DNA of 64,000 nucleotides. Source: Candidatus Undinarchaeales archaeon. GTDB lineage: Archaea; SpSt-1190; JASMDC01. The translations under genes were made by a program, and so were the position numbers. Below the pieces are notes generated by a model. That model did no database searches and was not told where the DNA came from. It saw only the letters and a program-made list of their open reading frames with translations. This document shows positions 1-64,000 of this stretch, piece by piece; the first letter of the stretch is position 1; each line of letters opens with the position of its first letter. The DNA is taken from positions 1 through 64,000 of the forward strand of contig JASMDC010000003.1 in the NCBI GenBank assembly GCA_030753015.1, given 5' to 3'.

Positions 1-968
1 TGCGGGAAGCGCTCGAGCACGCGTTCGCGTGCGAGCCGACCTCGTTCTCGGTCGGCGAGAGCTGTCCTGATGGCTTCTGCCGTGGCCTCGGGATCCTCGA
101 ACGGCACGTAATACCCCGTGTCGCCCACCACCTCGGGGATGGCGAACCGCTTAGTGACCACGGGCACGCACCCGCAGAGCATCGCTTCGGCCAGGGAGCA
201 GCCGAATCCCTCGTGACCCGACACCTGGACGTACACCTGCGATCGCCAGAGCAGGTCGATAACGTCGTCATTGTCCATGGGACCGGTGAACTCCACGTTC
301 GCTGACGCGCGCGACTTGAGCTCTTCCAGGCCCCCGTCCTCGCTCCCGCCCACCAGGATGAATCGTGTGTCGGGAAGGTACTGGGCCGCGTCGACGAAGG
401 TCCCATGGCCCTTGCGCCGCATGTTGGACGCCTTGATGTTGCCCACGCTCACCACGATGTCCTCACGCTCGCCACGCGGCTCGAACCGCTCGGGCCTGAA
501 ACCGAAGTGGAGGGTGCGCATGTCACGCGGTGTTGCGAACTCGAGGACCTCGCGTCGCGCCGACTCGGAGAAGGGGAGGACGAGGTCCGCGTGCTCCAGC
601 ACGTATCGGGAGACCGCCTCCTGCCATCCCGAGCACCGTGCGCCGTACGAGATTTCCGGAACGCAGGTAACGTCGTAGCCGCCGGTGACGAGCACCACGG
701 AGACCTTCCGTACCCGGGCGAGGAGCAGCGCCAGTAGCGCATGCCACCCGGCGAAGTAGACGTAGAGGAGGGAGGCGCGGCTGAGCCCGCGCCACATCTC
801 GAGCATCAGGCGCGGGAGGTTGCGGGTGGCCTGGACGCTCTCGATGTCGTACTCCTCCTCGAGGATGTCGCGGTCGCGCAGCGCGAACACCGAGAAGGTA
901 CGCGAGAGGAAGAGCACGATCGGACGTCCGCCCGGTGCCGATCCGTCCGACCCACGGTCCACCGCCAT
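1..968 (-). CDS. Family 4-type glycosyltransferase, 3' end cut by window edge
   Basis: Reading leftward from ATG 968 there is an open frame of 322 codons with no stop before the window edge, so the C-terminus is missing. It looks like a group 1 (GT-B fold, GT4) glycosyltransferase that would transfer a sugar from a nucleotide-sugar donor to a lipid, glycan or protein acceptor. Visible features are a Rossmann-like segment (VSVGNIKASN then RFILVGGSEDGG) and the donor-site E-x7-E motif in GHEGFGCSLAEAMLCG, followed by VPVVTKRFAIPEVVGD. No N-terminal signal or clear membrane helix is seen. A TATA-like TTTATTAG at 1006-1013 lies about 40 bases before the start, and the gene diverges from valS. The fold is confident; the acceptor is unknown. 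Confidence 0.85.
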   Translation of the reverse strand, partial: MAVDRGSDGSAPGGRPIVLFLSRTFSVFALRDRDILEEEYDIESVQATRNLPRLMLEMWRGLSRASLLYVYFAGWHALLALLLARVRKVSVVLVTGGYDVTCVPEISYGARCSGWQEAVSRYVLEHADLVLPFSESARREVLEFATPRDMRTLHFGFRPERFEPRGEREDIVVSVGNIKASNMRRKGHGTFVDAAQYLPDTRFILVGGSEDGGLEELKSRASANVEFTGPMDNDDVIDLLWRSQVYVQVSGHEGFGCSLAEAMLCGCVPVVTKRFAIPEVVGDTGYYVPFEDPEATAEAIRTALADRERGRLARERVLERFP

Positions 969-1005
969 TCCTCACAGACCTCCGTGGCGGGTACAGGGGT
1001 CTTCC

Positions 1006-1013
1006 TTTATTAG
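1006..1013 (-). promoter_or_regulatory. TATA-like box for the glycosyltransferase
   Basis: AT-rich TTTATTAG in a GC-rich divergent intergenic region, about 40 bases before the leftward ATG at 968. Spacing fits an archaeal TATA box with a short leader. Confidence 0.4.
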
Positions 1014-1119
1014 ATGTTCGTTCTCAGCAACGGTGGTTGGACGGGTACGTCGGACTGGGCCGTCGGCGCGGCGGCAAACCTTAAAAATGGTTCCAATCCA
1101 ACCCATGCCGGGAATAGTC

Positions 1120-3600
1120 ATGCAAGAGTTCACGCCCGTGCTCACCGACAAGCGATGGAAGATCCAGCTCGAGCCCGAGATCGGCGCCACCTGGGAGAAG
1201 AAGGGCCACTATACGTTCGACCACACCAAGGACGCACAGGTGTGGTCCATCGACACCCCACCTCCCTACGCCAGCGGCAAGTGGCACCTCGGGGGGGCCA
1301 TCCACTACACGCTCATCGACATCATCGCGCGCATTAAGCGCATGAAGGGATTCAACGTGAACTTCCCCATGGGCATCGACCGCAACGGACTGCCCATCGA
1401 AGTGCAGGCTGAGAAGGAATTCAACGTCTCCATGCGCGATGTCCCCCGCGAGGACTTCCTGCGCATGTGCAAGGAGCTTTTAGACAAGTACGAGAGCCAG
1501 ATCGTGGACATGTGCCGGGCGCTGGGATTCTCTGTGAACTCGCTGGAGCATGATGGCGTGTACCGCACCGACGATCCCGGGTACCGCGCCTTGACCCAGG
1601 AAACCTTCATCGAGATGTGGAAGAAGGGCCTCATCTACGAGTCGGGCCGGCCGAACAACTACTGCACCGACTGCAACACGACCATCGCCGACGCCGAGAT
1701 CGAGTACGCGACGGCGCCCACCCAGTTCGTCCATCTCCGCTTCACCGTGAAGGAGACGGGTGACGAGCTCGTCATCGCCACCACCCGTCCCGAGCTCCTG
1801 TGCTCGTGCTCGTGCGTGCTGGTGCACCCGAAGGACGAGCGGTACGCCCATCTCCCCGGCAAGCACGCGATCGTCCCACACTACGGCATCGAGGTCCCCA
1901 TCATGACCCACCGGGAGGCCGATCCCGAGAAAGGGACCGGTGTCGTGATGATCTGCTCGTACGGTGACTCCACCGACGTGCGGCTCTACCGCGAGCTGGG
2001 CATGAAGCCCGTCATCGCCATCGACACATATGGTAAGATGCTCGACGTCGCTGGCGAGATCGCTGGATTGCCGGTGACCGAAGCACGGGAGAAGATCGTC
2101 CAGATCCTCGACGACGACGACGCCATCATCACGAAGGTGCGCATCAAGCACCCGACGCCCATCTGCTGGCGCTCCAAGACCCCCATCGAGTTCATCCCCA
2201 TGCCCGAGTACTACCTCAAGCAGGTGGACCACATCGACACCATCCGCGACTTCTCCAAGGATATCGAGTTCCACCCGCCCAACAGTCGCCAGCTCCTGCT
2301 CGACTGGCTGGACGCCGTCACTGTGGACTGGCCCATCTCCCGTCGCCGGTACTACGGAACCGAGGTGCCCGTGTGGTACTGTACGAAGTGCAACGAACCA
2401 CACGTGCCCGAGCCCGGACCCTACTACCAGCCGTGGAAGGACAAGCCGCCGTTCGACACGTGCACGAAGTGCGGGAACGGCGGGTTCCGCGGCGACGAGC
2501 GCGTGTTCGACACATGGATGGACTCGAGCATCTCACCGTTTTTCATAACAGGCTACAATCGCAACGAGGAGCTCTTCAAGAAGGCGTTCCCCTGCAGTGT
2601 GCGGCCGCAGGGCAAGGACATCGTCCGCACCTGGCTGTACTACACCCTGCTGCGCGGCTATCACCTAACCGGTAAGTCGGTGTTCGACCACGTGTGGATC
2701 AGCGGCCACGTGGTGGACGAGGATGGGCGAAAGATGTCAAAGAGCCTGGGCAACATCACCTACCCTGACCCCCTCATCAAGCAGTACGGCGCCGACGCGC
2801 TCCGGCTCTTCGGATGCCTGGAGGCCTCGCTCGGATCCGACATCCGGTTCTCCGAGGAGCGTCTCAAGGGTGCGTCCAAGTACGTCCAGAAGCTCTTCAA
2901 CATCTCGCGGTTCGTCTCCATGTTCCCGCTCGTGGAGGACCCGGCCGATGTGGAGCTACAGGGCATGGACCGGTGGGCGCTCGCGTCCCTCAACAAGATG
3001 GTCGCCGACGCCGAGAAGGGGTACGATGCACTTGACTTCCTCTTCCCCGCCGTCTCCGTGCGGTCGTTCACGTGGAGCGTGTTCGCCGACATCTACCTCG
3101 AGGCGGTGAAGCGACGGGCGTACAACTCGGACGGCGAGTTCTCCGAGGCGCAGCAGAAGGCCGCATGGTTCACCCTGCACTACTGCATGAAGACCATCCT
3201 CAAGGTCACCGCCCCGATCATGCCTTTCGTCACCGACCACGTGTGGACCACGGTGTACGCCAAGACCACCATCCATCACGAGGCCTACCCCGAGCCCACC
3301 GAGCTGGCGGAAGATGCGTTCACCGACCTCACCGGCACCATCACGCAGCTCCTCTCCTTCGTGTGGAAGGAGAAGAAGAGCGAGGACCGGAAGAAGGAGC
3401 GACCGGACGTCAAGCTCAACCTCCGCTCGGAGGTGGCCGAGCTCTGGATCCCCCCCAGCCTCGAGCCGTTCATCTTGGACATCAAGGCCATGCACAACGC
3501 CAAGGAGTGCTCGATCGGGGCCCCGGCGAGCGAGGAGGGCTACCTCGTGGCCGAGGTGGCGTCCGACCAGAAGGCCTATCTCAAGGTCTGGACCGACTGA
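1120..3600 (+). CDS. valS: Valyl-tRNA synthetase
   Basis: Class I aminoacyl-tRNA synthetase of 826 aa that charges tRNA-Val. It has a HIGH-type motif (HLGG, about residues 56-59, after IDTPPPYASGKW), the archaeal RNGLPIEV segment, the CP1 editing-domain signature TTRPELL and GTGVVMICSYGD, the WPISRRRYYGTEVPVWYC block and KMSKS near residue 538. The motif set fits ValRS better than IleRS or LeuRS. The C-terminus lacks the long coiled-coil tail of bacterial ValRS. ATG 1120 is chosen because CTTAAAAAT at 1080-1088 looks like the TATA box and would overlap the upstream in-frame ATG at 1087; ATG 1105 is also possible. An ABC-exporter gene follows after 15 bases. Confidence 0.92.
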   Translation: MQEFTPVLTDKRWKIQLEPEIGATWEKKGHYTFDHTKDAQVWSIDTPPPYASGKWHLGGAIHYTLIDIIARIKRMKGFNVNFPMGIDRNGLPIEVQAEKEFNVSMRDVPREDFLRMCKELLDKYESQIVDMCRALGFSVNSLEHDGVYRTDDPGYRALTQETFIEMWKKGLIYESGRPNNYCTDCNTTIADAEIEYATAPTQFVHLRFTVKETGDELVIATTRPELLCSCSCVLVHPKDERYAHLPGKHAIVPHYGIEVPIMTHREADPEKGTGVVMICSYGDSTDVRLYRELGMKPVIAIDTYGKMLDVAGEIAGLPVTEAREKIVQILDDDDAIITKVRIKHPTPICWRSKTPIEFIPMPEYYLKQVDHIDTIRDFSKDIEFHPPNSRQLLLDWLDAVTVDWPISRRRYYGTEVPVWYCTKCNEPHVPEPGPYYQPWKDKPPFDTCTKCGNGGFRGDERVFDTWMDSSISPFFITGYNRNEELFKKAFPCSVRPQGKDIVRTWLYYTLLRGYHLTGKSVFDHVWISGHVVDEDGRKMSKSLGNITYPDPLIKQYGADALRLFGCLEASLGSDIRFSEERLKGASKYVQKLFNISRFVSMFPLVEDPADVELQGMDRWALASLNKMVADAEKGYDALDFLFPAVSVRSFTWSVFADIYLEAVKRRAYNSDGEFSEAQQKAAWFTLHYCMKTILKVTAPIMPFVTDHVWTTVYAKTTIHHEAYPEPTELAEDAFTDLTGTITQLLSFVWKEKKSEDRKKERPDVKLNLRSEVAELWIPPSLEPFILDIKAMHNAKECSIGAPASEEGYLVAEVASDQKAYLKVWTD

Positions 3601-3615
3601 GAGTGCGTGGACATC

Positions 3616-4338
3616 ATGGCCAGCCTCTCCGTGAACGGTCTGTTCAAGCAGTACGACGGTCGCCCGGTCGTAAACGGCGTCTCCTTCGCCGTGGACAGGG
3701 GCGAGGTCGTCGGCCTCCTGGGCCCCAACGGTGCCGGGAAGACCACGATATTCCGCATGGTGATGGGGCTCATCACCCCTGACGGTGGCTCCGTCGTCGT
3801 GGACGGGCGGTCCGTCGACACCGATCCCGAGGCCGTACGGAAGCTCGTGGGCTACCTTCCGGAGGTCACGAGCCTCTACCGAGAGATGACGGTGCGTCAG
3901 CTTGGGGAGTACTTCGCCGACCTGCACGGCGTGCCCTTCGATGAGAAGCTCCTGGACACCGTGGGGCTCACCGAGCGGGCGGATGACCGGTTCCAGATCC
4001 TCTCCTACGGACTCCAGCGGCGTGCCGGGCTGCTCATCGCGCTCGTGCACGACCCGCCCCTCCTTGTACTGGACGAGATGACCAAGGGGCTGGATCCCGT
4101 GAGCGCACATGCGGTCCGCAACCTGGTGAGGGAGCTGGTAAAGAGCGGCAAGTGCGTGCTCTCCAGCACCCACAACCTCTGGGAGGCCGAGCGTGTGTCG
4201 GACCGTGTGCTCATCCTCAACGAGGGACGGCTGGTGCGTGAGGTCGACCTCCACAAGGAGAAAGAAGGGCTGGAGTCCATCTTCATGAAGGCGCTGGGGC
4301 TCGATCCCGACGAGATAAAGGGGGCCGACGACCAGTAG
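3616..4338 (+). CDS. ABC-type exporter ATP-binding protein
   Basis: NatA/CcmA-like ABC ATPase of 240 aa that should power the two permease genes immediately downstream. It shows Walker A GPNGAGKTT, Walker B LLVLDEMTKGLDP and the H-loop STHN. The signature motif is unusual: LSYGLQRR in place of LSGGQ, so Gly-Gln is replaced. A GTG at 3607 is an alternative start, only 6 bases after the valS stop; ATG 3616 gives a typical N-terminus (MASLSVNGLFKQYDG). The gene is probably co-transcribed with valS and with 4361-7197. The substrate is unknown; Na+, antibiotic or lipid export are family possibilities only. Confidence 0.9.
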   Translation: MASLSVNGLFKQYDGRPVVNGVSFAVDRGEVVGLLGPNGAGKTTIFRMVMGLITPDGGSVVVDGRSVDTDPEAVRKLVGYLPEVTSLYREMTVRQLGEYFADLHGVPFDEKLLDTVGLTERADDRFQILSYGLQRRAGLLIALVHDPPLLVLDEMTKGLDPVSAHAVRNLVRELVKSGKCVLSSTHNLWEAERVSDRVLILNEGRLVREVDLHKEKEGLESIFMKALGLDPDEIKGADDQ

Positions 4339-4360
4339 GAGCGATGCAGGGGACGGATAT

Positions 4361-6106
4361 ATGACACGGCACTTCCCTTTCCTCGACCGGCTGGCCCTTG
4401 GATCGGTGCTCTCTCTCTACGTCCTTGTCATGCTCCTCTACCTCATCTTCAACGCTACGGCGGAGGCACTGCCTGTGTCAAAGGGCATCTTCCCCGTAGC
4501 AGTGAAAGGTGACGCGCGCCTAGTGAGCGCCATGGGATACACACTCGCATCGTCGACTTCTTGGGACAGTTACTGGGTGATCGTCCAGGGGAACCGGGTG
4601 AGTATCGCCTTCCCGTCCAATATCGGAGGAAAGATCGTCGGCGGATTCCTGTACAACGATATACGGGATGTGAACGACAACATCCTCGCCGACCAGCCTC
4701 CGGGGTACCGCAGCCCTCTCCTGGTGGACGAGGACGAGCTGCGCCAGGACGTCATAATCAACTTCCGCGGCGGTGGGCTGCTCGTCCCCGAGCGTACTGA
4801 GATCGCGTCAACAGCACCGCGGGGCGAGACCGAGGTCGTGGACGATCAGCTCGATTCGTATTTCGAGGACGAACGGTTCCTCGTACAGGGAGGCCGGGCC
4901 GATCTAACGCTGGACCTTGAGCGTGCGCTCAAACCGCTCTCCTTCGAAGTGGAGGAGGAGGGAGAGGAACTGCGCGAGCCCGGTGCGGAGGTGCTCGAGG
5001 TGGTCCAACGGCTCTTCACCCCGCTAGTCCTTATCCTCCCCATCATCATAATCGCCAACCTATTCGCTCTCATTATTTCGCGCGAGAAGTACGCAGGGTA
5101 CCTGGAGGTGCTCATCCCCTATGAGGGGAGATGGGGTTACATATCACGGCGGATGGTGCCACTGATGGCGGTCGCCATGGTGCTGGAGGGCTCGGTGCTC
5201 CTGTCCATGGGTACACCTTGGCTGGATATGCTGTCTACGGTCGCACTGCTCCTCCCCATGGCCGCGGTCTACTTTCTGTCCAACCTCATGGTAGTCGTCG
5301 TGTGCTCCTCCGTAACCCAGGTCTCAAACCTCATCATCCTGGCCAATATGTTCATCTCCGCCTACTTCATCATTCCGTCCTTCTTTCTCAATGTCTCCGA
5401 GCGGGCGGCGCTCTCACCACTTTCTGGTGTTGTACAGCTCCTGAGCGGACTGCCCGTGGACACCGATGCTACCTTACGGGCCCTGTCCTTTACCCTTCTG
5501 GTCGCCATGCTCCAGGCCTACTGGCTTGTGCTGCTCTTCCGGGGAGAGCGAGTTGTGGCGGCCAATTCGCTCCGTTCGACCCTCTCATCGGCGCTGGTCC
5601 GGTACGCACCGCGGCCGGGTTTCCTTCCGTCGTTCTTCGTGGTATACGGCGCAACGGCGGTGCTGGCAGGATTTGTGGTACAGACCATGCTCGGTTTCAT
5701 GCTCGCCCGCGGCCCCTTCCTCTACCCGCTCCTCATCGCGGGATTCGTGTTCATGGAGGAGGTCCTGAAGGCCTGGCCGCTGGCGTTCCTGCGCCTCCCG
5801 AACGAGGTGAACGGACGCGAGGTGGGGTTCGGCGTCCTTATCGGAACCGCCTTCTTCCTCACCGAGAAATATCTCCAGCTGATGTTCCTCCGCCTCCTCT
5901 TCGGGGTCGACTTCCTCTACGCGCTCCTGCACACCCTGTTCCAGACCCGTGCCATATGGACGACCCTGGTGGTCCACCCGCTCGCCACGGCACTCTTCGC
6001 CCACCTCCGGTTCCGCCGGGGATGGAGCACGTGGCGTGCCCTGGCGGCCGGGACCGCCCTACACCTGTGCTACAACGCGCTCGTGCTCTCGGGGGTATGG
6101 ATCTGA
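4361..6106 (+). CDS. ABC-2 permease fused to a PrsW-like intramembrane protease domain
   Basis: Polytopic membrane protein of 581 aa. Residues 1-400 look like a NatB/ABC-2 permease: an N-terminal helix, a large extracytoplasmic loop (about residues 35-215), then a helix bundle with the typical ISREKYAGYLEVLIPY segment. The last 180 residues form a second module with PrsW/CAAX-like motifs: FMEEVLKAWP (EExxK), TAFFLTEKYL (FxxxE) and VHPLATALFAHL (conserved His), ending in HLCYNAL. These acidic and His residues in membrane helices are the metalloprotease signature of the PrsW family. The gene lies between an ABC ATPase and a second permease and overlaps the latter by one base (TGATG). The permease call is strong; protease activity is inference from motifs. 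Confidence 0.8.
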   Translation: MTRHFPFLDRLALGSVLSLYVLVMLLYLIFNATAEALPVSKGIFPVAVKGDARLVSAMGYTLASSTSWDSYWVIVQGNRVSIAFPSNIGGKIVGGFLYNDIRDVNDNILADQPPGYRSPLLVDEDELRQDVIINFRGGGLLVPERTEIASTAPRGETEVVDDQLDSYFEDERFLVQGGRADLTLDLERALKPLSFEVEEEGEELREPGAEVLEVVQRLFTPLVLILPIIIIANLFALIISREKYAGYLEVLIPYEGRWGYISRRMVPLMAVAMVLEGSVLLSMGTPWLDMLSTVALLLPMAAVYFLSNLMVVVVCSSVTQVSNLIILANMFISAYFIIPSFFLNVSERAALSPLSGVVQLLSGLPVDTDATLRALSFTLLVAMLQAYWLVLLFRGERVVAANSLRSTLSSALVRYAPRPGFLPSFFVVYGATAVLAGFVVQTMLGFMLARGPFLYPLLIAGFVFMEEVLKAWPLAFLRLPNEVNGREVGFGVLIGTAFFLTEKYLQLMFLRLLFGVDFLYALLHTLFQTRAIWTTLVVHPLATALFAHLRFRRGWSTWRALAAGTALHLCYNALVLSGVWI

Positions 6107-7197
6107 TGGCGGAGAGGGGCGGTGGCAGGACGTGGCGGGTGTTCCGGCACGAATTGGTCTCCACGGCCCTCAATCCTTCCTTCCTCATCGCTCTTGTCAT
6201 CCAGTGCCTGTTCGTCATGGTATGCCTCATCGTAGTATTCGTGCTGGTCAACGTCCTCTTCCCCGGAGGGATGCGCACGAGGATGCGCTACAATATCGGG
6301 GTGTTCCCGGCCGAGGATAACTTCCTGATGGACTATCTCGCCGAACCACGGTCGGCGCGAGTGCGTCCGTATGCGGACCTGGAGAGTGCCCGGGCCGACT
6401 TCCAGCAGGGCAAGCTCTGCACCCTGATCGTGCTTCCCGCTGACCTGGACCGGTTCCGTGACTCGGCCAACCAGATCATCGTTTCTGTCGTCTCTGACGA
6501 TACCAAGCTCTACTCCACGGTCTGCAAGAACTATATCATGCGGCAACTGGAGCTGCTCAATTATCAGCTCAAGCTCGAGCGCGGTCTGGACGCGGGCCTC
6601 GTTCTGTTCCGCACGGACTTCGAAGAGGACCCGAACTATACATTCTATCTGGCCCTCTACTTCTTCATGATCCCCTTCGTGTTCATCTTCCCATGTCTGG
6701 TCATGGCCACTCTTGCAGTGGACCTCTTCACACCCGAGCTGGAGGGCGGTGTTGCCGAGAGCTTGCTGTCCGCGGCCTTGCCCCGGGACGTTGTATATGG
6801 GCGCTACTGGGCGCTCATGACGCTCTCGTTCGTTCAGTTCGTGTTCTGGGTCGTTGTGTTCTCGCTCCAGCGTCTTGTGTTCGGTGATCCCGTGGGTGTG
6901 CTGATCGTGTCGGTCTGCCTGTGCGCGCTCATCATTGGAGTAGCCACCTTTCTCATCGCACGTAGCAAGGATCGCAACGCGACCTATGTCCAGCTCTCGA
7001 TGCTCATGTTCGCAGCGCTCGTGATAACCATGCCCCTGCGGAGCCTGTCGGTGGTCCGCGCCATCTCGCCCCTGGAAGTATACCCTCGGCTCTTCTTCGG
7101 TGTGGGCTCGTGGTGGCCTGCCGCCGTTGCGTACGCGGTAGGGGCGGTGCTCTGCGTGTCGCAGGCATCAAAGGTGTACGGGCTACGGACCGGTTAG
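6106..7197 (+). CDS. ABC-2 type permease
   Basis: Membrane protein of 363 aa with one helix near residues 20-45, a roughly 135-residue extracytoplasmic domain, and about five helices in the C-terminal half (from YFFMIPFVFIFPCLVMATL). The segment LFTPELEGGVAESLLSAALP matches the conserved cytoplasmic loop of ABC-2 exporters, where a transporter switches substrates (E-x-G-x-x-E). The start at ATG 6106 overlaps the stop of the preceding gene (TGATG), implying translational coupling; ATG 6097 in the same frame is the alternative. Together with the ATPase and the protease-fused permease it should form one heterodimeric exporter. Confidence 0.85.
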   Translation: MAERGGGRTWRVFRHELVSTALNPSFLIALVIQCLFVMVCLIVVFVLVNVLFPGGMRTRMRYNIGVFPAEDNFLMDYLAEPRSARVRPYADLESARADFQQGKLCTLIVLPADLDRFRDSANQIIVSVVSDDTKLYSTVCKNYIMRQLELLNYQLKLERGLDAGLVLFRTDFEEDPNYTFYLALYFFMIPFVFIFPCLVMATLAVDLFTPELEGGVAESLLSAALPRDVVYGRYWALMTLSFVQFVFWVVVFSLQRLVFGDPVGVLIVSVCLCALIIGVATFLIARSKDRNATYVQLSMLMFAALVITMPLRSLSVVRAISPLEVYPRLFFGVGSWWPAAVAYAVGAVLCVSQASKVYGLRTG

Positions 7198-7235
7198 TCC
7201 GCAGCCCTATAATGGTATGATGGGCAGACGCCCGA

Positions 7236-8186
7236 TCATTCCTCTTCCTCGGCCACGTCCTCGGCTACTTCCTCGGTCACTTCCTCAGCCGCTTCCTCGG
7301 CTACTTCCTCCTTGACTGGAGGCGCCGTCTCCGCGGTCCGCGACTCGATCTGGCTCTCAAGAGCGCTGATACGCGCCTCAAGGCGCTTACGCTCAGCGAT
7401 GGCAGTGGTGCTGCGTTCAATGTCCTTGATGTAGTTGAAGCCGATGGAGAGGATTACCAGGAAGATGAAGAGCAAGGTCACACCGAGGGCCTGGAAAGGC
7501 AAACCTATCCCGGACACATCGGCAGACTTGAGAGACGCCGAAGTCTCCTTGAGCAGGTCCTCAACGGTGCCGAGGGTGGTACCGGTCTCGCTGGCGAGCG
7601 AGTCAATGTTGCCGCCCACATCGTCAACGGTGACCGTGATCTCCTTGATGGTCTCAAAGGTCTTGGCGGTCTCGGCGAGCGTCTCCGACGATTTCTTGAG
7701 CTGGGCCGCGATGTTCACCGTGTTATCCTTAGCCCCGGCGAACTGCTTGCCTGCTGTCTCGAACTCGGTCCCGATGGAGGCCGCCTGTGGGAGCATGGTG
7801 ATGGCCTTGAACTTTGTACCGATAGAGCCCATGGAGCCGGAGATCTTGTCGAGGTCATCCCCGAACGAGTTGAGCGTCCCCTCTGCGTCACCGAGCGTCG
7901 ACTCGAGCTCGTTGAGGTTCTTCTTCCCGGTGTCCGCGGTCGTTGTCACCTTTTCGGAGAGCTCGTCGAGCGAACCCTTGAACTCACCGGACAGCTGGAC
8001 GATCTTGGTCTCGTACCCGCCGACCTTGCCGGCAAGGTTGTCGATCTTTACCGCAGTGTCGCCGAGCGTGGCCTTGAGCGGTTCAGCTACCATCCCGGGC
8101 AGCATGACGATCATCGCTAGGGACATGAGGACGCCGACAGCGCCCAAGGCGATGATAAGCATTCCAATTATCTTTTCGGATTCCAT
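7236..8186 (-). CDS. Membrane-anchored coiled-coil protein, unknown function
   Basis: Protein of 316 aa with helices at about residues 6-28 and 225-250, separated by a roughly 190-residue helical ectodomain rich in Ser, Thr, Leu and Lys. That region reads like the repetitive coiled coil of apolipoprotein-like or methyl-accepting-protein domains (repeated LSEK, LDKI, LAET heptads). A short coiled coil follows the second helix (IAERKRLEARISALESQIES) and the tail is a Glu-rich run of EVAEEAAEEV-type repeats. Start ATG 8186 has the TATA-like AATATTAAATG at about 8203-8213 upstream. It is transcribed in the same direction as the DUF47 gene but has its own TATA box. I do not recognise a function. 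Confidence 0.75.
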   Translation of the reverse strand: MESEKIIGMLIIALGAVGVLMSLAMIVMLPGMVAEPLKATLGDTAVKIDNLAGKVGGYETKIVQLSGEFKGSLDELSEKVTTTADTGKKNLNELESTLGDAEGTLNSFGDDLDKISGSMGSIGTKFKAITMLPQAASIGTEFETAGKQFAGAKDNTVNIAAQLKKSSETLAETAKTFETIKEITVTVDDVGGNIDSLASETGTTLGTVEDLLKETSASLKSADVSGIGLPFQALGVTLLFIFLVILSIGFNYIKDIERSTTAIAERKRLEARISALESQIESRTAETAPPVKEEVAEEAAEEVTEEVAEDVAEEEE

Positions 8187-8231
8187 GTACGCAGGGACCG
8201 GGGAAAATATTAAATGCCTTCGCAGAACGCG

Positions 8232-8891
8232 TCAGCGCTTCAGGGAGACGATGCGGAAAGCATCCACAGCGTCGTCCGACATATCAGTTATATCCTCGAA
8301 CCGACCTATGAGCTCCCGAAGGAAGAATTCCTGGGTCACGTCGAGGTTCCGTCGTTCGATGACCTTGGATAGGATGTCAAACTTGATCTCGTCGGCATCG
8401 CGCTCGGCCTGGGACACTCGATGCGCATACTTCATGAGTACCGTCAGGTCCCGATGCTCTTCTGCGGCACCGCGCAGGCTCTCCACACACTCACGTGTCT
8501 TGGCGGCAAGGCGGAGGATATCATCGTTCAGCTCGGCGGGGAGCTCGATCTTGTTGGCAAGAAGGAGTGCCTTGGCCGCTTGCTCGATATGCTCGATAAG
8601 GTGCTCGAGCCGCTGAGCGATCGTCATGAGGTCCTGCTTCTCACTGGCGGGGAGCAGGCTCTTGGCCAGGCGTTCGGTGAGCGTGTCGAAGATAGCGTCA
8701 GCTTGGCTCTCGAGGGCCACGGCACGGTCGGCGTGCTTAGTATAGTCCGGCTCCCTGGCAACATAGCCCTTGGTCGCGGTCTCCAGCTCTTTTACGGCCT
8801 CGACCGCGATGTCCATGTGTCGGTCGAGCATGCTCGTGAACCGCGCCTCCTTCTTCCCGCCCATCCAGAAGAACGCGCTCTCAAGCACCAT
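8232..8891 (-). CDS. DUF47/PhoU-like helical protein
   Basis: All-helical 219-aa protein matching the DUF47 (YkaA/PhoU-like) family: an N-terminal ALESxADxIFDTLTERL-type segment, the LxHLIEHIEQAAK segment and the AERDADEIKFDILSK segment. In bacteria and archaea these proteins usually accompany Pit-type phosphate transporters and are thought to regulate phosphate uptake through metal binding. No pit gene is seen here. ATG 8891 is about 26 bases from the TATA-like TTTTAAA at 8914-8920, which also serves the divergent kinase gene. Family assignment is fairly firm; function is from family knowledge. Confidence 0.8.
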   Translation of the reverse strand: MVLESAFFWMGGKKEARFTSMLDRHMDIAVEAVKELETATKGYVAREPDYTKHADRAVALESQADAIFDTLTERLAKSLLPASEKQDLMTIAQRLEHLIEHIEQAAKALLLANKIELPAELNDDILRLAAKTRECVESLRGAAEEHRDLTVLMKYAHRVSQAERDADEIKFDILSKVIERRNLDVTQEFFLRELIGRFEDITDMSDDAVDAFRIVSLKR

Positions 8892-8913
8892 TGACGGGAT
8901 ACACTACAGCCAG

Positions 8914-8920
8914 TTTTAAA
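8914..8920. promoter_or_regulatory. Shared bidirectional TATA box
   Basis: The near-palindromic TTTTAAA is centred 26 bases from the leftward ATG at 8891 and 28 bases from the rightward ATG at 8945. One box could therefore place leaderless transcripts on both strands. Confidence 0.5.
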
Positions 8921-8944
8921 TGTCTGCCCGGCACACCTCCCGCT

Positions 8945-9559
8945 ATGGGTGGGCTTGCCCGGGGTCGAGTGACGGAGAAGGGGCGGCCGCTCATCGCCAT
9001 TTCAGGTACACCCGGGACCGGAAAGAGCGCCGTCGCAGAGGCGCTCGGGCCCCGTCTGGGGCTGCCCGTGATCGCCCTCAACGAACTTGTTCGAGAGCGT
9101 GGGTTGGGGCGCGGTTCATACGATGGCTCGATGGTCGTGGACGAGGAGGGCGTACACGAGGCGCTCAAAGCGATTGACAGGCCATCGGTCGTGGAAGGGC
9201 ACTTCGCCGATCTGGCACCGGCCGACCGGGTCAGCCGGCTCTTCGTGCTCCGCTGTCGCCCCCGGGAGCTCGCTGATCGACTAGCGCCTCGAGACTACTC
9301 CCTTGAGAAGCTCCGCGAGAACATCCTGGCCGAAGGGCTGGATACTTGCCTCATCGACGCCGTGACGGCGCTGGGCGAGGAAAGGGTGTCCGAGGCGGAC
9401 ACCACGAGGCGGTGTCCTGAGGACGTTGCCACTGAGCTCGAGAAGGTGCTCCGGGGAGAACGAACACCGCCTGTGCCAGGACGTTTCTCCCACCTTGAGG
9501 AGGCTCTCGAGATCGTGAACGGTCTGGGTGGCGTAGGTCCTGACGTCATGCTTCACTGA
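8945..9559 (+). CDS. AK6/Fap7-family adenylate kinase-like NTPase
   Basis: P-loop protein of 204 aa similar to archaeal Fap7/hCINAP (adenylate kinase 6), which acts in small-subunit ribosome maturation. Walker A is GTPGTGKSA near residue 20; the family segment corresponding to YSEKKLxENIxAE is seen as YSLEKLRENILAEGLD; RCRPRELADRL is the expected arginine-rich stretch. ATG 8945 is chosen by distance to the TATA box at 8914-8920; an in-frame GTG 8972 lies closer to the P-loop. The C-terminal end overlaps the convergent PUA gene by 14 bases. The roughly 35-residue C-terminal extension after the kinase core is not recognised. Confidence 0.82.
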   Translation: MGGLARGRVTEKGRPLIAISGTPGTGKSAVAEALGPRLGLPVIALNELVRERGLGRGSYDGSMVVDEEGVHEALKAIDRPSVVEGHFADLAPADRVSRLFVLRCRPRELADRLAPRDYSLEKLRENILAEGLDTCLIDAVTALGEERVSEADTTRRCPEDVATELEKVLRGERTPPVPGRFSHLEEALEIVNGLGGVGPDVMLH

Positions 9560-10028
9560 ATTCCCAGATAGGATCGCCTACGTAGTGGAGCACTCCGACA
9601 CCCTTGCCTTGGCCACCCGCCAGCTCGTCCGCGAGATGGAGCGATCTCCCCACGGCGAGCGGTTTACCGTGAGTATCGTCCACGATAAGGACCAGGTCGT
9701 CCACTACTACGGCTGGATCACTGCGCACGATACCGGGTCGCATGACATCGGCCCCGTTAGTGACATAGGGTATGGCGCCACGGTCAACCGCGACCCGCTT
9801 CATGCCCAGGTCATCCTTAACCAGATGTCCTAGGAAAGGGAATATATCGTCGCCCATTATGACGAAGGTCCGATCTCCGTTCACGATGAGAAGGGAGAAT
9901 GTTTCGGTCTCCAACACCTCCACTTGGCCGTCGAGGATCCGGGCGGCCCGCTCCGAGAGGGACGAAGCGAGGCGCTGTCTGAAGGCCTTTACCTCCTTCT
10001 TCCGCAGGAAGTGACGCTTCGTCCTCAT
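9546..10028 (-). CDS. Archaeal PUA-domain RNA-binding protein
   Basis: Protein of 160 aa starting MRTKRHFLRKKEVKAF. It has an N-terminal pre-PUA region and a C-terminal PUA fold with DRGAIPYVTNGADVMRPGI and VGRSLHLADELAGGQGKGV, a pattern shared with the archaeal MCT-1/TMA20-like family that binds structured RNA and is linked to translation. The start ATG 10028 lies 10 bases after the stop of the surface-protein gene upstream, so the two are probably co-transcribed. The 3' end overlaps the convergent kinase gene. Family placement is good; RNA target unknown. Confidence 0.85.
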   Translation of the reverse strand: MRTKRHFLRKKEVKAFRQRLASSLSERAARILDGQVEVLETETFSLLIVNGDRTFVIMGDDIFPFLGHLVKDDLGMKRVAVDRGAIPYVTNGADVMRPGIVRSDPAVVVDDLVLIVDDTHGKPLAVGRSLHLADELAGGQGKGVGVLHYVGDPIWEFSEA

Positions 10029-10038
10029 CAGACCGGCC

Positions 10039-11445
10039 TCATGTCCGGGGTCGCAGGACCATGTATCCCACCGTTGCGATGAGCAGCACGCCGATGATGA
10101 CGGCCACGTTGGTCGAGTCGGTGCCCTTGGGGGCCGGGGTCGGAGCGGGCGTGCACGTGTTATCGGTGCAGGCCATCCCAAGAGGACACCCGCAGTCCAT
10201 GCAACAGTTGTACACTGTCTCACCAGGATCACACCGGTTATCGCCACAGGCGGGTGTCGAGGTCAGTGGTGGCCCCTCGGGGATGGTGAGCGGCCCTTCA
10301 GTGATACCGGGTGATGTTGGAGTAAGGCTCGGGAGCACTGGTTCGTCTTCCTCGTTACCGAATAGGAGCGGGGTCAGTGGAACGCGACGCTCCACCATGA
10401 AGCCTGTTTCCAGTTCCGTGGTGATGAACCCTGCGCCCCAGACGCCCTTGATGGTACACTCGAGCCGGTAGCGTCCGGCATACCAGTCGACCTGGTCGTA
10501 CGACAGGGTGATGACAATTTCAGTGGCCTTGTCACCCGTGGGCGACTGGAACGTGCAGATGTCGGGCGAGAACACACCCCTGCCGCAGAGGGTTATATTG
10601 GCAGAGTTGTCCTCGTTCTCCCCCTCCAGCCGGCACTCGGCCATCCAGTCCATATCGAAGGTAGTCACGGCTATCGTTGCCGTGACCCGGTCAAGCTCGT
10701 CCTCCCACAGGGAAGGGTGCCCGGTGAAGGGTGTGGAGAGCCACACGAGTGGTGCGAACGGAAGTTTATTGCTGATCTCGCCTGTTTCGGGATCGGTCCA
10801 GTGGACGGTCTCGTCCGTATCAATGCAGGTGGCGCAGGTCTCGTTCCAGCCGGGGCAGGTCGTAGCATTGATACATACGATTACACGGTGAACACCGGGC
10901 CCAAGGAAGCGGGCCGGGACCTCCAGGTCGAGCGTTGTCTGACCGGGAACTATCTTAGCGGATCCCTGAGAGGGGAAGGCATCGAGTTCGGCCCCGAACT
11001 CTGTGAGGATGGCGTAGGCCGTGGACGGTTCGGTGACTGTGATCCCATCTACGTGAACGGTCATGGTCGAAGATTGCTGTGGGTCACGGTCCATGTCCCA
11101 AGGCGTCGATCCCTTGGGACTGCAGTACTCGGCGGGCGGGCCACCAAGTGTCGTCCTTTGCAGGACTACGGTCGAGCCATCCGGCATCGTCCCTCGCGGG
11201 TCCACGTTCCAGTCACAGCCCGTGATAGCGACACACTCGGCGGCAGAGGGCACAAAATCACAATCCGGCCCTCCTCCGTCCGGCACCTCCTGGCTGATGG
11301 GAACGTCCCAGAGGGTGGCTTGAGCGGGATCGATTGTGATATCGCCATTGATGACGATCGTGTCCACCGCAATGACCGGGAGGCATACCATGGCAAGAGC
11401 GATAGCAAGGATTATTGGAGCGGATCGCGCAAGGGCTCGGCTCAT
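10039..11445 (-). CDS. Secreted, C-terminally anchored surface protein
   Basis: Protein of 468 aa with a signal peptide (residues 1-25, ending near PVIAVD), a long extracellular region, and a C-terminal helix (TNVAVIIGVLLIATVGYMVL) followed by a short basic tail. Near residue 400 is a compact cysteine cluster, CGDNRCDPGETVYNCCMDC then CGCPLGMACTDNTC, of the type seen repeatedly in archaeal surface proteins. Other paired Cys residues (CINATTCPGWNETCATCID) suggest disulfides. ATG 11445 fits the TATA-like element at 11471-11480 better than a further upstream start. Ligand and role unknown; the linked PUA gene gives no clue. Confidence 0.75.
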   Translation of the reverse strand: MSRALARSAPIILAIALAMVCLPVIAVDTIVINGDITIDPAQATLWDVPISQEVPDGGGPDCDFVPSAAECVAITGCDWNVDPRGTMPDGSTVVLQRTTLGGPPAEYCSPKGSTPWDMDRDPQQSSTMTVHVDGITVTEPSTAYAILTEFGAELDAFPSQGSAKIVPGQTTLDLEVPARFLGPGVHRVIVCINATTCPGWNETCATCIDTDETVHWTDPETGEISNKLPFAPLVWLSTPFTGHPSLWEDELDRVTATIAVTTFDMDWMAECRLEGENEDNSANITLCGRGVFSPDICTFQSPTGDKATEIVITLSYDQVDWYAGRYRLECTIKGVWGAGFITTELETGFMVERRVPLTPLLFGNEEDEPVLPSLTPTSPGITEGPLTIPEGPPLTSTPACGDNRCDPGETVYNCCMDCGCPLGMACTDNTCTPAPTPAPKGTDSTNVAVIIGVLLIATVGYMVLRPRT

Positions 11446-11470
11446 GACGAGGACTCTCGCATCGCAGACA

Positions 11471-11480
11471 TAAAAGCTTA
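11471..11480. promoter_or_regulatory. Shared bidirectional TATA region
   Basis: TAAAAGCTTA is nearly palindromic and lies about 23 bases from the rightward cofE ATG (11499) and about 31 bases from the leftward ATG (11445). Confidence 0.45.
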
Positions 11481-11498
11481 ACCACATCCTGATCGGAC

Positions 11499-12257
11499 AT
11501 GGGCGGCGGCACCGTGAGCCTCATACCGGTCAAGCTCGACCGGCCCGTGGGCCCCGGCGACGGACTTGCCGCTCTCATAGTCGAAGCAGTATCGCTCTCT
11601 GACGGCGACGTGGTGGTGATGGCATCGTCGGTCGTTTCGACGGTAGAGGGCAGGTCCGTCTCACTTGATGACATCGAGCCTTCTGATAAGGCCGACGAGG
11701 TCGCGCGACAAACGGGCAAGAACCCCCGGCAGGTCCAGCTCATCCTCGACCAGGCACAGGATCTGTGTGTCAAACGCGACGTCCTCCTCACACGCCTCGA
11801 GGGCGGGCTCGTGTGCGCTAACGCCGGTGTGGATCGCTCCAACGCCGGCGATGGGCGGGCGCTCATCCTTCCGTCAGACTCTGACGCCTCGGCAGAGCTT
11901 CTCCGTAGTGAACTGGAAGCGCGGACGGGTAAGCGGATCGGGGTCGTGGTGTCGGACTCTCATGGGAGGCCGCTCCGCCTGGGGTGTATCGGTGTGGCCC
12001 TGGGTGCCTCCGGAATCACTACTCTTTATGATCGGCGCGGGGATGTTGACCTCTTCGGAAGGCCTCTGGAGAGCACTATCGTGGCTTTGGGGGACGTGCT
12101 CGCTTCGGCCGCTCAGCTTGTGATGGGCGAAGCGAGCGAGCTCATACCGGCGGTAGTGGTGCGGGGTGTGGACGTGCTTGGGAGCGGATCCGGAAGGGAG
12201 CTGATCAGACCGCCTGATAAGGAGATTTTCCTCGCCGAATGGGCCCGGGTACGTTAA
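11499..12257 (+). CDS. cofE: F420-0:gamma-glutamyl ligase
   Basis: Protein of 252 aa of the CofE family, which adds glutamates to coenzyme F420-0 using GTP. Recognisable blocks are GDVVVMASSVVSTVEGR (metal/GTP site), VCANAGVDRSNAGDG, VVVSDSHGRPLRLGCIGVALG and a C-terminal MGEASELIPAVVVRG. These are the conserved motifs of the family and the length is normal. It suggests the host makes or uses F420. No other F420 gene is in the window. The start follows a shared TATA element. Confidence 0.92.
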   Translation: MGGGTVSLIPVKLDRPVGPGDGLAALIVEAVSLSDGDVVVMASSVVSTVEGRSVSLDDIEPSDKADEVARQTGKNPRQVQLILDQAQDLCVKRDVLLTRLEGGLVCANAGVDRSNAGDGRALILPSDSDASAELLRSELEARTGKRIGVVVSDSHGRPLRLGCIGVALGASGITTLYDRRGDVDLFGRPLESTIVALGDVLASAAQLVMGEASELIPAVVVRGVDVLGSGSGRELIRPPDKEIFLAEWARVR

Positions 12258-12304
12258 CCTTTAAAACGAATGAAACCGCTGGTTACCTTTTTAGTGATGT
12301 GATC

Positions 12305-12400
12305 ATGAAGGTGCTCCTTCTTCTTTTCACACTTTCAGTTGGTATCCTCAGGATGTCCATTAGAGGACACCGTGAACGGATCGAATCACGCATTACCTGA
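12305..12400 (+). CDS. Possible 31-aa leader peptide before scpAB
   Basis: Short ORF beginning MKVLLLLFTLSVGIL and ending RITstop in the 164-base gap between cofE and scpA. It follows two TATA-like boxes (CCTTTAAAA about 12259-12267 and CCTTTTTAG about 12286-12294). Its second half spans a small inverted repeat, TGTCC-ATTAGA-GGACA. It could be a leader peptide, a small membrane peptide or chance. Weak support. Confidence 0.2.
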   Translation: MKVLLLLFTLSVGILRMSIRGHRERIESRIT

Positions 12401-12421
12401 ATCCATCCCCGGGCGCGAGAA

Positions 12422-13117
12422 ATGGAGGATTACGAGAAGAGGCTCACTGAGCTGTTCATGCAGGACCTCGAACGCTGGGACCCGCTGCTGGTCTCGCTTA
12501 TCCGTAGTGATGAGATCGATCCCTGGAGCGTGGACATCCAGAAGCTCTGTACCGCCTACCTCTCATCCGTCCAGTTGCCGGACTTCCGCAAGCACGGGAA
12601 GACCGTCCTGACACTCGCCATTCTCCTCAAGCTCAAGAGCGAGGAGCTCGATGTCAAGGAGTTCTGGGACGAGGAAGAGGTGGGGGACGAGATCTGGAAC
12701 GAGGAAGATGAGGACGGCATGCCTCGCGAGCGTCCCACGGTGCCCCGCCTCGTGCCCATCCGCGCTCGGTCCGTCGAGCGTCGCGTCACCCTTGGTGAGC
12801 TGGTCACGGCTTTGCGCACGGTCATGGACCAGAAGCGCACGCGGGCGGAGCGACGTCGCGTCCTCGATGCTGCTGGCGGGCGGCGCATGGAGGTGAAAGC
12901 CGACCTCAATATCGGCCAGCTCGTGGGGCAGATGCAGGACCGCATCAACGAATTGTGGCAGACCAAAGGCTCGGCCCTGTTCTCGGAGGTCGCTGGTGCG
13001 AACCGTGACGAGGCGCTCTGGAGCCTGGTATGCCTGCTCCATCTGTACTTCGAGAACACTGTAGGTCTCGATCAGAAAGAGTGGTGGGGGGACATCCAAA
13101 TAACAGAACGATCATGA
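12422..13117 (+). CDS. scpA: Segregation and condensation protein A (kleisin)
   Basis: Kleisin of 231 aa that would bridge SMC heads in chromosome condensation. The N-terminal domain shows the family pattern LFMQDLERWDPLLVSLIR, DEIDPWSVDI and TLAILLKLKSEEL; an acidic linker (about residues 80-105) follows; the C-terminal part (RRVTLGELVTALRTVM, then VCLLHLYFENTVGLDQ) matches the winged-helix end that binds SMC. scpB follows after 18 bases. No smc gene is visible in the window. Confidence 0.88.
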   Translation: MEDYEKRLTELFMQDLERWDPLLVSLIRSDEIDPWSVDIQKLCTAYLSSVQLPDFRKHGKTVLTLAILLKLKSEELDVKEFWDEEEVGDEIWNEEDEDGMPRERPTVPRLVPIRARSVERRVTLGELVTALRTVMDQKRTRAERRRVLDAAGGRRMEVKADLNIGQLVGQMQDRINELWQTKGSALFSEVAGANRDEALWSLVCLLHLYFENTVGLDQKEWWGDIQITERS

Positions 13118-13135
13118 TATTGAGGTGAGTTAAAT

Positions 13136-13648
13136 ATGTCAAAGGATAATGAACACAGAGCGGTCATCGAGGCAGCACTGTTCATGTCGGCCCGGTCCAT
13201 GGACGTGAAAGAGCTTTCGAGCATCATCGCAAGCTCACCACGGACCACGAAACGCCTGGTGGACGAACTCGCCGCACTCTACACAGAGCGGTCTGCTGGC
13301 CTGAGCATCCTTGAGACTGGAGATGGCTACCGGCTCTCTGTTCGGAACGAGGTCGTGGATGCCGTGGCCCACCTCGCCGAGCGAACCGAGATCTCCGAGG
13401 CAGAGATACGGACCCTGTCCGTGATCGCCTATTATCAGCCCCTCCTCCAGTCGAAGTTGGTGAAGATGCGTGGTAACAACGCCTACACACACGTGTCCGC
13501 TCTGATGGAGAAAAGGTACATCAGCGGTAAGGCCAACGGTCGTTCCCGCCTTCTCACCACCACCGAACGGTTTCGCTCCCACTTCGCCGTGTCGGGTGAG
13601 GAGCTCGGGCACCTGGCCCTCGAGAGACGTCAGCAAAAGGCCCCCTAA
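13136..13648 (+). CDS. scpB: Segregation and condensation protein B
   Basis: Winged-helix protein of 170 aa that pairs with ScpA and SMC. Typical segments are AALFMSARSMDVKELS at the N-terminus, GYRLSVRNEVVDAV, and the second winged helix with AEIRTLSVIAYYQPLLQSKLVKMRG. A Shine-Dalgarno-like GAGGTGA at 13122-13128 lies 7 bases before ATG 13136, consistent with translation as the second gene of a scpAB operon. Confidence 0.88.
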   Translation: MSKDNEHRAVIEAALFMSARSMDVKELSSIIASSPRTTKRLVDELAALYTERSAGLSILETGDGYRLSVRNEVVDAVAHLAERTEISEAEIRTLSVIAYYQPLLQSKLVKMRGNNAYTHVSALMEKRYISGKANGRSRLLTTTERFRSHFAVSGEELGHLALERRQQKAP

Positions 13649-13671
13649 CGGACATTTGGCCCTGTCGTAAC

Positions 13672-13680
13672 ATTTTTAAG
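13672..13680 (+). promoter_or_regulatory. TATA box of the thermosome gene
   Basis: ATTTTTAAG, 41 bases before ATG 13721, in the short gap after scpB. It predicts a start site near 13703 and an 18-base leader that includes an AGGTGA ribosome-binding site (13709-13714). Confidence 0.6.
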
Positions 13681-13688
13681 ACCCTAAG

Positions 13689-13701
13689 GGTCCTCCGGAC
13701 C
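13689..13701. promoter_or_regulatory. Inverted repeat at the thermosome start site, possible operator
   Basis: GGTCC-TCC-GGACC is a perfect 5-bp inverted repeat sitting just upstream of the predicted transcription start, where an archaeal repressor would block initiation. Chaperonin genes are heat-regulated in archaea, so a heat-shock repressor site is plausible but unproven. Confidence 0.3.
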
Positions 13702-13720
13702 TGTCATCAGGTGAACAATC

Positions 13721-15370
13721 ATGACAGGACAACAACAGCTCGTGCTCGTTCCCCAGGCCTCTCAGGGGATAACGGGTAAGGACGCTCAGCGAATTAATAT
13801 CCTCGCCGCCCGGACCATCGCCGAGGTGGTACGGACAACGCTCGGACCCAAGGGCATGGACAAGATGCTCGTGGACACCCTCGGGGATGTCGTTATCACG
13901 AACGACGGTGTGACCATCCTCTCGGAGATGGAGATCCAGCATCCGACCGCCAAGATGATGGTTGAGGTATCCAAGGCCCAGCAGGAGGAGATTGGCGACG
14001 GTACCACCACTGCCGTGGTCATCGCCGGCGAGCTCCTCAAGCGTGCTGGAGATCTTATCGAACAGAGCATTCATCCCACTGTCATTATCAAGGGATATCG
14101 AATGGCCGACCACAAGGCACGAGATGTGCTCAAGAACATCGGGATCCCTGTTACTATCAAGAACACGAAGAAGCTCCATGCCGTCGCCACCACCGCTATG
14201 ACGGGCAAGGGAGTAGAGGGTTCCAAGGAGCATCTGGCCGATATCGCCGTTGAGTCGGTGCGGCTCGTTTCCGAGAAGGAGGGCACTAAGTACCGCGTCG
14301 ACAAGGACAGCATCAAGATCGAGAAGCGCGAGGGTGGAAGCGTGATCGATACAGCTCTCATCCGAGGCGTTGTGCTCGACAAGGAACGTGCACACAGCGG
14401 GATGCCGCGGACCGTGCGCAAGGCACGCATCGCTCTCGTTGACTCGGCCCTCGAGATCAAGAACACCGAAACGAAGGCAGAAATCCGTATCACGGACCCA
14501 ACCCAGCTCGAAGCTTTCCTCCACAAGGAGGAGCGCATCATCAAGGAGATGGTGGATGCTGTCGTCGCCACGGGCGCCAACGTACTCTTATGCCAGAAGG
14601 GCATCGACGACCTTGCCCAGCATTACCTTGCCAAGGTGGGTATTTTCGCCGTCAGGCGGGTAAAGAAGAGCGACATGAAGATGCTCGCTAACGCAACCTC
14701 CGCCCGCATCGTCACGAATATCAAGGAGCTTGCCAAGGGCGACCTCGGGTATGCCGAGGAAGTGGAGGAGACGAAGATCGCTGGCGATGAGATGGTTCTC
14801 ATCCAAAAGTGCAAGAATCCCAAGGCGGCGTCCGTTATCGTGCGCGGCGGTACCAAGCACGTCACTGAGGAGGCCGAGAAGGCCCTTGAGGACGCAATCG
14901 ACGACGTTGCTGTGGCTGTGAAGGACGGGCGGCTCGTCGCGGGAGGTGGAGCGAGCGAGGTCGAGATGGCAAGGCGGCTCAGGGAGTACGCCGGGAGCGT
15001 CGGCGGCCGGGAACAGCTCGCCATCAACGCTTTCGCCGATGGTCTCGAATCGTGCCCTCGCGCCCTGGCCGAGAATGCTGGTCTGGACCCCACGGACAAG
15101 CTGGTCGCCCTGCGAAAGGCCCACACCGGTAAGAAGGGTATCCCCTTCGGCCTCAACGTGTTCACGGGAAAGGTCGTGAACATGAACAAGGCCGGGGTGC
15201 TGGAACCCTTGGGGCTCAAGCTCCACGCCATCAAGGCCGCCAGCGAGGTTGCCGAGATGGTGCTCAGGATCGATGATATCGTGCTCGCCAAGGAGCTTGG
15301 CGGAGGCGGCGGTGGGATGCCGCCCGGGATGCCCCCTGGTGGTATGGGCGGCATGCCAGGCATGATGTAG
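13721..15370 (+). CDS. Thermosome subunit (group II chaperonin)
   Basis: Protein of 549 aa forming the ATP-driven double-ring folding chamber. Hallmarks are [39 protein letters not shown], the [15 protein letters not shown] intermediate segment and [15 protein letters not shown]. The C-terminus is a Gly-Met-Pro-rich tail ([14 protein letters not shown] then MGGMPGMM) that projects into the cavity in this family. Only one subunit gene is seen. Promoter and possible operator lie immediately upstream and a strong hairpin follows downstream. Confidence 0.97.
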
Positions 15371-15392
15371 TTAAGGATTCTGCAAGATAACG

Positions 15393-15414
15393 GCGGCGGG
15401 CTTCGGCCCGCCGC
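15393..15414 (+). terminator. GC-rich hairpin after the thermosome gene
   Basis: A perfect 9-bp stem (GGCGGGC core) closed by a TTCG tetraloop lies 22 bases after the thermosome stop. There is no strong U-tract, so it may be a terminator-associated or mRNA-stabilising hairpin rather than a classical intrinsic terminator. Confidence 0.45.
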
Positions 15415-15468
15415 GCCCTATACCAAGAAATATAAAGCTGCAGCACCGTCCCGGACAGAGGCGATTCC

Positions 15469-16113
15469 ATGGCACGGAAAGGCTCCCAAAAGAAGAAACT
15501 CGAGTCAACAAAGACCGAGAATGATTGTGGGGGTAAGGATACCAAGAAGAAGAAGGACGTGCCGAAAGAGGATACGAGTATCAAGGAAGAGAAGGTAGAG
15601 GTCGCCGAGAAGGAGCCCGAGCGGACCGTTCTTCCTCCTGCTGGCCTGAGCACGGAGGGTCTCCGCGTAGGCGTTGGGATCACATTGCTGGGGCTCCTGC
15701 TCACCCTCTTCGTCTCTCTGTCGGCGGCAGGTCCGTCTCAGGGGCGATACGTCGCCGCCAACGAGTTCTCCACATCGGTCGCCACGGTGTCCCAGGGCGA
15801 TCTCGTCTACCTCAAGGAAGGGGCCCCGACCAACGACGATCTGGCTGTGTGCGTCCTAGATATATTCACATACCCGACGATCTGTCAGGTCGTGAAGGCT
15901 ACCAATGATGGCTATCGTGTGCGCTATAGAGAAGGGGAGATCCTGAACACCACTTCCCTCAAGCAGCACCGGGTGAAGGGCGCCATCGATCCGGCGAAGA
16001 CGATTCCCGGATCCACGGTGGAGAACTACGCAAACATAGCCGCTATTGGCCTTCTCCTTACCATCGGGGGAGTGGGCGCAGTGATTATCAAAGGATTTGA
16101 ACGGGAGGTATGA
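15469..16113 (+). CDS. Small membrane protein with basic N-terminal tail
   Basis: Protein of 214 aa. Residues 1-60 are a lysine/glutamate-rich cytoplasmic tail (runs such as KKKDVPKED), then a helix near 65-88 (VGVGITLLGLLLTLFVSL), an external domain of about 100 residues with two Cys (CVLDIFTYPTIC), and a second helix near the C-terminus (IAAIGLLLTIGGVGAVII). The external domain has a strand-rich GDLVYLKEG ... YRVRYREGE pattern faintly like the S26 signal-peptidase barrel, but no catalytic Ser-Met/Lys pair is visible, so I do not assign that function. The TATA-like AAATATAAAG at 15428-15437 lies upstream. It is in an operon with the next gene. Confidence 0.65.
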   Translation: MARKGSQKKKLESTKTENDCGGKDTKKKKDVPKEDTSIKEEKVEVAEKEPERTVLPPAGLSTEGLRVGVGITLLGLLLTLFVSLSAAGPSQGRYVAANEFSTSVATVSQGDLVYLKEGAPTNDDLAVCVLDIFTYPTICQVVKATNDGYRVRYREGEILNTTSLKQHRVKGAIDPAKTIPGSTVENYANIAAIGLLLTIGGVGAVIIKGFEREV

Positions 16114-16117
16114 AACC

Positions 16118-16483
16118 ATGGCGAATGCTCGTGTTGCCAGTTATATGCTCGCGCTCATCATGCTCGTTTTCGGGGTGGTGGGCCTTCTGTACGCAGGAAA
16201 ACCGATTAGGGAGAATTCCCTTGATGAGGGCATCCCTCTTGCCGCTGCGGCCACCGCAGCACTGGTCATCGGCTATCTCGAGCTGAGGATGTTCATCATC
16301 AACGATCTCATCGAGGAAGAGGAAGCGCTCCTTGAGGAGGAGAAGAAGCTTCTCGAGGAAGAGCTGCGCCGGCTCAAGCACATAGAGGATGTGGAAATGC
16401 ACATTGAAGAAATCCTCGAGCATCCCCATCTCAGAGAGGCCGAGGTGCGGGAAAAGAAGAAGAGCGGTCCCAAGAAGAAGTGA
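16118..16483 (+). CDS. Two-helix membrane protein with coiled-coil tail
   Basis: Protein of 121 aa: two membrane segments (about residues 5-25 and 40-60) and then a long charged coiled coil (EEEEALLEEEKKLLEEEL) ending in a Lys-rich tail (KKKSGPKKK). ATG 16118 is chosen for the Shine-Dalgarno-like GGGAGGT at 16104-16110, 7 bases upstream and 4 bases after the previous stop. Unknown function; probably acts with the 214-aa membrane protein encoded just before it. Confidence 0.7.
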   Translation: MANARVASYMLALIMLVFGVVGLLYAGKPIRENSLDEGIPLAAAATAALVIGYLELRMFIINDLIEEEEALLEEEKKLLEEELRRLKHIEDVEMHIEEILEHPHLREAEVREKKKSGPKKK

Positions 16484-16521
16484 GCTCTCGCCGTCACTCT
16501 CGGAAGGTCGAGCTGCTCGGC

Positions 16522-17958
16522 TCAGTTGTCGGCCGGGATCCACTGCGGGCTTAGCATGTAGAGGTCAAGATCGAGCTTCCTGGCACTGTGGGTGTGTTCA
16601 AGGCGTCGTATCAGATGCTCGATAGCATGCTCGAATCCTTCTGACACTCTAATCAGGAGAACATCATGAGTACCTGATTTCACCATGAGCTGTTCGAGGT
16701 CCTCGTTATGGCAGAGAGAAAAGGAACAAATCCGCACGCCCTCGGGAGCTCCCGGCTCCATGACCTCCTGGTCCGATAGGTCGATAACACGCTCTTCCCC
16801 CGAGAAAACGACCGTAAGAAGGATTATTGTGATGATGGCTGTTGCGACGGTGAGGAAGATCGTCATACCGAAGATGGGCTGTTCGATAAGACCCTTGGAT
16901 AACGCGATGGTGGCAACGACGATTGAGACCTCGGCGCGCGGTATCATCCCCACCCCGATGCGCAGGGCCTGGACGCGTTGGAACCCTGACCACCGTGCGG
17001 CTAGGTAACACCCGACGATCTTGCTCCCCACTGCCAGAACGGTCGCGATGGAGCCCGTTACCAGGAGAGTACGCGGATCGTCCATTGTCATGTTCACGCC
17101 TACGAGCACGAAGAACACTGGAACAAGGAAGTTGCACAGCCCTTCCATCCGGCTCTCGATGATCATGCGCTCGGGAAGATCGGATAGGATTATACCTAAG
17201 AGCAAGGCGCCCGCGATATAGGCGAGACCGATCGCCTCGGCAGCCACGGCTGCGAAGCACGCTAGTGAGAGGACCACGATAAGTTCAGAATCTGCCGTTT
17301 CCATGCGCTCCACGGCAGCGATGATTTTGGGGAGTATCTTCCTCCCCACCCACACGAAAAGACCGATGAAGAGGAATATGCGTGCTGACACGGTCACAAC
17401 ACTGAGCATGCTCATGCCATCCCCGAGCGATCCGAGGACGATTGAGAGAATGAGGAGCGTGAGGATATCGTCCACCATTGATGCTTCGATGATCATAGTG
17501 GATTCGAGCAGATCGAGCTTCCCCATCTCCTCGATGACACGGGCCGTGATGCCTACGCTCGTCGAGACCAGGATGAGACCGACGATGATGGGCTCGTGGA
17601 TAGCGGTGGCATCGATACCAATACCGGTGAGGGCCCATAGGGTCCCAAGGGTGACCGAGAGGACGATGCCCGCGGAGGATATCGCGAAGGCCTTGCGACC
17701 GTAGGACACCATGGCGCGGAGGTTCGACTCAAGACCGATTCTGAACAGAAGGAAGAGGAGGGCTAGATGGCCGATATAGCTGATGAAGGTCGCAGCGTCA
17801 GAGGTCATGTCGATTATACCGATGACGGGACCGATAAGGATACCAGCCATGATCTCCCCTAGTACACTAGGGGAACGGAGCCGGTGTGCGAGCTCGCCAC
17901 CGAGCTTGGCAGACAGTACGATGATGCCTAGATACATCATCGCGGTCGTCTCGCTCAT
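16522..17958 (-). CDS. CPA2-family Na+/H+ (or K+/H+) antiporter
   Basis: Protein of 478 aa with 12-13 membrane helices, matching the NapA/KefB-type cation:proton antiporters. Characteristic segments are LGEIMAGILIGPVIG, the broken-helix LVSTSVGITARVIEEMG, the ion-binding pair in EASMVDDILTLLIL (two adjacent Asp), and LGVGMIPRAEVSIVVA-like RIGVGMIPRAEVSIVVATIAL. A roughly 90-residue hydrophilic C-terminal domain follows the last helix, too short for an intact TrkA-N domain. ATG 17958 is preferred over GTG 17985 because TTAAAAG at about 17985-17991 looks like the TATA box. Confidence 0.9.
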   Translation of the reverse strand: MSETTAMMYLGIIVLSAKLGGELAHRLRSPSVLGEIMAGILIGPVIGIIDMTSDAATFISYIGHLALLFLLFRIGLESNLRAMVSYGRKAFAISSAGIVLSVTLGTLWALTGIGIDATAIHEPIIVGLILVSTSVGITARVIEEMGKLDLLESTMIIEASMVDDILTLLILSIVLGSLGDGMSMLSVVTVSARIFLFIGLFVWVGRKILPKIIAAVERMETADSELIVVLSLACFAAVAAEAIGLAYIAGALLLGIILSDLPERMIIESRMEGLCNFLVPVFFVLVGVNMTMDDPRTLLVTGSIATVLAVGSKIVGCYLAARWSGFQRVQALRIGVGMIPRAEVSIVVATIALSKGLIEQPIFGMTIFLTVATAIITIILLTVVFSGEERVIDLSDQEVMEPGAPEGVRICSFSLCHNEDLEQLMVKSGTHDVLLIRVSEGFEHAIEHLIRRLEHTHSARKLDLDLYMLSPQWIPADN

Positions 17959-18086
17959 GGTATGATAATCCAGTGCAATCTTCACTTTTAACTCTTCTTT
18001 TTGTTTCGGCGAGAAGTCCCCTTCCGAGAGGTAAGGGATGAATCCTTAGTAATATTGAACGTGTTCGAGAAATCCCATGCGTTTTC

Positions 18087-18106
18087 ACAGGCTGTCCGAC
18101 AATTCG
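18087..18106 (+). repeat. Left terminal inverted repeat of the IS
   Basis: Exact inverted copy of 19935-19954 (20 of 20). Confidence 0.9.
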
Positions 18107-18149
18107 TAGTTTCTACCGCTTCAAGGCCACCGAACAATGTCACAGGAAG

Positions 18150-18164
18150 TGTGCACCCTAACTT
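18150..18164 (+). repeat. 15-bp direct repeat, copy 1, in IS leader
   Basis: TGTGCACCCTAACTT, repeated exactly at 18225-18239, 75 bases downstream. The second copy lies between the TATA box and the first ORF of the IS. Confidence 0.7.
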
Positions 18165-18213
18165 CATATGACGTGAGGTCCTTCGCATGAAGGAAAAGCG
18201 GCCCCAGAAGAAG

Positions 18214-18222
18214 GTTTATAAG
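18214..18222 (+). promoter_or_regulatory. TATA box of the IS genes
   Basis: GTTTATAAG, about 27 bases before ATG 18245, the first ORF of the element. The 15-bp repeat copy 2 directly follows it. Confidence 0.5.
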
Positions 18223-18224
18223 AT

Positions 18225-18239
18225 TGTGCACCCTAACTT
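18225..18239 (+). repeat. 15-bp direct repeat, copy 2, in IS leader
   Basis: Exact copy of 18150-18164, located between TATA box and start codon, where a repressor of transposase expression could bind. Confidence 0.7.
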
Positions 18240-18244
18240 TAGTC

Positions 18245-18400
18245 ATGGTGTACACGGAGATCAAAACGATCAAAGGGCGGCAGTACAAGTACCTCCGCGA
18301 GAGCCTCCGGATCGACGGCCGCGTCATCCACAGGACTGTGAAGTACCTTGGCCCCGTGAAACCAAGATACAAACCCCAGAAAAAGAAGGCGAGCCAATGA
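18245..18400 (+). CDS. 51-aa accessory protein of the IS
   Basis: Small basic protein starting MVYTEIKTIKGRQYKYLRES and continuing LRIDGRVIHRTVKYLG before a Lys-rich end. The strand-like IKGRxYxYLRES...G+V..R.VKYLG pattern is the one found at the N-terminus of some IS1634-type transposases and as a stand-alone small archaeal protein. Its stop overlaps the transposase start (ATGA at 18397-18400), so it is translationally coupled. It may bind DNA or regulate transposition; that is inference. Confidence 0.7.
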   Translation: MVYTEIKTIKGRQYKYLRESLRIDGRVIHRTVKYLGPVKPRYKPQKKKASQ

Positions 18401-19899
18401 CATACATACGATCACACCACAAACAAGCCTGGCTGCTTGCCCCGAACATCGAGGACATGATACCGGCCGACCACATCTGCTACCTCGTCGAAGCGCTCAT
18501 GGAAATGATCGACTTCACCCGGTTCGACAAGAAGTACGCAGGCCCCGGACACCCCGCGTACCATCCCCGGGTCATCCTGAAGCTGCTCGTGATGGGTGTC
18601 ATGGACAGGGTGCGCTCATCCCGCAAGCTTGCCCGGAACGCCAGAGAGAACGTCGTCTACATGTACCTCGCGGAGAAGCTCACGCCGGACTTCAGGACCA
18701 TAAGTGACTTCCGCAAGCAGAACGCCGATCTCGTCAAGCAGCTCTTCAAGGACACCGTGGCGCTCGCCAAACAGGAAGGGGTGCTCGACCTGGCCCAGCT
18801 CGCGACGGACGGGACCAAGATCAGGGCCAACGCTACCAACAAGCGCTCGCTCACCAGGGAAGAGCTCGAGTTCATGACCCGGTTCGTTGACGAAGAGCTC
18901 GATGAATGGGCCAGACAGGACCGGATAGAGGACGAGGCGTTCGGCACGCTGAGGGGATACGACCAGCTCCCGGGCAAGGGCAAGCAGAAGATGCGCGCTG
19001 CAGTACGACACTATGTGAAGCATACCAAGGAAAAGGGCGACGGGTTCGAAGAGATGGCGTCCCGAAAGCTGGAGAAAGCACGCCAGGAGATGGAACAGCA
19101 CAACCTCGACAAAGTGAGCACGACGGACACCGACTGCCGATTCATGAAGTCCAAGAAGGGAAGGCTGGAGTTCTCGTACAACCCTCAGGTCACGACGGAC
19201 GGGAATTGCTTTATCCTCGCCTCCGACGTATGCCAGGACGTGAACGACAAGAGACAACTGCAGCCCCAAGTGCTTCAGACGGAAGAGAACCTCGGCCAGA
19301 TATCCGAAGGAACGCCATGGAACTTCGACAATGGGTACTTCGGAGGGGACAACCTGGCCTTCCTCAAGGAGAAGAAGATCAACGCGTACGTCGCAACGGA
19401 AAAACCGGACCCCAACCCGTACAGCGCCGACAAGTTCATCCACGACCCCAAGAAGAAAGAATACACATGTCCCGGAGGACACGTCATGAGATTCCTCGGC
19501 GAAAGACATGAGAAGAGCCGGGGCTACAGGTACAACCTTTACCGGTCCTATAGCTGCCACACGTGCCCGCACCAGGGATCGTGCACCAAGAGAAAGGATG
19601 GCATCCGTTACCTGAAGGTCTACCCGCACCCCGAGCTCAGGGATGAGATGATCGCCAAGATAAGCACCAAGAACGCGAAGAAGACGTACCGCCAGCGTAA
19701 AGAGACCGTCGAGCCGATGATAGGATGCATCAAATACGACCTGGGGCTCGATGAGTTTCTCACGAGGGGCCTTGGAACGGTGAGAACGGAGTTCAGGCTG
19801 GCCTGTACGGCCTTCAACGTCAAGAAGATGTGGTTGCGGATGCGGGAGAGGGCCGCTGGTGTGGTCGGAAGCACACTTGCTCCCGTACATCCGTGTTGA
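18397..19899 (+). CDS. IS1182-family DDE transposase
   Basis: Transposase of 500 aa that would cut and paste the element using the inverted repeats. It has the N-terminal DUF772-like region (YHPRVILKLLVMGVMDRVRSS, then FRTISDFRKQN), the first catalytic Asp in LATDGTKIRANAT, the second in VTTDGNCFILASDV, a zinc-ribbon-like CPGGHVM ... CHTCPHQGSC stretch, and the catalytic Glu in TVEPMIGCIKYD. The frame is complete and no stop interrupts it, so it may be active. ATG 18397 is chosen because it couples to the upstream small ORF; the frame is open further upstream but without homology. Confidence 0.93.
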   Translation: MTYIRSHHKQAWLLAPNIEDMIPADHICYLVEALMEMIDFTRFDKKYAGPGHPAYHPRVILKLLVMGVMDRVRSSRKLARNARENVVYMYLAEKLTPDFRTISDFRKQNADLVKQLFKDTVALAKQEGVLDLAQLATDGTKIRANATNKRSLTREELEFMTRFVDEELDEWARQDRIEDEAFGTLRGYDQLPGKGKQKMRAAVRHYVKHTKEKGDGFEEMASRKLEKARQEMEQHNLDKVSTTDTDCRFMKSKKGRLEFSYNPQVTTDGNCFILASDVCQDVNDKRQLQPQVLQTEENLGQISEGTPWNFDNGYFGGDNLAFLKEKKINAYVATEKPDPNPYSADKFIHDPKKKEYTCPGGHVMRFLGERHEKSRGYRYNLYRSYSCHTCPHQGSCTKRKDGIRYLKVYPHPELRDEMIAKISTKNAKKTYRQRKETVEPMIGCIKYDLGLDEFLTRGLGTVRTEFRLACTAFNVKKMWLRMRERAAGVVGSTLAPVHPC

Positions 19900-19934
19900 G
19901 GATATTCATTCTCACATCGATCGGTGTATGGTAT

Positions 19935-19954
19935 CGAATTGTCGGACAGCCTGT
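19935..19954 (-). repeat. Right terminal inverted repeat of the IS
   Basis: Exact inverted copy of 18087-18106. Confidence 0.9.
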
Positions 19955-20631
19955 TTCCGACCGTGGGATGAATCGCGTTCCACGGAATGTGGGTGAACAC
20001 GCGTAAGAAGAACGGTCAATCCCAACATCAGTACCTGAATCATCAGTAGGTGTATTATGCATATTAGGGGTCTAATGATCTATTACCGGCACACCACCCC
20101 CCTATGGTATATAATGATGAACGGCCTATTACCTATTTGGGGTGTCAGCCAAGGACGATAATTGAACAGAAGACAGCGGTCGCGTCCTGCGGGCCTAGGT
20201 CCGGCCAATGATGAGCAAAGCTGAAAATGCTGGCTGATCGGTCGGGCTTGCGGTCTTCCGGGGGAAAGGTGAGGGATGCTCATAACACGGAGCGTTCATA
20301 GAGAGGTTCGCGTGCACGTGGATGTGCAGATGCCTCGACCCAGTCTGGTAACGGAAGGAGTTCTGAACGCTGTGATCAATATTCAGAATCGCTCAGGGTG
20401 GGGACCACCCGATGTGCCCGTGGAGCTGGAAACAGCGTCGAAGCGGGAAGCTCCTCCACTTGGAGAGGGGTAGTTCACAGGTCCCATCGGCAGCTCCGGG
20501 AACGATCTAAGCACAACTCGCACAAAGGACGTGAATGGGCGTTCGTCAACGAACCCACCTTTGAAAAGGGGAGCATCCCTGGTGTCCATTTGTGAAGGGC
20601 TCTCGCTCTTCCTATGGAACGCCTCACCCCG

Positions 20632-20652
20632 ACCCCCTGGTTTCCGATGGAA
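20632..20652 (-). promoter_or_regulatory. ORB-like motif, inverted orientation
   Basis: Read on the other strand as TTCCATCGGAAA followed by CCAGGGGG; two differences from the palindromic TTCCA(C/G)TGGAAA core, G-tract present. Confidence 0.35.
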
Positions 20653-20943
20653 TAGTGCGGCCGGAAGAGGACCTGCGTCCGCTGGAGGAACGCCGGATGT
20701 AAGCTTAGAATATGGTCCGAGTGTGGCGTTCCTGAAAAATATATTAAACCCTGCTAGCACCGACGTCTGCTCTTTGTTATTCGTACGCACGGTTGCAGTG
20801 GAAATCATGATTCATCTTCAAAAAAACACATGTGCCGATGGATAGGTCCAAGAGGTCAGACCTTCGCTTCCTATGGAGTTCGGTTAAGATAGAAAATCGA
20901 GATTGTCAGGAATCTGACGGGATCGATGCGGTGAAAACAGGAA

Positions 20944-20965
20944 TCTCCACAGGAAATGTAGGGGT
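20944..20965 (+). promoter_or_regulatory. ORB-like motif
   Basis: TCCACAGGAAATGTAGGGGT resembles the archaeal Orc1 box, with a core mismatch (A for T) and the GGGG tract at the expected spacing. Confidence 0.4.
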
Positions 20966-21020
20966 AGTCATGAGAATGGATGTATAGCTTCCACTACCAC
21001 TATCTTTATAGGGTACCTTG

Positions 21021-21041
21021 ATTTCCACTGGAGGTAGGGGT
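21021..21041 (+). promoter_or_regulatory. ORB-like motif next to cdc6
   Basis: TTTCCACTGGAGGTAGGGGT, closest match in the region to the TTCCA(C/G)TGGAAA-n-GGGG box; 22 bases before the cdc6 start, so it could also autoregulate cdc6. Confidence 0.5.
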
Positions 21042-21062
21042 AACCCTTAAAATGGTGCTGAG

Positions 21063-22262
21063 ATGATTCAAAAGACGCTTGACAACCTCTTTGAGGAGTT
21101 CCTGACAAAGGAGAGTATCTTTACATGCAAAGGGGCGCTTCAGGCAAAGTACCAACCGAAGAACCTCCTCCACCGTGAAGAACTGGTCAAGGAGCTTGCT
21201 TCCATTCTCGCACCGACGCTCCGGGACGAGCTCCCGTCAAACATCTTCATATATGGTAAGACGGGGACCGGTAAGACCTCGGTCATCCGTTGGATCGCTG
21301 ACCAGCTCTCGAGCAAGGCTGGCTCCATCGACGTTCGTCTCAAGATTATCTATGTTAACATCAAACTCGACCGGGTGGCCGACACCGAGTACCGGCTATT
21401 CGCCTACCTCGGCGAACAGCTGGGCGCCACCATCCCCACAACGGGCCTTCCCACCTCCCATGTGTTCGATGTCTTCAAGCGCGAGGTGGACGCCAAGGAC
21501 AGCACGATCATAGTCATCCTCGACGAGGTTGATCGCCTCATCTCCAAGACCGGCGACGAGGTCCTGTACAACCTCACTCGTATGACCGGCGACCTCAAGC
21601 ACTCGAAAGTGTGCATCATCGGGATCACGAACGACCTAAAGTTCCTTGATACGCTGGATCCGCGTGTTCGGTCATCCCTATCGGAAGAAGAAATCCTTTT
21701 CCCCCCTTACAACGCTCTTCAGCTTCGGGACATCCTGGCGCGACGCGCTGAGATTGCCTTCAAGTCCGGTGTGGTCGACCAAGCCGTCGTCCGGAAGTGC
21801 GCTGCCCGAGCCGCACGAGAGCATGGCGACGCGCGCAAGGCGCTAGACCTTCTGCGAGTGGCCGGCGAGATCGCTGAGCGTGCTGGCGACACGAAGGTCG
21901 TCGAGAAGCATCTGGACATCGCTGAGGACCGCATCGACTTTGATCGTGTGCTCGAGACGGTAAAATCCCAGCCCCGACAATCGAAGGCGGTGTTGTTCAG
22001 CATCATGCGGCTCAACGGTGAGGAGGTGACGACAGGCGATGTGTACGACACGTACCGTCATATGTGCATGAACTCCGGTCTTTCCGTTCTCACACAGCGG
22101 CGGGTGTCCGATCTCATCTCAGAGCTCGACATGCTCGGGATTGTCAGCGCAAAGAAGAAGAGCCTCGGGAGGTATGGGAGAACGCGGTTCATCTCATTGC
22201 ACCTCCCCTCGGTCGTACATGGGAACATCCATGAGGTCCTTTCATCGGAGTTCGGGATGTAG
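21063..22262 (+). CDS. cdc6: Orc1/Cdc6-type origin-binding initiator
   Basis: AAA+ initiator of 399 aa that binds origin boxes and loads MCM. Walker A is GKTGTGKTS (residues 65-73), Walker B VILDEVDRLI, sensor-1-like CIIGITNDLKFLDTLDPRVRSSL, sensor-2 region AAREHGDARKALDLLRVAGE, and a C-terminal winged helix (TQRRVSDLISELDMLGI). The length is normal. It begins a tight operon: DP1 starts 3 bases after its stop. ORB-like sites just upstream suggest origin linkage and possible autoregulation. Confidence 0.95.
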   Translation: MIQKTLDNLFEEFLTKESIFTCKGALQAKYQPKNLLHREELVKELASILAPTLRDELPSNIFIYGKTGTGKTSVIRWIADQLSSKAGSIDVRLKIIYVNIKLDRVADTEYRLFAYLGEQLGATIPTTGLPTSHVFDVFKREVDAKDSTIIVILDEVDRLISKTGDEVLYNLTRMTGDLKHSKVCIIGITNDLKFLDTLDPRVRSSLSEEEILFPPYNALQLRDILARRAEIAFKSGVVDQAVVRKCAARAAREHGDARKALDLLRVAGEIAERAGDTKVVEKHLDIAEDRIDFDRVLETVKSQPRQSKAVLFSIMRLNGEEVTTGDVYDTYRHMCMNSGLSVLTQRRVSDLISELDMLGIVSAKKKSLGRYGRTRFISLHLPSVVHGNIHEVLSSEFGM

Positions 22263-22265
22263 CTG

Positions 22266-24092
22266 ATGGAACGATCCAAGCTCATCGAGTGCATCCGTGA
22301 CGAGGGCTACTCCTACAACTTCACACCGGAAGCGGTGGAACTCATCGTCGACAGGGACGACCTCGACGAGATCGTCACTGCAGTTGAACAGTATGAGGAC
22401 ATCGATACGATCACAGAGGAGATTGTTGAAGCGCTCCATGAGAACCGTGAGCTTCCGGACATCGACTGGGCGTCCTTCCTCGAACTAAAGGCCCGTTGCG
22501 AGCGGGGCGAGGACGAGGGGGGATTCAAGCAAATGGTGGCGGAGCTGAGGAAGGTGTCAGTCCCCACCGAGAGCGTGAATGATAGCGCTCTTATCGAGGA
22601 ACCATCTGTTGTGGAGGCCCAATCTGGGACGACGGCCGAAGCTGCAGCGACCGCACCCCGTCTTATCAAGGAAGAGAACGGTCCCGCCATCCTCATCGAT
22701 AGCACGGTCCTTACGCAGGTCCCGACAACATCCCCCGTAGCGACCGGGGGCGCCGAGGAGGGTGTGGTGGTCGTGCTCGGCTCCCGACCGGAGACCATGA
22801 TTCGTGGGGATCTCAGGACCTCCGCCCAGGTTCTCATGGAGTATCGGGAGAGCTTCGATCAGCGAGGGACTGTGGACGATTTCATGACCTACTTCTCCTC
22901 ACGGTACAAGAAGCTCAAGAAGCTCCTTGAAGGACGTCCGGAGCTCTCGTCGCTCCTTTCCATCGAGAGGGCCGCATCGTACAATGCTGACGGAGAGTAT
23001 GGGCGAGAGGACATATCCGTTATCGGGATGGTAACAGAGAAGACGGTCACCAAGAACGGCCATATCATGCTCACTATAGAGGATCCCTCCGGTACGGTGC
23101 GGGTGCTCATCCTCAAGGACAAGCAGGAGCTCATGGAGAAAGGGAATGCCATAGTGCAGGACGAGGTCATCGGTATCCGGGGCTCCCCAGGAAAGGATAT
23201 CCTCTTCTGCAACGACCTGATCTTCCCCAACGTACACCTCCGCAACCCCATACCCCGGACCGAGGAGGAGGTGTACGCCGTGTTCATCTCCGATGTGCAT
23301 GTGGGGAGCAACGAGTTCCGTGACAAGGAGTTCGAGCGGTTCCTCAGCTGGCTCCGTGGTGAGTGGGGGGACGAGAAGAAGCGTCAGATGGCGGCACGGG
23401 TCGGTTACCTTCTGATCGCCGGCGACCTCGTCGACGGCATCGGTATCTACAAGGGTCAGGACAAGGAGCTCACCATCACGGACATCTACAAACAGTACGA
23501 GGTTTTCGCACGTTACATGGAGATGGTGCCCGAAGGTATCCAGACGGTCATAATCCCGGGGAACCACGATGTGTCCCGTGAGGCAGAGCCCCAGCCCGCG
23601 GTCTTCAACGAGTTCGCACGGGACCTGTACGAGAAGGACCGCTACATCATCTCATCCAATCCCTCGCTGGTCAGGCTCCATGACACTCTTGACGTACTGA
23701 TGTACCACGGTGCGAGCCTGGACTCCATGATCGATGCTCTCCCTCAGCTCAAGGACGGCTACAACCGCCCATCGCTGGTCATGGAGCAGCTGATCCGCAA
23801 GCGCCACCTCAACCCGATCTTCGGCCATAAGACGCGCATATTCCCCGAGCGTGAGGACCTCCTCGTAATCCAACCCGTCCCCCATGTGTTCCATGCAGGA
23901 CACGTCCATACGTACGATCATACCATGTATCGTGGTATCCATCTCATCAACTCTGGCACGTTCCAGGGGCAGACGGAGTTCCAGGTCAGGATGGGCCATC
24001 AGCCCACTCCGTCCATCGTGCCCGTATTGAATCTCAAGACGGGTAATATCAAGCGTCTCGGTTTCGCTGAGGTCAATAGAGGTGGCGTGTGA
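22266..24092 (+). CDS. polB: DNA polymerase D small subunit (DP1), exonuclease
   Basis: Protein of 608 aa: an N-terminal helical domain (about 1-80), a variable linker, an OB fold (GMVTEKTVTKNGHIMLTIEDPSG split around residue 255) and a calcineurin-like phosphoesterase domain with ISDVHVGS, LLIAGDLVDG, VIIPGNHDVS, MYHGAS and HVFHAGHVHTYD. In family knowledge DP1 supplies the 3'-5' proofreading nuclease and binds PCNA and DP2. All metal-binding motifs look intact. It overlaps a tiny ORF by TGATG, which then overlaps DP2. Confidence 0.95.
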   Translation: MERSKLIECIRDEGYSYNFTPEAVELIVDRDDLDEIVTAVEQYEDIDTITEEIVEALHENRELPDIDWASFLELKARCERGEDEGGFKQMVAELRKVSVPTESVNDSALIEEPSVVEAQSGTTAEAAATAPRLIKEENGPAILIDSTVLTQVPTTSPVATGGAEEGVVVVLGSRPETMIRGDLRTSAQVLMEYRESFDQRGTVDDFMTYFSSRYKKLKKLLEGRPELSSLLSIERAASYNADGEYGREDISVIGMVTEKTVTKNGHIMLTIEDPSGTVRVLILKDKQELMEKGNAIVQDEVIGIRGSPGKDILFCNDLIFPNVHLRNPIPRTEEEVYAVFISDVHVGSNEFRDKEFERFLSWLRGEWGDEKKRQMAARVGYLLIAGDLVDGIGIYKGQDKELTITDIYKQYEVFARYMEMVPEGIQTVIIPGNHDVSREAEPQPAVFNEFARDLYEKDRYIISSNPSLVRLHDTLDVLMYHGASLDSMIDALPQLKDGYNRPSLVMEQLIRKRHLNPIFGHKTRIFPEREDLLVIQPVPHVFHAGHVHTYDHTMYRGIHLINSGTFQGQTEFQVRMGHQPTPSIVPVLNLKTGNIKRLGFAEVNRGGV

Positions 24093-24196
24093 TGGACCCT
24101 GAGACACTGACCGTTCATTTTTTGAATGTGGCCTGGTACCCACTGAGCGTGGATCCGACCGCATTCCCATCCACAGAGGGGGGCCTACACAAGTGA
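24092..24196 (+). CDS. Possible 34-aa ORF bridging DP1 and DP2
   Basis: Tiny ORF beginning MDPETLTVHFLNVAWYPLSV. Its ATG overlaps the DP1 stop (TGATG) and its stop overlaps the GTG start of DP2 (GTGA). Such double overlap suggests continuous translational coupling across the pol D genes. It may only serve as a coupling relay. Chance is possible because no homologue can be checked here. Confidence 0.35.
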   Translation: MDPETLTVHFLNVAWYPLSVDPTAFPSTEGGLHK

Positions 24197-27100
24197 CACT
24201 CTCTTCTCTTAACGGGAACGGCCAGGCCATCCTTGGAGATGATAACGGCCCGAAAGAAAAAATACCTGTCCGCCGGGTTGGAGGCGTGGATGTCAACTCG
24301 TGCACCGAGAATGACGCGTCCAAGATGGATGTCGAGGTGTCGCCGCGCCTGTGTGCGTACTTCACTGCGTTGGAGCGTGATGCACGACAGTTGTACGAGA
24401 TCGCAGAAGAGGCAAGGAAGAAAGGCCTTGATCCTGAGTCACAGGTCAACATTCCTCTGGCCCGGGACGTAGCGGCACGGGTGGAGGGTCTCATCTCGTC
24501 CATCTATCCACAACTGACCGGCTCGGGGCTCGCCGAGGCAATCCGTTTACTGGAGGACGAATTCAGTAAGAACGATGAACGGATTTGTTTTCATGCAGCT
24601 GAACGGGTGGCGCGCGAGGAGTTCTGTAAATTCGAGAGTACTGAACAGGCACTCGATGCCGGCGTCCGTGTGGGTGTGGCATATAACACACAAGGTATCG
24701 TCACAGCGCCCCTTGAGGGCATCGCGCGGGTAAAGGTCAAGAAGCGTATGGATGGCGGCGAGTACGTAGCCATCTACTATGCGGGGCCTATCCGGAGCGC
24801 TGGTGGAACTGCCAACGCGCTCTCCGTGCTCATCACTGATTTCCTACGCTCAAAGTTCGGTTACCAGTCGTACGATCCGCTCGACAATGAAGTGGAGCGG
24901 TTCGTTACCGAGCTCGAGGACTACGATTCAAAGATCACGAACCTCCAGTTCAAGGTGTCGGCCAATGACATCCGGACAATGGTACATCACATCCCCGTCG
25001 AGGTGAGCGGCGACGCCACCGAGAAACTGGAAGTCCTCTCCTACAAGGACCTTGAGCGTGTCGAGACCAATAATATCCGGTCGGGTGTCTGTCTCACTCT
25101 ATCCTGTATCTACGGTAAGGCCTTCAAGCTCCTCAAGCGGATCAAAGGGAACCTATCCGGTTTCGAACTCGAGCATTGGATATTCCTTGAAGAGATGATG
25201 TCTAAGGGAAAGAAAGAAGAGAAGACGTCCGGTTCGAAGGGTGTCGAACCCTCCTACAAGTACATGAGCGAGCTTCCCGGGGGACGTCCGGTCTTCTCGT
25301 ACCCATCTCGAGCGGGCGGGTTCCGCCTCAGATACGGCCGGAGCAGGAATACGGGATTCGCGGCCTGCGGTGTCCATCCGGCCACTATGGTGGTGACGGA
25401 CGAGTTCATCTCCGTTGGTACACAGCTCAAGATAGAGTACCCCGGAAAGGCGACCGTCGCAATGCCAGTGGACGGTATCGAGGGACCGATCGTAAGGACC
25501 AGTGACGGATCCGTAGTCCGTGTAACTTCGATTGAGCAGGCACGCGAAGTGAGGAAGGATATCGACAAGGTGCTCTTCCTAGGGGACCTCTTGATAGGAT
25601 TCGGCGAGTTCGCTACGAACGGAAAGAAGCTCCTACCGGCTGGCTGGTGCGAGGAGTGGTGGGAGGGTCTCGTGCGTGAGAGCAACGAGGAACCGAGCAC
25701 CCCTGGTTCGTTCTCCGAAGCACTCGCGATCTCACAGCGGTTGAAGATCCCTCTCCACCCGCGGCACACACACTTCTACTCCGACCTATCACGGGATCAG
25801 CTGTCCGCACTAGCGCGATGGTTAGGGACAGGGACTATCGAGCGTGTTCCGCGAGATCATGCAGATGGGGGCACTATCATCCATCTTAGACTCAAGCATG
25901 ATGACGCTGGCAAGGATGCCCTTGAGATCGCGTGCCTACCACACTCGGTGACCGATGGTGAAGTGGTCATCGAGGGGGAAGCAGAAGAGCTACTCGTCAC
26001 CTTTGGAATGTTGGATGTAGACCGCATCGATCCATCGCGACTGCTGGGGATCTTGGACGAACTCCGTGATGCCTCGGCCCTTGAGGTCATCAACGCCGTT
26101 TCCCCGGTCATGATCAAACCTTTCGCTCCCGCGTACATTGGAACGAGGATGGGCCGACCCGAGAAAGCAGAGAGACGGATCATGAAGGGATCGCCCAACC
26201 TTCTCTTCCCTGTTGGTCGTGATGATGCGGGGGAGAAGAAGCAGCGTTCGCTCATCAAGGCCGCTCAGCACAAGACCGTGCGTGTCGAGCTAGGAAAACG
26301 CTTCTGCCCGGAGTGCAAGGAGTTCACGTTCATGGCGAACTGTCCGACCTGTGGGGCCCTCACAGAGCAGAGAAGGGTTTGTGTCCGGTGTGGCCAGGTC
26401 ACTAAACTGGACATGCATTGTGAAATACCTACAAAGAGATCGGACTTCTACCATCTTCCGTTCAAGGAGCTCATCGATGCGGCCGCCGGTAACGTAGGCG
26501 AGCGAGTGCCTGCCGAACTGAAGGGCGTGCTCGGGATGAGCTCACGCTCCAAGATACCTGAGCGTATGGAGAAGGGGATACTACGTGCCAAGCACCGCGT
26601 GCTAGTGAACAAGGACGGTACGATCAGGTTCGATGGTACGGACTGTCCCATCAGCCATTTCACGCCCATTGAGATCGGAACAACAGTGGAGCGTCTAAGA
26701 GAGCTCGGGTACGTCGAGGACATCCATGGGAAGACGCTCGAACATGAGAATCAGGTGGTCGAACTTCTAGCTCAGGATATCCTTGTGTCCGACTTTAGGG
26801 ATCCTGACGGTAAAATCGCTTCGGGAGCTGACTACTGTACTCAGATATGCAACTTCGTCGACGATCTCCTCGAGAGGTTCTATGGGATGCCCCGATTCTA
26901 CAATATTTCATGCCGCGAAGACCTCGTAGGACACCTTGTAATCACGCTCGCACCCCACACATCGGCCGCCATCATTGGAAGGATCATCGGATTCACTCCT
27001 GCCAGAGTATACTATACTCATCCTCTGCTTATTGCTGCACGTAGACGGAATGCGGATGGGGATGAGGATTCTATCTCATTGGCGCTCGATGCGCTCCTCA

Positions 27101-27819
27101 ACTTCTCACGGTCATTCCTCCCTGATACACAGGGGGCTCGAACCATGGACGCACCTCTCGTGCTCACACTCATACTGAATCCCTCAGAGATTGATGATGA
27201 GGTATGGGATATGGACACGAGCTGGAGGTATAATCCAGCCTTCTACGAGATGACGTACGATTATCCTGAACCGAAGGATGCAAAGAAAGCGCATAATATT
27301 GAACAGTATGCCGACAGGATCGGTAATAACTCTCAGTACGAGGGGCTTGGATTCAACATAGGGACGACCGATGTTAGCGCTGGACCCACTATTACTGCAT
27401 ACAAATTTCTGGGAAGTATGCTCGAGAAAGTGGATGCACAGCTTGAGCTTGGACGTAAGATACGTGCTGTGAACGTGGACGGAGTTGCTGGTCTAGTGCT
27501 AGGGACACACTTCCTTAGTGATATCAAAGGGAATATTCGTACGTTCACCAGACAAAAGATCCGATGTATCACATGTAATTCCAAGTACCGTCGCGTTCCT
27601 CTGACCGGCGTATGCACAAGGTGTGGGGGTAAGCTAATACTAACTGTCGCTCCAGGAAGTGTCTCAAAGTATATCGCACCTTCAATGAGGATCGCTGAGA
27701 ATTTCAAGATAACTCCGTATCTCAATCAGCAACTTGAGGTTGCATCAAGACGTCTTTTGTCTATGTTCGGAAAAGAGAAACATCAGCAAGTTGGCCTTGA
27801 TACTTTTCTTTCAAAATAA
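24193..27819 (+). CDS. polC: DNA polymerase D large subunit (DP2), catalytic
   Basis: Protein of 1208 aa, normal for DP2 and with no intein evident. Conserved parts include the N-terminal YFTALERDARQLYEIAEEAR region, YYAGPIRSAGGTANALSVL, YPSRAGGFRLRYGRSRNTG, FCPECKEFTFMANCPTCG and CVRCGQ zinc ribbons, the acidic catalytic segment NADGDEDSISLALDALLNF, TMDAPLVLTLILNPSEID, and a C-terminal zinc site CITCNSKYRRVP ... CTRCGGKL. GTG 24193 is chosen for its GTGA overlap with the preceding tiny ORF; homology proper starts near ATG 24325, the alternative start. The last third of the gene drifts toward AT-rich codons as it approaches the AT-rich island. Confidence 0.95.
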   Translation: MTLSSLNGNGQAILGDDNGPKEKIPVRRVGGVDVNSCTENDASKMDVEVSPRLCAYFTALERDARQLYEIAEEARKKGLDPESQVNIPLARDVAARVEGLISSIYPQLTGSGLAEAIRLLEDEFSKNDERICFHAAERVAREEFCKFESTEQALDAGVRVGVAYNTQGIVTAPLEGIARVKVKKRMDGGEYVAIYYAGPIRSAGGTANALSVLITDFLRSKFGYQSYDPLDNEVERFVTELEDYDSKITNLQFKVSANDIRTMVHHIPVEVSGDATEKLEVLSYKDLERVETNNIRSGVCLTLSCIYGKAFKLLKRIKGNLSGFELEHWIFLEEMMSKGKKEEKTSGSKGVEPSYKYMSELPGGRPVFSYPSRAGGFRLRYGRSRNTGFAACGVHPATMVVTDEFISVGTQLKIEYPGKATVAMPVDGIEGPIVRTSDGSVVRVTSIEQAREVRKDIDKVLFLGDLLIGFGEFATNGKKLLPAGWCEEWWEGLVRESNEEPSTPGSFSEALAISQRLKIPLHPRHTHFYSDLSRDQLSALARWLGTGTIERVPRDHADGGTIIHLRLKHDDAGKDALEIACLPHSVTDGEVVIEGEAEELLVTFGMLDVDRIDPSRLLGILDELRDASALEVINAVSPVMIKPFAPAYIGTRMGRPEKAERRIMKGSPNLLFPVGRDDAGEKKQRSLIKAAQHKTVRVELGKRFCPECKEFTFMANCPTCGALTEQRRVCVRCGQVTKLDMHCEIPTKRSDFYHLPFKELIDAAAGNVGERVPAELKGVLGMSSRSKIPERMEKGILRAKHRVLVNKDGTIRFDGTDCPISHFTPIEIGTTVERLRELGYVEDIHGKTLEHENQVVELLAQDILVSDFRDPDGKIASGADYCTQICNFVDDLLERFYGMPRFYNISCREDLVGHLVITLAPHTSAAIIGRIIGFTPARVYYTHPLLIAARRRNADGDEDSISLALDALLNFSRSFLPDTQGARTMDAPLVLTLILNPSEIDDEVWDMDTSWRYNPAFYEMTYDYPEPKDAKKAHNIEQYADRIGNNSQYEGLGFNIGTTDVSAGPTITAYKFLGSMLEKVDAQLELGRKIRAVNVDGVAGLVLGTHFLSDIKGNIRTFTRQKIRCITCNSKYRRVPLTGVCTRCGGKLILTVAPGSVSKYIAPSMRIAENFKITPYLNQQLEVASRRLLSMFGKEKHQQVGLDTFLSK

Positions 27820-28006
27820 GAAATATTTAGATAATAGATAAAATCAATTTCTGTTAGAATTGACATTATAATTTACTGATATAGTTTCTGATTATATATT
27901 ATATTGACCTTATAATATACTGTTATAGTTACTATACTATAATACTATATGACCATCTAATTTACTGGTAAAACTTATCAATCTTAATTACTTCATTTTT
28001 TTCATT
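27820..28006. repeat. AT-rich stretch with three tandem copies of a 22-bp motif
   Basis: Copies begin at 27861, 27905 and 27950 (period 44-45), consensus TGACMWTMTAATTTACTGRT with AT-rich spacers. The third copy is TGACCATCTAATTTACTGGT. The composition contrasts sharply with the GC-rich host. The same motif occurs inverted at 28636-28682 and twice at 50922-50975. Confidence 0.7.
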
Positions 28007-28459
28007 ATGATTAAAAAGAAACTAGGTAGACGTTTTTCTGATCAAGCATGTACGAACAAGTCATGTAGGAATTTCGCTGTACCAGGACTTGGTAACATAA
28101 TCGGAAATGGCACTTATCAAATCCAAGATGGTATAGTTAGGAAGTTCTTTTGTCGAACATGCAAGAAATCTTTTTGTGATCGAACTAGAACAGCTTTCTA
28201 TGATTTGCGAACTAAGGATAAGATATTCTATGATGCTCTAACACTTATTATCAAAGGCAAGAGCATAAGATCCGTTGCAAATGAGCTCGATACGACACTT
28301 GACACTGTAAGATCTTGGCTCACTCGTGCAGCATCACATCCGGACGATGTGAATTCTACACTTTCAAATCGAACTGGATTTGAGGTCGAGAAGCTCAATG
28401 AACTATGGTCATCAGTACGTGCAAAGCGGTTTTCTGAATGGAAGAGGAGAGATAAATGA
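28007..28459 (+). CDS. IS1-like zinc-ribbon/HTH protein, truncated before the catalytic domain
   Basis: Protein of 150 aa. A zinc ribbon uses Cys 15, 20, 49 and 52 (CTNKSC then CRTC), followed by a helix-turn-helix (IKGKSIRSVANELDTTLDTV). This is the InsA-type N-terminal half of IS1-family transposases. The C-terminus reaches LNELWSSVRAKR, which resembles the beginning of the IS1 InsB catalytic domain (DELWSFV-x-K-K), and then stops. So it is either a decayed transposase or a retained DNA-binding half. AT-rich codon use and flanking inverted 22-bp motifs support a mobile origin. Confidence 0.65.
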   Translation: MIKKKLGRRFSDQACTNKSCRNFAVPGLGNIIGNGTYQIQDGIVRKFFCRTCKKSFCDRTRTAFYDLRTKDKIFYDALTLIIKGKSIRSVANELDTTLDTVRSWLTRAASHPDDVNSTLSNRTGFEVEKLNELWSSVRAKRFSEWKRRDK

Positions 28460-28467
28460 ACCGTTAA

Positions 28468-28584
28468 CTATTTTCCTTTCTTTTTAGCGAAAGCAAGACC
28501 AAGCATGAGTTTTGAGAACACTCCCATTTTATATTCACTGTCAGTCAGACAATACCACGATAACCTTGATATAAACGTTCTCAT
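28468..28584 (-). CDS. Small ORF in AT-rich island, possible remnant
   Basis: 38-aa ORF ending KLMLGLAFAKKKGK. Just to the right (28682-28732, same strand) is a 16-codon ORF ending NFGLALAINKI, and both end shortly before or within repeats. The similar GLAxAxxK endings suggest two decayed copies of one coding end, so this may be a gene fragment rather than a working gene. Not recognised. Confidence 0.25.
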   Translation of the reverse strand: MRTFISRLSWYCLTDSEYKMGVFSKLMLGLAFAKKKGK

Positions 28585-28635
28585 GATAGTAGAGTAGAAT
28601 ATTGTAGGATAATAGAGTAGTATAGTATATAGTAA

Positions 28636-28682
28636 TACCAGTAAATTATAATGTCAATTATATCAGTAAATTAGATGGTCAT
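28636..28682 (-). repeat. Two inverted-orientation copies of the 22-bp motif
   Basis: On the minus strand the copies read TGACCATCTAATTTACTGAT (ending at 28661) and TGACATTATAATTTACTGGT (ending at 28636). Together with the three plus-strand copies at 27861-27971 they flank the IS1-like gene in inverted orientation, like ends of a mobile element. Confidence 0.65.
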
Positions 28683-28741
28683 TATATTTTATTGATAGCT
28701 AAAGCTAATCCGAAATTATCTTTCATTAACATTAATTCACA

Positions 28742-29629
28742 CTAGATTGCTAGTACTCTGCCCGACCTTATCGAGTCGAGTTCTTCCCTCTCATGATCAA
28801 TCTCTTTCACTGATGATTTCTCAGAGTCATCGGTGTGAGCGAACAGGTTCTCTAGATCGAGCTGGAAACTATACTGATTTATTGAGAGGTTGAAACGAAC
28901 ACCGTTCTTCTTCATGTATTTCTCAGCAAAATACGGTTTACTATGATATCGGCTTGTCTCTTCAATCTCTCCCTTGCGTGAGCCCCACCACACTTTCTTG
29001 AAATCCCCTTCCTTGAGATTTACATCAACGTAAGAGAGTATGAGACTATCAGTAAGATGGATTTCTTCCCGCATATAATTCGCTATCTTGACCTCTGACC
29101 ATCCTTCACCTTTCCTCAACTTCATTGCAAGGGCATCGATAGTCTGGTCGATTTTTCTCTCATGAATAACTTTTCCAATCCCTGAACGTTCACCTTTGTC
29201 GAGCATACCGTACGCAACGTCAAGGGCTACCAGCTCCTCCATCCACTCCGATCCATCACGAAGAGCTGCATGAGTGGCTTCATGAGCAAGTATGTAGTCT
29301 ACGATAGCAGCATTCCCTGCATGCTTTGTGTTCACGTAGATTTCAGTTTCGCTCGGTCCGAACCATCCAGGTAGCCGGGTAAGACCGCCAATCCCGTCAT
29401 CGAGCTCAGCGTACCAGAGGTTGTCGGTTGAATAAGTGTAATGGACATCGAAATGTCGGTTGACCTTACCGTAGATCTGCTCACCTTCACGTCTCAGGTC
29501 ATATGTGGAATTGATGCCGTCAGCACATTCAGGTGCGTTGATATACTCACTGATGTGATATTTGAGGTCCTTGACGATCTCATCCGTCTCGATAAAGTCA
29601 ACACCGATGGAGTCGATGAGCTCGTCCAT
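28742..29629 (-). CDS. HExxH zinc metallopeptidase-like protein
   Basis: Soluble 295-aa protein without signal peptide. Residues 116-120 are HEATH, a zinc HExxH motif, within VDYILAHEATHAALRDGSEW, and a downstream EE pair at 131-132 (WMEELVALD) supplies the likely third zinc ligand, as in gluzincin-type peptidases. The remainder is not recognised. The start follows a TATA-like TTTATAAAAAG at about 29663-29673. Codon use is more AT-rich than neighbouring chromosome genes, and it abuts the mobile-looking AT-rich island, so acquisition with that island is possible. Substrate unknown. Confidence 0.7.
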   Translation of the reverse strand: MDELIDSIGVDFIETDEIVKDLKYHISEYINAPECADGINSTYDLRREGEQIYGKVNRHFDVHYTYSTDNLWYAELDDGIGGLTRLPGWFGPSETEIYVNTKHAGNAAIVDYILAHEATHAALRDGSEWMEELVALDVAYGMLDKGERSGIGKVIHERKIDQTIDALAMKLRKGEGWSEVKIANYMREEIHLTDSLILSYVDVNLKEGDFKKVWWGSRKGEIEETSRYHSKPYFAEKYMKKNGVRFNLSINQYSFQLDLENLFAHTDDSEKSSVKEIDHEREELDSIRSGRVLAI

Positions 29630-29725
29630 ACCCTATACCCGAGTTTTCCAAGCATGACCCTCTTTTTATAAACCTATTGGAGGGGCTTCCGGTCACCGCA
29701 TTAATCACGGACAAGAGAAAGATTA

Positions 29726-29962
29726 TCATTTGCCATGCGGGCGAATGTTCTTTGCAACGAGCTCGACGATATCAGCTGCTTGTGCATCGGACCCGGACCG
29801 GGCAATGCCTTGTGAGAGTGCTCCAAGGCACGTTTGACAAGCAGTTGCCACAATCGTCGCACCCGTATCGAGCAGTTCGCTGACGCGCTCATCAGCAATG
29901 GCTTCTGGTGTTTCATTGCGGGTGATCCTCATGCCACCACGAGGCCCCTTGAGATGAGCACC
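29726..29962 (-). pseudogene. C-terminal fragment of a CCG-domain Fe-S oxidoreductase
   Basis: The frame encodes GPRGGMRITRNETPEAIA, VSELLDTGATIVATACQTC and a final ADIVELVAKNI. That is the last third of a CCG (cysteine-rich) domain as in HdrB/GlpC/LdhA-type oxidoreductases (G-G-x-R, then xTACxxCLxxL, then DIAELLA). The N-terminal Fe-S and first CCG parts are absent, and the frame begins at the end of the ABC permease. An internal ATG at 29932 would allow a 68-aa product. It looks like the remnant of a gene deleted at its 5' end. Confidence 0.55.
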
Positions 29963-29972
29963 TGCACTCGCA

Positions 29973-30914
29973 TCAGTGTACCTCTTTATACCGGAAGAGC
30001 AGAATACCCAGTCCGAGAAGGGAGATTGCCAGCAGTCCGCTACTGGCGAACGAGCGTGCAGGGCTGACAAGGTCGTTCCTCGGGAGGGTAGAGAACATGA
30101 GACCTTGGTCCGGGTCCATGAAGGGTTTTGTGACGTCGTACGCCCCTGTGAAAGTTCCCAAGTACATTTGGATCTCTGGCGGGATGCGGATCCCTGCACC
30201 CCCTTCGACAAGTGAGACGAACATGTTCCCAAAGTGATAACCAGCATCTACGTAATGGAGAGAGTACTCCTCATAGAGACCGGACGCCATGGTGAAAGCC
30301 CGCACCTGTACGAATCCGAGGAACGTCACCATAGCAAAGAACCCCAGCCCCATTATGATGAACGCTGTTCGTTTCGTGATGGCCGAAAGAGCGATGGACA
30401 CCGCACCCCAGACGAGGACAACGAAGAGCGAGTACACCAGCAGCATGGGCACCATCCCTAGGAGGAGGCGCAGCACATCGTACTCGAGTTCCATGGTAAG
30501 GAACCACATGTACGGTACAGCTATCAGCGCACCGGTCTGTACCAGCATCATGTAGGCGACGAAGCCTATATAGCGTCCTAGAACGATCTCGTGACGCTCG
30601 ATAGGCTTGGATACCAACAGCAGGAGCGTTCCACCGTTCTCCTCGCCCGAGATGAACCCGGCACAGCTGGAGATGGTGAACATGATGAGTGGTACACCTG
30701 CGACCCAGATGAACAGGATCACGGAAAGGTAACCTGCAAGGATCGTGCCCTGAGTCCCCAAGGGGAGGCTTTCGGTGTCAACGAGACGGTTTTCCTCCGC
30801 GGCACCAGCGAATATGAAAGGGACGAGAAGAACGACGGCAATGTAGAGGAACGTACGTCTGAAGGTGGCCATGTCCTTGAACGTACGCTTGGCGATGACC
30901 GATATTCCGTTCAT
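29973..30914 (-). CDS. ABC-2 type permease of the surface-protein operon
   Basis: Membrane protein of 313 aa with six helices; the first loop carries FISGEENGGTLLLLVSKPIE, the conserved ABC-2 cytoplasmic motif. ATG 30914 overlaps the stop of the ATPase gene (ATGA). It is the third gene of an operon with a giant FG-GAP protein and an ATPase, so it may export or help assemble that surface protein or an associated glycan. Substrate is inference only. Confidence 0.85.
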   Translation of the reverse strand: MNGISVIAKRTFKDMATFRRTFLYIAVVLLVPFIFAGAAEENRLVDTESLPLGTQGTILAGYLSVILFIWVAGVPLIMFTISSCAGFISGEENGGTLLLLVSKPIERHEIVLGRYIGFVAYMMLVQTGALIAVPYMWFLTMELEYDVLRLLLGMVPMLLVYSLFVVLVWGAVSIALSAITKRTAFIIMGLGFFAMVTFLGFVQVRAFTMASGLYEEYSLHYVDAGYHFGNMFVSLVEGGAGIRIPPEIQMYLGTFTGAYDVTKPFMDPDQGLMFSTLPRNDLVSPARSFASSGLLAISLLGLGILLFRYKEVH

Positions 30915-31939
30915 CGTTGATACCCCCCGATTCGCGAGTAATAGTCCGTGACCGATCCGCTGAGCGATTCCTGCCACGCACCATCAATCTCGTCCTGATG
31001 CTGTTCATCCCACCCTTCCCCGATAACGGTCATGAAGATGCTCTCAAGGCTGAACTCCTTGGCGGCGAAGGCATTGAGCGAGAGCCCGTTGTCGGCAAGG
31101 AGCTTGGGCAGTACGAATCGCAGTCTCTCGATGTCAGCTGCCATTATGTTCACCTTATGCTTCTTGTCCAGCCAAACCTTCTCTGCCGACGCCTCTTGGG
31201 AGAGAAGGCTGAAGGCCTGCTGGTTGTCCGACGCATCTAGGATGAAGTGGTTTCCCGCAAACTCCTGCTTCAGGCCATCGATCGAGTTCTCTACCACGGT
31301 CCGCCCGTTGTTGATGATGGTCACTTCATCTGAAACCTTCTCGATCTCGGAGAGGATGTGCGATGATACGAGAACGGTAAGTTCTCTCTCGGTCACAAGT
31401 TCCCGCAGCTTCTTGAGCAGTCCGTACCTGGCGACAGGGTCTAGATTGGACGTTGGCTCGTCGAGGATGAGTATATCGGGTTCATGGATGAGGGCCTGTA
31501 CGAGAGAAAGCTTCTGGCTCATACCGGCTGAGAAGCCCTGGACGCTCCGGTCCTTGGCGTGCCCCAGGTCGAAGGTCTCCAACAGCTCCTCGGCCCGTGA
31601 CCTAGCTCGCCCACCGTCGACTCCACAGATGCGTCCCATGAGCTCGAGATAATCGAGAGCGTTCATATCATAGAACCGGGGGTGCTCGGGAGAATAGCCG
31701 ATGAGGGAACGGGCCCTCACGCTTCCGGCAGGTTGTCCCTTGATGGACGCGGAGCCCTGAGTGGGGCGTATCGCGCCGATGAGCATCTTGATCGTGGTGG
31801 TCTTTCCAGCACCGTTGAGCCCGAGGAATCCGTGGATCGTGCCCTCCTCGACACGGAGGTTCAGGCCGTCCACGGCCCTGAAACGACGCTTCCAGAAACC
31901 GAAATCCTTGGTGAGCCCCTCGGTCTCGATGGCGTGCAT
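30911..31939 (-). CDS. ABC transporter ATP-binding protein
   Basis: Protein of 342 aa: Walker A GLNGAGKTTT, signature FSAGMSQKLSL (degenerate LSGGQ), Walker B ILILDEPTSNLDP and H-loop SSHILSEIE. A roughly 100-residue C-terminal extension follows the ATPase core, ending in SLESIFMTVIGEG plus an extra tail. The start overlaps the stop of the FG-GAP gene (TGATG) and the stop overlaps the permease start (ATGA), so the three genes are translationally coupled. Confidence 0.92.
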   Translation of the reverse strand: MHAIETEGLTKDFGFWKRRFRAVDGLNLRVEEGTIHGFLGLNGAGKTTTIKMLIGAIRPTQGSASIKGQPAGSVRARSLIGYSPEHPRFYDMNALDYLELMGRICGVDGGRARSRAEELLETFDLGHAKDRSVQGFSAGMSQKLSLVQALIHEPDILILDEPTSNLDPVARYGLLKKLRELVTERELTVLVSSHILSEIEKVSDEVTIINNGRTVVENSIDGLKQEFAGNHFILDASDNQQAFSLLSQEASAEKVWLDKKHKVNIMAADIERLRFVLPKLLADNGLSLNAFAAKEFSLESIFMTVIGEGWDEQHQDEIDGAWQESLSGSVTDYYSRIGGYQR

Positions 31940-34900
31940 CAGGCAGCACCCCTAACGTACAGATAGGTGCGTCGCCCCAAGTAGCCTACAATGGAGAGCA
32001 CGATGATGCCGTTGATGAGCCAGTGGGCTAGCACCTTGCGCTTCACTATGACCGAAACGTGGGAGTAGGTGCTCCCACCAAAACCATCGGTCGTCCTGAG
32101 ACTCACCTGGTGGTTTCCGGAGGGGAGATCCAGGAAGGTGCTGGACGAACTGGTCCGGACCACAACGTTCCCGTCCACCAGCACCGAGGTGATGACGTTG
32201 GACTGTTGCTGCCAGGTCAGGTCGAATCCCGCATGGACCTCGTCCCCGTCCGAAGGAGAGGAGATCGGTACATCCCAGTCCGCTCCCACCACGTACACGT
32301 CGCCAGCAGTCGATGTAACTATGATGTCCCGTCCATCGCCCATGTTGAACACGCCCGATCCGCGGATACCTAGTTCGCGTACGATACGACCCGTGGCGAC
32401 GTCGAGAACATAGAGCGTCGGAGACGGTCGCCCGCCCTCGCGCCCCACAAGCGCAGTGAAGGCAAGCTCGCGACGCCCGTCGCCTGTGATGTCGTTGATC
32501 GTGGAAACGGCGACCGCGGGCTGGAACTGGTCGACGTCCTTACGTCCCTTGAATAGATGCACCTTATCGATCTCCTGGCCGGAGACGAGGCTGTAGAACG
32601 TCACGGTGATATCCCTCTGCCACATGGCGGTGGCGACGACGGCCAGTTCGTTCACACCGTCACCGTCCATGTCCTTGACCACCGTGGCGGGCTCGATGTT
32701 ATCGATGCGGAGGGTATCGAGCATCCAGGTCTCCATGGGATGCGGGTACCTCCACCCATCCATGTTGGCACCGGACTGCTTCACGACCAATTCGGGCCCC
32801 TGCGGGCCCCACCGCTTGAACTGCATTAGGTCGTCGGCCCCGTCACCGTCGAGGTCACGGACCCAGCGCCCGCCCCCTGAACCATCATCATCCATGGTGA
32901 GCACGACCTTCCCGAACCGACTGTCAAGGACAATTAGCTGCTCGGGCATGTCCCTGCGGTGTACGCGCACACCGATGTCCGGACGTCCGTCCCCCGTGGC
33001 ATCGTCCACCAGACGGATGTTCTCCTTGTTGAAGTTAGCCTCCTCAGGACTCCAGCGCCACAACGGCCGCCAGCTTCCTGAGCGCTCGCTCTTGAGCACC
33101 AGCACTTCCTTCCAAGAGGCTAGTAAGAGCTCGTCAATACCATCGTTGTTGAAATCGCCCAATGATCGGAGGACGTTCCGGTCATTTTCGAGGAACGACC
33201 ACTCGAGCTTTTTCACGCGGTCTTCCTCCTCCTTACCGTCCTTGAAAGGATCCTGGAAGGACCATGCTTGGTTGGTCCTTGTGAGGAAGGGTTTCCCGGT
33301 CAGTCCGTCGAGGACGTACACCTCGCGCCAGCCGCTCACGAGCACGTCGTCCACATCGTCCCCGTTGAGGTCTGACAGTGTATCGACGGCCACAACCCGC
33401 TTGCAGATCCGCAGGTTCTGCTCCCGCTCCTTGACCTCCTGACGCATGCTCCTTGCCCGTTCCTCGGCATTCCTGAGCTGGTTACGCTCCTCCTCCTCCT
33501 CAGGAGTGCGCTCCCGCTTCCAGTCGAGACGCTTCAGCCGCTCCGAATCGACCCCCAGCCTCTGGTCGATGATCGACGGATCCTTGAAGATATCGTTCCA
33601 TGTCCCATAGTGGGTTCCATCTGCGACAGGAGTGCGCCAGATGTCAGTTCCCGTGGCGCCGGAGATGAGCACGATGCGGGTCCGATCACCGTACTGGTCC
33701 CCCCAATCCCAGTCGCCTGGAGCTTGGACGAACGCAAGGATATCACGCTTCCCGTCCCCGTCCATATCGTCCGTCAGACGCACCTGCTGGAGCGTCAGAC
33801 CCGAGAGCACGTCCTTGATGGGCACCCGATACTCCCAAGCTTGCTCGTGTGTCGCACCGTCCATGACGAAAAGAAGGCGCGAGGAGCCCTGGTCGTTATT
33901 GTCCTGAGGATTCGTACGCTCGGCGGAGAGCGCTAGGAGGTCCGGATTCTCGTCACCTACAAGGTCGGCTGTGAGGTAGGTAAGCCCCGCATAGCGAGGA
34001 TAGCTCCATTGCACCCGTCCGCGCATGTCTAGCATCACCAGATCGGTGCGGTCGGATGCGAGGACCACACCATCGCCGAATGGCAGCACCCACAGCGATG
34101 ACTTGTCAAGGGCGAGCGTCATGTTCGGCTTATAGGGTGCTAGCTCGGTCATGTTGGCAGCCCACAGACGGCTCATACCTGATGTGGTAGGCATCAGCAG
34201 GGTCTCGCCAATAACAGGGAGGCGCTCGACCTGTTGGAGCCCCGCATCGTGCCGGCTCCACAGGGTGTTCCCCCTGCGCGAGGAAAGGGCCACTAACAGG
34301 CGTTTCTTCCCCATGTATCCCTGGCCGTTCTGTTGCTGCTGCTCGCCCCCACCAGGCCAGGTGGCGGCCACGATATCCTCCTGTCCGTCCCCGTCGATGT
34401 CGGGGATGATTGCGATGCGGAGGTTGAAGTAGTTGTCCATGTCAGGGGTGGTGGGGGATAGAGATTGTCCACGCATCCCCCCTTTGTAGTAGCGTGATAG
34501 CATGAGGGCGTCGTACTCGAGCACGGTGGTGTTCCATTCAACTCGCCCCGCTCGACCATTGATGAGGAGCACATTACCATCCTCGGTAGATACTACAAGG
34601 GAGTCACCAAGGGGGACGATGTCCCAAACGCTCCGCGTGACCGTTCCCATTTCGCGGTCCGATCGAGGATCCCGGAGCACCAGGGGTTCAGCGGCACGGA
34701 TCGACCAGAGCTCCTTTCCTGATCGCGCGTCGATGAGATGGACACGTCCATCCTGGCATCCCGCCGCGATGTCCGGCCAGCCATCACCAGATAGATCTTG
34801 CGTGGCGATGATCCTGAACACGTCGTTCGCTGCATCGAACCGCCAAGACAGTTCGCCCGTGATCCCGTTCAACAGGAGCACAGCTGATCCAGAGGCAGCT

Positions 34901-35361
34901 ACGAGGTCCAGAGCACCATCGCCGGTGATATCACCTATGGTTGCCAGATCCCACGTGATGGTCTCGGCATCGGTCCATCGGAGCTGGGGATCGTAGGCCT
35001 CCACGGTTGGTGTATAGCTCCAGTGGACAGCACCCAGTCCGTCAAGCGCAACGATGTTCGGGAACACCTGGTCCCGTGTCGAGTAATAGAATAGGTCGCC
35101 TGCACGTGCGATGTCCGTAACGGCCGAAGAAGCGGCTAGGAACGCGACGCGCTCTCCTGATGCGTCGATGATGTGGACGCCGCTATCGGTCCCAATGGCG
35201 ATGCGGTCGTCCCACGTCTGTAACGTGGTTATGCTCCCTGATAGCCCGCTCGAGATGTGGGCAACAATGTCCTCGCCCGCGGTCACGATGGGGATGGCGA
35301 GCATGATGGTTACGAGCGCGATAGTCGCCCAAAGGGACCCGTGCGTCCAACTCTCGCTCAC
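31939..35361 (-). CDS. Large FG-GAP/beta-propeller surface protein
   Basis: Protein of 1140 aa with an N-terminal signal segment (TIALVTIMLAIPIVTAG), then at least ten D-x-(T/D/N)-GDG-x-x-(D/E)-type calcium loops (GDITGDGALDL, DIDGDGQEDI, DMDGDGKRDI, DLNGDDVDDV, DATGDGRPDI, DMDGDGVNEL, DITGDGRREL). These mark FG-GAP/PQQ-like propeller blades. Around residues 615-655 there is a charged coiled-coil insert. Near the end are an Ig-like segment (SPSDGDEVHAG ... GNHQVSLRTTDGFGG) and a C-terminal helix (LINGIIVLSIVGYLG) with a basic stop. GTG 35361 is chosen over GTG 35382, since the TATA-like CTTTTAAAAAG overlaps the latter. First gene of an ABC-transporter operon. Confidence 0.85.
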   Translation of the reverse strand: MSESWTHGSLWATIALVTIMLAIPIVTAGEDIVAHISSGLSGSITTLQTWDDRIAIGTDSGVHIIDASGERVAFLAASSAVTDIARAGDLFYYSTRDQVFPNIVALDGLGAVHWSYTPTVEAYDPQLRWTDAETITWDLATIGDITGDGALDLVAASGSAVLLLNGITGELSWRFDAANDVFRIIATQDLSGDGWPDIAAGCQDGRVHLIDARSGKELWSIRAAEPLVLRDPRSDREMGTVTRSVWDIVPLGDSLVVSTEDGNVLLINGRAGRVEWNTTVLEYDALMLSRYYKGGMRGQSLSPTTPDMDNYFNLRIAIIPDIDGDGQEDIVAATWPGGGEQQQQNGQGYMGKKRLLVALSSRRGNTLWSRHDAGLQQVERLPVIGETLLMPTTSGMSRLWAANMTELAPYKPNMTLALDKSSLWVLPFGDGVVLASDRTDLVMLDMRGRVQWSYPRYAGLTYLTADLVGDENPDLLALSAERTNPQDNNDQGSSRLLFVMDGATHEQAWEYRVPIKDVLSGLTLQQVRLTDDMDGDGKRDILAFVQAPGDWDWGDQYGDRTRIVLISGATGTDIWRTPVADGTHYGTWNDIFKDPSIIDQRLGVDSERLKRLDWKRERTPEEEEERNQLRNAEERARSMRQEVKEREQNLRICKRVVAVDTLSDLNGDDVDDVLVSGWREVYVLDGLTGKPFLTRTNQAWSFQDPFKDGKEEEDRVKKLEWSFLENDRNVLRSLGDFNNDGIDELLLASWKEVLVLKSERSGSWRPLWRWSPEEANFNKENIRLVDDATGDGRPDIGVRVHRRDMPEQLIVLDSRFGKVVLTMDDDGSGGGRWVRDLDGDGADDLMQFKRWGPQGPELVVKQSGANMDGWRYPHPMETWMLDTLRIDNIEPATVVKDMDGDGVNELAVVATAMWQRDITVTFYSLVSGQEIDKVHLFKGRKDVDQFQPAVAVSTINDITGDGRRELAFTALVGREGGRPSPTLYVLDVATGRIVRELGIRGSGVFNMGDGRDIIVTSTAGDVYVVGADWDVPISSPSDGDEVHAGFDLTWQQQSNVITSVLVDGNVVVRTSSSSTFLDLPSGNHQVSLRTTDGFGGSTYSHVSVIVKRKVLAHWLINGIIVLSIVGYLGRRTYLYVRGAA

Positions 35362-35381
35362 GTCACGTGAGTGCCGCTGCA

Positions 35382-35392
35382 CTTTTAAAAAG
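35382..35392 (-). promoter_or_regulatory. TATA box of the FG-GAP/ABC operon
   Basis: CTTTTAAAAAG (read TTTTTAAAAG on the coding strand), about 26 bases before the leaderless GTG at 35361. Confidence 0.5.
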
Positions 35393-35466
35393 ACTCATAC
35401 GTGCGCTAGCGCCCCTTTTAACTAGCGAACGTCAGCAACGGTGCTGGTGTACGACCCTCTGGCGGC

Positions 35467-35490
35467 GCTCCAGTGGAAATAAGGGGGTGT
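35467..35490 (+). promoter_or_regulatory. ORB-like motif outside the cdc6 locus
   Basis: CTCCAGTGGAAATAAGGGGG matches the archaeal origin-box pattern TTCCA(C/G)TGGAAA-n-GGGG with one mismatch at the first base. It lies alone in a divergent intergenic region. Confidence 0.45.
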
Positions 35491-35548
35491 GACCCTGTTG
35501 CTCAAGATATACTAATCCATTTAACAGAGCACCGCTTTCCTCTTTCCG

Positions 35549-36724
35549 ATGCACACTGAACGGCGGGTCCAGACGCGCCCGCGCTTCTCCTTTTCAGCAG
35601 GGGAGCCCGTCACAGCGTCCGCAGCGCTGGGCTTGAAGGGCAAGCACCCGTCCGGAGCGCATCGTACAAAACACCTGGCAGCAACGATGTTCATAGGAGG
35701 ACGTTACCGTAAGGTGCTTGTCACCCTCTCACCGCACGCCCTGGTTATAGAGCGATGTGACCGGCAGGTCCGCCTCGTTGCGTGCGCTCCCCACGCCATC
35801 GAGCAGGGAGGTGAGGACACTCTGGACCATGATATCTGGACCGGCGAGGAGGCCATCGAACTGCTCCGGTCCGGCGCAGTGGACCGCTGTGTGATATCCC
35901 TTCACAACCGCGGTCTGCTCGACTTCAATCGCTTTCCCTCACAACCCTTCGTCCAGTACGGCCGCACGGTCCGGAATCCACCCTATCGCCAGCCTAATCC
36001 CTACCACGGTTCACTTGACGCGAAGGTTGTGCTCGACCTTCATGGTTTCAGGTCCGGGACCCATAGTCGCGGCATCATCCTCGGCATCGGGAGGGTCGAC
36101 GAACTGACAATGAGAGACAGCAGGTTCGTGGGGGCTGTAAGGAGCAGCGCATCCTTTGGAGCCAACCTCCTTATCAGGATAGCTCGCGAGGCTCTCCGGC
36201 GGAGCCCTGGGATGACGCTGGAGCTGCACGCTTCCCTTGACCTGGTACGGCTCCCCTGTACCGCGGGCAACGTCCCTCGCGTCGTTCTCACCGAAGAGCG
36301 CTTGGTAGAGATGGGATTCGTGAGCGGAGAGCTTGTCGCTCTCGGACTGATCCATGACCGCAGCGGTCGGGTCGCAGGGGTGGAAATATGTCGTGAGGCC
36401 GCGGACACCGACGACGAACTCGTAGTCGAGTCAGGTGATCGTGAACGAGTGGAGCTCCCACGAAAGCTCAAGGTGACGGAGCGGATCGACTTGAGCGGTC
36501 GGCACGTCTTCACGTTCACCGGGCGAGGATTCCGTATTCGTGATGGGAGCGCATTCCGTCGCTATCTCCCGGGATTGCGTAACTACACCTTTCGCTATCT
36601 AGCAAAGAGGGGTGTTGCTTGCGTCCAGGTCGAGCAGACCAAGGGAGTGCGAGAGAGTTTCGCTCAACGGCTATCTGGAGCAGGGTGCGTTTTCCGCGTT
36701 CCAGAGGGTCAACGCTGGATGTAG
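35549..36724 (+). CDS. Possible N-formylglutamate amidohydrolase-like protein
   Basis: Soluble 391-aa protein without signal or membrane helix. Two segments recall the N-formylglutamate amidohydrolase/AGR-like fold: HNRGLLDFNRFPSQPFVQYG (family pattern R-x-x-x-D-x-N-R) and LDAKVVLDLHGFRSG (D-x-H). RGIILGIG and ASFGANLLIRIA would follow in the expected order. The C-terminal 140 residues are unrecognised. The match is by eye and weak, so function should be treated as open. A TATA-like CATTTAACA at 35518-35526 precedes ATG 35549. The 3' end overlaps the convergent giant gene by 16 bases. Confidence 0.5.
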   Translation: MHTERRVQTRPRFSFSAGEPVTASAALGLKGKHPSGAHRTKHLAATMFIGGRYRKVLVTLSPHALVIERCDRQVRLVACAPHAIEQGGEDTLDHDIWTGEEAIELLRSGAVDRCVISLHNRGLLDFNRFPSQPFVQYGRTVRNPPYRQPNPYHGSLDAKVVLDLHGFRSGTHSRGIILGIGRVDELTMRDSRFVGAVRSSASFGANLLIRIAREALRRSPGMTLELHASLDLVRLPCTAGNVPRVVLTEERLVEMGFVSGELVALGLIHDRSGRVAGVEICREAADTDDELVVESGDRERVELPRKLKVTERIDLSGRHVFTFTGRGFRIRDGSAFRRYLPGLRNYTFRYLAKRGVACVQVEQTKGVRESFAQRLSGAGCVFRVPEGQRWM

Positions 36725-39700
36725 GCATCGTAGTTGTAGTACTGACGTGCGCTGTAATAACTGCTGTAGTCAGAGTATGTTGGCGTCGCGGCCGCGGCCT
36801 GTGTCTGGGCAAGAGCGACCGCCGCCTCATCTTGTTTCCGCTTTCGGTATACAATGAGCACGAGGGTGAGCCCTATCAGGGTCACAACAGCGACGAGCGC
36901 GCCCACTGACGAGAGGAAGGACGACGCGTCCTCGTCACCGCCACCCCCGGTCACGACCTCGTCATCACCGCCATCGTCACCCCCATCAGAGCGTGCCCGC
37001 GGGGTCGCGGTGGCTGCTGTTCCCAAGGTGCGTCCGCCACCACCACCATCGTCACGGTCATTGCCAGTACGATGGTCCTTGGTATAGTCGAGCACCGTGC
37101 TGTCCGATCCACTCCCCCCGGTATCGGTATCGGCCCCCGTTCCGTTCCCGGGATCGGGTGACGGCGTGGGCGAGGGGGCCTCATCTTCCTCCTCTTCCTC
37201 CTTAGCAAAAACGTCGATCACCTTGCGGTCGTACCCCTTCAGCTCCATGTACTTGAGCAGGTCGTACCCTGCGGCCTTCTGTGCCCCTTTGTCCTGGTCC
37301 AGGAGATAGCCGGCCCGCTTGCGTCCCATGCAGCCTCCCAGACAGGCGGTGAGGTTAGCGGGCACCGACAGGCACTGATGGCACCGGCCGCATACACCCC
37401 GGTCCTCCTCCTCCGTGTAGACCTTCGCACATATGTCCCCAAGGAGCGCGTTCCCCACGCACTTCGCGACGCACGAATCCTGGCCCAGCGTCGTCACACG
37501 ACCTGCGCAGGAGGAGCACTGCATGCAGGCGCCCATGCACCCGTCGAGTTCAGGATGGTTACCGCAGAACCGAGCGCAGATGGCACCGAGCAGGCGGGAG
37601 CGGTCGACGCACCGTTCCACAAGGCATCGCCAGATCTCTGCAGGGCTCTTCCCTGTATCGCACAGTCGGCACTCGCGGCAGGAACCGTCGGTTATGTTGT
37701 ACTGTCGTGCCAGGGTGCTGCACAACCGCATCCGTTCCATGAACGACCGGATCATCTCCCGGATATGGCTATAGCACTCCTGCCCCCGCATGACGGCGAT
37801 GGCCTTGAGAGCGTACTTGATGGCCCGGATGTACTTCTCGCGCTCGAACTCCTTCTTGGCGTTCTCGATATGCCCACGCACCGCGGCCGCTTTGGAGTGG
37901 TCGCAGATGATGTCCTCGGTACCATCGCGTCCGCTGTAGGACAGCTCGTATAGCTCCTCCGCCTCCCTGATGCGCTCGATGGCCTCCTTGCGCAGAGCGT
38001 CAGGGTCCGTGTTGGCCGTGGGGGTGATGTACTCACCATGTTTGGAGTCCTGGTAGAGCGCGGCGTTCTTGAGCAGCTCGATGGCACGGTCCGCGTACCG
38101 TATGGCGTTACGGTACTCGGCCATCTCGTACTCATCCTCGGCCTTCTCGATGAGCTCCCACGCAACGATCTTGACCTCCTCGTTCGTGCTCTTGGCATGG
38201 AGCGCCTTGGCGGTCTCGATCCGCTGTCGTGCGAGCATAGCCAGCTCGTTCTGCTCCTCGCCTTCCAGACCGGACACCAGGCTCTCCAGGTACTCCTGGA
38301 GCTCGGGATCTGTGTCACGGGCCGCTTCCAAGGGATCCACCATCTTGTAGCAGCCGTCCCTCGTGGCCGTATTGGGGATCAGGTCGCATATTGTCCTTAC
38401 TCGGTCATAGGCCTCGTTGCACATGTCGATGACATCTATGAGCGGGTCCCCTTCCAGTCCGACGTTCTTGGCTCTCTTCCCTTTGTTGCATATCTTTGCT
38501 ACGGTGTTGAATGGAAGGTCGGTCTCTCGTTTGATGGCCTTCAGCTCCCGTTTCTTCGCTTTCTTGGCAGCATTGAGCAGGCAGCCGGACAGGCTTTCAT
38601 CGTCGATGACCGATAGGCAGATGGGCACGGACTCGTAGGGCGCCTTGGACATCTTAAGCTGGGCAATACCGGAGAAGCACGAGTCACGGATCTCCCGGAC
38701 GTTGTCTGGAGAGTGGGGGATACGTTCACATGCATCGATGGCTCTGGGGAATCCACCAAGGTCGTCACGGAACGCTACGTTAGTGGCCACCTGTGTGTAG
38801 CAGTTGCCACGCTCCATCGCCGAGGCGATCCAGGTACCACACACGTCCTCGGCCCTCAACGGTGGTCGGTTGGTGACCACGGCATTGAGCACGTCGTGAT
38901 AGCACTGATCACGGACATGGCGTCCGCGGTTCGTCGTAAGGATGGTGTTGATGCAGTCGCCGTTACCACAGTTGTCAGTGATGCAGGTGCCCGAGTAGTG
39001 CCAGCAGTTCTTTCCCCAGTCGCCGCACCCCTTGTCATTGTGCACGCACTTGGAGCGGAAGCATCCCTCGTCGATGCAGGGGACGTGACGCGCAGCATCC
39101 TTGTTGTAGTACATGGACGAATCCCATTCCTCGTCCTTGGCCTTCACTCTTGAGTTGATCTTGTGGCAGGTGCTCAAGGCCTTGGTGGTGTCAGCGTATC
39201 GCAGGGAGTAAGCTGATGAGCGGTAGCATTCATTGCGGTCGGCCCATAATGATTCAAGGCACTCGGTGTGGCAGTCGTCGCGGTGGCTTGCGGCGATGGC
39301 GTTCTTGTCGCAAGGATCATCGTCAGGGCACGTCACAAGGTTGGGATCACCTTTCTCGTCGCACTTCCATGGATCGGCCGCGCACGTGGTCCCGAAGTCG
39401 ATGATCCGCGTGTCGTAGGACGAGCATCCGCCCACGACGACGTCGGCAGCGATGTCGCCGTACAGCGTGCTTCCGAGAGTGTGATAACATTCGGTGCGCT
39501 TGTACACATAGGGGATGCGGGCACAGTCATCGAAGGCGTACCTGAAAAACTCCCTGTCCGCGAACCGACGCGACATGTCCTTGTAGCAGTTGGTCCTCCG
39601 CAGTAAGGAGCGGAAGTAGGTCCAGCCATTCTCGTAGCCCCACGTGAGCCAGTGGCGCTCATCCGGTTCAAGATCGCACGAGTCGCCTGTGTGGGTCCGG

Positions 39701-41745
39701 TGCTGCTTGTAGACCAGCTTGGGGCCGGGGCCCACGAGGCACTTGTCCCGCTTGTCCCTCTCTGAAGCGCGCCCGCATTCGAAAACGCCGAGGAAGAAGT
39801 CCGGATCATGAGCGTACCCTTCGTAGAAGATGGCGTTGCCCAGGACGCACCCATCCCATTCTTTAGCCCCCTTGGGAAGGCAGGGACGGAGCGTGGGCGT
39901 GCCTTGGCCCATGAGTTCCTCTACCCTGTTGGTGCAATGGGTCTGGATGCGGCTCTCCTCGAAATCAAATTTCTCGTGGTAGGCGATGGACGAGCGGTCG
40001 TATGTGAAGTCGTCCTCCGACCGGGGCATATAGCGTATCTTCTTGACGCACACCTCGTTCTCGCACCGCCCCTCGAAGTCGTCGCATTTGGTGGTGTCAG
40101 GACGGGATATGCACTCGAACGGCCGGGCGATGTCCACACAACGACCGTTGAGGCACGCACCCTCACCCGAGTCGCACGGCACACCGTTCGCCCACTCGCC
40201 GAGGTCCTCAAGCGCGTCATCCTCGTCCAAGGAGGGCTTCGCCTTGGTGACACGCGCAGTCGAGCACATGTCCTCGGGCTCCATGAGAAGAGGCACGCAC
40301 GTATTGTACCAGCAGAGGCCCGTACGATCGCCACAGGGTGCGCCATCGGCTCCCGAGGTGCAGTCCTCGTTCCCCTCCAGTACGGTCCGGATACAGGTCT
40401 CACCGAGGCAGATGCCGAATCCACGGTTGCATCTGTAGCCATCGGTCCCGGCACCTCGGCACTCCCGGTCGCGGGTTCCTGACTGGTCCACACAGGAACC
40501 GTACATGCACTTGCCACGGAAATAGTTACATGGTTGACTGTCCGTCTTTTGGCCGCACCCGTCGAACGGCGAGGCCAGCTCCAAGCAGATACCTTTGAAG
40601 CAGATGCCCAGAGCCGAGTTGCACCCCGTACCGTCCGCGCCACACGCCGCGCCCGGGACATGCTCAAGGCACCGCCCGCCGCCGCAGACACCGAGACCCC
40701 CGTAGCATCCAGCACCGTCGTCCTTGTCCCGACACTCGTCTCGGTACGGGAGGTCGAGCACGCACCATGCGTGCAGGCAGGTCCCCTTGCCCTTCTTGCA
40801 CTTCCTGCCGTTACCCTGTCCAGCGCACTCGTCCGGCTGAGGGAACAGTATCTCCAGACCCTTTTTCTGCCAGCAGATACCGCGTCCATCGGCCACCAGC
40901 TCGCCATCATCGAGCCCCTTGCCTTCGTTACCGCGCTTACACGTGAAGTCGAGCAAATTGTTGCCCCAAACAAGGGCCGCGCATTTCTCTGCGATGCACG
41001 TTCCGAACCCGCCGTTGCAGATGGAGCCATCCGCCTTGCCATGACACTCGTCGTTGTCAGGATTAACAGGGATGCATGGCCCGAGCAAGCAGACGCCCTT
41101 CTCGTTGTCGCAGGAGTCTCTGTCCCCCTTGAAGGTGCATCCGTCGTAAGGATCGATGATCTCCATACAGTGTTTCGCGTGGCACACACCGGTGTGTTTG
41201 GCACAACGCTGGCCGTCCGAACCGTCCCCACAATCGCCCGGCTCCTTCGCGATCGTGGCTCGGCAGGCCCCGGTGACACAGATCCCTTTACTATCACCGC
41301 AGGACTGTCCGTCCTCGCGTCCCGAACATTCCGTACCGGAGACGACGGTGATATTGGTGACCATGCCCGAGCAGATGTCGTACCCGGTCGATTCCTGGTT
41401 ATTGCGTTTGGTATGCTGGATGGCGACATATCGCGCAGCTGTAGCGTTGCGGAGGGTGTCCAGGATAACGTTGAGGATGCCTAACGCAGCATTCGTGTTG
41501 CCGATGTTCGCATAATACTTTACAGCCTCTGTACAGAACTCGTCTCGTGCGATCCCGGCCTGTACCCTGCAGCGCGAGCGGCAGCGGGGCCGAGCGGCTT
41601 CGGACTCGGAGATGCAGCTATCATAGCACGTACTGAGCTGGTCGGAGTAATACCCATTATAGTCCCAATTAATGTTAAAGAAGCCGACCGAAGGAGAGAG
41701 CACCAATATCAGCGCCAGAATGATCGCAACATGTCGTCGGACCAT
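36709..41745 (-). CDS. Giant cysteine-rich cell-surface protein with Tyr-rich cytoplasmic tail
   Basis: Protein of 1678 aa: signal peptide (VAIILALILVLSPSVGF), then about 13 tandem modules of roughly 35-45 residues (residues about 135-570) of the form C-x4-5-DG-x2-C-x4-G-x-C-x4-C (for example CSGREDGQSCGDSKGICVTG). A long region with scattered Cys pairs follows, then helical repeats (about 1150-1330) and three copies of a second module, C-x2-C-x2-C-x(10-13)-C-x3-C (CRECRLC, CMQCSSC, CGRCHQC starts). It ends with an acidic/Gly/Thr linker, one helix (VGALVAVVTLIGLTLVLIVY) and a tyrosine-rich tail (YSDYSSYYSARQYYNYDAY). It follows the 2392-aa gene by 9 bases. Probably disulfide-stabilised and membrane-anchored; role unknown. 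Confidence 0.85.
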   Translation of the reverse strand: MVRRHVAIILALILVLSPSVGFFNINWDYNGYYSDQLSTCYDSCISESEAARPRCRSRCRVQAGIARDEFCTEAVKYYANIGNTNAALGILNVILDTLRNATAARYVAIQHTKRNNQESTGYDICSGMVTNITVVSGTECSGREDGQSCGDSKGICVTGACRATIAKEPGDCGDGSDGQRCAKHTGVCHAKHCMEIIDPYDGCTFKGDRDSCDNEKGVCLLGPCIPVNPDNDECHGKADGSICNGGFGTCIAEKCAALVWGNNLLDFTCKRGNEGKGLDDGELVADGRGICWQKKGLEILFPQPDECAGQGNGRKCKKGKGTCLHAWCVLDLPYRDECRDKDDGAGCYGGLGVCGGGRCLEHVPGAACGADGTGCNSALGICFKGICLELASPFDGCGQKTDSQPCNYFRGKCMYGSCVDQSGTRDRECRGAGTDGYRCNRGFGICLGETCIRTVLEGNEDCTSGADGAPCGDRTGLCWYNTCVPLLMEPEDMCSTARVTKAKPSLDEDDALEDLGEWANGVPCDSGEGACLNGRCVDIARPFECISRPDTTKCDDFEGRCENEVCVKKIRYMPRSEDDFTYDRSSIAYHEKFDFEESRIQTHCTNRVEELMGQGTPTLRPCLPKGAKEWDGCVLGNAIFYEGYAHDPDFFLGVFECGRASERDKRDKCLVGPGPKLVYKQHRTHTGDSCDLEPDERHWLTWGYENGWTYFRSLLRRTNCYKDMSRRFADREFFRYAFDDCARIPYVYKRTECYHTLGSTLYGDIAADVVVGGCSSYDTRIIDFGTTCAADPWKCDEKGDPNLVTCPDDDPCDKNAIAASHRDDCHTECLESLWADRNECYRSSAYSLRYADTTKALSTCHKINSRVKAKDEEWDSSMYYNKDAARHVPCIDEGCFRSKCVHNDKGCGDWGKNCWHYSGTCITDNCGNGDCINTILTTNRGRHVRDQCYHDVLNAVVTNRPPLRAEDVCGTWIASAMERGNCYTQVATNVAFRDDLGGFPRAIDACERIPHSPDNVREIRDSCFSGIAQLKMSKAPYESVPICLSVIDDESLSGCLLNAAKKAKKRELKAIKRETDLPFNTVAKICNKGKRAKNVGLEGDPLIDVIDMCNEAYDRVRTICDLIPNTATRDGCYKMVDPLEAARDTDPELQEYLESLVSGLEGEEQNELAMLARQRIETAKALHAKSTNEEVKIVAWELIEKAEDEYEMAEYRNAIRYADRAIELLKNAALYQDSKHGEYITPTANTDPDALRKEAIERIREAEELYELSYSGRDGTEDIICDHSKAAAVRGHIENAKKEFEREKYIRAIKYALKAIAVMRGQECYSHIREMIRSFMERMRLCSTLARQYNITDGSCRECRLCDTGKSPAEIWRCLVERCVDRSRLLGAICARFCGNHPELDGCMGACMQCSSCAGRVTTLGQDSCVAKCVGNALLGDICAKVYTEEEDRGVCGRCHQCLSVPANLTACLGGCMGRKRAGYLLDQDKGAQKAAGYDLLKYMELKGYDRKVIDVFAKEEEEEDEAPSPTPSPDPGNGTGADTDTGGSGSDSTVLDYTKDHRTGNDRDDGGGGGRTLGTAATATPRARSDGGDDGGDDEVVTGGGGDEDASSFLSSVGALVAVVTLIGLTLVLIVYRKRKQDEAAVALAQTQAAAATPTYSDYSSYYSARQYYNYDAYIQR

Positions 41746-41754
41746 GAAGGAGCC

Positions 41755-44700
41755 TCACTCGAGCGGTTTGAACATGCAGTTGTCGCAGGTGCAGAGGTTG
41801 AACACGGCTGTACATCCAGACCTGATCTCGACAGAGCATTCGGGATTGCATCCATCGCACTCAATGGCCAGTCGGCACTGGTCGTACCGGGTCGTGGACA
41901 GTATACGCACCTTCTCCTCTCCACCGCCGCCGGGGCTTGCTCGTAAGCGCCATGTCCGCGCTACGGTGTCCAGCCACTCTGCACTATTGACATCAATCGC
42001 GTTGAGCTCAACGACATGGTCGTTGGGCTCGAGGATGAGCGAGCCACCACCCTCTATTTCCTGGGACGTGCGTCGTGCACGCGCCTCGAAGGTGGTCCGA
42101 AGCGTCTCGTCGTCACCACGAAAGATCTCCAAGTTCGTGAAGACCTCGCGATGTACCGTGTTCAGGTCAGTGTCGCGTACGATCAGCTCGATGTTCCCCT
42201 GGAAGTTCGTGCCCATGTCGTTGCGGAGCTTCGCCCGCAAGGTCACATCCTCTCCATCGTACACCGACTCCGTCATTCTTCCCCCGCTATCAGCGAAGTC
42301 GATGCCCGTGAGGGTAAGATAAGGATTATGCACGACAAGGGCCAGTTCGGGGAACCGCTTGGCATCAAGTACGATCTCAGTGTAAATGAGGGACGGATCG
42401 TTGCGGTCCTTGACGACCACGGTCACATTGATGAACCCTCCCGCCATGTAGGTCCCGATGGATCCCAGCATCCCGGTCTTTATGGCTACCGGCTTATACG
42501 GCTCGAGAGCAGGATAATCGTTGTTGAACGTACCGGAGATATCGGTGCCCTGGAACTCAGCGAGATTGGCTATGATGGAGACCTGCTTGGTATCTGAGTA
42601 GGAGGAAACCACTTCCAGGATCGCTTCCACCGAGTCGCCCGGGTAAGCGTCCGTCGACCGCAGGTCGTTGATAAAGAACGCCGCATCCATGACCGAGATT
42701 GTGTTCGGTTCGGGTACGAAGATGCGGGGCATGACCTCGGACTCGACACGGTTTCCGGCGAAGAGGAGCGCAGCGTCCGCGAGCAGCACTTCGTTCTGCA
42801 TGGCCGCCGTCACCTCAAGCTCGAGGGAGATGTGACGTCGTGTGTCCGGGGACACGGAAATATCAGGGATCGTGCGGCTGAGGAGCGTCTGGGTCGATGT
42901 CCGGACCGTCAGCTGGAGCTCGCCGTTTGTTAGCGGATCGAGATAGTCAGTAATCTCGGCACGGAGCGTCAGTTTCTCGCCGACCTTTGCCACCCGGACC
43001 GGCTCACCGTCCGCGTCGAGCCACTCAAGGGCGGAGATGGATGGCTTCGGCCTCTTTGAGACGACGACCTCGTTACCGATGGGCACCTCCTCCAGAACAC
43101 CCTGGCAGCAGTATCCGCTGCTGCTGGTCGACGTGTGGCATTCGTCGATTTCGCCGCTGCCCTGCTCGTCGCAGTAGTCCTCAAGGCGCTCGATGGTGTC
43201 CTCGGACAACGCGGGCTCGCACCGAGCATCCTCCAGCACGAGCGGGAACAGGCCCGTTCGGCAGGCACAGCGCTTGCTGCTCGGCAGGCAGTACCCATCG
43301 GTACCGTGCTCTTGGAGACAGAGCGGCGAACAGGTATCGTCGACGGGGACCTCGCCATCGGGACACTCCTCGAGGTTGTACACGCACGAGCTATCACAGC
43401 ACAGACCCCGTCCCTCGTCGCATGCCACGCCATCGTTGCCAGCACATACTTCCTCGCCGCCGCCTTCACACGACTCTCGCTCGAGGAAGCATCGTCCGTT
43501 GCAGCACAGACCATCGCCGTCGGAGCACTCATCACCGTCATCGATACAGTCCTCTTCTTCCTCGATGACCTCCTCACAGCTCTCGCGGTCGGCGGTGCAC
43601 CACCCTTCGCAGCAGATGCCGTGATTGCCCGAGATCGTGTTGCACTGCGACTCATCCTCGCGGAGCTCACAGCAGGATGCCACGTTCTCGCAAGAGTCAT
43701 CGCAACAGATTCCGAACATGCACTGGCGCCCGTCCCGGACCCCGAGGCACTCCTCATCGATCTCCTCTTCACCCTCGAAGGGCAGCTCCTCCTCTCCCCC
43801 CTCATATGGTCCGCCGAGGGCGTCCGATGAAGCGGAGTAGAACAGACAGTCCGTGTCGTGCCACATGAAGTCGCCGGGGGAGGATGTCTTGAGGTTGTAA
43901 AGAGCGCAGCGGGTGATGATGCCGTACCGCCAGATGTACTTCTCGTAGTCGGGGGAGATGTCGTCCTCCTTGAACTGGTTCCAGGAGCAGGCGCGGTTGA
44001 TGATCATCTCCAGAGATGACGAGCGGGAGGCGTCATTGTAGAAGGACTTGGTCCACATCGACATCTCGTCAAGCTTCTCCTCGTAGTCCTCGAGGCTCCA
44101 CGACTCGCTACCGCCCGTGAGGCCGCCCTTGCCCACGTCGACCGAGTCGGCGGCCTGCCAGGACGCCTTCAGCCCCTCCAGTTCTTGTCGGATGTCGTTG
44201 TCGCAGGAGCCCGACACGGTGCAGGTGCGTGCCTTCTCCCGTAGCTTCTTGACCCACATGAGACCGGTCTTGAGGATCCCGCCGTCCTTGACCAGCTCGT
44301 TAGTGTATTTAGTTAGCTGGTTGACCTTGAAAGTGTAGGTCATGGGATCGTGGGTGTCACCGATCGAGAATAGGTCCGGTTCCACGGAACAGATGTCGTC
44401 GACGATGCCCGTGCGTTTCCCGCACTCCTTGGCCACCGACCATGTCGGGATCTGGAACGGGATGCCTATAGGTGAGGAGAATGGCTTGTTAATCTGGCAC
44501 TGGACGGGGATGAGCATGGAGGCAAGTGACGAGATCCAGCACACGGTGCAGGAGTTCCACCACAACTCGCCCGCCATCGGCGGGTATGGCGCATAAAGTG
44601 GTATCCCGAACAGGCACATCTCTCCGATGCCATGCTGGAGCAGTTCCTTGCCCTGCGCGAACACGCAGAACCCGGTCTGCACGCCCATGCCCACTTCGAT

Positions 44701-47700
44701 CACGACCAGGTTATTGAGTATGTTCTCATAGAATGTAATCGCGTTCTCGTAATACTTCACAGCGGTGTTGTAGTAGATGTAGAGGTTCGGATGCGCCTTC
44801 TCGGGACAGGCGATGAAATGCTTCATGAACTTGACGTCGCATGCCACGCCCGAGAGACAGAACGCCATGCACACGGCCTCGCCAGCAAGCTCCGCACCCA
44901 TCTGGCCCCACGAACCGCCACCGCCTGTGAGCTGGGAACCGACACCGCCGGGTGCGAAGAGCGCCGTGCACGTCATACGGATTCCATAGAGCGTAAGGAT
45001 GGCCTCGAGCTTACTGTCACCGGACTTGTCGCACCCCTCGAAGCAGGCCAGCCGCGCGGCCACGTCCTCGACGAAAGCGCACTGGCCCTTGCACCCTTGG
45101 CAGTCATCCATACAACCCCCCTTATCATAGGCAGAGAAGCACACCGCATCGCAGATGCCGTTGGTGATCTCTACCGCAAGGTCGTCGATGCACTGGGCCG
45201 CGCACTGCTTGAGGTCAGGGGCGGTCAGCGGGCACATCGTGCACTTCTGGCACACCTCCATGCACCCGGGTTCTCCCCCGCACAGCTCCTGACAGATGTC
45301 GAACAGGATGCCGTTTACACAGTCCTTTGTCCCTTCGAGGAGACACTCTTTGATTTCCCCGCCCTCCTTCCCTGCGCACTGGACGTTGGATCGGCAGCAG
45401 GTGATGCATGTCAGCGGATTGGGGAAGTTCGAGCAGAAGGCGTCGCACTCGATAAAGAGCGACTGTGCACCGATACAACCACCTAGACAAGCGAGGCGGT
45501 CACCTGCAGGTCGCCTGCAACACATACCGCATCCGAGGCACACCTCTTTGCACGACTCGTACGTGCCCTCGTCCCGCCCCTCACACGCTTGCTCGCACAG
45601 GCCGGTTATGAGAGGTGGGCACACACAGTCGAGGAAGCAGCGGTCCCGAGAGCGTTTCGTGTCCTTGAATAGGCACTCCGTACAGCCGCAGCATTGGTCG
45701 AAGCACGGGCCTGACGTCTCGCCCTGGCATACCCACGGGCACGACGCTTGGCAGATGTCCAGGGCGTTGATGCATCCCTCGTTCACTAGGCACTCACGTA
45801 CCTTGCGGGCACCACCCGCCCACAGGCACTTGGTGCATCCGAGGCACGCACCGATGTCGATACCCGCGCTGGCCTCGAGCTCCTCGCAGATGTTTGTGAT
45901 GATGATCCCCGACTTGTGGAAGAGACAGCCCGTGATGCACTCGGTCAGCTGCGCCGGCTCCATGTCACCGTTGCATCCGTACGGACATCCCTGGCAGACG
46001 ACGCAGGTTGACACGCAGCGGGTGAGCTCTTGGCCGGAGAGTCCCAGTTGGTCCTGGCAGACGGTGAGGCAGGGGATCTCCAGTGGATTCCAGCAGCTCT
46101 TCAGGCAGTTGTTGCGCTTCTCCTTCTCCTCGATGTCATAGCAGGCGAGGCATGAGTCGCACACATCGTAGCATGACTTCATCTTGAGGTTGTTGGAATA
46201 GTCCGCACAGTTCGGTGTGAGCTCGATGAGGCATTCCCCGTGCATGCAGATGCCCCGCCTGGTGGTGAGGTCGTCGAAGCACACCTTTCCGTCGGCCCCA
46301 TCCTGTTTGCATACGGATGGGACCTTGATGGTATGAGCTATACAGGCTGGGGGCCGCCCGCCCGGGTAGACGCACACACCGCTACCCGCCGAGCACCACA
46401 CCTTACGGCCACGCTCCTGCCGCTGCTGGGCAACGGAGCACTCCTCGCGCCCGTTCCCTCCCAGCTCCATGCACTTTCCCTTGAGGCACACGTGCCCGGT
46501 CGTCTCGCACAGGTACCCGTCCGGCGCGGGCTTCGTCTTCTTTGTCTTGGGGTCCTTGTAGGTGCATCCACTGGACTTGCCGTAGTGGCACTCGCCACCG
46601 AAGCAGAACCCGCTGGACCCGGACTTCTCGGGATCGGTGCAGGGCCGCCCTTCGCTGTTGGGCGCTTTACATGTGATAGGTATCTTTCGCGCGCGACGCA
46701 CGCACGCCAGCCCCCCACCGAACATCCGCTTGCAGTACTGGGGGGGTTTCTTACCTTTGCACTCGGACGGAGTGTTGGGCAGCATCAGGCATGTGCCCTT
46801 AGAGCGGTAGCAAGTAGAGCCCCCGCCGGTCGCTAGTTCGCAGCTCCACTGGCCGTTCTTCTCCGTACACACCCCCTTCTGGCCGCCCGAGGCGGTGCAT
46901 GTCATGCCCGATGTCCCAGACTTGCCGCAGTCGGCCTGGGTGAGGACCTTGCAGTACGCGCCCACTTCTACACCCGAGCTGAGGCCCGCCTGTACCCCTT
47001 CCATGCATACGCCCTCGGCGCCATCCGCGGTACGACAGGCGTGACCAGAGGTCAGCATAGTGCACTGGTCCTCCACGGCCTGGTACTTGCCTGCGCACTC
47101 TTGATAGTTATAATCGGCCAGCTTCATGCACCTGCTCTGGAAGCAGATGCCATCCTTGGAGCATCTGTCACCATCGGCCTTGCCGGTGCACGGATTCTTC
47201 GTGGCGGGCAGCACGGTCTGCACGAGCGAGTCGAGCTTGTCGCCCAACGCGTCCACTGAGCATCCGATGGGCGTATGACAAGCTATCTTGCACCCGAGCT
47301 CGAAGGCACACTTCTGGAGGCACGTCGTACGCTCCTCCTTCGGGCCGAAGAAGCAGAACGTACACTTCTGACAGAGGTCTGTGCACACACCCACCTTCAT
47401 GCTTGGTTCGCACTGTGGATCGGAAATCGTGACCTCAGAGTAGGTCTCGGTCACCGTAGTAACGCCCGACTCCGGATCGTAGTCCTCGTACTTACTGTCC
47501 TGCTGATATCCAAGGTGGATGTCGCCTCCGAAGAGGTTGCTATCACCGAATGCAACATCAGCGAAGTTCTCGCACGCGATGGTGCACACCGCGCCCCCCA
47601 GGCAGTTCATAAGTAGGCATCGCCCGACCGCCTCGCCCCAGCTCTCGTCACCCTGTGGCTTGGCGAGCAGGCAGTACGCGCAGTTCTGGCAGATGAAGTT

Positions 47701-48933
47701 ACCGCGGTCCTCGCAATTGTCCTTATTGATCTCGACCCCCATGAACTCTACTTTATCCTTCATGTTCTTGCACATGACGTTCTTGACGATGAGCGGGCAA
47801 ACCTCGTACTGGAGTATGCAGGTGATGGTGCAGTTGAGGATCTTTTCCCCGTCCCAGATGAACTTCTTCTTCTTCACGTCGTAGTAGAAACCCTCGTTGA
47901 TACACTCGCCGCACTTGTAACAGATATCGAGGCAGGATGACTCATCGATGTCCACCGGCTCGTCGGACATCTTCTGGATGAGGGCGTCACCACCAGTGCA
48001 GATACCGGCACACATGGGGCCGATGATGAGCGCGCGGACGCCACAGGCCATGAAGCAGTTGGTTTGTTCCTGCTTACCATCCACGATGATGCACTCGCAA
48101 CAGTCCTCCACCAGTGCGTTGCACTCGTACTCCACCTGCACCTGCAGCGCCTTCTTCTGTGGGATGAAAGAGAATATCCCCTCCATCATGTTCTCGCAGA
48201 CCTCCCCCAGGAGTGGGGCTGCAAGCGTCTTGCACATGCATTTGCTGATGAGGCACTTGTTGAAGACCTCTTTCCGTCCCTTCGAGGTCTTGGGGCCACC
48301 TGAGGTGGGTATCAGCGTCAAGAGGCACTGACCACAGTTCTTGCATACGTTGAAGAGCAGTTCGTTATTACTCCGACAGGGCGCCTCGCATCCCATGATG
48401 TCCTCACAGACCTCGGAGAGGATTAGGTCACCTAGACAATGCTCGACCCAGCAATTGCTCTCCTTCGAATCACCGCCTGAGCCCGAGTCCGTGATGAAGC
48501 AGTCCAGGCACCCGCAACCGATCTCAACGCACTCGTCCGTGCGGACCCTGGGTATCCACGAGGATATGGCGTACTGGCAGGGGGGCTTGAGGATCATGTC
48601 GCAAAAGGGCTTGCCCAGGCACCGGATAAGGCAGGAAGTTCTCTTGCCCTCGGGCTCCAGGGCGCACTTCACGCACTCGATACGGGTGCAGAGCTTAGTG
48701 AGGAAGGGATCGCCACCGCACAGCTCCTTGCACAGGGGATTGATGATGGCCAGCAGCTGACGGATGACGCATTCCTGAAGACATTCACTGCGGGCTCCCG
48801 AGTCACTGATGCGAATGCACTCACCGCACTCGTAGCACATGTCGAGCATCTCGTCGCCCTTGATCGTGAAGTACTTACCAGAGGATGCCGTTGTGGGAAG
48901 GAGGAAGAGAAGGAACAGTACGAGCACCGCCAT
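41755..48933 (-). CDS. Giant cysteine-rich secreted protein
   Basis: Protein of about 2392 aa. After a signal peptide (VLVLFLLFLLPTTASS) there are about 16 modules of C-x2-C-x2-C-x(8-25)-C-x3-C (CYECGECIR, CYKCGECIN, CQKCTFCFF, CLGCTKCLW and others), interrupted by a block of EGF-like C-x4-DG-x2-C modules (residues about 590-930). A Cys-poor helical region (about 1440-1750) is followed by further CC-containing modules (ICCDDSCENVASCCEL) and three Ig-like/CARDB-type beta domains (about 1990-2340). It ends CDGCNPECSVEIRSGC plus a short Cys tail. No C-terminal membrane helix is seen, so it may be held by the anchored partner encoded 9 bases downstream. ATG 48933 has an adjacent GGGAGG. Function unknown. 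Confidence 0.85.
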   Translation of the reverse strand: MAVLVLFLLFLLPTTASSGKYFTIKGDEMLDMCYECGECIRISDSGARSECLQECVIRQLLAIINPLCKELCGGDPFLTKLCTRIECVKCALEPEGKRTSCLIRCLGKPFCDMILKPPCQYAISSWIPRVRTDECVEIGCGCLDCFITDSGSGGDSKESNCWVEHCLGDLILSEVCEDIMGCEAPCRSNNELLFNVCKNCGQCLLTLIPTSGGPKTSKGRKEVFNKCLISKCMCKTLAAPLLGEVCENMMEGIFSFIPQKKALQVQVEYECNALVEDCCECIIVDGKQEQTNCFMACGVRALIIGPMCAGICTGGDALIQKMSDEPVDIDESSCLDICYKCGECINEGFYYDVKKKKFIWDGEKILNCTITCILQYEVCPLIVKNVMCKNMKDKVEFMGVEINKDNCEDRGNFICQNCAYCLLAKPQGDESWGEAVGRCLLMNCLGGAVCTIACENFADVAFGDSNLFGGDIHLGYQQDSKYEDYDPESGVTTVTETYSEVTISDPQCEPSMKVGVCTDLCQKCTFCFFGPKEERTTCLQKCAFELGCKIACHTPIGCSVDALGDKLDSLVQTVLPATKNPCTGKADGDRCSKDGICFQSRCMKLADYNYQECAGKYQAVEDQCTMLTSGHACRTADGAEGVCMEGVQAGLSSGVEVGAYCKVLTQADCGKSGTSGMTCTASGGQKGVCTEKNGQWSCELATGGGSTCYRSKGTCLMLPNTPSECKGKKPPQYCKRMFGGGLACVRRARKIPITCKAPNSEGRPCTDPEKSGSSGFCFGGECHYGKSSGCTYKDPKTKKTKPAPDGYLCETTGHVCLKGKCMELGGNGREECSVAQQRQERGRKVWCSAGSGVCVYPGGRPPACIAHTIKVPSVCKQDGADGKVCFDDLTTRRGICMHGECLIELTPNCADYSNNLKMKSCYDVCDSCLACYDIEEKEKRNNCLKSCWNPLEIPCLTVCQDQLGLSGQELTRCVSTCVVCQGCPYGCNGDMEPAQLTECITGCLFHKSGIIITNICEELEASAGIDIGACLGCTKCLWAGGARKVRECLVNEGCINALDICQASCPWVCQGETSGPCFDQCCGCTECLFKDTKRSRDRCFLDCVCPPLITGLCEQACEGRDEGTYESCKEVCLGCGMCCRRPAGDRLACLGGCIGAQSLFIECDAFCSNFPNPLTCITCCRSNVQCAGKEGGEIKECLLEGTKDCVNGILFDICQELCGGEPGCMEVCQKCTMCPLTAPDLKQCAAQCIDDLAVEITNGICDAVCFSAYDKGGCMDDCQGCKGQCAFVEDVAARLACFEGCDKSGDSKLEAILTLYGIRMTCTALFAPGGVGSQLTGGGGSWGQMGAELAGEAVCMAFCLSGVACDVKFMKHFIACPEKAHPNLYIYYNTAVKYYENAITFYENILNNLVVIEVGMGVQTGFCVFAQGKELLQHGIGEMCLFGIPLYAPYPPMAGELWWNSCTVCWISSLASMLIPVQCQINKPFSSPIGIPFQIPTWSVAKECGKRTGIVDDICSVEPDLFSIGDTHDPMTYTFKVNQLTKYTNELVKDGGILKTGLMWVKKLREKARTCTVSGSCDNDIRQELEGLKASWQAADSVDVGKGGLTGGSESWSLEDYEEKLDEMSMWTKSFYNDASRSSSLEMIINRACSWNQFKEDDISPDYEKYIWRYGIITRCALYNLKTSSPGDFMWHDTDCLFYSASSDALGGPYEGGEEELPFEGEEEIDEECLGVRDGRQCMFGICCDDSCENVASCCELREDESQCNTISGNHGICCEGWCTADRESCEEVIEEEEDCIDDGDECSDGDGLCCNGRCFLERESCEGGGEEVCAGNDGVACDEGRGLCCDSSCVYNLEECPDGEVPVDDTCSPLCLQEHGTDGYCLPSSKRCACRTGLFPLVLEDARCEPALSEDTIERLEDYCDEQGSGEIDECHTSTSSSGYCCQGVLEEVPIGNEVVVSKRPKPSISALEWLDADGEPVRVAKVGEKLTLRAEITDYLDPLTNGELQLTVRTSTQTLLSRTIPDISVSPDTRRHISLELEVTAAMQNEVLLADAALLFAGNRVESEVMPRIFVPEPNTISVMDAAFFINDLRSTDAYPGDSVEAILEVVSSYSDTKQVSIIANLAEFQGTDISGTFNNDYPALEPYKPVAIKTGMLGSIGTYMAGGFINVTVVVKDRNDPSLIYTEIVLDAKRFPELALVVHNPYLTLTGIDFADSGGRMTESVYDGEDVTLRAKLRNDMGTNFQGNIELIVRDTDLNTVHREVFTNLEIFRGDDETLRTTFEARARRTSQEIEGGGSLILEPNDHVVELNAIDVNSAEWLDTVARTWRLRASPGGGGEEKVRILSTTRYDQCRLAIECDGCNPECSVEIRSGCTAVFNLCTCDNCMFKPLE

Positions 48934-49035
48934 CCTCCCTCGTAAAGCTACCAAAACTTTCCCCTCAGGCGAGACGCAAAACAGCTCTCGCTGACCAGTA
49001 TAGGATTATTCATTTGCACGCTTTAAACCTTTGGT

Positions 49036-50031
49036 TCACGAGCGCGAAGGGGGGTCTGTATGGGCGGAATAACCGTCGGTCCCGGCGAGCGCTTCGGAAG
49101 TACTCCCGTCGGCACCCACGACACGCACGGGACCGCGTGTGACAAGGCCTATGTCCGCTGACCTGATGCCTCGTTCGGCAAGTGCCTCCTTCGCATCGGT
49201 GGCATCATCAGCTGTACAGAACGCGATCAGTGCCCCTGTTGATGATGTCGTACAGGGATCGATGTTGAACGCCCCCAACACTTTAGCCACGTCAGGATCT
49301 ACGATCAGGGCGCCCTCCTGCAGATCGGCCCCAAGCCCCGTGGCCACCCTCATCTCATCGAGTGCACCAAAGAGCCCGCCCTCAGTAAGGTCGTGCATGC
49401 AGACCGCCCAAGGACCAAGCAGGTGTGCCTCTGCCACACAGGTCGCTTCCCTTACTGTTCCTCGAAGGATCCCTGCACGCTCGGTACCCAGGACCGACTC
49501 GATGGATTCCTGTCGGCTCAAGGCGAGGTGGCACGCGGTCTCGCCGCCAAGCCCCTTGATGAGCAGGATATGCATCCCGGGACGGATGTTCGCGGGGGAT
49601 AGGAGCCGTTCGGTGAATCCCAGGACCGTGGTGACAACCACAGGCTCCGCCAGAGCGGGATAGACACCGGAGTGACCACCGATGATGGAGATGCCCAGGT
49701 CACGACAGGCCGTATCCATTTGTGAGGTGATGGTATCCAGCACCGCTACGTCTGATTCCGGAGGGAGGAGTATGTCCGAGACCAGATACTGTGGTGTGGC
49801 CCCGAACACGGCAACATCGCTGGCGGAATAGTGGACCGCTAGATAGCCCAGATGGTCCAGCGACACCCCTAGTGCAGGATCGCTGGCGATGACGAGGAAA
49901 CGGTCACCAAGGTCCAACGCACAGGCATCGTGTCCGGGGGCAGGGGGCGCTGCCAACGCGTCCGCCGGCGCACCGAGCCTTCCGAGCACGTAACGTGCCA
50001 AAAGGTCGGGGGGGAGCTTTCCCACGTCCAC
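49036..50031 (-). CDS. AIR-synthase/HypE-like (PurM superfamily) protein
   Basis: Protein of 331 aa. N-terminal dimerisation/ATP domain: HDACALDLGDRFLVIASDP, YSASDVAVFGATPQYLVSDILLP; C-terminal domain: GGHSGVYP, HDLTEGGLFGALDEM, DPCTTSSTGALIAF. These are the signatures of the PurM/ThiL/HypE/SelD superfamily, closest by eye to archaeal HypE-like AIR-synthase-related proteins rather than to PurM or SelD. It probably uses ATP to activate a substrate; the substrate is not inferable. GTG 50031 sits 24 bases from the TATA-like element at 50051-50060. Confidence 0.8.
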   Translation of the reverse strand: MDVGKLPPDLLARYVLGRLGAPADALAAPPAPGHDACALDLGDRFLVIASDPALGVSLDHLGYLAVHYSASDVAVFGATPQYLVSDILLPPESDVAVLDTITSQMDTACRDLGISIIGGHSGVYPALAEPVVVTTVLGFTERLLSPANIRPGMHILLIKGLGGETACHLALSRQESIESVLGTERAGILRGTVREATCVAEAHLLGPWAVCMHDLTEGGLFGALDEMRVATGLGADLQEGALIVDPDVAKVLGAFNIDPCTTSSTGALIAFCTADDATDAKEALAERGIRSADIGLVTRGPVRVVGADGSTSEALAGTDGYSAHTDPPSRS

Positions 50032-50050
50032 AGTCCCCTGACCCACGCAA

Positions 50051-50060
50051 GATATATAAG
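50051..50060. promoter_or_regulatory. TATA element between divergent genes
   Basis: GATATATAAG is 24 bases from the leftward GTG at 50031 and about 44 bases from the rightward GTG at 50099, so it may serve both. Confidence 0.5.
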
Positions 50061-50098
50061 GGCGGGGGAGGGCGAGGCATTGGCAGGGGACGTAGATA

Positions 50099-50863
50099 GT
50101 GTACGACATGCTGTTCGATGACGGGTACAGGGTGGATGCCCTGGTGACCGATTTCGACAGCACGCTCACCGTCAATAACACGACACCCGGTGTTCTGGAG
50201 ATCATCTACCGACATGCAGAGGAACCTGACACGACCCGCGAGGAGATGGGCGAGCTAGTTGGCGCATACTTCGCAGAAAGGCGGGAGGCCATCGAGGGCG
50301 GAGGGAACATGGAAGAGATGCTCGAACGCTGGAGCCGGGTCGAGCGCAAGTACTCGGCCATCATAGCATCCTACTTCACGGGCGTCACACGGGAAGAGAT
50401 GAAAGAGGAGGGGTATAGCGTAGAGCTCCGCGAGCACGCGGGGCAGGCGGTGGAACATCTTAGAGAAGCCGGCGTGTCCGTTGCTGTCGATACGAACAAC
50501 TGGTCCTCTTCACTGGTAACTGCAGCACTTGAGGATCGCGTGTCCGTGGACGACGTCTACGCGAACACCCTTGTGTACGGGGACGACGACGCATGCACGG
50601 GCGAGATGATTTTCGACAACGTCGATCCCCTGGCGAAGCGCGATGCGTTGCTCGATTACAAGCAGAAGAGCGGTGCACGACAGGTTGCCTATGTCGGTGA
50701 CGGCCTCAACGACCTTGCCTGCATGGCGGCAGCGGACATCGCTTTCGCCATCAAGCCATCGGACGAGCTCTTGGACGCCATTCAAGACTATGGTCTTGAG
50801 GACCAGGTCAGGGTAGTCGAGTCCTGGGATGAGATCGAGTTAACTTTGCGCACCGACAAGTGA
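50099..50863 (+). CDS. HAD-superfamily phosphatase, SerB-like
   Basis: Protein of 254 aa. Motif I is DFDSTLT (Asp nucleophile and second Asp), motif II corresponds to AVDTNNWSS, motif III to the Lys in VDPLAKRDALLDY, and motif IV is VGDGLNDLACM. This is the phosphoserine-phosphatase-like branch with a helical cap. It could be a small-molecule phosphatase; the substrate is unknown. Start is GTG 50099, with ATG 50108 as alternative. Divergent from the AIR-synthase-like gene. Confidence 0.82.
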   Translation: MYDMLFDDGYRVDALVTDFDSTLTVNNTTPGVLEIIYRHAEEPDTTREEMGELVGAYFAERREAIEGGGNMEEMLERWSRVERKYSAIIASYFTGVTREEMKEEGYSVELREHAGQAVEHLREAGVSVAVDTNNWSSSLVTAALEDRVSVDDVYANTLVYGDDDACTGEMIFDNVDPLAKRDALLDYKQKSGARQVAYVGDGLNDLACMAAADIAFAIKPSDELLDAIQDYGLEDQVRVVESWDEIELTLRTDK

Positions 50864-50921
50864 TTGCCCTGAAGCGGGCCGTATCCACATATAATGAAAT
50901 ATTGACATGGATGGGGCAATT

Positions 50922-50975
50922 ATACCAGTAAATTAGGGGGTCAGTACATCGGGTGACCGTCTAATTTACTGATAT
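50922..50975. repeat. Inverted pair of the 22-bp motif (solo element)
   Basis: Left arm 50922-50943 and right arm 50954-50975 are inverted copies (19 of 22 matches) of the motif TGACCNNCTAATTTACTGRT, separated by 10 bases. The same motif flanks the IS1-like gene at 27.9-28.7 kb. It looks like a miniature or deleted mobile element, or a strong hairpin-type regulatory site. Confidence 0.65.
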
Positions 50976-51024
50976 TAGCGCCGCTTCCCTTTTACCATCT
51001 CATCCGCCCTCCCCCGGAGAAATC

Positions 51025-51036
51025 CTTAAAAAAAAT
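51025..51036 (+). promoter_or_regulatory. TATA-like box before a 42-aa ORF
   Basis: CTTAAAAAAAAT about 15-20 bases before ATG 51046. Confidence 0.4.
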
Positions 51037-51045
51037 CGTTGACCG

Positions 51046-51174
51046 ATGATGACCGTGGAGTCATACGCCCATATCGACTTCATCAAGGACTTCGATAGCT
51101 ACTTTGCTACCGATGGGATTGAACTCAACGAGAACCTCAACGACCAGTGGGCGAGCTGGATGATCTACTTCTAA
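51046..51174 (+). CDS. Small acidic/aromatic protein, 42 aa
   Basis: Short ORF rich in Asp, Asn, Tyr, Phe and Trp, ending DQWASWMIYF, preceded by a TATA-like box. ATG 51046 and 51049 are both possible. It lies just upstream of the pilin-like cluster but has no membrane segment. Codon use looks like the chromosome. Not recognised. Confidence 0.5.
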   Translation: MMTVESYAHIDFIKDFDSYFATDGIELNENLNDQWASWMIYF

Positions 51175-51273
51175 GGTCCGCGAAAGCGCCTCCTTGCACG
51201 TATTCACCCTGCGAAATGGAGTGCTGGCCAACAAACTATATAAGGAGCCATGGGCACATCAATCTACAGGGAC

Positions 51274-51489
51274 ATGGCGACGCCATTGTCACGTCTGATG
51301 CGGGCGAACCGCGGGGAGGAGGAGCAATCCCTCCTGCTGGTAATCATCGTGGCAGTGATGGTTTTCGCCGTGCTCTGGCTCGCCATCGCAAAGTCGGGCC
51401 GAGCGGTCGCCCTGGTGTTCGCAGGTTTCTTCAAGATGATCTGGAGCACCATCAAGGGGATGACCGGGATGGATTACCTGTTCAGGTGA
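51274..51489 (+). CDS. Single-helix pilin-like protein, first gene of cluster
   Basis: 71-aa protein with basic motif RLMRANRG (residues 7-14), a short EEEQ, and a membrane helix (LLLVIIVAVMVFAVLWLAI) followed by a second hydrophobic stretch (AVALVFAGFFKMIW). ATG 51274 is chosen from a TATA-like ACTATATAAG at 51235-51244; ATG 51250 lies too close to it. Begins the 19-gene cluster. Confidence 0.65.
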   Translation: MATPLSRLMRANRGEEEQSLLLVIIVAVMVFAVLWLAIAKSGRAVALVFAGFFKMIWSTIKGMTGMDYLFR

Positions 51490-51494
51490 AGGGC

Positions 51495-51689
51495 ATGGGA
51501 CGGCTCACCGATCTTATTCGCAGTCGGCGCGGCGCCATGGGCGAAGCCATCGAGATCAACTTCTGGACCATCGTCGCTGTGCTCGTTGTGGCCGTCATCG
51601 TGTTCACGCTCTACAATTTTGCTCGACAGGCCCAGCCATCCTTCGTTCAATGGATAGCGGACATAATGGACATGTCCATGGGTGAGTGA
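51495..51689 (+). CDS. Single-helix pilin-like protein
   Basis: 64-aa protein: LIRSRRGAMGEAIEI, with the R-R-G/A boundary just before the helix FWTIVAVLVVAVIVFTLY, and a short amphipathic end (FVQWIADIMDMSMGE). A Glu lies at +4 to +5 from the predicted cleavage, as in class III signal peptides. Starts 5 bases after the previous stop. Role unknown. Confidence 0.7.
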   Translation: MGRLTDLIRSRRGAMGEAIEINFWTIVAVLVVAVIVFTLYNFARQAQPSFVQWIADIMDMSMGE

Positions 51690-51690
51690 T

Positions 51691-51945
51691 ATGGGTCTGC
51701 TCGCGAATCGACGGGGTGTCAAGGCCAACGTGTACGACTTCATGATCTTCGTAATAATCTTCCTGCTGGTGCTCATGCTGGTGTTCACCCTTGCTGGCTG
51801 GCGGATGGTCGAGATAATTCACAAACCTGCTGAGCAGTGGGGGGACGATACGGCCGGTAAGGCACGGGATAATATGGCCTGGAACGGGGTGAAGAAATCC
51901 ACAGGATTCATCACGCTCCCGATGGGCGGCCTCTCCCTCACGTGA
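51691..51945 (+). CDS. Single-helix pilin-like protein
   Basis: 84-aa protein with LLANRRGVKANVYDF then the helix MIFVIIFLLVLMLVFTLAGW and a 35-residue soluble end. Its ATG is one base after the previous stop. Ends the first mini-operon; a new promoter follows. Confidence 0.7.
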   Translation: MGLLANRRGVKANVYDFMIFVIIFLLVLMLVFTLAGWRMVEIIHKPAEQWGDDTAGKARDNMAWNGVKKSTGFITLPMGGLSLT

Positions 51946-51988
51946 AATTGGTAGGTAGGTACATCAAATTACTACTACCCAATGACAA

Positions 51989-51999
51989 CTTATATAAAA
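51989..51999 (+). promoter_or_regulatory. TATA box of the main surface-protein operon
   Basis: CTTATATAAAA, the best TATA match in the area, about 40 bases before ATG 52035, in the 89-base gap after the first three genes. A GGGAG ribosome-binding-like site at 52024-52028 is consistent with a leader of about 15 bases. Confidence 0.6.
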
Positions 52000-52034
52000 C
52001 TGTACGTATATAGTAAGTAATAGAGGGAGCACTC

Positions 52035-52247
52035 ATGCTACGCACCCTAATCAGGTCGAAACGTGGTGAGTTGGGCGGACCCACCCGCATTACTCTCAAG
52101 AAGATCCTCCCCGCGCTCATCATGATGGTGCTCTTCCTGCTCGTAGGCTTCGCCTTGCTCCGTTCACGCGGCTATCTGGACTTCGAGACCCTTACGGGCA
52201 CGTTCTCCAAGACCGTGGAATCGGGGATGGATATAGGAGGGATGTAG
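52035..52247 (+). CDS. Single-helix pilin-like protein
   Basis: 70-aa protein: MLRTLIRSKRGELGGP, then a basic turn and the helix ILPALIMMVLFLLVGFALL and a 25-residue exposed end. First gene after the strong TATA box. The N-terminus is the clearest example of the L-I/M-R-x-x-R-G motif shared across the cluster. Confidence 0.7.
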   Translation: MLRTLIRSKRGELGGPTRITLKKILPALIMMVLFLLVGFALLRSRGYLDFETLTGTFSKTVESGMDIGGM

Positions 52248-52251
52248 CACG

Positions 52252-52443
52252 ATGGACGTACGCCACCTGCACCCATTGAAGAAACTGCGCCGCCTGGGAC
52301 GCGACCAGCGCGGCATTACCATGTCACGAGACATGCTCATCGGGACCGTGATCGCCCTGCTCATGCTGGCGTTCCTGCTCATGGTCATCGGTGACCGGAT
52401 CGTGCCCATGGCGAACTCGGCGCTCTCGTGGGGACCAAAATGA
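52252..52443 (+). CDS. Single-helix pilin-like protein
   Basis: 63-aa protein with a basic N-terminus (KKLRRLGRDQRG, residues 10-21), then ITMSRDMLIGTVIALLMLAF as the hydrophobic segment and a short end. It starts 4 bases after the previous stop and overlaps the next gene by ATGA. Confidence 0.68.
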   Translation: MDVRHLHPLKKLRRLGRDQRGITMSRDMLIGTVIALLMLAFLLMVIGDRIVPMANSALSWGPK

Positions 52444-52874
52444 ACACACGTCGCGGGGTCGTTGGTATATTCTACCTCGTCCTTGCGGCAGTGATAACAC
52501 TGGCAGTCTCGATCCTCATCATGCAGTCAATGTACAGCAGGGCCGCCAATGCAGGGAAGAAACCGACCGATCAGGGCCTTCAGGGCAGGATCGTCGCTCT
52601 CTGCACTCAGCTCACCGGCCCGGACACCGTCGATGCAACAGAGACCATTGATCTCCCCGCCAAGGTGGACAGCCGCGAGGTCGCACGCCTTGTGATTGTG
52701 TACTGCTTCCCGGGGGTCTCTCCCGGCGATATCACGGTAGAGACGGACTGTTCGCGCGAAGCTCCAGGACACGTTCTCCACTGGTGCGGGCCTACCGAGC
52801 TGCTTGGTACAAAGCGCTTTACAGCAGAGATGTCCCGTGACACGGAGTTCGACGTCCGATTGAGGGTGAGCTGA
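52440..52874 (+). CDS. Pilin-like protein with Cys-containing ectodomain
   Basis: 144-aa protein: MNTRRGVVG, then the helix IFYLVLAAVITLAVSILIM, then a roughly 110-residue ectodomain with four Cys (ALCTQL, YCFPG, TDCSRE, WCGPT), probably two disulfides. Start overlaps the previous stop (ATGA). Unknown function. Confidence 0.7.
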   Translation: MNTRRGVVGIFYLVLAAVITLAVSILIMQSMYSRAANAGKKPTDQGLQGRIVALCTQLTGPDTVDATETIDLPAKVDSREVARLVIVYCFPGVSPGDITVETDCSREAPGHVLHWCGPTELLGTKRFTAEMSRDTEFDVRLRVS

Positions 52875-53468
52875 ATGATAGCCGTCGACTCGTTCCGCAA
52901 GGTCGTGGGATTCGTCGTCATTCTAGGTCTCATCGTTGCCCTCATATATGGCGTTGCTCACGAGAGGATATCGCGCGTGGGGAACAAGTTCGTTGACATG
53001 TTCGCGTGCCCCCCCCTCGCAACCTGCGGCACTGGATCAAAGAAGGAGTGCCCCATCTTAGCTAGCCTCGAAATGCCGATCCTCACTAAAGGCGACTCGC
53101 TCATGGCCGGCAAGTGCCGACTTCGCATATGCAACCGGAAGTCCGTTGGGGGTGAGCCCAACCGCGACTATCGGGTGGAGGTCTGCCGGAGCGCCGTGGC
53201 CAATCCCGGTAAGAAGGGGGTGGCCGAACAGGAGTGCGTCCTCCTCACCGATCCTAAAGGTAAGGTGAAGCAGTTCAACCTCGCAAAGGAAGGGGTGACC
53301 GAGTATGAGTGTGCCAATGTCTGGCGCCCTGCCGATCTCGACCTCACCCGGTCTGAGCGCGAGGTATCGATAGACCTGACAATCAACATCAAGAACAGCA
53401 CTGGGCTGTTCAAGGTGGTGGACACTAAATGGAACGTACGCTACCAGCATCCGCTCGACGAAGCATAG
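52875..53468 (+). CDS. Single-helix membrane protein with Cys-rich ectodomain
   Basis: 197-aa protein with an N-terminal helix (VVGFVVILGLIVALIYGV, residues 10-27) and a large ectodomain with about eight Cys (MFACPPLATCG, KKECPIL, GKCRLRIC, EVCRS, QECVLL, YECANV). The C-terminal part is strand-rich (EREVSIDLTINIKN), like a small Ig-type fold. Starts directly after the previous stop and overlaps the next start by 40 bases. Unlike its neighbours it lacks a clear R-G before the helix. Confidence 0.68.
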   Translation: MIAVDSFRKVVGFVVILGLIVALIYGVAHERISRVGNKFVDMFACPPLATCGTGSKKECPILASLEMPILTKGDSLMAGKCRLRICNRKSVGGEPNRDYRVEVCRSAVANPGKKGVAEQECVLLTDPKGKVKQFNLAKEGVTEYECANVWRPADLDLTRSEREVSIDLTINIKNSTGLFKVVDTKWNVRYQHPLDEA

Positions 53469-53659
53469 GGCAGCTGATCCGCGGTGAACGCGGCGGGATG
53501 GCCGACGCCCCAATCTATTCTTTAGCAACGCTTATATTGGTGGCTGTGTTAATCTACCTCGTATACACATGGTTATCAAGCAAACCAGAGATGATCACAA
53601 ATGTCTTCGGAAGGACCCTAGACATGCTTACAGGAGCCTTTGAGGGGTTTTTAGGATGA
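53429..53659 (+). CDS. Single-helix pilin-like protein
   Basis: 76-aa protein: RRSIGQLIRGERGGMADAPI followed by the helix SLATLILVAVLIYLVYTWL and an amphipathic tail. ATG 53429, inside the previous gene, is preferred to ATG 53498 because it keeps the shared L-I-R-x-x-R-G motif. Overlaps the next gene by ATGA. Confidence 0.65.
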   Translation: MERTLPASARRSIGQLIRGERGGMADAPIYSLATLILVAVLIYLVYTWLSSKPEMITNVFGRTLDMLTGAFEGFLG

Positions 53660-54117
53660 ATAAGAAAGGATCTATGGACACGTCGGTCGCAGCCCTTATA
53701 GCCATCGTACTTGGTGTAGGCGTTATTGCCTTCGGTGTCTATGGGCTCAACAAGGGCCAACGGACCTCGGACAATGTGGGCGTCATGGGAGATGCGGCTC
53801 GAAGCCGCCTCGATCCCCGGACGCTGGGTAAGTGCGCTGACTGGCACGATGATGGATACCCGCTCGGTATCGACGTCCTTCAGTACACCTATGGCTTCCC
53901 CACTATGTTTACTGGACAGACTATTTCTGGATGCAAGAACCTCCCTGACAAGATGGCAAAAGCCAGGGAAGAAGGCATCCCGAGCTTGAAGTTCAGTGAC
54001 AGTGATGTGAAGCGATGCGCTACCTACTGTGCAAAGATCGCACAGGAACGGGACAAGTGCATGTCCCAGCGCGATCCGCAGGCATGCATGGCCGAGGCAT
54101 TCGCAAAGGTAAGATAA
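53656..54117 (+). CDS. Cx3Cx9C surface protein, paralogue 1
   Basis: 153-aa protein with a short class III-like leader (MNKKGSMDTS, K-K-G before a helix VAALIAIVLGVGVIAFGVYG). The ectodomain has Cys 60 in C-ADW, then C121-x3-C125-x9-C135-x8-C144 near the C-terminus (RCATYCAKIAQERDKC). The same spacing recurs in the next three genes. Probably a disulfide-clamped helical hairpin. Overlaps its upstream neighbour by 4 bases. Confidence 0.75.
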   Translation: MNKKGSMDTSVAALIAIVLGVGVIAFGVYGLNKGQRTSDNVGVMGDAARSRLDPRTLGKCADWHDDGYPLGIDVLQYTYGFPTMFTGQTISGCKNLPDKMAKAREEGIPSLKFSDSDVKRCATYCAKIAQERDKCMSQRDPQACMAEAFAKVR

Positions 54118-54136
54118 CCTGATACGGGGAACTACC

Positions 54137-54670
54137 ATGAGGAGACGGGGTTCGTTAAGTCAGTGGTTGGGCGGGCGCGCCAGCATGAGCGTGAGAGTTC
54201 GTCGCGCCACCATCAATCTGAGCCTTGGCATGCTTGTAGCAATGGTGTTCGTCGTGCTCCTCGTCGCAATGGGTGCGCTCTCAGCCAGTCGTACCAAGAA
54301 GGATGTGCAGAAAAGGTCCAAGGAATTCACGGTCCAGGTCCGCTCTCAGCTCCTCTCTGCCAATCCTGTTGCGAAGTCCTGCTCCTTGTGGTTCTCCCAG
54401 GGACTTGGTATGCCCACGGCCGTTAACTACTACAAGGTCCCCAGTTCGTCCAAGTATGCCACCTGGGGTTGCTGCGACGACCTGGATGGGCTCGAACATG
54501 ACAAGCTCAACGCCCAAAAGGTGAACAAGTGCCTCAAATCGTGTGGTCAGGCACTCTCACTGTTGGAGCGTTGTAGCCAGGACTGGGACATCATGGACGG
54601 AGGCAAGTACGAGGATGCCCAGACCTGTTACAAGTCACGGTTCGAAAAGGACGTGAGGTGTGTCTCATGA
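54137..54670 (+). CDS. Cx3Cx9C surface protein, paralogue 2
   Basis: 177-aa protein: basic leader (RVRRATINLSL) before a helix (GMLVAMVFVVLLVAMGAL). Ectodomain with C82 in C-SLW, CC at 112-113, then C132-x3-C136-x9-C146-x17-C164 (KCLKSCGQALSLLERC). Start may be ATG 54137 or the later ATG 54185. Paralogous to its neighbours; ATGA overlap with the next gene. Confidence 0.75.
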   Translation: MRRRGSLSQWLGGRASMSVRVRRATINLSLGMLVAMVFVVLLVAMGALSASRTKKDVQKRSKEFTVQVRSQLLSANPVAKSCSLWFSQGLGMPTAVNYYKVPSSSKYATWGCCDDLDGLEHDKLNAQKVNKCLKSCGQALSLLERCSQDWDIMDGGKYEDAQTCYKSRFEKDVRCVS

Positions 54671-55077
54671 TCCGGACCCGCGCCCAAATGAGCTTCATGC
54701 CTCTTGCCGTGGTCATCCTTGGCCTCCTCTTCCTCACCATCGGGCTCATCCTCATCTACAACGCACGCGAAATCCAGAAGTCCGAGAAGGATATCGTCCT
54801 GTTCGAGAGTATTACATCGATACACAACATCTGCCGGTTCTGGAAGAATCCGGGACTGTACGTGGATGTCGCCATGCCTAATCAGCTTGGCGCGGCCTTC
54901 GAGTCTGCGGGGCTGAACAAAGTCAACCCATGCTCAAACAACGCAGACGGCATCAGGTATTGCATGCTGAAGTGCGAGGCGCTGGAGCGGCTCGTAATGG
55001 TGTGTAATGTGCACGGAAATGAGCGCAATGTGGAAGAGTGTAGCTCAACCAATATACGGAGCTTGCTGACGAAATGA
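54667..55077 (+). CDS. Cx3Cx9C surface protein, paralogue 3
   Basis: 136-aa protein: leader MIRTRAQMSFMPLAVVIL with R-A before Q-M-S, like a class III signal peptide, then helix GLLFLTIGLILIYNA. Ectodomain has C56 in C-RFW, C89, then C99-x3-C103-x9-C113-x11-C125 (YCMLKCEALERLVMVC). Start overlaps the previous stop by ATGA. Smallest member of the four. Confidence 0.75.
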   Translation: MIRTRAQMSFMPLAVVILGLLFLTIGLILIYNAREIQKSEKDIVLFESITSIHNICRFWKNPGLYVDVAMPNQLGAAFESAGLNKVNPCSNNADGIRYCMLKCEALERLVMVCNVHGNERNVEECSSTNIRSLLTK

Positions 55078-55086
55078 GGGAATGTC

Positions 55087-55650
55087 ATGACTAGCGAAGG
55101 GCTGATGCAGGCGCTGGTGGTGTTCATTCTGGGACTGGTGGTGCTTGCCGCCGGCGTCCAGATGCTTTCAAGGGCCAAGAAGGTCACCATGAGGAGCGCT
55201 GTCATCCCCAGTGACTACCAGGAGCTCGGCCGAATGAAGAAGCTTGTGGATAACTGTGGCGAAACAGGGTGGGGCGCGGACCTCATCCGTGGCAAGCTCC
55301 TCTCAGGTAAGGTCGAGTGCGACACTACCTGTAAGGCCAACTTCGCGGAGCACTACCGGGAAATCCCACGTGCGGTGAATGGTCTGAAGTTCATCGAGAA
55401 GAAGAGCCGGTTCTGCTCCTCCTCGGGGTGCCCGGCTACGCGCCGGTGCGCCGAGGCGATGGAACTGGCGAGCATCGGCAGTACTTCGACTTATAAAGAT
55501 AAGTTGAAAGGATACGCTGAAGCCTGTGCCCAGGTCTGCGCTTGGAGCATGCAACGTTATGAAGTGTGCGCGTCCCAGATGGCGGAGGTGTACGCCAAGG
55601 GAAGTGGCTTCAGTTCGCCCTGTGCAGACAGGGAGGCTGAACTACCGTAA
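55087..55650 (+). CDS. Cx3Cx9C surface protein, paralogue 4
   Basis: 187-aa protein with an N-terminal helix (ALVVFILGLVVLAAGVQML) preceded by few charges, so no clear R-G boundary. C57 in the C-x4-W context, C78/C82, a small C-SSSG-C cluster near 110-121, then C147-x3-C151-x9-C161-x17-C179 (ACAQVCAWSMQRYEVC). Largest of the four tandem paralogues. Confidence 0.75.
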   Translation: MTSEGLMQALVVFILGLVVLAAGVQMLSRAKKVTMRSAVIPSDYQELGRMKKLVDNCGETGWGADLIRGKLLSGKVECDTTCKANFAEHYREIPRAVNGLKFIEKKSRFCSSSGCPATRRCAEAMELASIGSTSTYKDKLKGYAEACAQVCAWSMQRYEVCASQMAEVYAKGSGFSSPCADREAELP

Positions 55651-55662
55651 AGGTGAGGGAAA

Positions 55663-56160
55663 ATGGTTCCATCAACGACATCGAACCGGGGCCAGGGGCA
55701 GCCGGTCTGGATTCTCGTGGCCGTTCTTCTAGCGGTCATCGTGGCCGTGACCATGTATCGGCTCGTCACAAGGCTCGACGTGGATGAGCTGCCTGACATG
55801 GACAGTGAGACGGCAACGACCCGATTCACGCAGCAGTGCAAACAGTGGGATGACATGGACTGGAACCAATACAGCAAGCCCAAAGTAACGGAATCCAAGC
55901 ATTCCATGGAGTTGTATGCTTGGCGTGCGAACCAAATCCTTACGAAGGAGGAGGTTGAGGCTGGCAAGCAGGTCCAGCCGTGCGACTGTATCGTCTACCT
56001 CCACATGCGCAACCTCATCGACTACGGTGAGGTCATCCAGCTGTGGAAGCAGCACAAAGAATGCAATTCCTGGGCCAAGAACACCGGATGCTCGAAGAAC
56101 TTCTGTGGAACGGCTTCGGCAGCCTCGGAGTGCAAGAAGGCCCATGCGTGCCCTACCTAG
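55663..56160 (+). CDS. Single-helix Cys-rich surface protein
   Basis: 165-aa protein: NRGQGQPVWILV with R-G/Q before the helix (WILVAVLLAVIVAVTMY). C59 in C-KQW aligns with the first Cys of the four preceding paralogues, but the C-terminal Cys pattern differs (CDCIVYL, then ECNSWAKNTGCSKNFC and two more Cys). Probably a diverged relative. Overlaps the next gene by 17 bases. Confidence 0.72.
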   Translation: MVPSTTSNRGQGQPVWILVAVLLAVIVAVTMYRLVTRLDVDELPDMDSETATTRFTQQCKQWDDMDWNQYSKPKVTESKHSMELYAWRANQILTKEEVEAGKQVQPCDCIVYLHMRNLIDYGEVIQLWKQHKECNSWAKNTGCSKNFCGTASAASECKKAHACPT

Positions 56161-56749
56161 TCCCTGCCGACGCGCCACCATCGACGTGTTCGGGCTGGTC
56201 GCTCTAGCAATATTCGGCCTTATAGCGGCCGTCCTCCTCATCCGTTTCACCGGGCTCACGATGGGTGCAATGGGCGAGACCCATGCCGCCAAGAACATCA
56301 ACGAGATAGTCGTGGGGGCCCGTAAGGCCTGCCGGGACGGTGAGGCCGTCGTGAGCGCCTTCACCGTTCCCGAGCAGTACGCGTACGTGGTACGCACCTG
56401 CAATCTGTGGGAGTGCACTGACGGCAACTGCCAGGACGAGACGATCGCCGGCCATAACTGGCCCCTGGACGCCGATAGCAAGCGCAAGGTGTTCGACAAG
56501 TTCTGCAACGGTCGTGACTCACAGAACCTCCTGGCCGCCTGCTACATAATCTATGGCGTCCACCACGACTGGGGACCGCTGGGGCAGCTCATGGGATGGA
56601 AGCGCATCGTCGCAAAGACGCGTAAGTGCGAGAACATCCACTGCGGCATACCCTACGATATCAATCTCATCATGCCCGGCAAGCAGAAGTACCGCATGAA
56701 CATCGTCAGGGACGGCGAAGCCCTGGTGGGGAGGCAGTACGATGTCTGA
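56144..56749 (+). CDS. Pilin-like protein with Cys-containing ectodomain
   Basis: 201-aa protein starting inside the previous gene. Leader SPCRRATIDVFG (R-R-A boundary), helix LVALAIFGLIAAVLLIRF, then Cys residues in ARKACRD, TCNLWECTDGNC, KFCNG, AACYI and KCENIHCGI. The ectodomain is rich in Trp, Asp and Lys. Overlaps the next gene by 8 bases. Function unknown. Confidence 0.72.
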   Translation: MRALPSPCRRATIDVFGLVALAIFGLIAAVLLIRFTGLTMGAMGETHAAKNINEIVVGARKACRDGEAVVSAFTVPEQYAYVVRTCNLWECTDGNCQDETIAGHNWPLDADSKRKVFDKFCNGRDSQNLLAACYIIYGVHHDWGPLGQLMGWKRIVAKTRKCENIHCGIPYDINLIMPGKQKYRMNIVRDGEALVGRQYDV

Positions 56750-58037
56750 GCTCCTTGGTCGCAAGCGGGGCCTCCTGGGCATCAAGTTCTGGTTCATGGT
56801 ATTTGTGGTCATGGCGTTCATGGTCGCCGTAAGCATGGCCATGAACATCCTCTATGTAGGACAGACCGTGCGGGCCGCGGACGAGCTCGGCCGGATCAAA
56901 ACGTATTTGGAGGCCGTGTGCCACGGGAACGTTGGCGACTACCGTACCTTCGGCGCCCCACCGTTCGGCGTGATCGTACGAGTAGACTCTTGTGACAAGG
57001 TGCTCGCGAAGAGCGCGGTCCGGGGTGCGGTGGGCGTGGGCGTGATGACAAAACACATAACATCGATCGCCAACATGGGCAAGAAGCCCAAGGCCCTCAA
57101 GCAGATGGCCGACAAGGCCGACGATCTCGCGAAGATGTCGGGCTCAAATGTGAAGACCGCCACTGATGCCGCTCGGATAACCGAGGCCAATCAGGCGCTT
57201 ACCAAGAACCTGGCCATGTTCAAGGATCCTAGCAAGAGACTCTTCCAGATACCTGTCCCCTCGAAGATGGCAGGGGTCCACAACAAGGTGGTGATGGCCC
57301 TGGACAAGACCGGCATCGTGTCAGCCAACGGTGCCAAAGCCCAGAAACACATCGTAGAGATCTACAAGATACAGGGGCAGCTGGGCCGCACCAAGGACGC
57401 AGCCCAAGCGGCCAAGCTGTATGCTCAATGGGGCAACCATGCCGACGAGGCCTACAAACTCGCACACACGGCCGGTCGGTTCGGCACGGGAATGAAGTTT
57501 GCACAGGGCGCGCTGTACACTAGCTGCGTGGGCACGTCTCTTGCAGGTTATGTCAAGGAGGTCGATGTCGTACCGGAAGGGGCCCAGAAGGCCATCGAGG
57601 ACGTCCACACGGCCACACGTGACTTCATCTCCGATAATGCGGGGCCCGCGGGCGGGACGGTGGGCGCCCTCCCCGCCGAGGGAGTCCCATGCCTAGCCTA
57701 CTCGCTCTCGAGAGGGGCGAGCCTCAAGGGCGCCACTGGATTCCTTGGTGGCGCGGTCACGAGCACGGCCTTCAACATCCTTGGTGGTCGGATGCTCGGT
57801 CAATCGGCCGCCATGATATCCAGCTTCGCTACCCGGTGCCCGGGAGCTAGTAATGGCCTGGCAATCTGCGTCCAGAAGTCCAAGTGCGAGGGCGATGAGA
57901 AGGGACCGTGCTCCGCTTGCGATGTTATATCCTGTCGTGTCCCCATCAAGGTTGAGTCCCGCCCCTTCGATCCGAAGATAACCGTTTCCCATGAGGGCGA
58001 CGTCGTGAAGCTCAATGGGGGTGTCGAGCCATTCTGA
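56742..58037 (+). CDS. Large pilin-like protein with Ala/Lys-rich helical ectodomain
   Basis: 431-aa protein: LLGRKRGLLGIK then helix FWFMVFVVMAFMVAVSMAMNIL. The ectodomain is mainly helical and Ala/Lys-rich between residues 100 and 270, with Gly-rich helix-packing segments later (GATGFLGGAVTSTAFNILGG), and a Cys-rich end (CPGASNGLAIC, KCEGDEKGPCSACDVISC). One of the three large members of the cluster. Unknown. Confidence 0.75.
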   Translation: MSELLGRKRGLLGIKFWFMVFVVMAFMVAVSMAMNILYVGQTVRAADELGRIKTYLEAVCHGNVGDYRTFGAPPFGVIVRVDSCDKVLAKSAVRGAVGVGVMTKHITSIANMGKKPKALKQMADKADDLAKMSGSNVKTATDAARITEANQALTKNLAMFKDPSKRLFQIPVPSKMAGVHNKVVMALDKTGIVSANGAKAQKHIVEIYKIQGQLGRTKDAAQAAKLYAQWGNHADEAYKLAHTAGRFGTGMKFAQGALYTSCVGTSLAGYVKEVDVVPEGAQKAIEDVHTATRDFISDNAGPAGGTVGALPAEGVPCLAYSLSRGASLKGATGFLGGAVTSTAFNILGGRMLGQSAAMISSFATRCPGASNGLAICVQKSKCEGDEKGPCSACDVISCRVPIKVESRPFDPKITVSHEGDVVKLNGGVEPF

Positions 58038-58039
58038 GG

Positions 58040-58522
58040 TTGCTCGCGGCCAAGCGCGGCCAGGCATCCACCGTGTCCGAGTCCCTCTCGGAGTTCGCCA
58101 AGTTCGTGGCGGCCATCATAGTCTTCGCCCTCGTCCTCGGGGCGTTCCTTGCCCTTCTGGTCAACATGCATAAGCTCTCCCTCATCATGAACGCCCGCAT
58201 CGTGGCCGACGCCATCGCAGGGGCGATAGCGGCGGTGTCCACAGCACCCGACCAGGCCACGTTCTGCTATACTGTCCCCTCATTCGCTACATACCGCGTC
58301 GTCATCGGCGGCGGGGCCGTGCTAGTGGTGCAAGCAGGAGAACAGGCCTTCGGTATATCCCCCTACCCTGTTCCGGGCGTGGAGTCCGCCGAACTCCTCG
58401 TTGGCAAGGACCAGATGAGCGCGGTGATCGTCATTCGCAAGATACGTGTGGGCGCCTCCGAGCAGATATCGGTGACGGCCCCGGAGGAGTTCGAGTTAAA
58501 GCGGTGCGCGGAGGTTATCTAG
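58040..58522 (+). CDS. Pilin-like protein with class III-type signal, TTG start
   Basis: 160-aa protein beginning LLAAKRGQASTVSESLSEF and then helix FVAAIIVFALVLGAFLALLV. The K-R-G/Q-A-S boundary is the best match in the cluster to the archaeal class III (EppA-type) prepilin motif with Q-x-S at +1 to +3. No ATG or GTG precedes it; TTG 58040, two bases after the previous stop, is the likely start, and the upstream stop TGA overlaps a TGAGG that may act as a Shine-Dalgarno. The ectodomain is strand-rich and nearly Cys-free. Confidence 0.7.
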   Translation: MLAAKRGQASTVSESLSEFAKFVAAIIVFALVLGAFLALLVNMHKLSLIMNARIVADAIAGAIAAVSTAPDQATFCYTVPSFATYRVVIGGGAVLVVQAGEQAFGISPYPVPGVESAELLVGKDQMSAVIVIRKIRVGASEQISVTAPEEFELKRCAEVI

Positions 58523-58523
58523 G

Positions 58524-60158
58524 ATGCTCGAAGAACAGGTGTTCATAATCGTGATGGTCATCCTACTTGTGACCATTGTCGGTGGCGGGGTTTCTGCCTG
58601 GTTCAAGTTCACCGAGTCCATTGAGAGCGACGTCGAGTACCGGGCTGCCGTCAAGGTGGCGCACAGACTCGCAGGCTCATCACAATGCCTCACCTACCTC
58701 TCCGCGACACAACGCGCGAGCAAGAACGTGCTCGACGCCAACAAGCTCAAGCTCGCCAACGAGGTCTACGGCAGCGACCGTTCCAAGGGGCTCTTCTCCC
58801 TTGGGGGTCTCATGGGACTCGGGAGCGCTGACGGGAACCTCCCCCGCGAGCATCCGTGCGCCTTCCTCATGGGATTCCGATGGCAGGCCCATATAGTTGA
58901 TCTTGAGTTCTTCACCGACATGGAAGAGGAACAGCGAGAGGAGCTCTCTGAACGGTACGGCTGCCTCCTAGCTAAGGACTCGTGCTTATGGGATATGGGG
59001 AAACCCTTTAGCTTCACACCGCGCCTTGAGCACCTTGAGGCGAAGGACGCCGAGGAACGAAGCGATGATCACTTCTGCAGCGGCCAGGACTGGTGCGCGA
59101 GCATGAAGAACAGCTTGGATAAATGTCTCAGTAAGGGGGATGAGGACCTCAAAGGGCTGACGAATCCAACGGCCCCGGTGAAGATCCCGATCACAATCGC
59201 TATCACCAATGAGATCGGCCAGCTCGAGAAGCATATGGGCTATCTCCAGGTCGTGGTCATACCCAGCGATCGCCACTGCACCCGCGAGGACTACGGGGAG
59301 CGCGCATTTTACATGGGTGAGAACACGGCGATAATCGGTAAAGAATGCTGTCTCTTCGACCTCCAGGAAGGCGTATGCCGCGGAAACCTGCGAGCCGCGC
59401 AAGCGGTCCAGGCCAAGTTCGCCCGCACGGTGTACATTTTCTCAGGGGTCGGGACGCTCGCCAACCTAATAACCGGCCACTGCCCCGAGTACGAGTACCT
59501 CGCGAAGGATGATTACATCGCTTGTGGCTGTGAGAACAAGGGGCAGCCAATGGAGGTCATCGGCGTCGATGGCCCTCCAGTGGTCGGCACCGGTTGCCCG
59601 CGGAACAACTTCTTTGCCGTAAAGGTACAGAACCGTAACTGGGAGAAGCCTGCCACCGTGAAGGCCATCAAGCTCACTGTAGGGGGTAACGACTATCTGC
59701 CCTGCACGAAGGACACTTGTGGTCTGCCGACGGGAACGATCTGGGTGAATCCCTCCGAGGAGGTCGATCCCCGCTCGGTGGCCACCTACGTGTTCGGGGT
59801 GCCGGCCGAGGACCTTTCCGGCGACGAGGCCGAGGTCACCGTCACCATGGAGTATTCTGTCCCCAAGATTTCCTCACCCTACAAGAAGCCCAAGGACTGC
59901 CGGGAGTCGGGACACCTGTACGTGTGCACTCACATCCTCAAAGCGACCTATCCCGCCACCGGGTGCGTCGGGGAGGGATTGAAGGACGCGTGCATGGGCC
60001 AGATATGCAGCAAGGATCAGGTGTGCTGTTCTGCGGGTGGATGCATTTCCAAGGAGCGCAAGAACCATTGCGAGGCGGCGGTGACTGGGTGGGACAGCCT
60101 GAAGAAGGAAGGCGAGGCCCTCATGAAGGGCAGTCAGGAGGGCGAGAAAGATGCATAG
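58524..60158 (+). CDS. Large Cys-rich surface protein of the cluster
   Basis: 544-aa protein with an N-terminal helix (VFIIVMVILLVTIVGGGVSAW). The ectodomain has about 26 Cys; one part carries WCASMKNSLDKC (C-x9-C as in the four paralogues), and the end has CMGQICSKDQVCCSAGGC, similar to the C..G.CC modules of the giant protein at 41755-48933. Strand-rich regions near residues 375-470 may be an Ig-like domain. Overlaps the next gene by 8 bases. No R-G boundary before the helix. Confidence 0.78.
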   Translation: MLEEQVFIIVMVILLVTIVGGGVSAWFKFTESIESDVEYRAAVKVAHRLAGSSQCLTYLSATQRASKNVLDANKLKLANEVYGSDRSKGLFSLGGLMGLGSADGNLPREHPCAFLMGFRWQAHIVDLEFFTDMEEEQREELSERYGCLLAKDSCLWDMGKPFSFTPRLEHLEAKDAEERSDDHFCSGQDWCASMKNSLDKCLSKGDEDLKGLTNPTAPVKIPITIAITNEIGQLEKHMGYLQVVVIPSDRHCTREDYGERAFYMGENTAIIGKECCLFDLQEGVCRGNLRAAQAVQAKFARTVYIFSGVGTLANLITGHCPEYEYLAKDDYIACGCENKGQPMEVIGVDGPPVVGTGCPRNNFFAVKVQNRNWEKPATVKAIKLTVGGNDYLPCTKDTCGLPTGTIWVNPSEEVDPRSVATYVFGVPAEDLSGDEAEVTVTMEYSVPKISSPYKKPKDCRESGHLYVCTHILKATYPATGCVGEGLKDACMGQICSKDQVCCSAGGCISKERKNHCEAAVTGWDSLKKEGEALMKGSQEGEKDA

Positions 60159-60750
60159 GGAGTCCATCCGACGTCTCCTCGCCCGGGCGCGTCGGACCCG
60201 CCGCGGAATGGGGATGGGCACGGCCTTCACCGCGGGCCTCACCATCATGACCGTGGGGCTCGCCCTCATCGTCGCGACATCCCGCATCAAGGTCAACGTC
60301 ATGCTTGCAGAGGAGCAGGCATGGGATCCCACCTACCAGCTCCTACTCTCGCTGGCCGAGTCCACCGTTGTGATACGTGAGGGCGACCATCGTGCGGTGC
60401 TGAGCACGTTCGACATCCTCTCCATGGTGGGAGCGACACAACAGTCCAAGGTCGTCGTTCGGGTTGGTGGTAAGAGCATTACCGTTGACGTGAACGAACT
60501 GCTGGAGAAGAAGCTCAAACGTCCTTTCCAGCTCATCGGCCGGAACCAGGTCCATATCGTGCTCACGGATATGGACCAGAAGAAGGTCATCGTTGAGTAC
60601 CCGCGGCGCAACACCGTGGACTATCGTGCCTGGCTGGAGAAGGAGAACTTCGAAGTAAGCCGCGTGACCTCGGCCCGTATGCTCGTCCCGCTCCCTGACG
60701 GCACATCCACGGCCACGCTCCTCCTCCAGTATGCGGAGGTGTACTCATGA
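60151..60750 (+). CDS. Pilin-like protein with strand-rich ectodomain
   Basis: 199-aa protein with a strongly basic N-terminus (RRLLARARRTRRG, residues 7-19), then MGMGTAFTAGL and a helix (LTIMTVGLALIVATSRI). The ectodomain has no Cys and predicted alternating strands (SKVVVRVGGKSITVDVNELL). Overlaps both neighbours (8 and 4 bases). Confidence 0.72.
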   Translation: MHRESIRRLLARARRTRRGMGMGTAFTAGLTIMTVGLALIVATSRIKVNVMLAEEQAWDPTYQLLLSLAESTVVIREGDHRAVLSTFDILSMVGATQQSKVVVRVGGKSITVDVNELLEKKLKRPFQLIGRNQVHIVLTDMDQKKVIVEYPRRNTVDYRAWLEKENFEVSRVTSARMLVPLPDGTSTATLLLQYAEVYS

Positions 60751-62039
60751 TGCGACGCCGTCTCAACGTCGGCCGGTCCCGCTCGGCAGTTGGCTGGTTC
60801 CTATGGCTCGCTCACGCGACCCGCGGCGTTGCCCCGGCAGTGCTCATGCTCGGTGCATCGGTCGCGCTCACCATCGGGATGTCCATGTACGTCACTGCCA
60901 AGCTCCAGGGGGACGCGGTCGTGAAGTCCATTACCCAAGAGGCGAAGATACTCAAGCGGATCCATATCAACGAGGCCGCGCGGCTCTACGCACGCCAATC
61001 CATCAGGACCGTTGTGAACCAGGCAGTGGCCGATGTTCTGCGTTACGGTGGTTTCACGGACCCCGCCTTCACCGCTCTTGGGACCGTGACCATAAGTCAG
61101 AGCAAGGTCGTGCTGCTCGAGAAATGCGAGCAACAAGGGGGAGGTGATGTGACGTGGAAGAAAGCGTGCGAGCAGGAGCTCGATCCGTTCCTGGAGGGCG
61201 ACATCACGGTCATAACGGAACGCGCTCGCGAGAGCATAGGTCAGCTTGTGCCCGAACGGATCGGGGCCGCCGTAGCAGCACATAACCGCGAGGACCAGGA
61301 CGCCATGATTCGTCTCACCTCGCCGGACATCCATATGGACTTCAACGATGATGCCGTGTCTGTTATCGTCCCGCTCAACATCACTACCTACCTTTCCAAC
61401 AAGATGGGCGTTGTCTCCTCGCCCGACTATGTTTCCGAGACGGTGCAGGTGCGCATGATGAGGCTCTTTGAGATCGGGCTGGAGGTTTCACGATTGGACC
61501 TTCACGAGCGTAGCCAAGAGGCACTGTGCGGCGTGTGCGACCGCTATCCCGATCGGCGCCCGATGGCAAAGGACCTGCGTACCATCATGGACGAGGCCCT
61601 TGACAAGATCGAGGAAGAGTATGCCGAGGAGTATGCCGACGATGGTATCACGATCTCCATCTCCCTTGTCGAAGGGACCCAGTTCCACATCTTACCGACG
61701 GCAAAGCCCTTCGATCGGGTCGAGGAGGATGGTGTGTCGGTCGTTAGCTGGAATGAACCGGAAGCGGATGACGCACCAGTTCCCTGGCAACTGTACATGA
61801 ACGGCGAGGTGGCCGAGGATCCTGCGAGCGGAAAGAAGAGCGGTCGATACGGCCTGGGCGCCGATCTTGTCATCCATGTCCGTGCAGAGGACCAGCGGAC
61901 CTACCTCCCTTATTTGGTACAGCGTGGCACGAAGATAGACTACGAGTACCGGCCCATCGCTGTGGAGTTCGTGCTCAAGAAGCGTGTGTGGGAGGGCGAC
62001 GACTCGAAGTGCTCCCTCACAGCCGAGTGCGAGGGATAG
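60747..62039 (+). CDS. Large pilin-like protein, last gene of cluster
   Basis: 430-aa protein with basic N-terminus (MMRRRLNVGRSRSAVGW), helix (APAVLMLGASVALTIGMSMYV, about 28-48), then a long amphipathic helix (QEAKILKRIHINEAARLYA) that continues the transmembrane helix as in pilins, and a large ectodomain with one C-GVC pair and an ordered end. Its start overlaps the previous stop by ATGA. No gene follows closely. Confidence 0.75.
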   Translation: MMRRRLNVGRSRSAVGWFLWLAHATRGVAPAVLMLGASVALTIGMSMYVTAKLQGDAVVKSITQEAKILKRIHINEAARLYARQSIRTVVNQAVADVLRYGGFTDPAFTALGTVTISQSKVVLLEKCEQQGGGDVTWKKACEQELDPFLEGDITVITERARESIGQLVPERIGAAVAAHNREDQDAMIRLTSPDIHMDFNDDAVSVIVPLNITTYLSNKMGVVSSPDYVSETVQVRMMRLFEIGLEVSRLDLHERSQEALCGVCDRYPDRRPMAKDLRTIMDEALDKIEEEYAEEYADDGITISISLVEGTQFHILPTAKPFDRVEEDGVSVVSWNEPEADDAPVPWQLYMNGEVAEDPASGKKSGRYGLGADLVIHVRAEDQRTYLPYLVQRGTKIDYEYRPIAVEFVLKKRVWEGDDSKCSLTAECEG

Positions 62040-62128
62040 GGCGATAACGGATTACTGAAGGGCGAATCCCCCTCGATTTGCGAAAAAGTTATAGGGGGGG
62101 ACGTGAGCTTGCATGCAATCTCAGAGTA

Positions 62129-63010
62129 ATGAAAATGACGTGGCCAACGATCAGTCTGCCAAAGGACCCCGAACTAGAGGAGAAATATTTTCACGAGCTC
62201 GAGGAAGATATAATCCAGATAGAGAAGGAAGCAGGGCTCCTGGAAAAGAACGCGCCCTTCCGTAAGTACGAAAAGGAGTATTTCAAAGAGATCGGAAATA
62301 GCGCAACTCCTGTGAAGGCAAGTAGAGTAATCGAAGCTGCAAGCAGCGCAGATATTGTATATCTGGGAGATTACCATTTTTCACCTGAATGCCAAGATGT
62401 ACAACTGGCCGTTCTCGACGCCATGGCGGCGAAGAGTGCGAAGGATGGGCGGCCTCTCCACCTTGCAGTTGAGTTTTTTGCAGAGCCCTATCAGGACGCT
62501 GTGGACGAATACCTCGCTGGGAAGCTCACGCCGGGCCAGCTAGCACACCGTACGAATTTCGACGAGGAGATGGGTGTGAACTTCGAGAGCTATGTGCGGC
62601 TCCTTGACTACGCACGGGACCATGGGATCGCAGTTCACGCGACGGAGTACTCGAGGGATGATCGGAAGGGTAAGGATCTCTACGCAAGGGACGAGCACGC
62701 AGCGAATTCAATCGTCAATCTATTCGATAATGATGAAGTTGAACGGCCGCGCGTGGCAGTCGTGTACGGTACCTATCATACAAGTCCTGGACATCTCCCG
62801 AAGCAGGTCGATAGACGACTTGATGAACCTACAAGAAATGTGAGCATCATAAGCTCTGCCCCGGACATATACTGGTCACTGGCATATAGCATGCCCGGTG
62901 AAGACCTCGAGGCGGCCCGGGTGAAAGAAGATGTCTTCTACGTTCCAGAGGTAAGCGAGACGGAGCACAGCGAACGCTACCTTAACAACTTAGATGCGTG
63001 CCAACTCTGA
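62129..63010 (+). CDS. ChaN-like (DUF399) protein
   Basis: Soluble 293-aa protein resembling the ChaN/EreA-like fold: IVYLGDYHFSPECQDVQLA (family G-E/D-x-H motif with Q at +7), LHLAVEFFAEPYQDAVDEYLAGKL (hydrophobic-E-x-F/M-F then Q), and YGTYHTSPGHLPKQVD. Bacterial ChaN binds haem and related domains hydrolyse small substrates; activity here is unknown. ATG 62129 is chosen from the TATA-like AAAGTTATAG at 62084-62093. No signal peptide is seen, unlike some relatives. Confidence 0.7.
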   Translation: MKMTWPTISLPKDPELEEKYFHELEEDIIQIEKEAGLLEKNAPFRKYEKEYFKEIGNSATPVKASRVIEAASSADIVYLGDYHFSPECQDVQLAVLDAMAAKSAKDGRPLHLAVEFFAEPYQDAVDEYLAGKLTPGQLAHRTNFDEEMGVNFESYVRLLDYARDHGIAVHATEYSRDDRKGKDLYARDEHAANSIVNLFDNDEVERPRVAVVYGTYHTSPGHLPKQVDRRLDEPTRNVSIISSAPDIYWSLAYSMPGEDLEAARVKEDVFYVPEVSETEHSERYLNNLDACQL

Positions 63011-63064
63011 GACCGCGGTCTGTTCGCGTCCATTTTTTAAGCATTGAACTACTCAAGTCGCTCC

Positions 63065-64000
63065 GTGCTGGAGCGGAAGCGGGATAACCTGCGTTTCCTC
63101 CTGGACGAACTGGAGGGGTGGAAGGAGAGCGAGCTCATAACTTGTGAGCAGCACGAGACTCTTGCCAAGCGCTATAAAGAGCGCCTCGACTTAATCGAGA
63201 AGGAGACCACGGGCGAGGACGCGGTCTACCTGGAAGAGGCTTACGGGACCTGGCTCGTTCGTTTGGGCACGATGGCGGTGCTCGCGGCCTTCTCCATTAT
63301 AGCTGCCTACTCGATGGGGTGGTTCACGTCCGGCCAGAAAGTACTCCTTACCTTCCTAGGATCGGGATTATTCTGCGGTCTGGCCATTAAGCTTCGATCC
63401 GCGCTCAGAGAGACACTGTCCAACGCCCTGCTCTTTATTGGGGGCTCTCTCCTCGTAGCGGCTATCGGACTCCTATATTCCTTCGACTTCGTTGGAGCTG
63501 GAGTGGAGGCCCTTCTTCAGCTTGGAGCGGCAGTTGCGCTTGTCAAGCTTGCCGAGCGCTTCGACTCCATATGGGTGCTAATCGAGGGGATGAGCACTGC
63601 GGTGGGCGCGGGGACCCTCCTGTATCAAGAGGTGCTCCCCGAAATAGTCGTCTTACTGTGTGCTGCCGTGACCTGCGCTTGGTTCGCCCATCGCGTCATC
63701 GAGCGCTCACCCGCGGCCTTGGCGTACGACCTGTTCGTCTCGTTCTTCGTACTCGGATTCCTTGCGTGGGAGATACTGGAGATCCTGCAAGAGCACTGGA
63801 CGAACTTCCATTGGTACCTGATCCCGCTGTCGCTCCTTATCTATTCGGTCATCCTCCTTGTCACGGCTCCGCGCGTGAAGCGGAAGCATGGCGGGTGGTC
63901 AGCCGTTCCCTTCTACTTGGCAGGATGTGCCGGGACCGCCATCATGTGGGGCATGTTCGTCCTCGATTTTAGCAGGGCCATGGACTTTACGGCGCCAGTG
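63065..64000 (+). CDS. DUF2157-like polytopic membrane protein, 3' end cut by window
   Basis: Open frame of 312 codons from GTG 63065 to the window edge. The N-terminal cytoplasmic part (FLLDELEGWKESELITCEQH then ERLDLIEKE) matches the DUF2157 type of helical domain, followed by at least eight membrane helices. TATA-like TTTTTTAAG at 63034-63042 lies about 27 bases before the start. Family call is tentative and function unknown. Confidence 0.6.
   Translation, partial: MLERKRDNLRFLLDELEGWKESELITCEQHETLAKRYKERLDLIEKETTGEDAVYLEEAYGTWLVRLGTMAVLAAFSIIAAYSMGWFTSGQKVLLTFLGSGLFCGLAIKLRSALRETLSNALLFIGGSLLVAAIGLLYSFDFVGAGVEALLQLGAAVALVKLAERFDSIWVLIEGMSTAVGAGTLLYQEVLPEIVVLLCAAVTCAWFAHRVIERSPAALAYDLFVSFFVLGFLAWEILEILQEHWTNFHWYLIPLSLLIYSVILLVTAPRVKRKHGGWSAVPFYLAGCAGTAIMWGMFVLDFSRAMDFTAPV

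Follow-up and report, generated by a model that had tools for sequence, protein, structure and literature searches.

The C-terminal module of a giant cysteine-rich protein from an Undinarchaeales archaeon places it in a genome-wide protein family

Introduction

Two very large cysteine-rich proteins, here called P0002 and P0001, are encoded side by side in a 64,000-nucleotide stretch of DNA (the window) from a Candidatus Undinarchaeales archaeon. What are these proteins made of, is the pair alone in its genome, and what might it do? An initial annotation, made from the letters of the DNA, had proposed that the two proteins share two types of cysteine module, may form a secreted or anchored complex and imply a disulfide-forming pathway.

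Results

The two giant genes were real adjacent ORFs on the minus strand, as annotated initially, with a gap of 9 bp (41746-41754; Table 1). The size given for P0001 (1678 aa) was correct. That given for P0002 (2392 aa) corresponds to an internal ATG at 48933, and the ORF opens seven codons upstream at a TTG (48954), yielding 2399 aa. Cysteine made up 6.9% of P0001 (115/1678) and 9.3% of P0002 (223/2399), whereas six genes of housekeeping type in the same window had 0.5-2.0%. A hydrophobic signal-like segment was present at the N-terminus of P0001 as well as P0002. Hydropathy predicted a C-terminal transmembrane segment (around residue 1614) in P0001 alone of the pair, in agreement with the initial annotation.

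Table 1. Features of the P0002-P0001 locus (positions are those of the window; residue ranges are in brackets)
Feature	Position	Strand	Length or copies	Basis or remark
P0002, giant Cys-rich protein	41755..48954	-	2399 aa	family G member
P0002 N-terminal signal-like hydrophobic segment	48880..48954	-		sequence and hydropathy
P0002 first eight-Cys helical repeat block (37-561)	47272..48846	-	7 copies	HMM
P0002 second eight-Cys helical repeat block (928-1316)	45007..46173	-	7 copies	HMM and AlphaFold2
P0002 helical hairpin core common to sibling giants (~1383-1706)	43837..44808	-		hhalign
P0002 DG/EGF-like Cys modules (1736-1858)	43381..43749	-		motif count and HMM
P0002 three Ig-like beta-sandwich domains (1968-2344)	41923..43053	-		AlphaFold2 and paralogue alignment
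P0002 terminal Cys-knot-like motif, C-x5-C-x2-C-x3-C..C..CxC (2355-2399)	41758..41892	-		alignment
P0001, giant Cys-rich membrane-anchored protein	36709..41745	-	1678 aa	downstream of P0002
P0001 DG/EGF-like modules (140-570)	40036..41328	-	11 copies	HMM and sequence comparison
P0001 irregular Cys-containing region (571-1160)	38266..40035	-		sequence
P0001 eight-Cys helical repeats (1353-1484)	37294..37689	-	3 copies	HMM
P0001 transmembrane segment	36838..36906	-		hydropathy
P0001 Tyr-rich cytosolic tail, after the transmembrane segment	36712-36837	-		sequence

Both module types exceeded chance expectation. The pattern CxxCxxC-x5-30-CxxxC had 10 matches in P0002 (mean 0.35 and maximum 3 after shuffling) and three in P0001 (mean 0.03, maximum 1), and a strict DG motif matched six times in P0001 (shuffle maximum 0). 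Iterated HMMs counted 14 copies of the helical repeat in P0002 and three in P0001; the latter number had been annotated, whereas about 16 had been claimed for P0002. Further, the repeat carries eight conserved cysteines across 43 copies, rather than the five of the formula proposed initially (C-x2-C-x2-C-x(8-25)-C-x3-C). The EGF-like DG module was likewise found in both proteins, with counts of 11 in P0001 (about 13 had been claimed) and three in P0002 ("several").

AlphaFold2 predicted three beta-sandwiches at the C-terminus of P0002 and an all-helical repeat (mean pLDDT 85.6 for a three-repeat piece of the second block). The Ig-like blocks mostly reached pLDDT 81-95, with low-confidence breaks around residues 2184-2203. 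The eight-Cys repeat had no clear counterpart among PDB or viral folds (best PDB hits, Foldseek E 0.5 and Z 5.2). Structural matches of the Ig-like domains included the carbohydrate-binding domain of Wzt (Z 12.8, rmsd 2.1 over 109 residues), the MG domains of alpha-2-macroglobulin/complement and the biofilm scaffold RbmA. Foldseek TM-scores for this module were 0.12-0.23; the fold is generic, and the module's sequence was related to known folds by nothing beyond a weak Wzt_C match (E 0.068).

Searches of P0001 and P0002 against Pfam, NCBIfam and PDB yielded sub-threshold matches only, none of them convincing, and the claim that the modules belong to no known family still stands. Heimdall-CTERM of NCBIfam was dismissed as an identity (E 0.38). 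Even at E 1, neither protein matched Pfam models of the EGF type or of Giardia families, or those of serine protease, laminin-G/adhesion or restriction-endonuclease domains. Pfam detected no catalytic wall-hydrolase domain in either protein and no cell-wall-binding domain above cut-off in the pair or in the scanned parts of its siblings (those other than the siblings' C-terminal modules). No matching Cys-rich archaeal proteins were found in the literature covered, which excluded preprints and most subscription journals.

The C-terminal module of P0002 was common to 20 giants of this one 3.85-Mb genome. We defined these as family G by the shared module, in which a terminal Cys knot follows three Ig-like domains; the family's approximately 20 members range from 1,066 to 2,845 aa and total 39,241 aa. 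P0002 aligned with 19 paralogues and matched the family HMM at E 7e-112, P0002 being among the rows that built this HMM. For P0002, a single-sequence search independently reached a paralogue on contig C36 at E 1.5e-61, and the helical hairpin core matched those of sibling giants (hhalign probability 98.8, E 4.5e-17, 268 columns). The paralogues are mostly 20-55% identical and are not strain duplicates. On this sequence evidence, P0002 is assigned to a genome-wide family that the initial annotation had missed, and the window pair does not stand alone. P0001 did not match the family G model; it shares only the DG modules and helical repeats, and its DG modules showed 37-38% identity with the DG modules of a giant on C25.

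The C-terminal module was not found in nine genomes of class relatives, and a phylum-wide search with query A1 matched only its own genome. Queries A3 and A5 gave only weak local Ig-like matches in 394 archaeal genomes (E 3e-6 to 9e-4). A scan of a genome contig collection with query A2, which used only two short seed patterns and is hence weak as evidence, found no match, and a viral contig collection gave none either.

Six family G proteins, of 1,887-2,170 aa and likewise Cys-rich, contained all M23 (4/4) and all NlpC/P60 (4/4) domains of the genome (contigs C20, C21, C41 and C46, and two on C53). The catalytic motifs HxxxD and HxH were intact in three of the four M23 domains, that of C21 having lost the first His; the NlpC catalytic Cys and His were also intact in three of four, the Cys being lost in C53b. 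Further, three SLT-like domains, recognized by motif, had the ES, GIMQ and YN motifs. The cargo of the giants as a whole was strongly divergent (M23, NlpC, Kazal and FG-GAP).

A recurrent operon joins many of the giants to two conserved partner proteins: A, which is secreted and contains Cys, and B, which has a pilin-like N-terminus. On C21, C30, C36, C39, C41 and C117 the A-B genes adjoin G (spacing -34 to +15 bp); they also lie close upstream of G on C29 and form further pairs on C25 and C39. One G protein of C39 carries the B domain in the same chain (residues 353-765, E 1e-120). The contig of P0002 and P0001 has no A-B genes anywhere. One A-B-G operon is followed by a gene for full-length SecA, on a contig that also encodes a TrmB-family regulator. 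To our knowledge, the SecA motor has been described as absent from archaea, and archaeal export is held to run without it.

There were 11 DsbA-family matches in this genome, including multi-DsbA membrane fusions, compared with 0-2 in nine class relatives. VKOR and DsbB, searched for as re-oxidants of DsbA, were not found. The DsbA matches support the proposed disulfide-forming pathway. The initial description of secreted or anchored modular proteins of disulfide type in an archaeon agreed with the signal-like segments, the membrane anchor and the archaeal genes of the window (Orc1/Cdc6, both PolD subunits and a TCP-1-type chaperonin). The assembly is at draft stage, and it has 5.01% estimated contamination and no archaeal 16S match. 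The genomes of class relatives (0.6-1.1 Mb) are of a size typical of symbionts. The tetranucleotide signatures of G-bearing contigs correlated with that of the window (r 0.78-0.94).

Discussion

We consider it somewhat probable that family G comprises lineage-specific, disulfide-stapled surface scaffolds that display adhesive or wall-cutting modules and serve to contact and attack bacteria. The window pair would be an enzyme-free version. The shared framework, which runs from a signal segment and helical hairpin core through Cys modules to three Ig-like domains and a terminal Cys knot and has variable cargo inserted, would form a stable extracellular rod or platform, its many disulfides made by the expanded DsbA system. 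Secreted A and B, whose pilin-like N-terminus would be held in the membrane, probably help G to project its modules from the surface. In six siblings these modules are wall hydrolases of the M23, NlpC/P60 and (by motif) SLT types; the family is therefore most likely directed at contact with and attack on bacteria. P0002 itself would be a long helical solenoid that is stapled by disulfides and built on the G scaffold. P0001, rich in Cys and anchored in the membrane, would be its partner and may serve as its tether. Given their 9-bp spacing and common module types, the two may form a complex.

Several observations count against this reading: no enzyme was detected in P0002 or P0001, their contig lacks A-B, no Pfam cell-wall-binding domain was found in the scanned G proteins, and two of the eight M23/NlpC domains lack a key residue. 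Counted with these are the missing DsbB/VKOR and the state of the genome (draft, 5% estimated contamination, no 16S match). A bolder version is speculative, and we hold it with low confidence: A-B-G would be a new archaeal contact weapon, with disulfide-stapled G arms bearing interchangeable peptidoglycan-cutting heads, export aided by an acquired SecA and folding by multi-domain DsbA proteins of PDI-like layout, in a large-genome archaeon of a small-genome class that preys on bacteria.

The giants could instead be structural, forming an S-layer-like sheath or extracellular matrix that is made rigid by disulfides and occasionally recruits enzymes for remodelling. High Cys density, many paralogues in one genome, tandem Ig-like domains with matches such as RbmA and the enzyme-free window pair are in keeping with this. 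However, wall hydrolases are concentrated in family G although archaea have no peptidoglycan, and the divergent cargo suggests diversified targets rather than a single lattice subunit; we regard a structural role as unlikely. Slightly less likely still, the giants may be adhesins for another archaeon or surface, a role put forward for the giant proteins that DPANN episymbionts make, and the window pair would then have no antibacterial role. Long modular ectodomains with a membrane-anchored partner, the Wzt-like Ig domains and the symbiont-like genomes of class relatives fit such adhesins, but this genome is unreduced, the siblings carry bacterial-wall hydrolases and an Ig fold alone does not demonstrate sugar binding.

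The cysteines of P0002 and P0001 are predicted to be disulfide-bonded, as the DsbA expansion and signal segments suggest. Frequent CxxC spacing and the missing DsbB/VKOR would also suit metal or redox ligands, but this is very improbable given the signal segments, the domains of extracellular type, the large number of DsbA proteins and the regular repeat spacing with eight conserved Cys per unit. Least probable is a chimeric assembly in which bacterial contigs were binned with an archaeon: the estimated contamination and bacterial-type genes such as SecA beside one cassette would allow it, but archaeal replication genes lie on the same contig as the window G gene, the tetranucleotide signatures of G-bearing contigs match that of the window, the SecA contig encodes a TrmB-family regulator and the paralogues are no strain duplicates, and contamination as the source of the giants is judged unlikely.

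With family G, a curious Cys-rich pair becomes a genome-wide system not found elsewhere among the archaea sampled, and the helical repeat, predicted to be laced with disulfides, is new and has no clear structural match. If our preferred reading as bacteria-directed surface scaffolds is true, the family would bring a new architecture into the young field of bacteria-killing archaea, a heavily disulfide-dependent secretome would be shown to occur in archaea, and SecA beside A-B-G would question the rule of SecA-free archaeal export.

EGF/disintegrin-like modules and the Cys-rich surface proteins of Giardia combine tandem small disulfide modules in a large Cys-rich ectodomain with a transmembrane anchor and a short tail. 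The window pair resembles them in layout but differs in matching no Pfam EGF or Giardia model. The MG domains, the Wzt domain and RbmA share the Ig-like sandwich fold of the G C-terminal module, with low TM-scores. Modular peptidoglycan hydrolases with M23-type domains are encoded by archaea and set a bacteria-killing precedent (PMC12352652). Family G resembles these proposed antibacterial weapons in its archaeal M23-type domains; here, however, the catalytic domains are embedded in giant Cys-rich scaffolds, no known Pfam cell-wall-binding domain was found in the parts scanned, and P0002 has no detected catalytic domain. A LamG-like domain occurs in one giant outside family G (C46, 2502 aa). 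The SPEARE proteins of Nanohaloarchaeota are giant modular archaeal proteins proposed for cell-cell attack or adhesion (PMC6642349); P0001 and P0002 are similarly giant, modular and predicted to be mostly extracellular, and P0001 shares the C-terminal membrane anchor. Unlike SPEARE proteins, the pair has no detected serine protease, restriction-endonuclease or laminin-G domain, is rich in Cys and is linked to a paralogous family with A-B partners.

The giant Cys-rich gene pair

The two neighbouring giant genes, P0002 and P0001, were found where the initial annotation had placed them, separated by 9 bp. Cysteine made up 9.3% of P0002 (223 residues) and 6.9% of P0001 (115 residues), compared with 0.5-2.0% in six ordinary genes of the window, and the Cys motifs read earlier occurred far more often than expected from shuffling. 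By iterated HMMs, P0002 has 14 helical-type repeats and 3 EGF-like DG modules, and P0001 has 3 and 11, respectively; the earlier count of 3 helical copies in P0001 stood, those of about 16 helical copies in P0002 and about 13 DG copies in P0001 were lowered, and "several" DG copies in P0002 became 3. The helical repeat possessed eight Cys columns, each kept in 77-100% of 43 repeats (consensus CxxxCxxCxxC-x11-CLxxC-x10-CxxxC). Its model was all-helical (mean pLDDT 85.6), and fold comparison with the PDB gave no clear match. Both proteins carried an N-terminal hydrophobic segment and, as had been proposed, only P0001 carried a C-terminal TM. Pfam, NCBIfam and PDB sequence searches with either protein gave no convincing match.

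Beside the pair lies a run of about 11 small Cys-rich, pilin-like ORFs, each with one N-terminal hydrophobic helix; those scanned had no Pfam match, and the run is probably a pseudopilin cluster. Further, the gene of an FG-GAP/PQQ beta-propeller protein and those of an ABC transporter (ATPase and permease) form an apparent operon. The same contig, C51, also encodes an ORF with a signal segment and 636 Cys (15%), whose C-terminal tail (...LHPG...GFHP) resembles that of a 2,502-aa Cys-rich protein of contig C46.

Features of the window (on C51) and of other contigs of the same genome
Feature	Position	Strand	Length
P0002	41755-48954	minus	2,399 aa from TTG; 2,392 aa from ATG at 48933
P0001	36709-41745	minus	1,678 aa
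Pilin-like ORF run	window 51147-62039	plus	
Pilin-like ORF with Cys-rich tail	window 55663-56160		
Beta-propeller protein	window 31939-35382	minus	1,147 aa
ABC transporter genes	window 29973-31939		
Cys-rich ORF	C51:104057-116449	minus	4,130 aa
Second giant pair	C20:1133-13689	minus	2,153 and 2,032 aa
Alpha-2-macroglobulin homologue	C20:14235-19373	minus	1,712 aa
G protein, altered M23	C21:806-7132		
G protein, altered NlpC	C53:19368-25262		
Tandem ORFs	C41:25634-31622	minus	~500 aa each
SecA, full-length	C41:11278-13749 (L120:478-2949)	minus	823 aa
DsbA fusion	C92		625 aa
DsbA fusion	C63 (L029:4403-6688)		761 aa
DsbA fusion	C59		704 aa
Thioredoxin-like protein	C29:195483-197585		700 aa

Family G and its partner genes

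A search with P0002 revealed long paralogues in its own genome. A profile of their common C-terminal module, which defines family G, picked out about 20 giants, spread over 14 contigs, plus weak fragments. The 20 clear members (1,066-2,845 aa each; 39,241 aa and 2,432 Cys in total) had one C-terminal layout in common: three beta-sandwich domains, as AlphaFold2 modelled them in P0002 (blocks mostly pLDDT 81-95, linkers of low confidence), and then a conserved Cys-rich end. The modelled sandwiches matched generic Ig-type folds in the PDB, best the Wzt carbohydrate-binding domain (Z 12.8, rmsd 2.1, 109 residues), a likeness of fold that says nothing on function. P0002 and its sibling giants also had in common a helical hairpin core upstream of the Cys modules. 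P0001 lies outside G; it has modules in common with P0002, and its DG modules are 37-38% identical to their counterparts in the C25 G protein. A second two-gene pair on C20 mirrors that of the window with reversed gene order, and comprises a G protein with M23, NlpC and SLT-like domains and a Cys-rich protein with a C-terminal TM. Beside it, an alpha-2-macroglobulin homologue (MG2, bait region, thioester domain) is, to our knowledge, unusual for an archaeon.

Many G genes had a conserved pair of partner genes, A and B, upstream or downstream. In alignment, A (908-1032 aa) had a signal segment and about 26 Cys, and B (596-642 aa) began with RRGQ... and a hydrophobic helix, resembling archaeal class III pilin-type signals. 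A-B lay directly beside G on C21, C30, C36, C39, C41 and C117 (spacing -34 to +15 bp) and just upstream of G on C29; further pairs occurred near the end of C25 and, as a second one, on C39. In the third G of C39, residues 353-765 form a B-type domain (E 1e-120), a fusion that speaks for joint action of B and G. Neither A nor B was detected in the 154,779 bases of the window's own contig.

On C41, where the cassette is ordered G-A-B on one strand, a SecA ORF lies 72 bp downstream. It has the complete set of Pfam domains (SecA_DEAD, preprotein cross-linking, wing/scaffold, P-loop) and matched a solved SecA at E 7e-230. The literature describes archaea as devoid of SecA (PMC2910488), and its presence in an otherwise archaeal genome was unexpected. 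That the G loci are an assembly chimera is unlikely; C41 probably belongs to the archaeon, since it encodes a TrmB-family regulator and its tetranucleotide profile matches that of the window (r 0.906).

The genome (3.85 Mb) is alone in its family, and its nine available class relatives, of 0.6-1.1 Mb, yielded no G. Profiles of A and G gave only weak local matches outside their own genome among 394 archaeal genomes; few candidates were scored per genome, and absence elsewhere is thus likely, not absolute.

Cargo domains

The G scaffold accepts varied inserts. By Pfam, four contigs (C20, C21, C41 and C53) have G proteins with peptidase M23; NlpC/P60 occurs in G proteins on C20 and C46 and in two on C53, Kazal domains occur in three giants of C39, with one match under the curated threshold, and the C117 protein has FG-GAP repeats. 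In a whole-genome search, all M23 (4/4) and NlpC/P60 (4/4) domains lay inside six G proteins; catalytic motifs were intact in three of four in each class. Three further domains (C20, C21, C41) with ES, GIMQ and YN motifs are putative SLT-type lytic transglycosylases, assigned by eye. A key catalytic residue was replaced in one NlpC region of C53 (Cys to Gly) and in the M23 region of C21 (His to Asp), suggesting that some copies may bind rather than cut. No enzyme was detected in P0002 or its two closest paralogues (C36), whose cargo is an eight-Cys solenoid. C41 also carries about four similar ORFs in tandem; the one scanned was a clostripain-family (C11) peptidase.

Peptidoglycan is absent from archaea, so the natural target of these wall hydrolases would be the bacterial wall. 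Killing of bacteria by wall hydrolases from archaea has been demonstrated (PMC12352652), and for some DPANN a lifestyle that is predatory or "vampiristic" has been suggested (PMC9723730).

Predicted disulfide folding

The disulfide-forming pathway suggested earlier was supported in part: PF01323 (DsbA) had 11 matches, compared with 0-2 in each of the nine class relatives, but neither VKOR nor DsbB, candidate re-oxidants of DsbA, was found in the genome. Several DsbA-family proteins were membrane proteins with at least two DsbA domains; anchored fusions of two or three domains were found on C92, C63 and C59. Those of C92 and C63 have a PDI-like layout, with CPFC, a central CDAC/CDSC region and a second CPFC. 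A fourth protein of this membrane-anchored group, on C29, instead matched a vacuolar-sorting-receptor thioredoxin-like Pfam model (E 1.6e-16). The Cys-rich tail of one pilin-like ORF of the window (CDCIVYLHMRN...ECKKAHACP) resembles, by eye, the C-terminus of the double-DsbA C63 fusion (CDCMVFLKNRG...ECKAAHGCA).

Proposed function

Starting from the observed sequence family, operons, cargo and anchor, we lean slightly towards a reading in which disulfides would staple G into an extracellular scaffold that projects from the cell surface and displays adhesive or lytic modules, with bacteria as the probable targets and with A and B cooperating there. P0002 would be a spacer or adhesin version, contacting P0001 as its membrane-anchored partner. 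Less likely, the giants form a structural sheath or are adhesins to an archaeal host or surface; that their cysteines ligate metal, instead of forming disulfides, is improbable.

Giant modular surface proteins (SPEARE, PMC6642349) and archaeal wall hydrolases (PMC12352652) are known kinds. Within the scope of the present searches, the G scaffold, A-B-G cassette and eight-Cys helical repeat are new, as is the confinement of all M23 and NlpC domains to a single giant family, and there is a real chance that the A-B-G system is a categorically new apparatus.

Follow-up and report, generated by a model that had tools for sequence, protein, structure and literature searches.

Layout of the gene cluster

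The DNA investigated here (the window, a stretch of 64,000 nucleotides) is part of a contig of 154,779 bases (C51) in an archaeal genome of 3.85 Mb, which consists of 117 contigs and is 98.9% complete and 5.0% contaminated. Between positions 51274 and 62039, 19 open reading frames (g01 to g19) were found, all on the plus strand. The spacings between consecutive genes were 5, 1, 89, 4, -4, 0, -40, -4 and 19 bases from g01 to g10, and -4, 9, 12, -17, -8, 2, 1, -8 and -4 bases from g10 to g19. Overlaps occur at eight of the 18 junctions and measure 4 bases in four cases; the row of packed, overlapping plus-strand genes described in an earlier, sequence-only reading of this DNA was thus recovered in full. 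The genes and a large neighbouring gene are as follows.

41755..48954, minus strand: Cys-rich giant protein of 2,399 aa, preceding the cluster on the opposite strand
51274..51489, plus strand: g01, small, single helix, ANRG before the helix; no family
51495..51689, plus strand: g02, small, single helix, SRRG
51691..51945, plus strand: g03, small, single helix, NRRG
52035..52247, plus strand: g04, small, single helix, SKRG; TATA-like ttatataaaa upstream
52252..52443, plus strand: g05, small, single helix, DQRG
52440..52874, plus strand: g06, single helix, NTRRG (strict class III-like), 4 ectodomain Cys
52875..53468, plus strand: g07, single helix without K/R-G motif, 8 ectodomain Cys
53429..53659, plus strand: g08, small, single helix, GERG
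53656..54117, plus strand: g09, pilin-like, MNKKG, 6 Cys; weak matches to array proteins of genomes G002 and G004
54137..54670, plus strand: g10, pilin-like, RVRRA, 8 Cys; weak match to a G004 array protein (L048:13732-14310)
54667..55077, plus strand: g11, pilin-like, RTRA (strict), 6 Cys
55087..55650, plus strand: g12, single helix, Cys-rich (10 Cys), g12/g13 family
55663..56160, plus strand: g13, pilin-like, NRG, 8 Cys
56144..56749, plus strand: g14, pilin-like, CRRA, 8 ectodomain Cys
56742..58037, plus strand: g15, pilin-like, RKRG, large ectodomain; orthologues in G002 and G004
58040..58522, plus strand: g16, pilin-like, AKRG, TTG start; opens a conserved four-gene module
58524..60158, plus strand: g17, single helix without K/R-G motif, 26 Cys, 544 aa; orthologues in G002 and G004
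60151..60750, plus strand: g18, pilin-like, TRRG; orthologues in G002 and G004
60747..62039, plus strand: g19, pilin-like, ATRGVAPAV (strict), 430 aa, last gene

A TATA-like sequence (ctatata, 51236-51242) lies upstream of g01 and makes the start at 51274 plausible. The second TATA-like sequence (51990-51999) lies inside the 89-bp gap preceding g04, and the cluster may, from this sequence, comprise two transcription units. No family, known pilin models included, was recognised by Pfam or NCBIfam in any of the 19 proteins; archaellin, FlaF/FlaG and Flp families were likewise without a match among them, and none carries a recognised hydrolase domain.

N-terminal motifs and ectodomain cysteines

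All 19 proteins showed one predicted helix near the N-terminus, in agreement with the single membrane helix that had been proposed for each. A lysine or arginine followed by glycine stood directly before the helix in 13 of the 19 proteins (shuffle mean 5.8, P=0.0005). When alanine was accepted in place of glycine, the number rose to 16 (shuffle mean 9.3; 0 of 2000 shuffles as high, P<0.0005), the proteins without such a pair being g07, g12 and g17. The basic stretch with G or A, claimed earlier for at least 12 proteins, therefore occurs beyond what composition-preserving shuffles yield. A class III signal was sought with a FlaFind-like consensus; 9 of the 19 proteins fitted it, and an uncharged stretch straight after the site was present in only four (g06, g11, g12 and g19). 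Many of the remaining proteins showed a short polar or charged spacer after the site. The comparison with class III signals made in the sequence-only reading thus held for the K/R-G/A pair, whereas the strict consensus was restricted to a minority. In arrays of other archaea, K/R-G preceded the helix in 127 of 214 proteins, as compared with 36 by shuffling (maximum 52).

Twelve ectodomains in the window contain cysteines, and in all 12 the number is even (2 to 26; P=0.00024). The same parity was observed in the ectodomains of other arrays, where 143 had an even and 18 an odd number. Even cysteine counts support disulfides outside the cell, and the disulfide-stabilised surface structure that had been suggested from the sequence is in line with this result. 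Structure predictions were of low quality: the single-sequence model of g16 showed a helix at residues 6-67 followed by eight strands (mean pLDDT 62.6, low confidence) and gave no credible PDB match with Foldseek, and the AlphaFold model of g13 was poor (pLDDT 47). A pilin fold, with its long N-terminal helix and globular head, is not established by these models.

The proteins could also be plain surface proteins anchored N-in/C-out, in which K/R-G reflects only the positive-inside rule and no assembly machine is involved. Both the polar spacers after the motif and the lack of a motif in g07, g12 and g17 would fit such anchors; the excess of glycine after K/R over composition-preserving shuffles, in the window as well as in the 214 other proteins, speaks against them, as does the position of the arrays in relatives described below.

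Motor genes and related arrays in other archaea

Searches with the profiles PF00437 (ATPase), PF00482 (platform) and PF01478 (prepilin peptidase) yielded no match within the window, as had been noted before; all matches were on other contigs of the genome, in six, seven and four places, respectively. The genome search proposed in the sequence-only reading thus found all three kinds of gene. Four A24 prepilin peptidases scored over the cut-off (one each on C42 and C117, two on C28), none of them linked to the cluster. One ATPase, on contig C26 (PF00437, E=4.8e-14), shared 51-53% identity with the ATPases of three relatives, two of which are followed by an array, and 22-26% identity with the ATPases on C40, C55, C63 and C75 of its own genome. 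When the ATPase profile was compared with the PDB, it matched Archaeoglobus GspE (2oap), CpaF and FlaI, the best solved relative being the archaeal GspE-type protein 2oap. After the ATPase on C26 lies a fused double FlaJ, followed by a gene for a 954-aa protein and a paralogue of g19. The fused protein was not detected by the PF00482 profile; its similarity to the T2SSF proteins of the same genome was revealed by hhalign (93% probability, E=2.8e-7).

Each of the 10 class members that were searched has the fused double FlaJ. Among archaeal genomes, 167 of 394 have it at E<=1e-15. In one member of the same class (G002), the ATPase and the fused double FlaJ are followed by about 15 single-helix proteins, the last of which are colinear homologues of g12, g13 and g15-g19. 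A second genome (G004) showed the same gene order downstream of FlaJ, and class members with sufficiently long contigs likewise showed the ATPase and fused FlaJ followed by the array (L064, L097-L101). Arrays directly following the ATPase and/or FlaJ were found in G001, G002, G003, G004, G005, G006, G008 and G009, and also in genomes from other families; the homologous cluster that the sequence-only reading wanted looked for in relatives thus exists. About 60 loci were read out. In many of them, the ATPase and FlaJ precede a run of up to 18 single-helix proteins; in others, no such protein lies directly downstream. The automatic array walk undercounts arrays in GC-rich contigs, for which lists read by hand were used; a pattern-based contig scan with the ATPase returned only three loci, the patterns being too specific. 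The genomes bearing arrays are mostly small (0.5-1.5 Mb), which would fit DPANN archaea.

The genes g12 and g13 form one family with several copies per genome. For g12, seven homologues were found, in the arrays of G001, G002, G003 and G004, and for g13, 24 homologues. Within the g13 group (six sequences), identity was 50% in the helix and 25% in the ectodomain. A slight excess of helix conservation was seen in the wider g12/g13 set and none in g16; a general rule of stronger conservation in the helix than in the ectodomain, valid for every family, was accordingly rejected, the effect being clear only for the g13 group. The g13 ectodomain was also found at the end of a DsbA-like thioredoxin protein adjoining the pilus ATPase on C63, which is a further sign of disulfide chemistry.

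The arrays lying directly after ATPase and FlaJ genes in relatives, together with the more conserved helix of the g13 group, make plain membrane anchors very improbable. In the genome of the window, the cluster has neither the ATPase nor FlaJ next to it; the C26 motor was paired with it because of its orthology and because of the g19 paralogue on C26. We conclude that the cluster is the subunit array of a C26-type machine, separated from its motor genes. The homologous arrays, the motor and peptidase genes, the excess of K/R-G and the even cysteine counts all support the pilin-like surface structure proposed at the outset. It can be stated with high confidence that the cluster encodes subunits of an archaeal type IV filament; most likely they are the pilin-like parts of a machine of the type IV pilus kind that many small-genome archaea possess.

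The closing module, peptidoglycan hydrolases and comparison with known systems

The genes g16-g19 form a recurring closing module of the arrays. The module is kept in G000, G002 and G004 and, as judged by position and by similarity to g16 or g19, in further genomes; homologues of g16 were found in other archaeal families (G067, G133, G202, G210, G378 and others). Direct searches with g18 or g19 alone yielded few homologues because these families diverge fast. In the GspHIJK/FimU-PilVWX complex, the last of the four neighbouring minor pilins is the largest. In the modules found here, protein sizes vary, and g17 of the window exceeds the other three, g19 included.

In five other genomes of four families, peptidoglycan hydrolases were found on array proteins, mostly at the positions of genes 16-19, the classes being SLT/lysozyme, amidase, M23, M15 and glucosaminidase. 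In G002, the g16 homologue carries SLT (1.7e-7) and the g19 homologue is fused to M23 (2.6e-16). The g16 homologue of G202 has an SLT_3 domain (1.7e-9), Amidase_2 (9.4e-29) being found on the last gene of that array, and the g19-position protein of G075 carries both Amidase_2 (7.4e-28) and SLT (4e-12). In G274, the gene at the g19 position is preceded by consecutive genes with SLT (4.8e-4, slightly short of the curated cut-off) and with M15 (9.5e-17); in G115, of the same family, M23 (7.3e-19) stands at the M15 position and another array gene carries Glucosaminidase (1.4e-5, below the curated cut-off). An array gene of G378 showed a GH5 domain (6.1e-14), and the SLT match of this genome (0.03) was not significant. 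The SLT proteins of G095, G055 and G202 C4 were left out of the array proteins; that of G095 lies beside the array and is divergently transcribed.

A scan of 80 proteins also gave matches to Glucosaminidase and M26_N, the Glucosaminidase of G115 being a separate case.

In related genomes, 4 of 39 SLT and 2 of 24 M23 proteins lay within 17 kb of FlaJ loci, the expected numbers being about 1.5 and 1.0. That most archaeal SLT/M23 proteins belong to the array locus was rejected, most of them being far from FlaJ loci. Since co-location is only modestly above expectation, the hydrolase argument rests on the fusions and not on counts.

In the genome of the window, g19 paralogues were found on C26, C41, C21 and C117. 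On C41 the paralogue closes a cassette in which a giant protein carrying M23 comes first and a protein of about 950 aa second. The cassette on C21 has the same composition, its giant carrying M23 and SLT, and C117 shows the same trio with no enzyme domain detected. The proteins of about 950 aa are paralogous to each other (28-61% identity). Further giants with M23 are encoded on C53 and C20, the latter also carrying NlpC/P60. The 2,399-aa protein beside the cluster matched no Pfam family; a C-terminal region of about 200-400 aa is shared with the giants on C41, C21, C53 and C20 (E from 3e-12 to 1e-6), and judging by this similarity it might be an effector of the machine. A functional link between g19 and the hydrolases is supported because G002 has both in one polypeptide, i.e. 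by the gene-fusion argument. The hydrolase-bearing gene sets of several relatives suggest a pilus for gripping or attacking other cells.

From these data a mechanism may be proposed. Each protein would be inserted N-in/C-out through its single helix and probably be trimmed after K/R-G by one of the A24 peptidases of the genome. The ATPase and the fused double FlaJ of C26, as their orthology suggests, would pull the helices out of the membrane and assemble a filament or pseudopilus from them. In such a structure, the shaft or the base might consist of the small g01-g08, with g09-g15 as decorating subunits stabilised by disulfides. The remaining four, g16-g19, might form a tip module, laid out by analogy like the HIJK minor-pilin complex. 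In relatives, the effector would be the peptidoglycan-cutting domains grafted onto array subunits and displayed at the tip; in the organism of the window, the effectors would more likely be giant Cys-rich proteins in their own right, the 2,399-aa neighbour being one example. The most likely job of the structure would be touching, and possibly opening, the envelope of another cell, the hydrolases presumably being delivered to a bacterial wall. A type IV filament array with a tip module presenting effectors for contact with other cells is considered probable, the tip-effector part being graded lower than the filament array. More specifically, the structure could be a wall-piercing pilus of small-genome archaea that attaches to bacterial partners or prey and breaches them. 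Its interchangeable tip hydrolases would be fused to subunits in some lineages and be giant Cys-rich proteins in others, among them the organism of the window; this is put forward only tentatively.

Two other explanations bear on the same evidence. The 19 proteins might form a short piston of a pseudopilus-type, T2SS-like secretion system that pushes the giants through the S-layer and builds no long pilus. The M23/SLT giants adjoining g19 paralogues, the GspE-type protein as best solved relative of the ATPase profile and ectodomains that are very diverse for a filament are all consistent with secretion of this kind. The enzymes of G002, G202, G274, G115 and G075, however, are covalent parts of membrane-anchored array proteins, which suits display better, and such a piston is regarded as unlikely. 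Alternatively, the cluster could encode an ordinary adhesive archaeal pilus with many minor pilins, the hydrolase fusions being lineage-specific side uses irrelevant to the organism of the window. Several minor pilins in one locus are indeed known from archaeal pili (PMC4858521), and g16-g19 of the window lack an enzyme domain; however, several unrelated hydrolase classes recur in the arrays of separate families, the g19 paralogues of the same genome stand beside M23/SLT giants and the 2,399-aa neighbour shares their C-terminus. We consider an adhesive pilus rather doubtful, though less so than the secretory piston.

How small-genome archaea make contact with other cells, hold on to them and exploit them is a long-open question, on which a filament array presenting effectors would bear. 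A widespread locus of pilin-like subunits with wall-cutting enzymes is a concrete, testable candidate for a contact device; it would connect the scattered findings of peptidoglycan hydrolases in archaea with a machine that delivers them, and give a likely role to many protein families left unnamed in current libraries.

Archaeal type IV pili, as described in one survey, comprise a VirB11-family ATPase, a FlaJ/TadC platform, a prepilin peptidase and several minor pilins per locus, with pilin genes frequently lying apart from the ATPase gene (Makarova et al. 2016, PMC4858521). The present system shares the same kinds of ATPase, platform and peptidase, the presence of several minor pilins and the separate location of pilin genes. 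It differs in that its array subunits match no Pfam or NCBIfam family, in that its FlaJ is a fused double protein missed by PF00482, in the number of up to 19 diverse and often Cys-rich subunits, and in that some arrays of this kind carry peptidoglycan hydrolases. Such arrays are not described in the accessible text of that survey, which is based on an older genome set. In a search of part of the open-access literature, likewise, no account of the array or of the enzyme fusions was found. The ATPases of the archaellum and the Tad pilus (FlaI and CpaF) are related to the one found here, and the composition of the arrays is different.

In modular pilins, functional modules are grafted onto a pilin moiety, as in PilA/B/C of Streptococcus sanguinis, and other species use a very large separate tip effector, PilC/PilY1 (PMC9934059). 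The present arrays resemble the HIJK tip complex in having neighbouring minor subunits that may be located at the tip, and modular pilins in carrying grafted modules; the giant proteins would correspond to the large tip effector. H, I, J or K minor pilin families were absent among the significant Pfam/NCBIfam matches, and the likeness is one of analogy. The modules of modular pilins are adhesins or lectins, whereas those of the arrays are, in five relatives, peptidoglycan hydrolases. For archaeal peptidoglycan hydrolases (Strock et al. 2025, PMC12352652) and for murein transglycosylases from Woesearchaeota (Vigneron et al. 2022, PMC9723730), an action on bacteria has been proposed or demonstrated. 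The main text of neither paper mentions pili. The enzymes of both studies and those found here are of the M23/transglycosylase type; here, they are part of a pilin-like array.

Window features outside the pilin-like cluster

The 2,399-aa Cys-rich giant that adjoins the pilin-like cluster is itself adjoined by another large protein:

36709-41745, minus strand: protein of 1,678 aa, rich in Cys and bearing a helix at its C-terminus

Sequence comparison showed that a 145-aa stretch is common to the two proteins. A Pfam search with the 1,678-aa protein gave nothing above the cut-off. Elsewhere in the window, one further ORF was recorded:

18187-19899, plus strand: transposase-like ORF of 570 aa, assigned from reading of the ORF alone

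Its surroundings are otherwise housekeeping. The stretch 26001-30000, which follows downstream of a gene resembling that for the large subunit of DNA polymerase D, has a G+C content of 43-48%, compared with approximately 60% in its flanks.

Proteins encoded at other loci

Further proteins were recorded on other contigs of the same genome (G000) and in another archaeal genome (G095):

L009:404-2686 (G000, contig C63): 761-aa protein in which DsbA-like thioredoxin domains are combined with a C-terminal domain like that of g13, a pilin-like cluster member with 8 Cys
L195:1136-7594 (G000, contig C20): 2,153-aa giant combining M23 (1.4e-34) and NlpC/P60 (9.1e-19) in one protein
L052:7294-9465 (G095): membrane protein of 724 aa that carries an SLT domain

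The C63 gene has a further pilus ATPase gene and two platform genes in its vicinity. The gene of the SLT protein sits, on the opposite strand, between two FlaJ-array loci (loci with single-helix genes following ATPase/FlaJ).

Genome size and the C41 paralogues

G000 comprises 3.85 Mb, compared with 0.6-1.1 Mb in the nine other class members searched, and the contamination estimate for its bin is 5%. Either the genome is unusually large for the group, or the bin is partly mixed. Tandem paralogues adjoin a cassette of an M23 giant, a ~950-aa protein and a gene-19 paralogue:

L197:11635-17623 (G000, contig C41): tandem paralogues of ~470-515 aa each

Three of these have in common a stretch like EWT(I/V)(L/M)(V/I)YSA(A/S)DNNLE, which we take to resemble clostripain-type peptidases.
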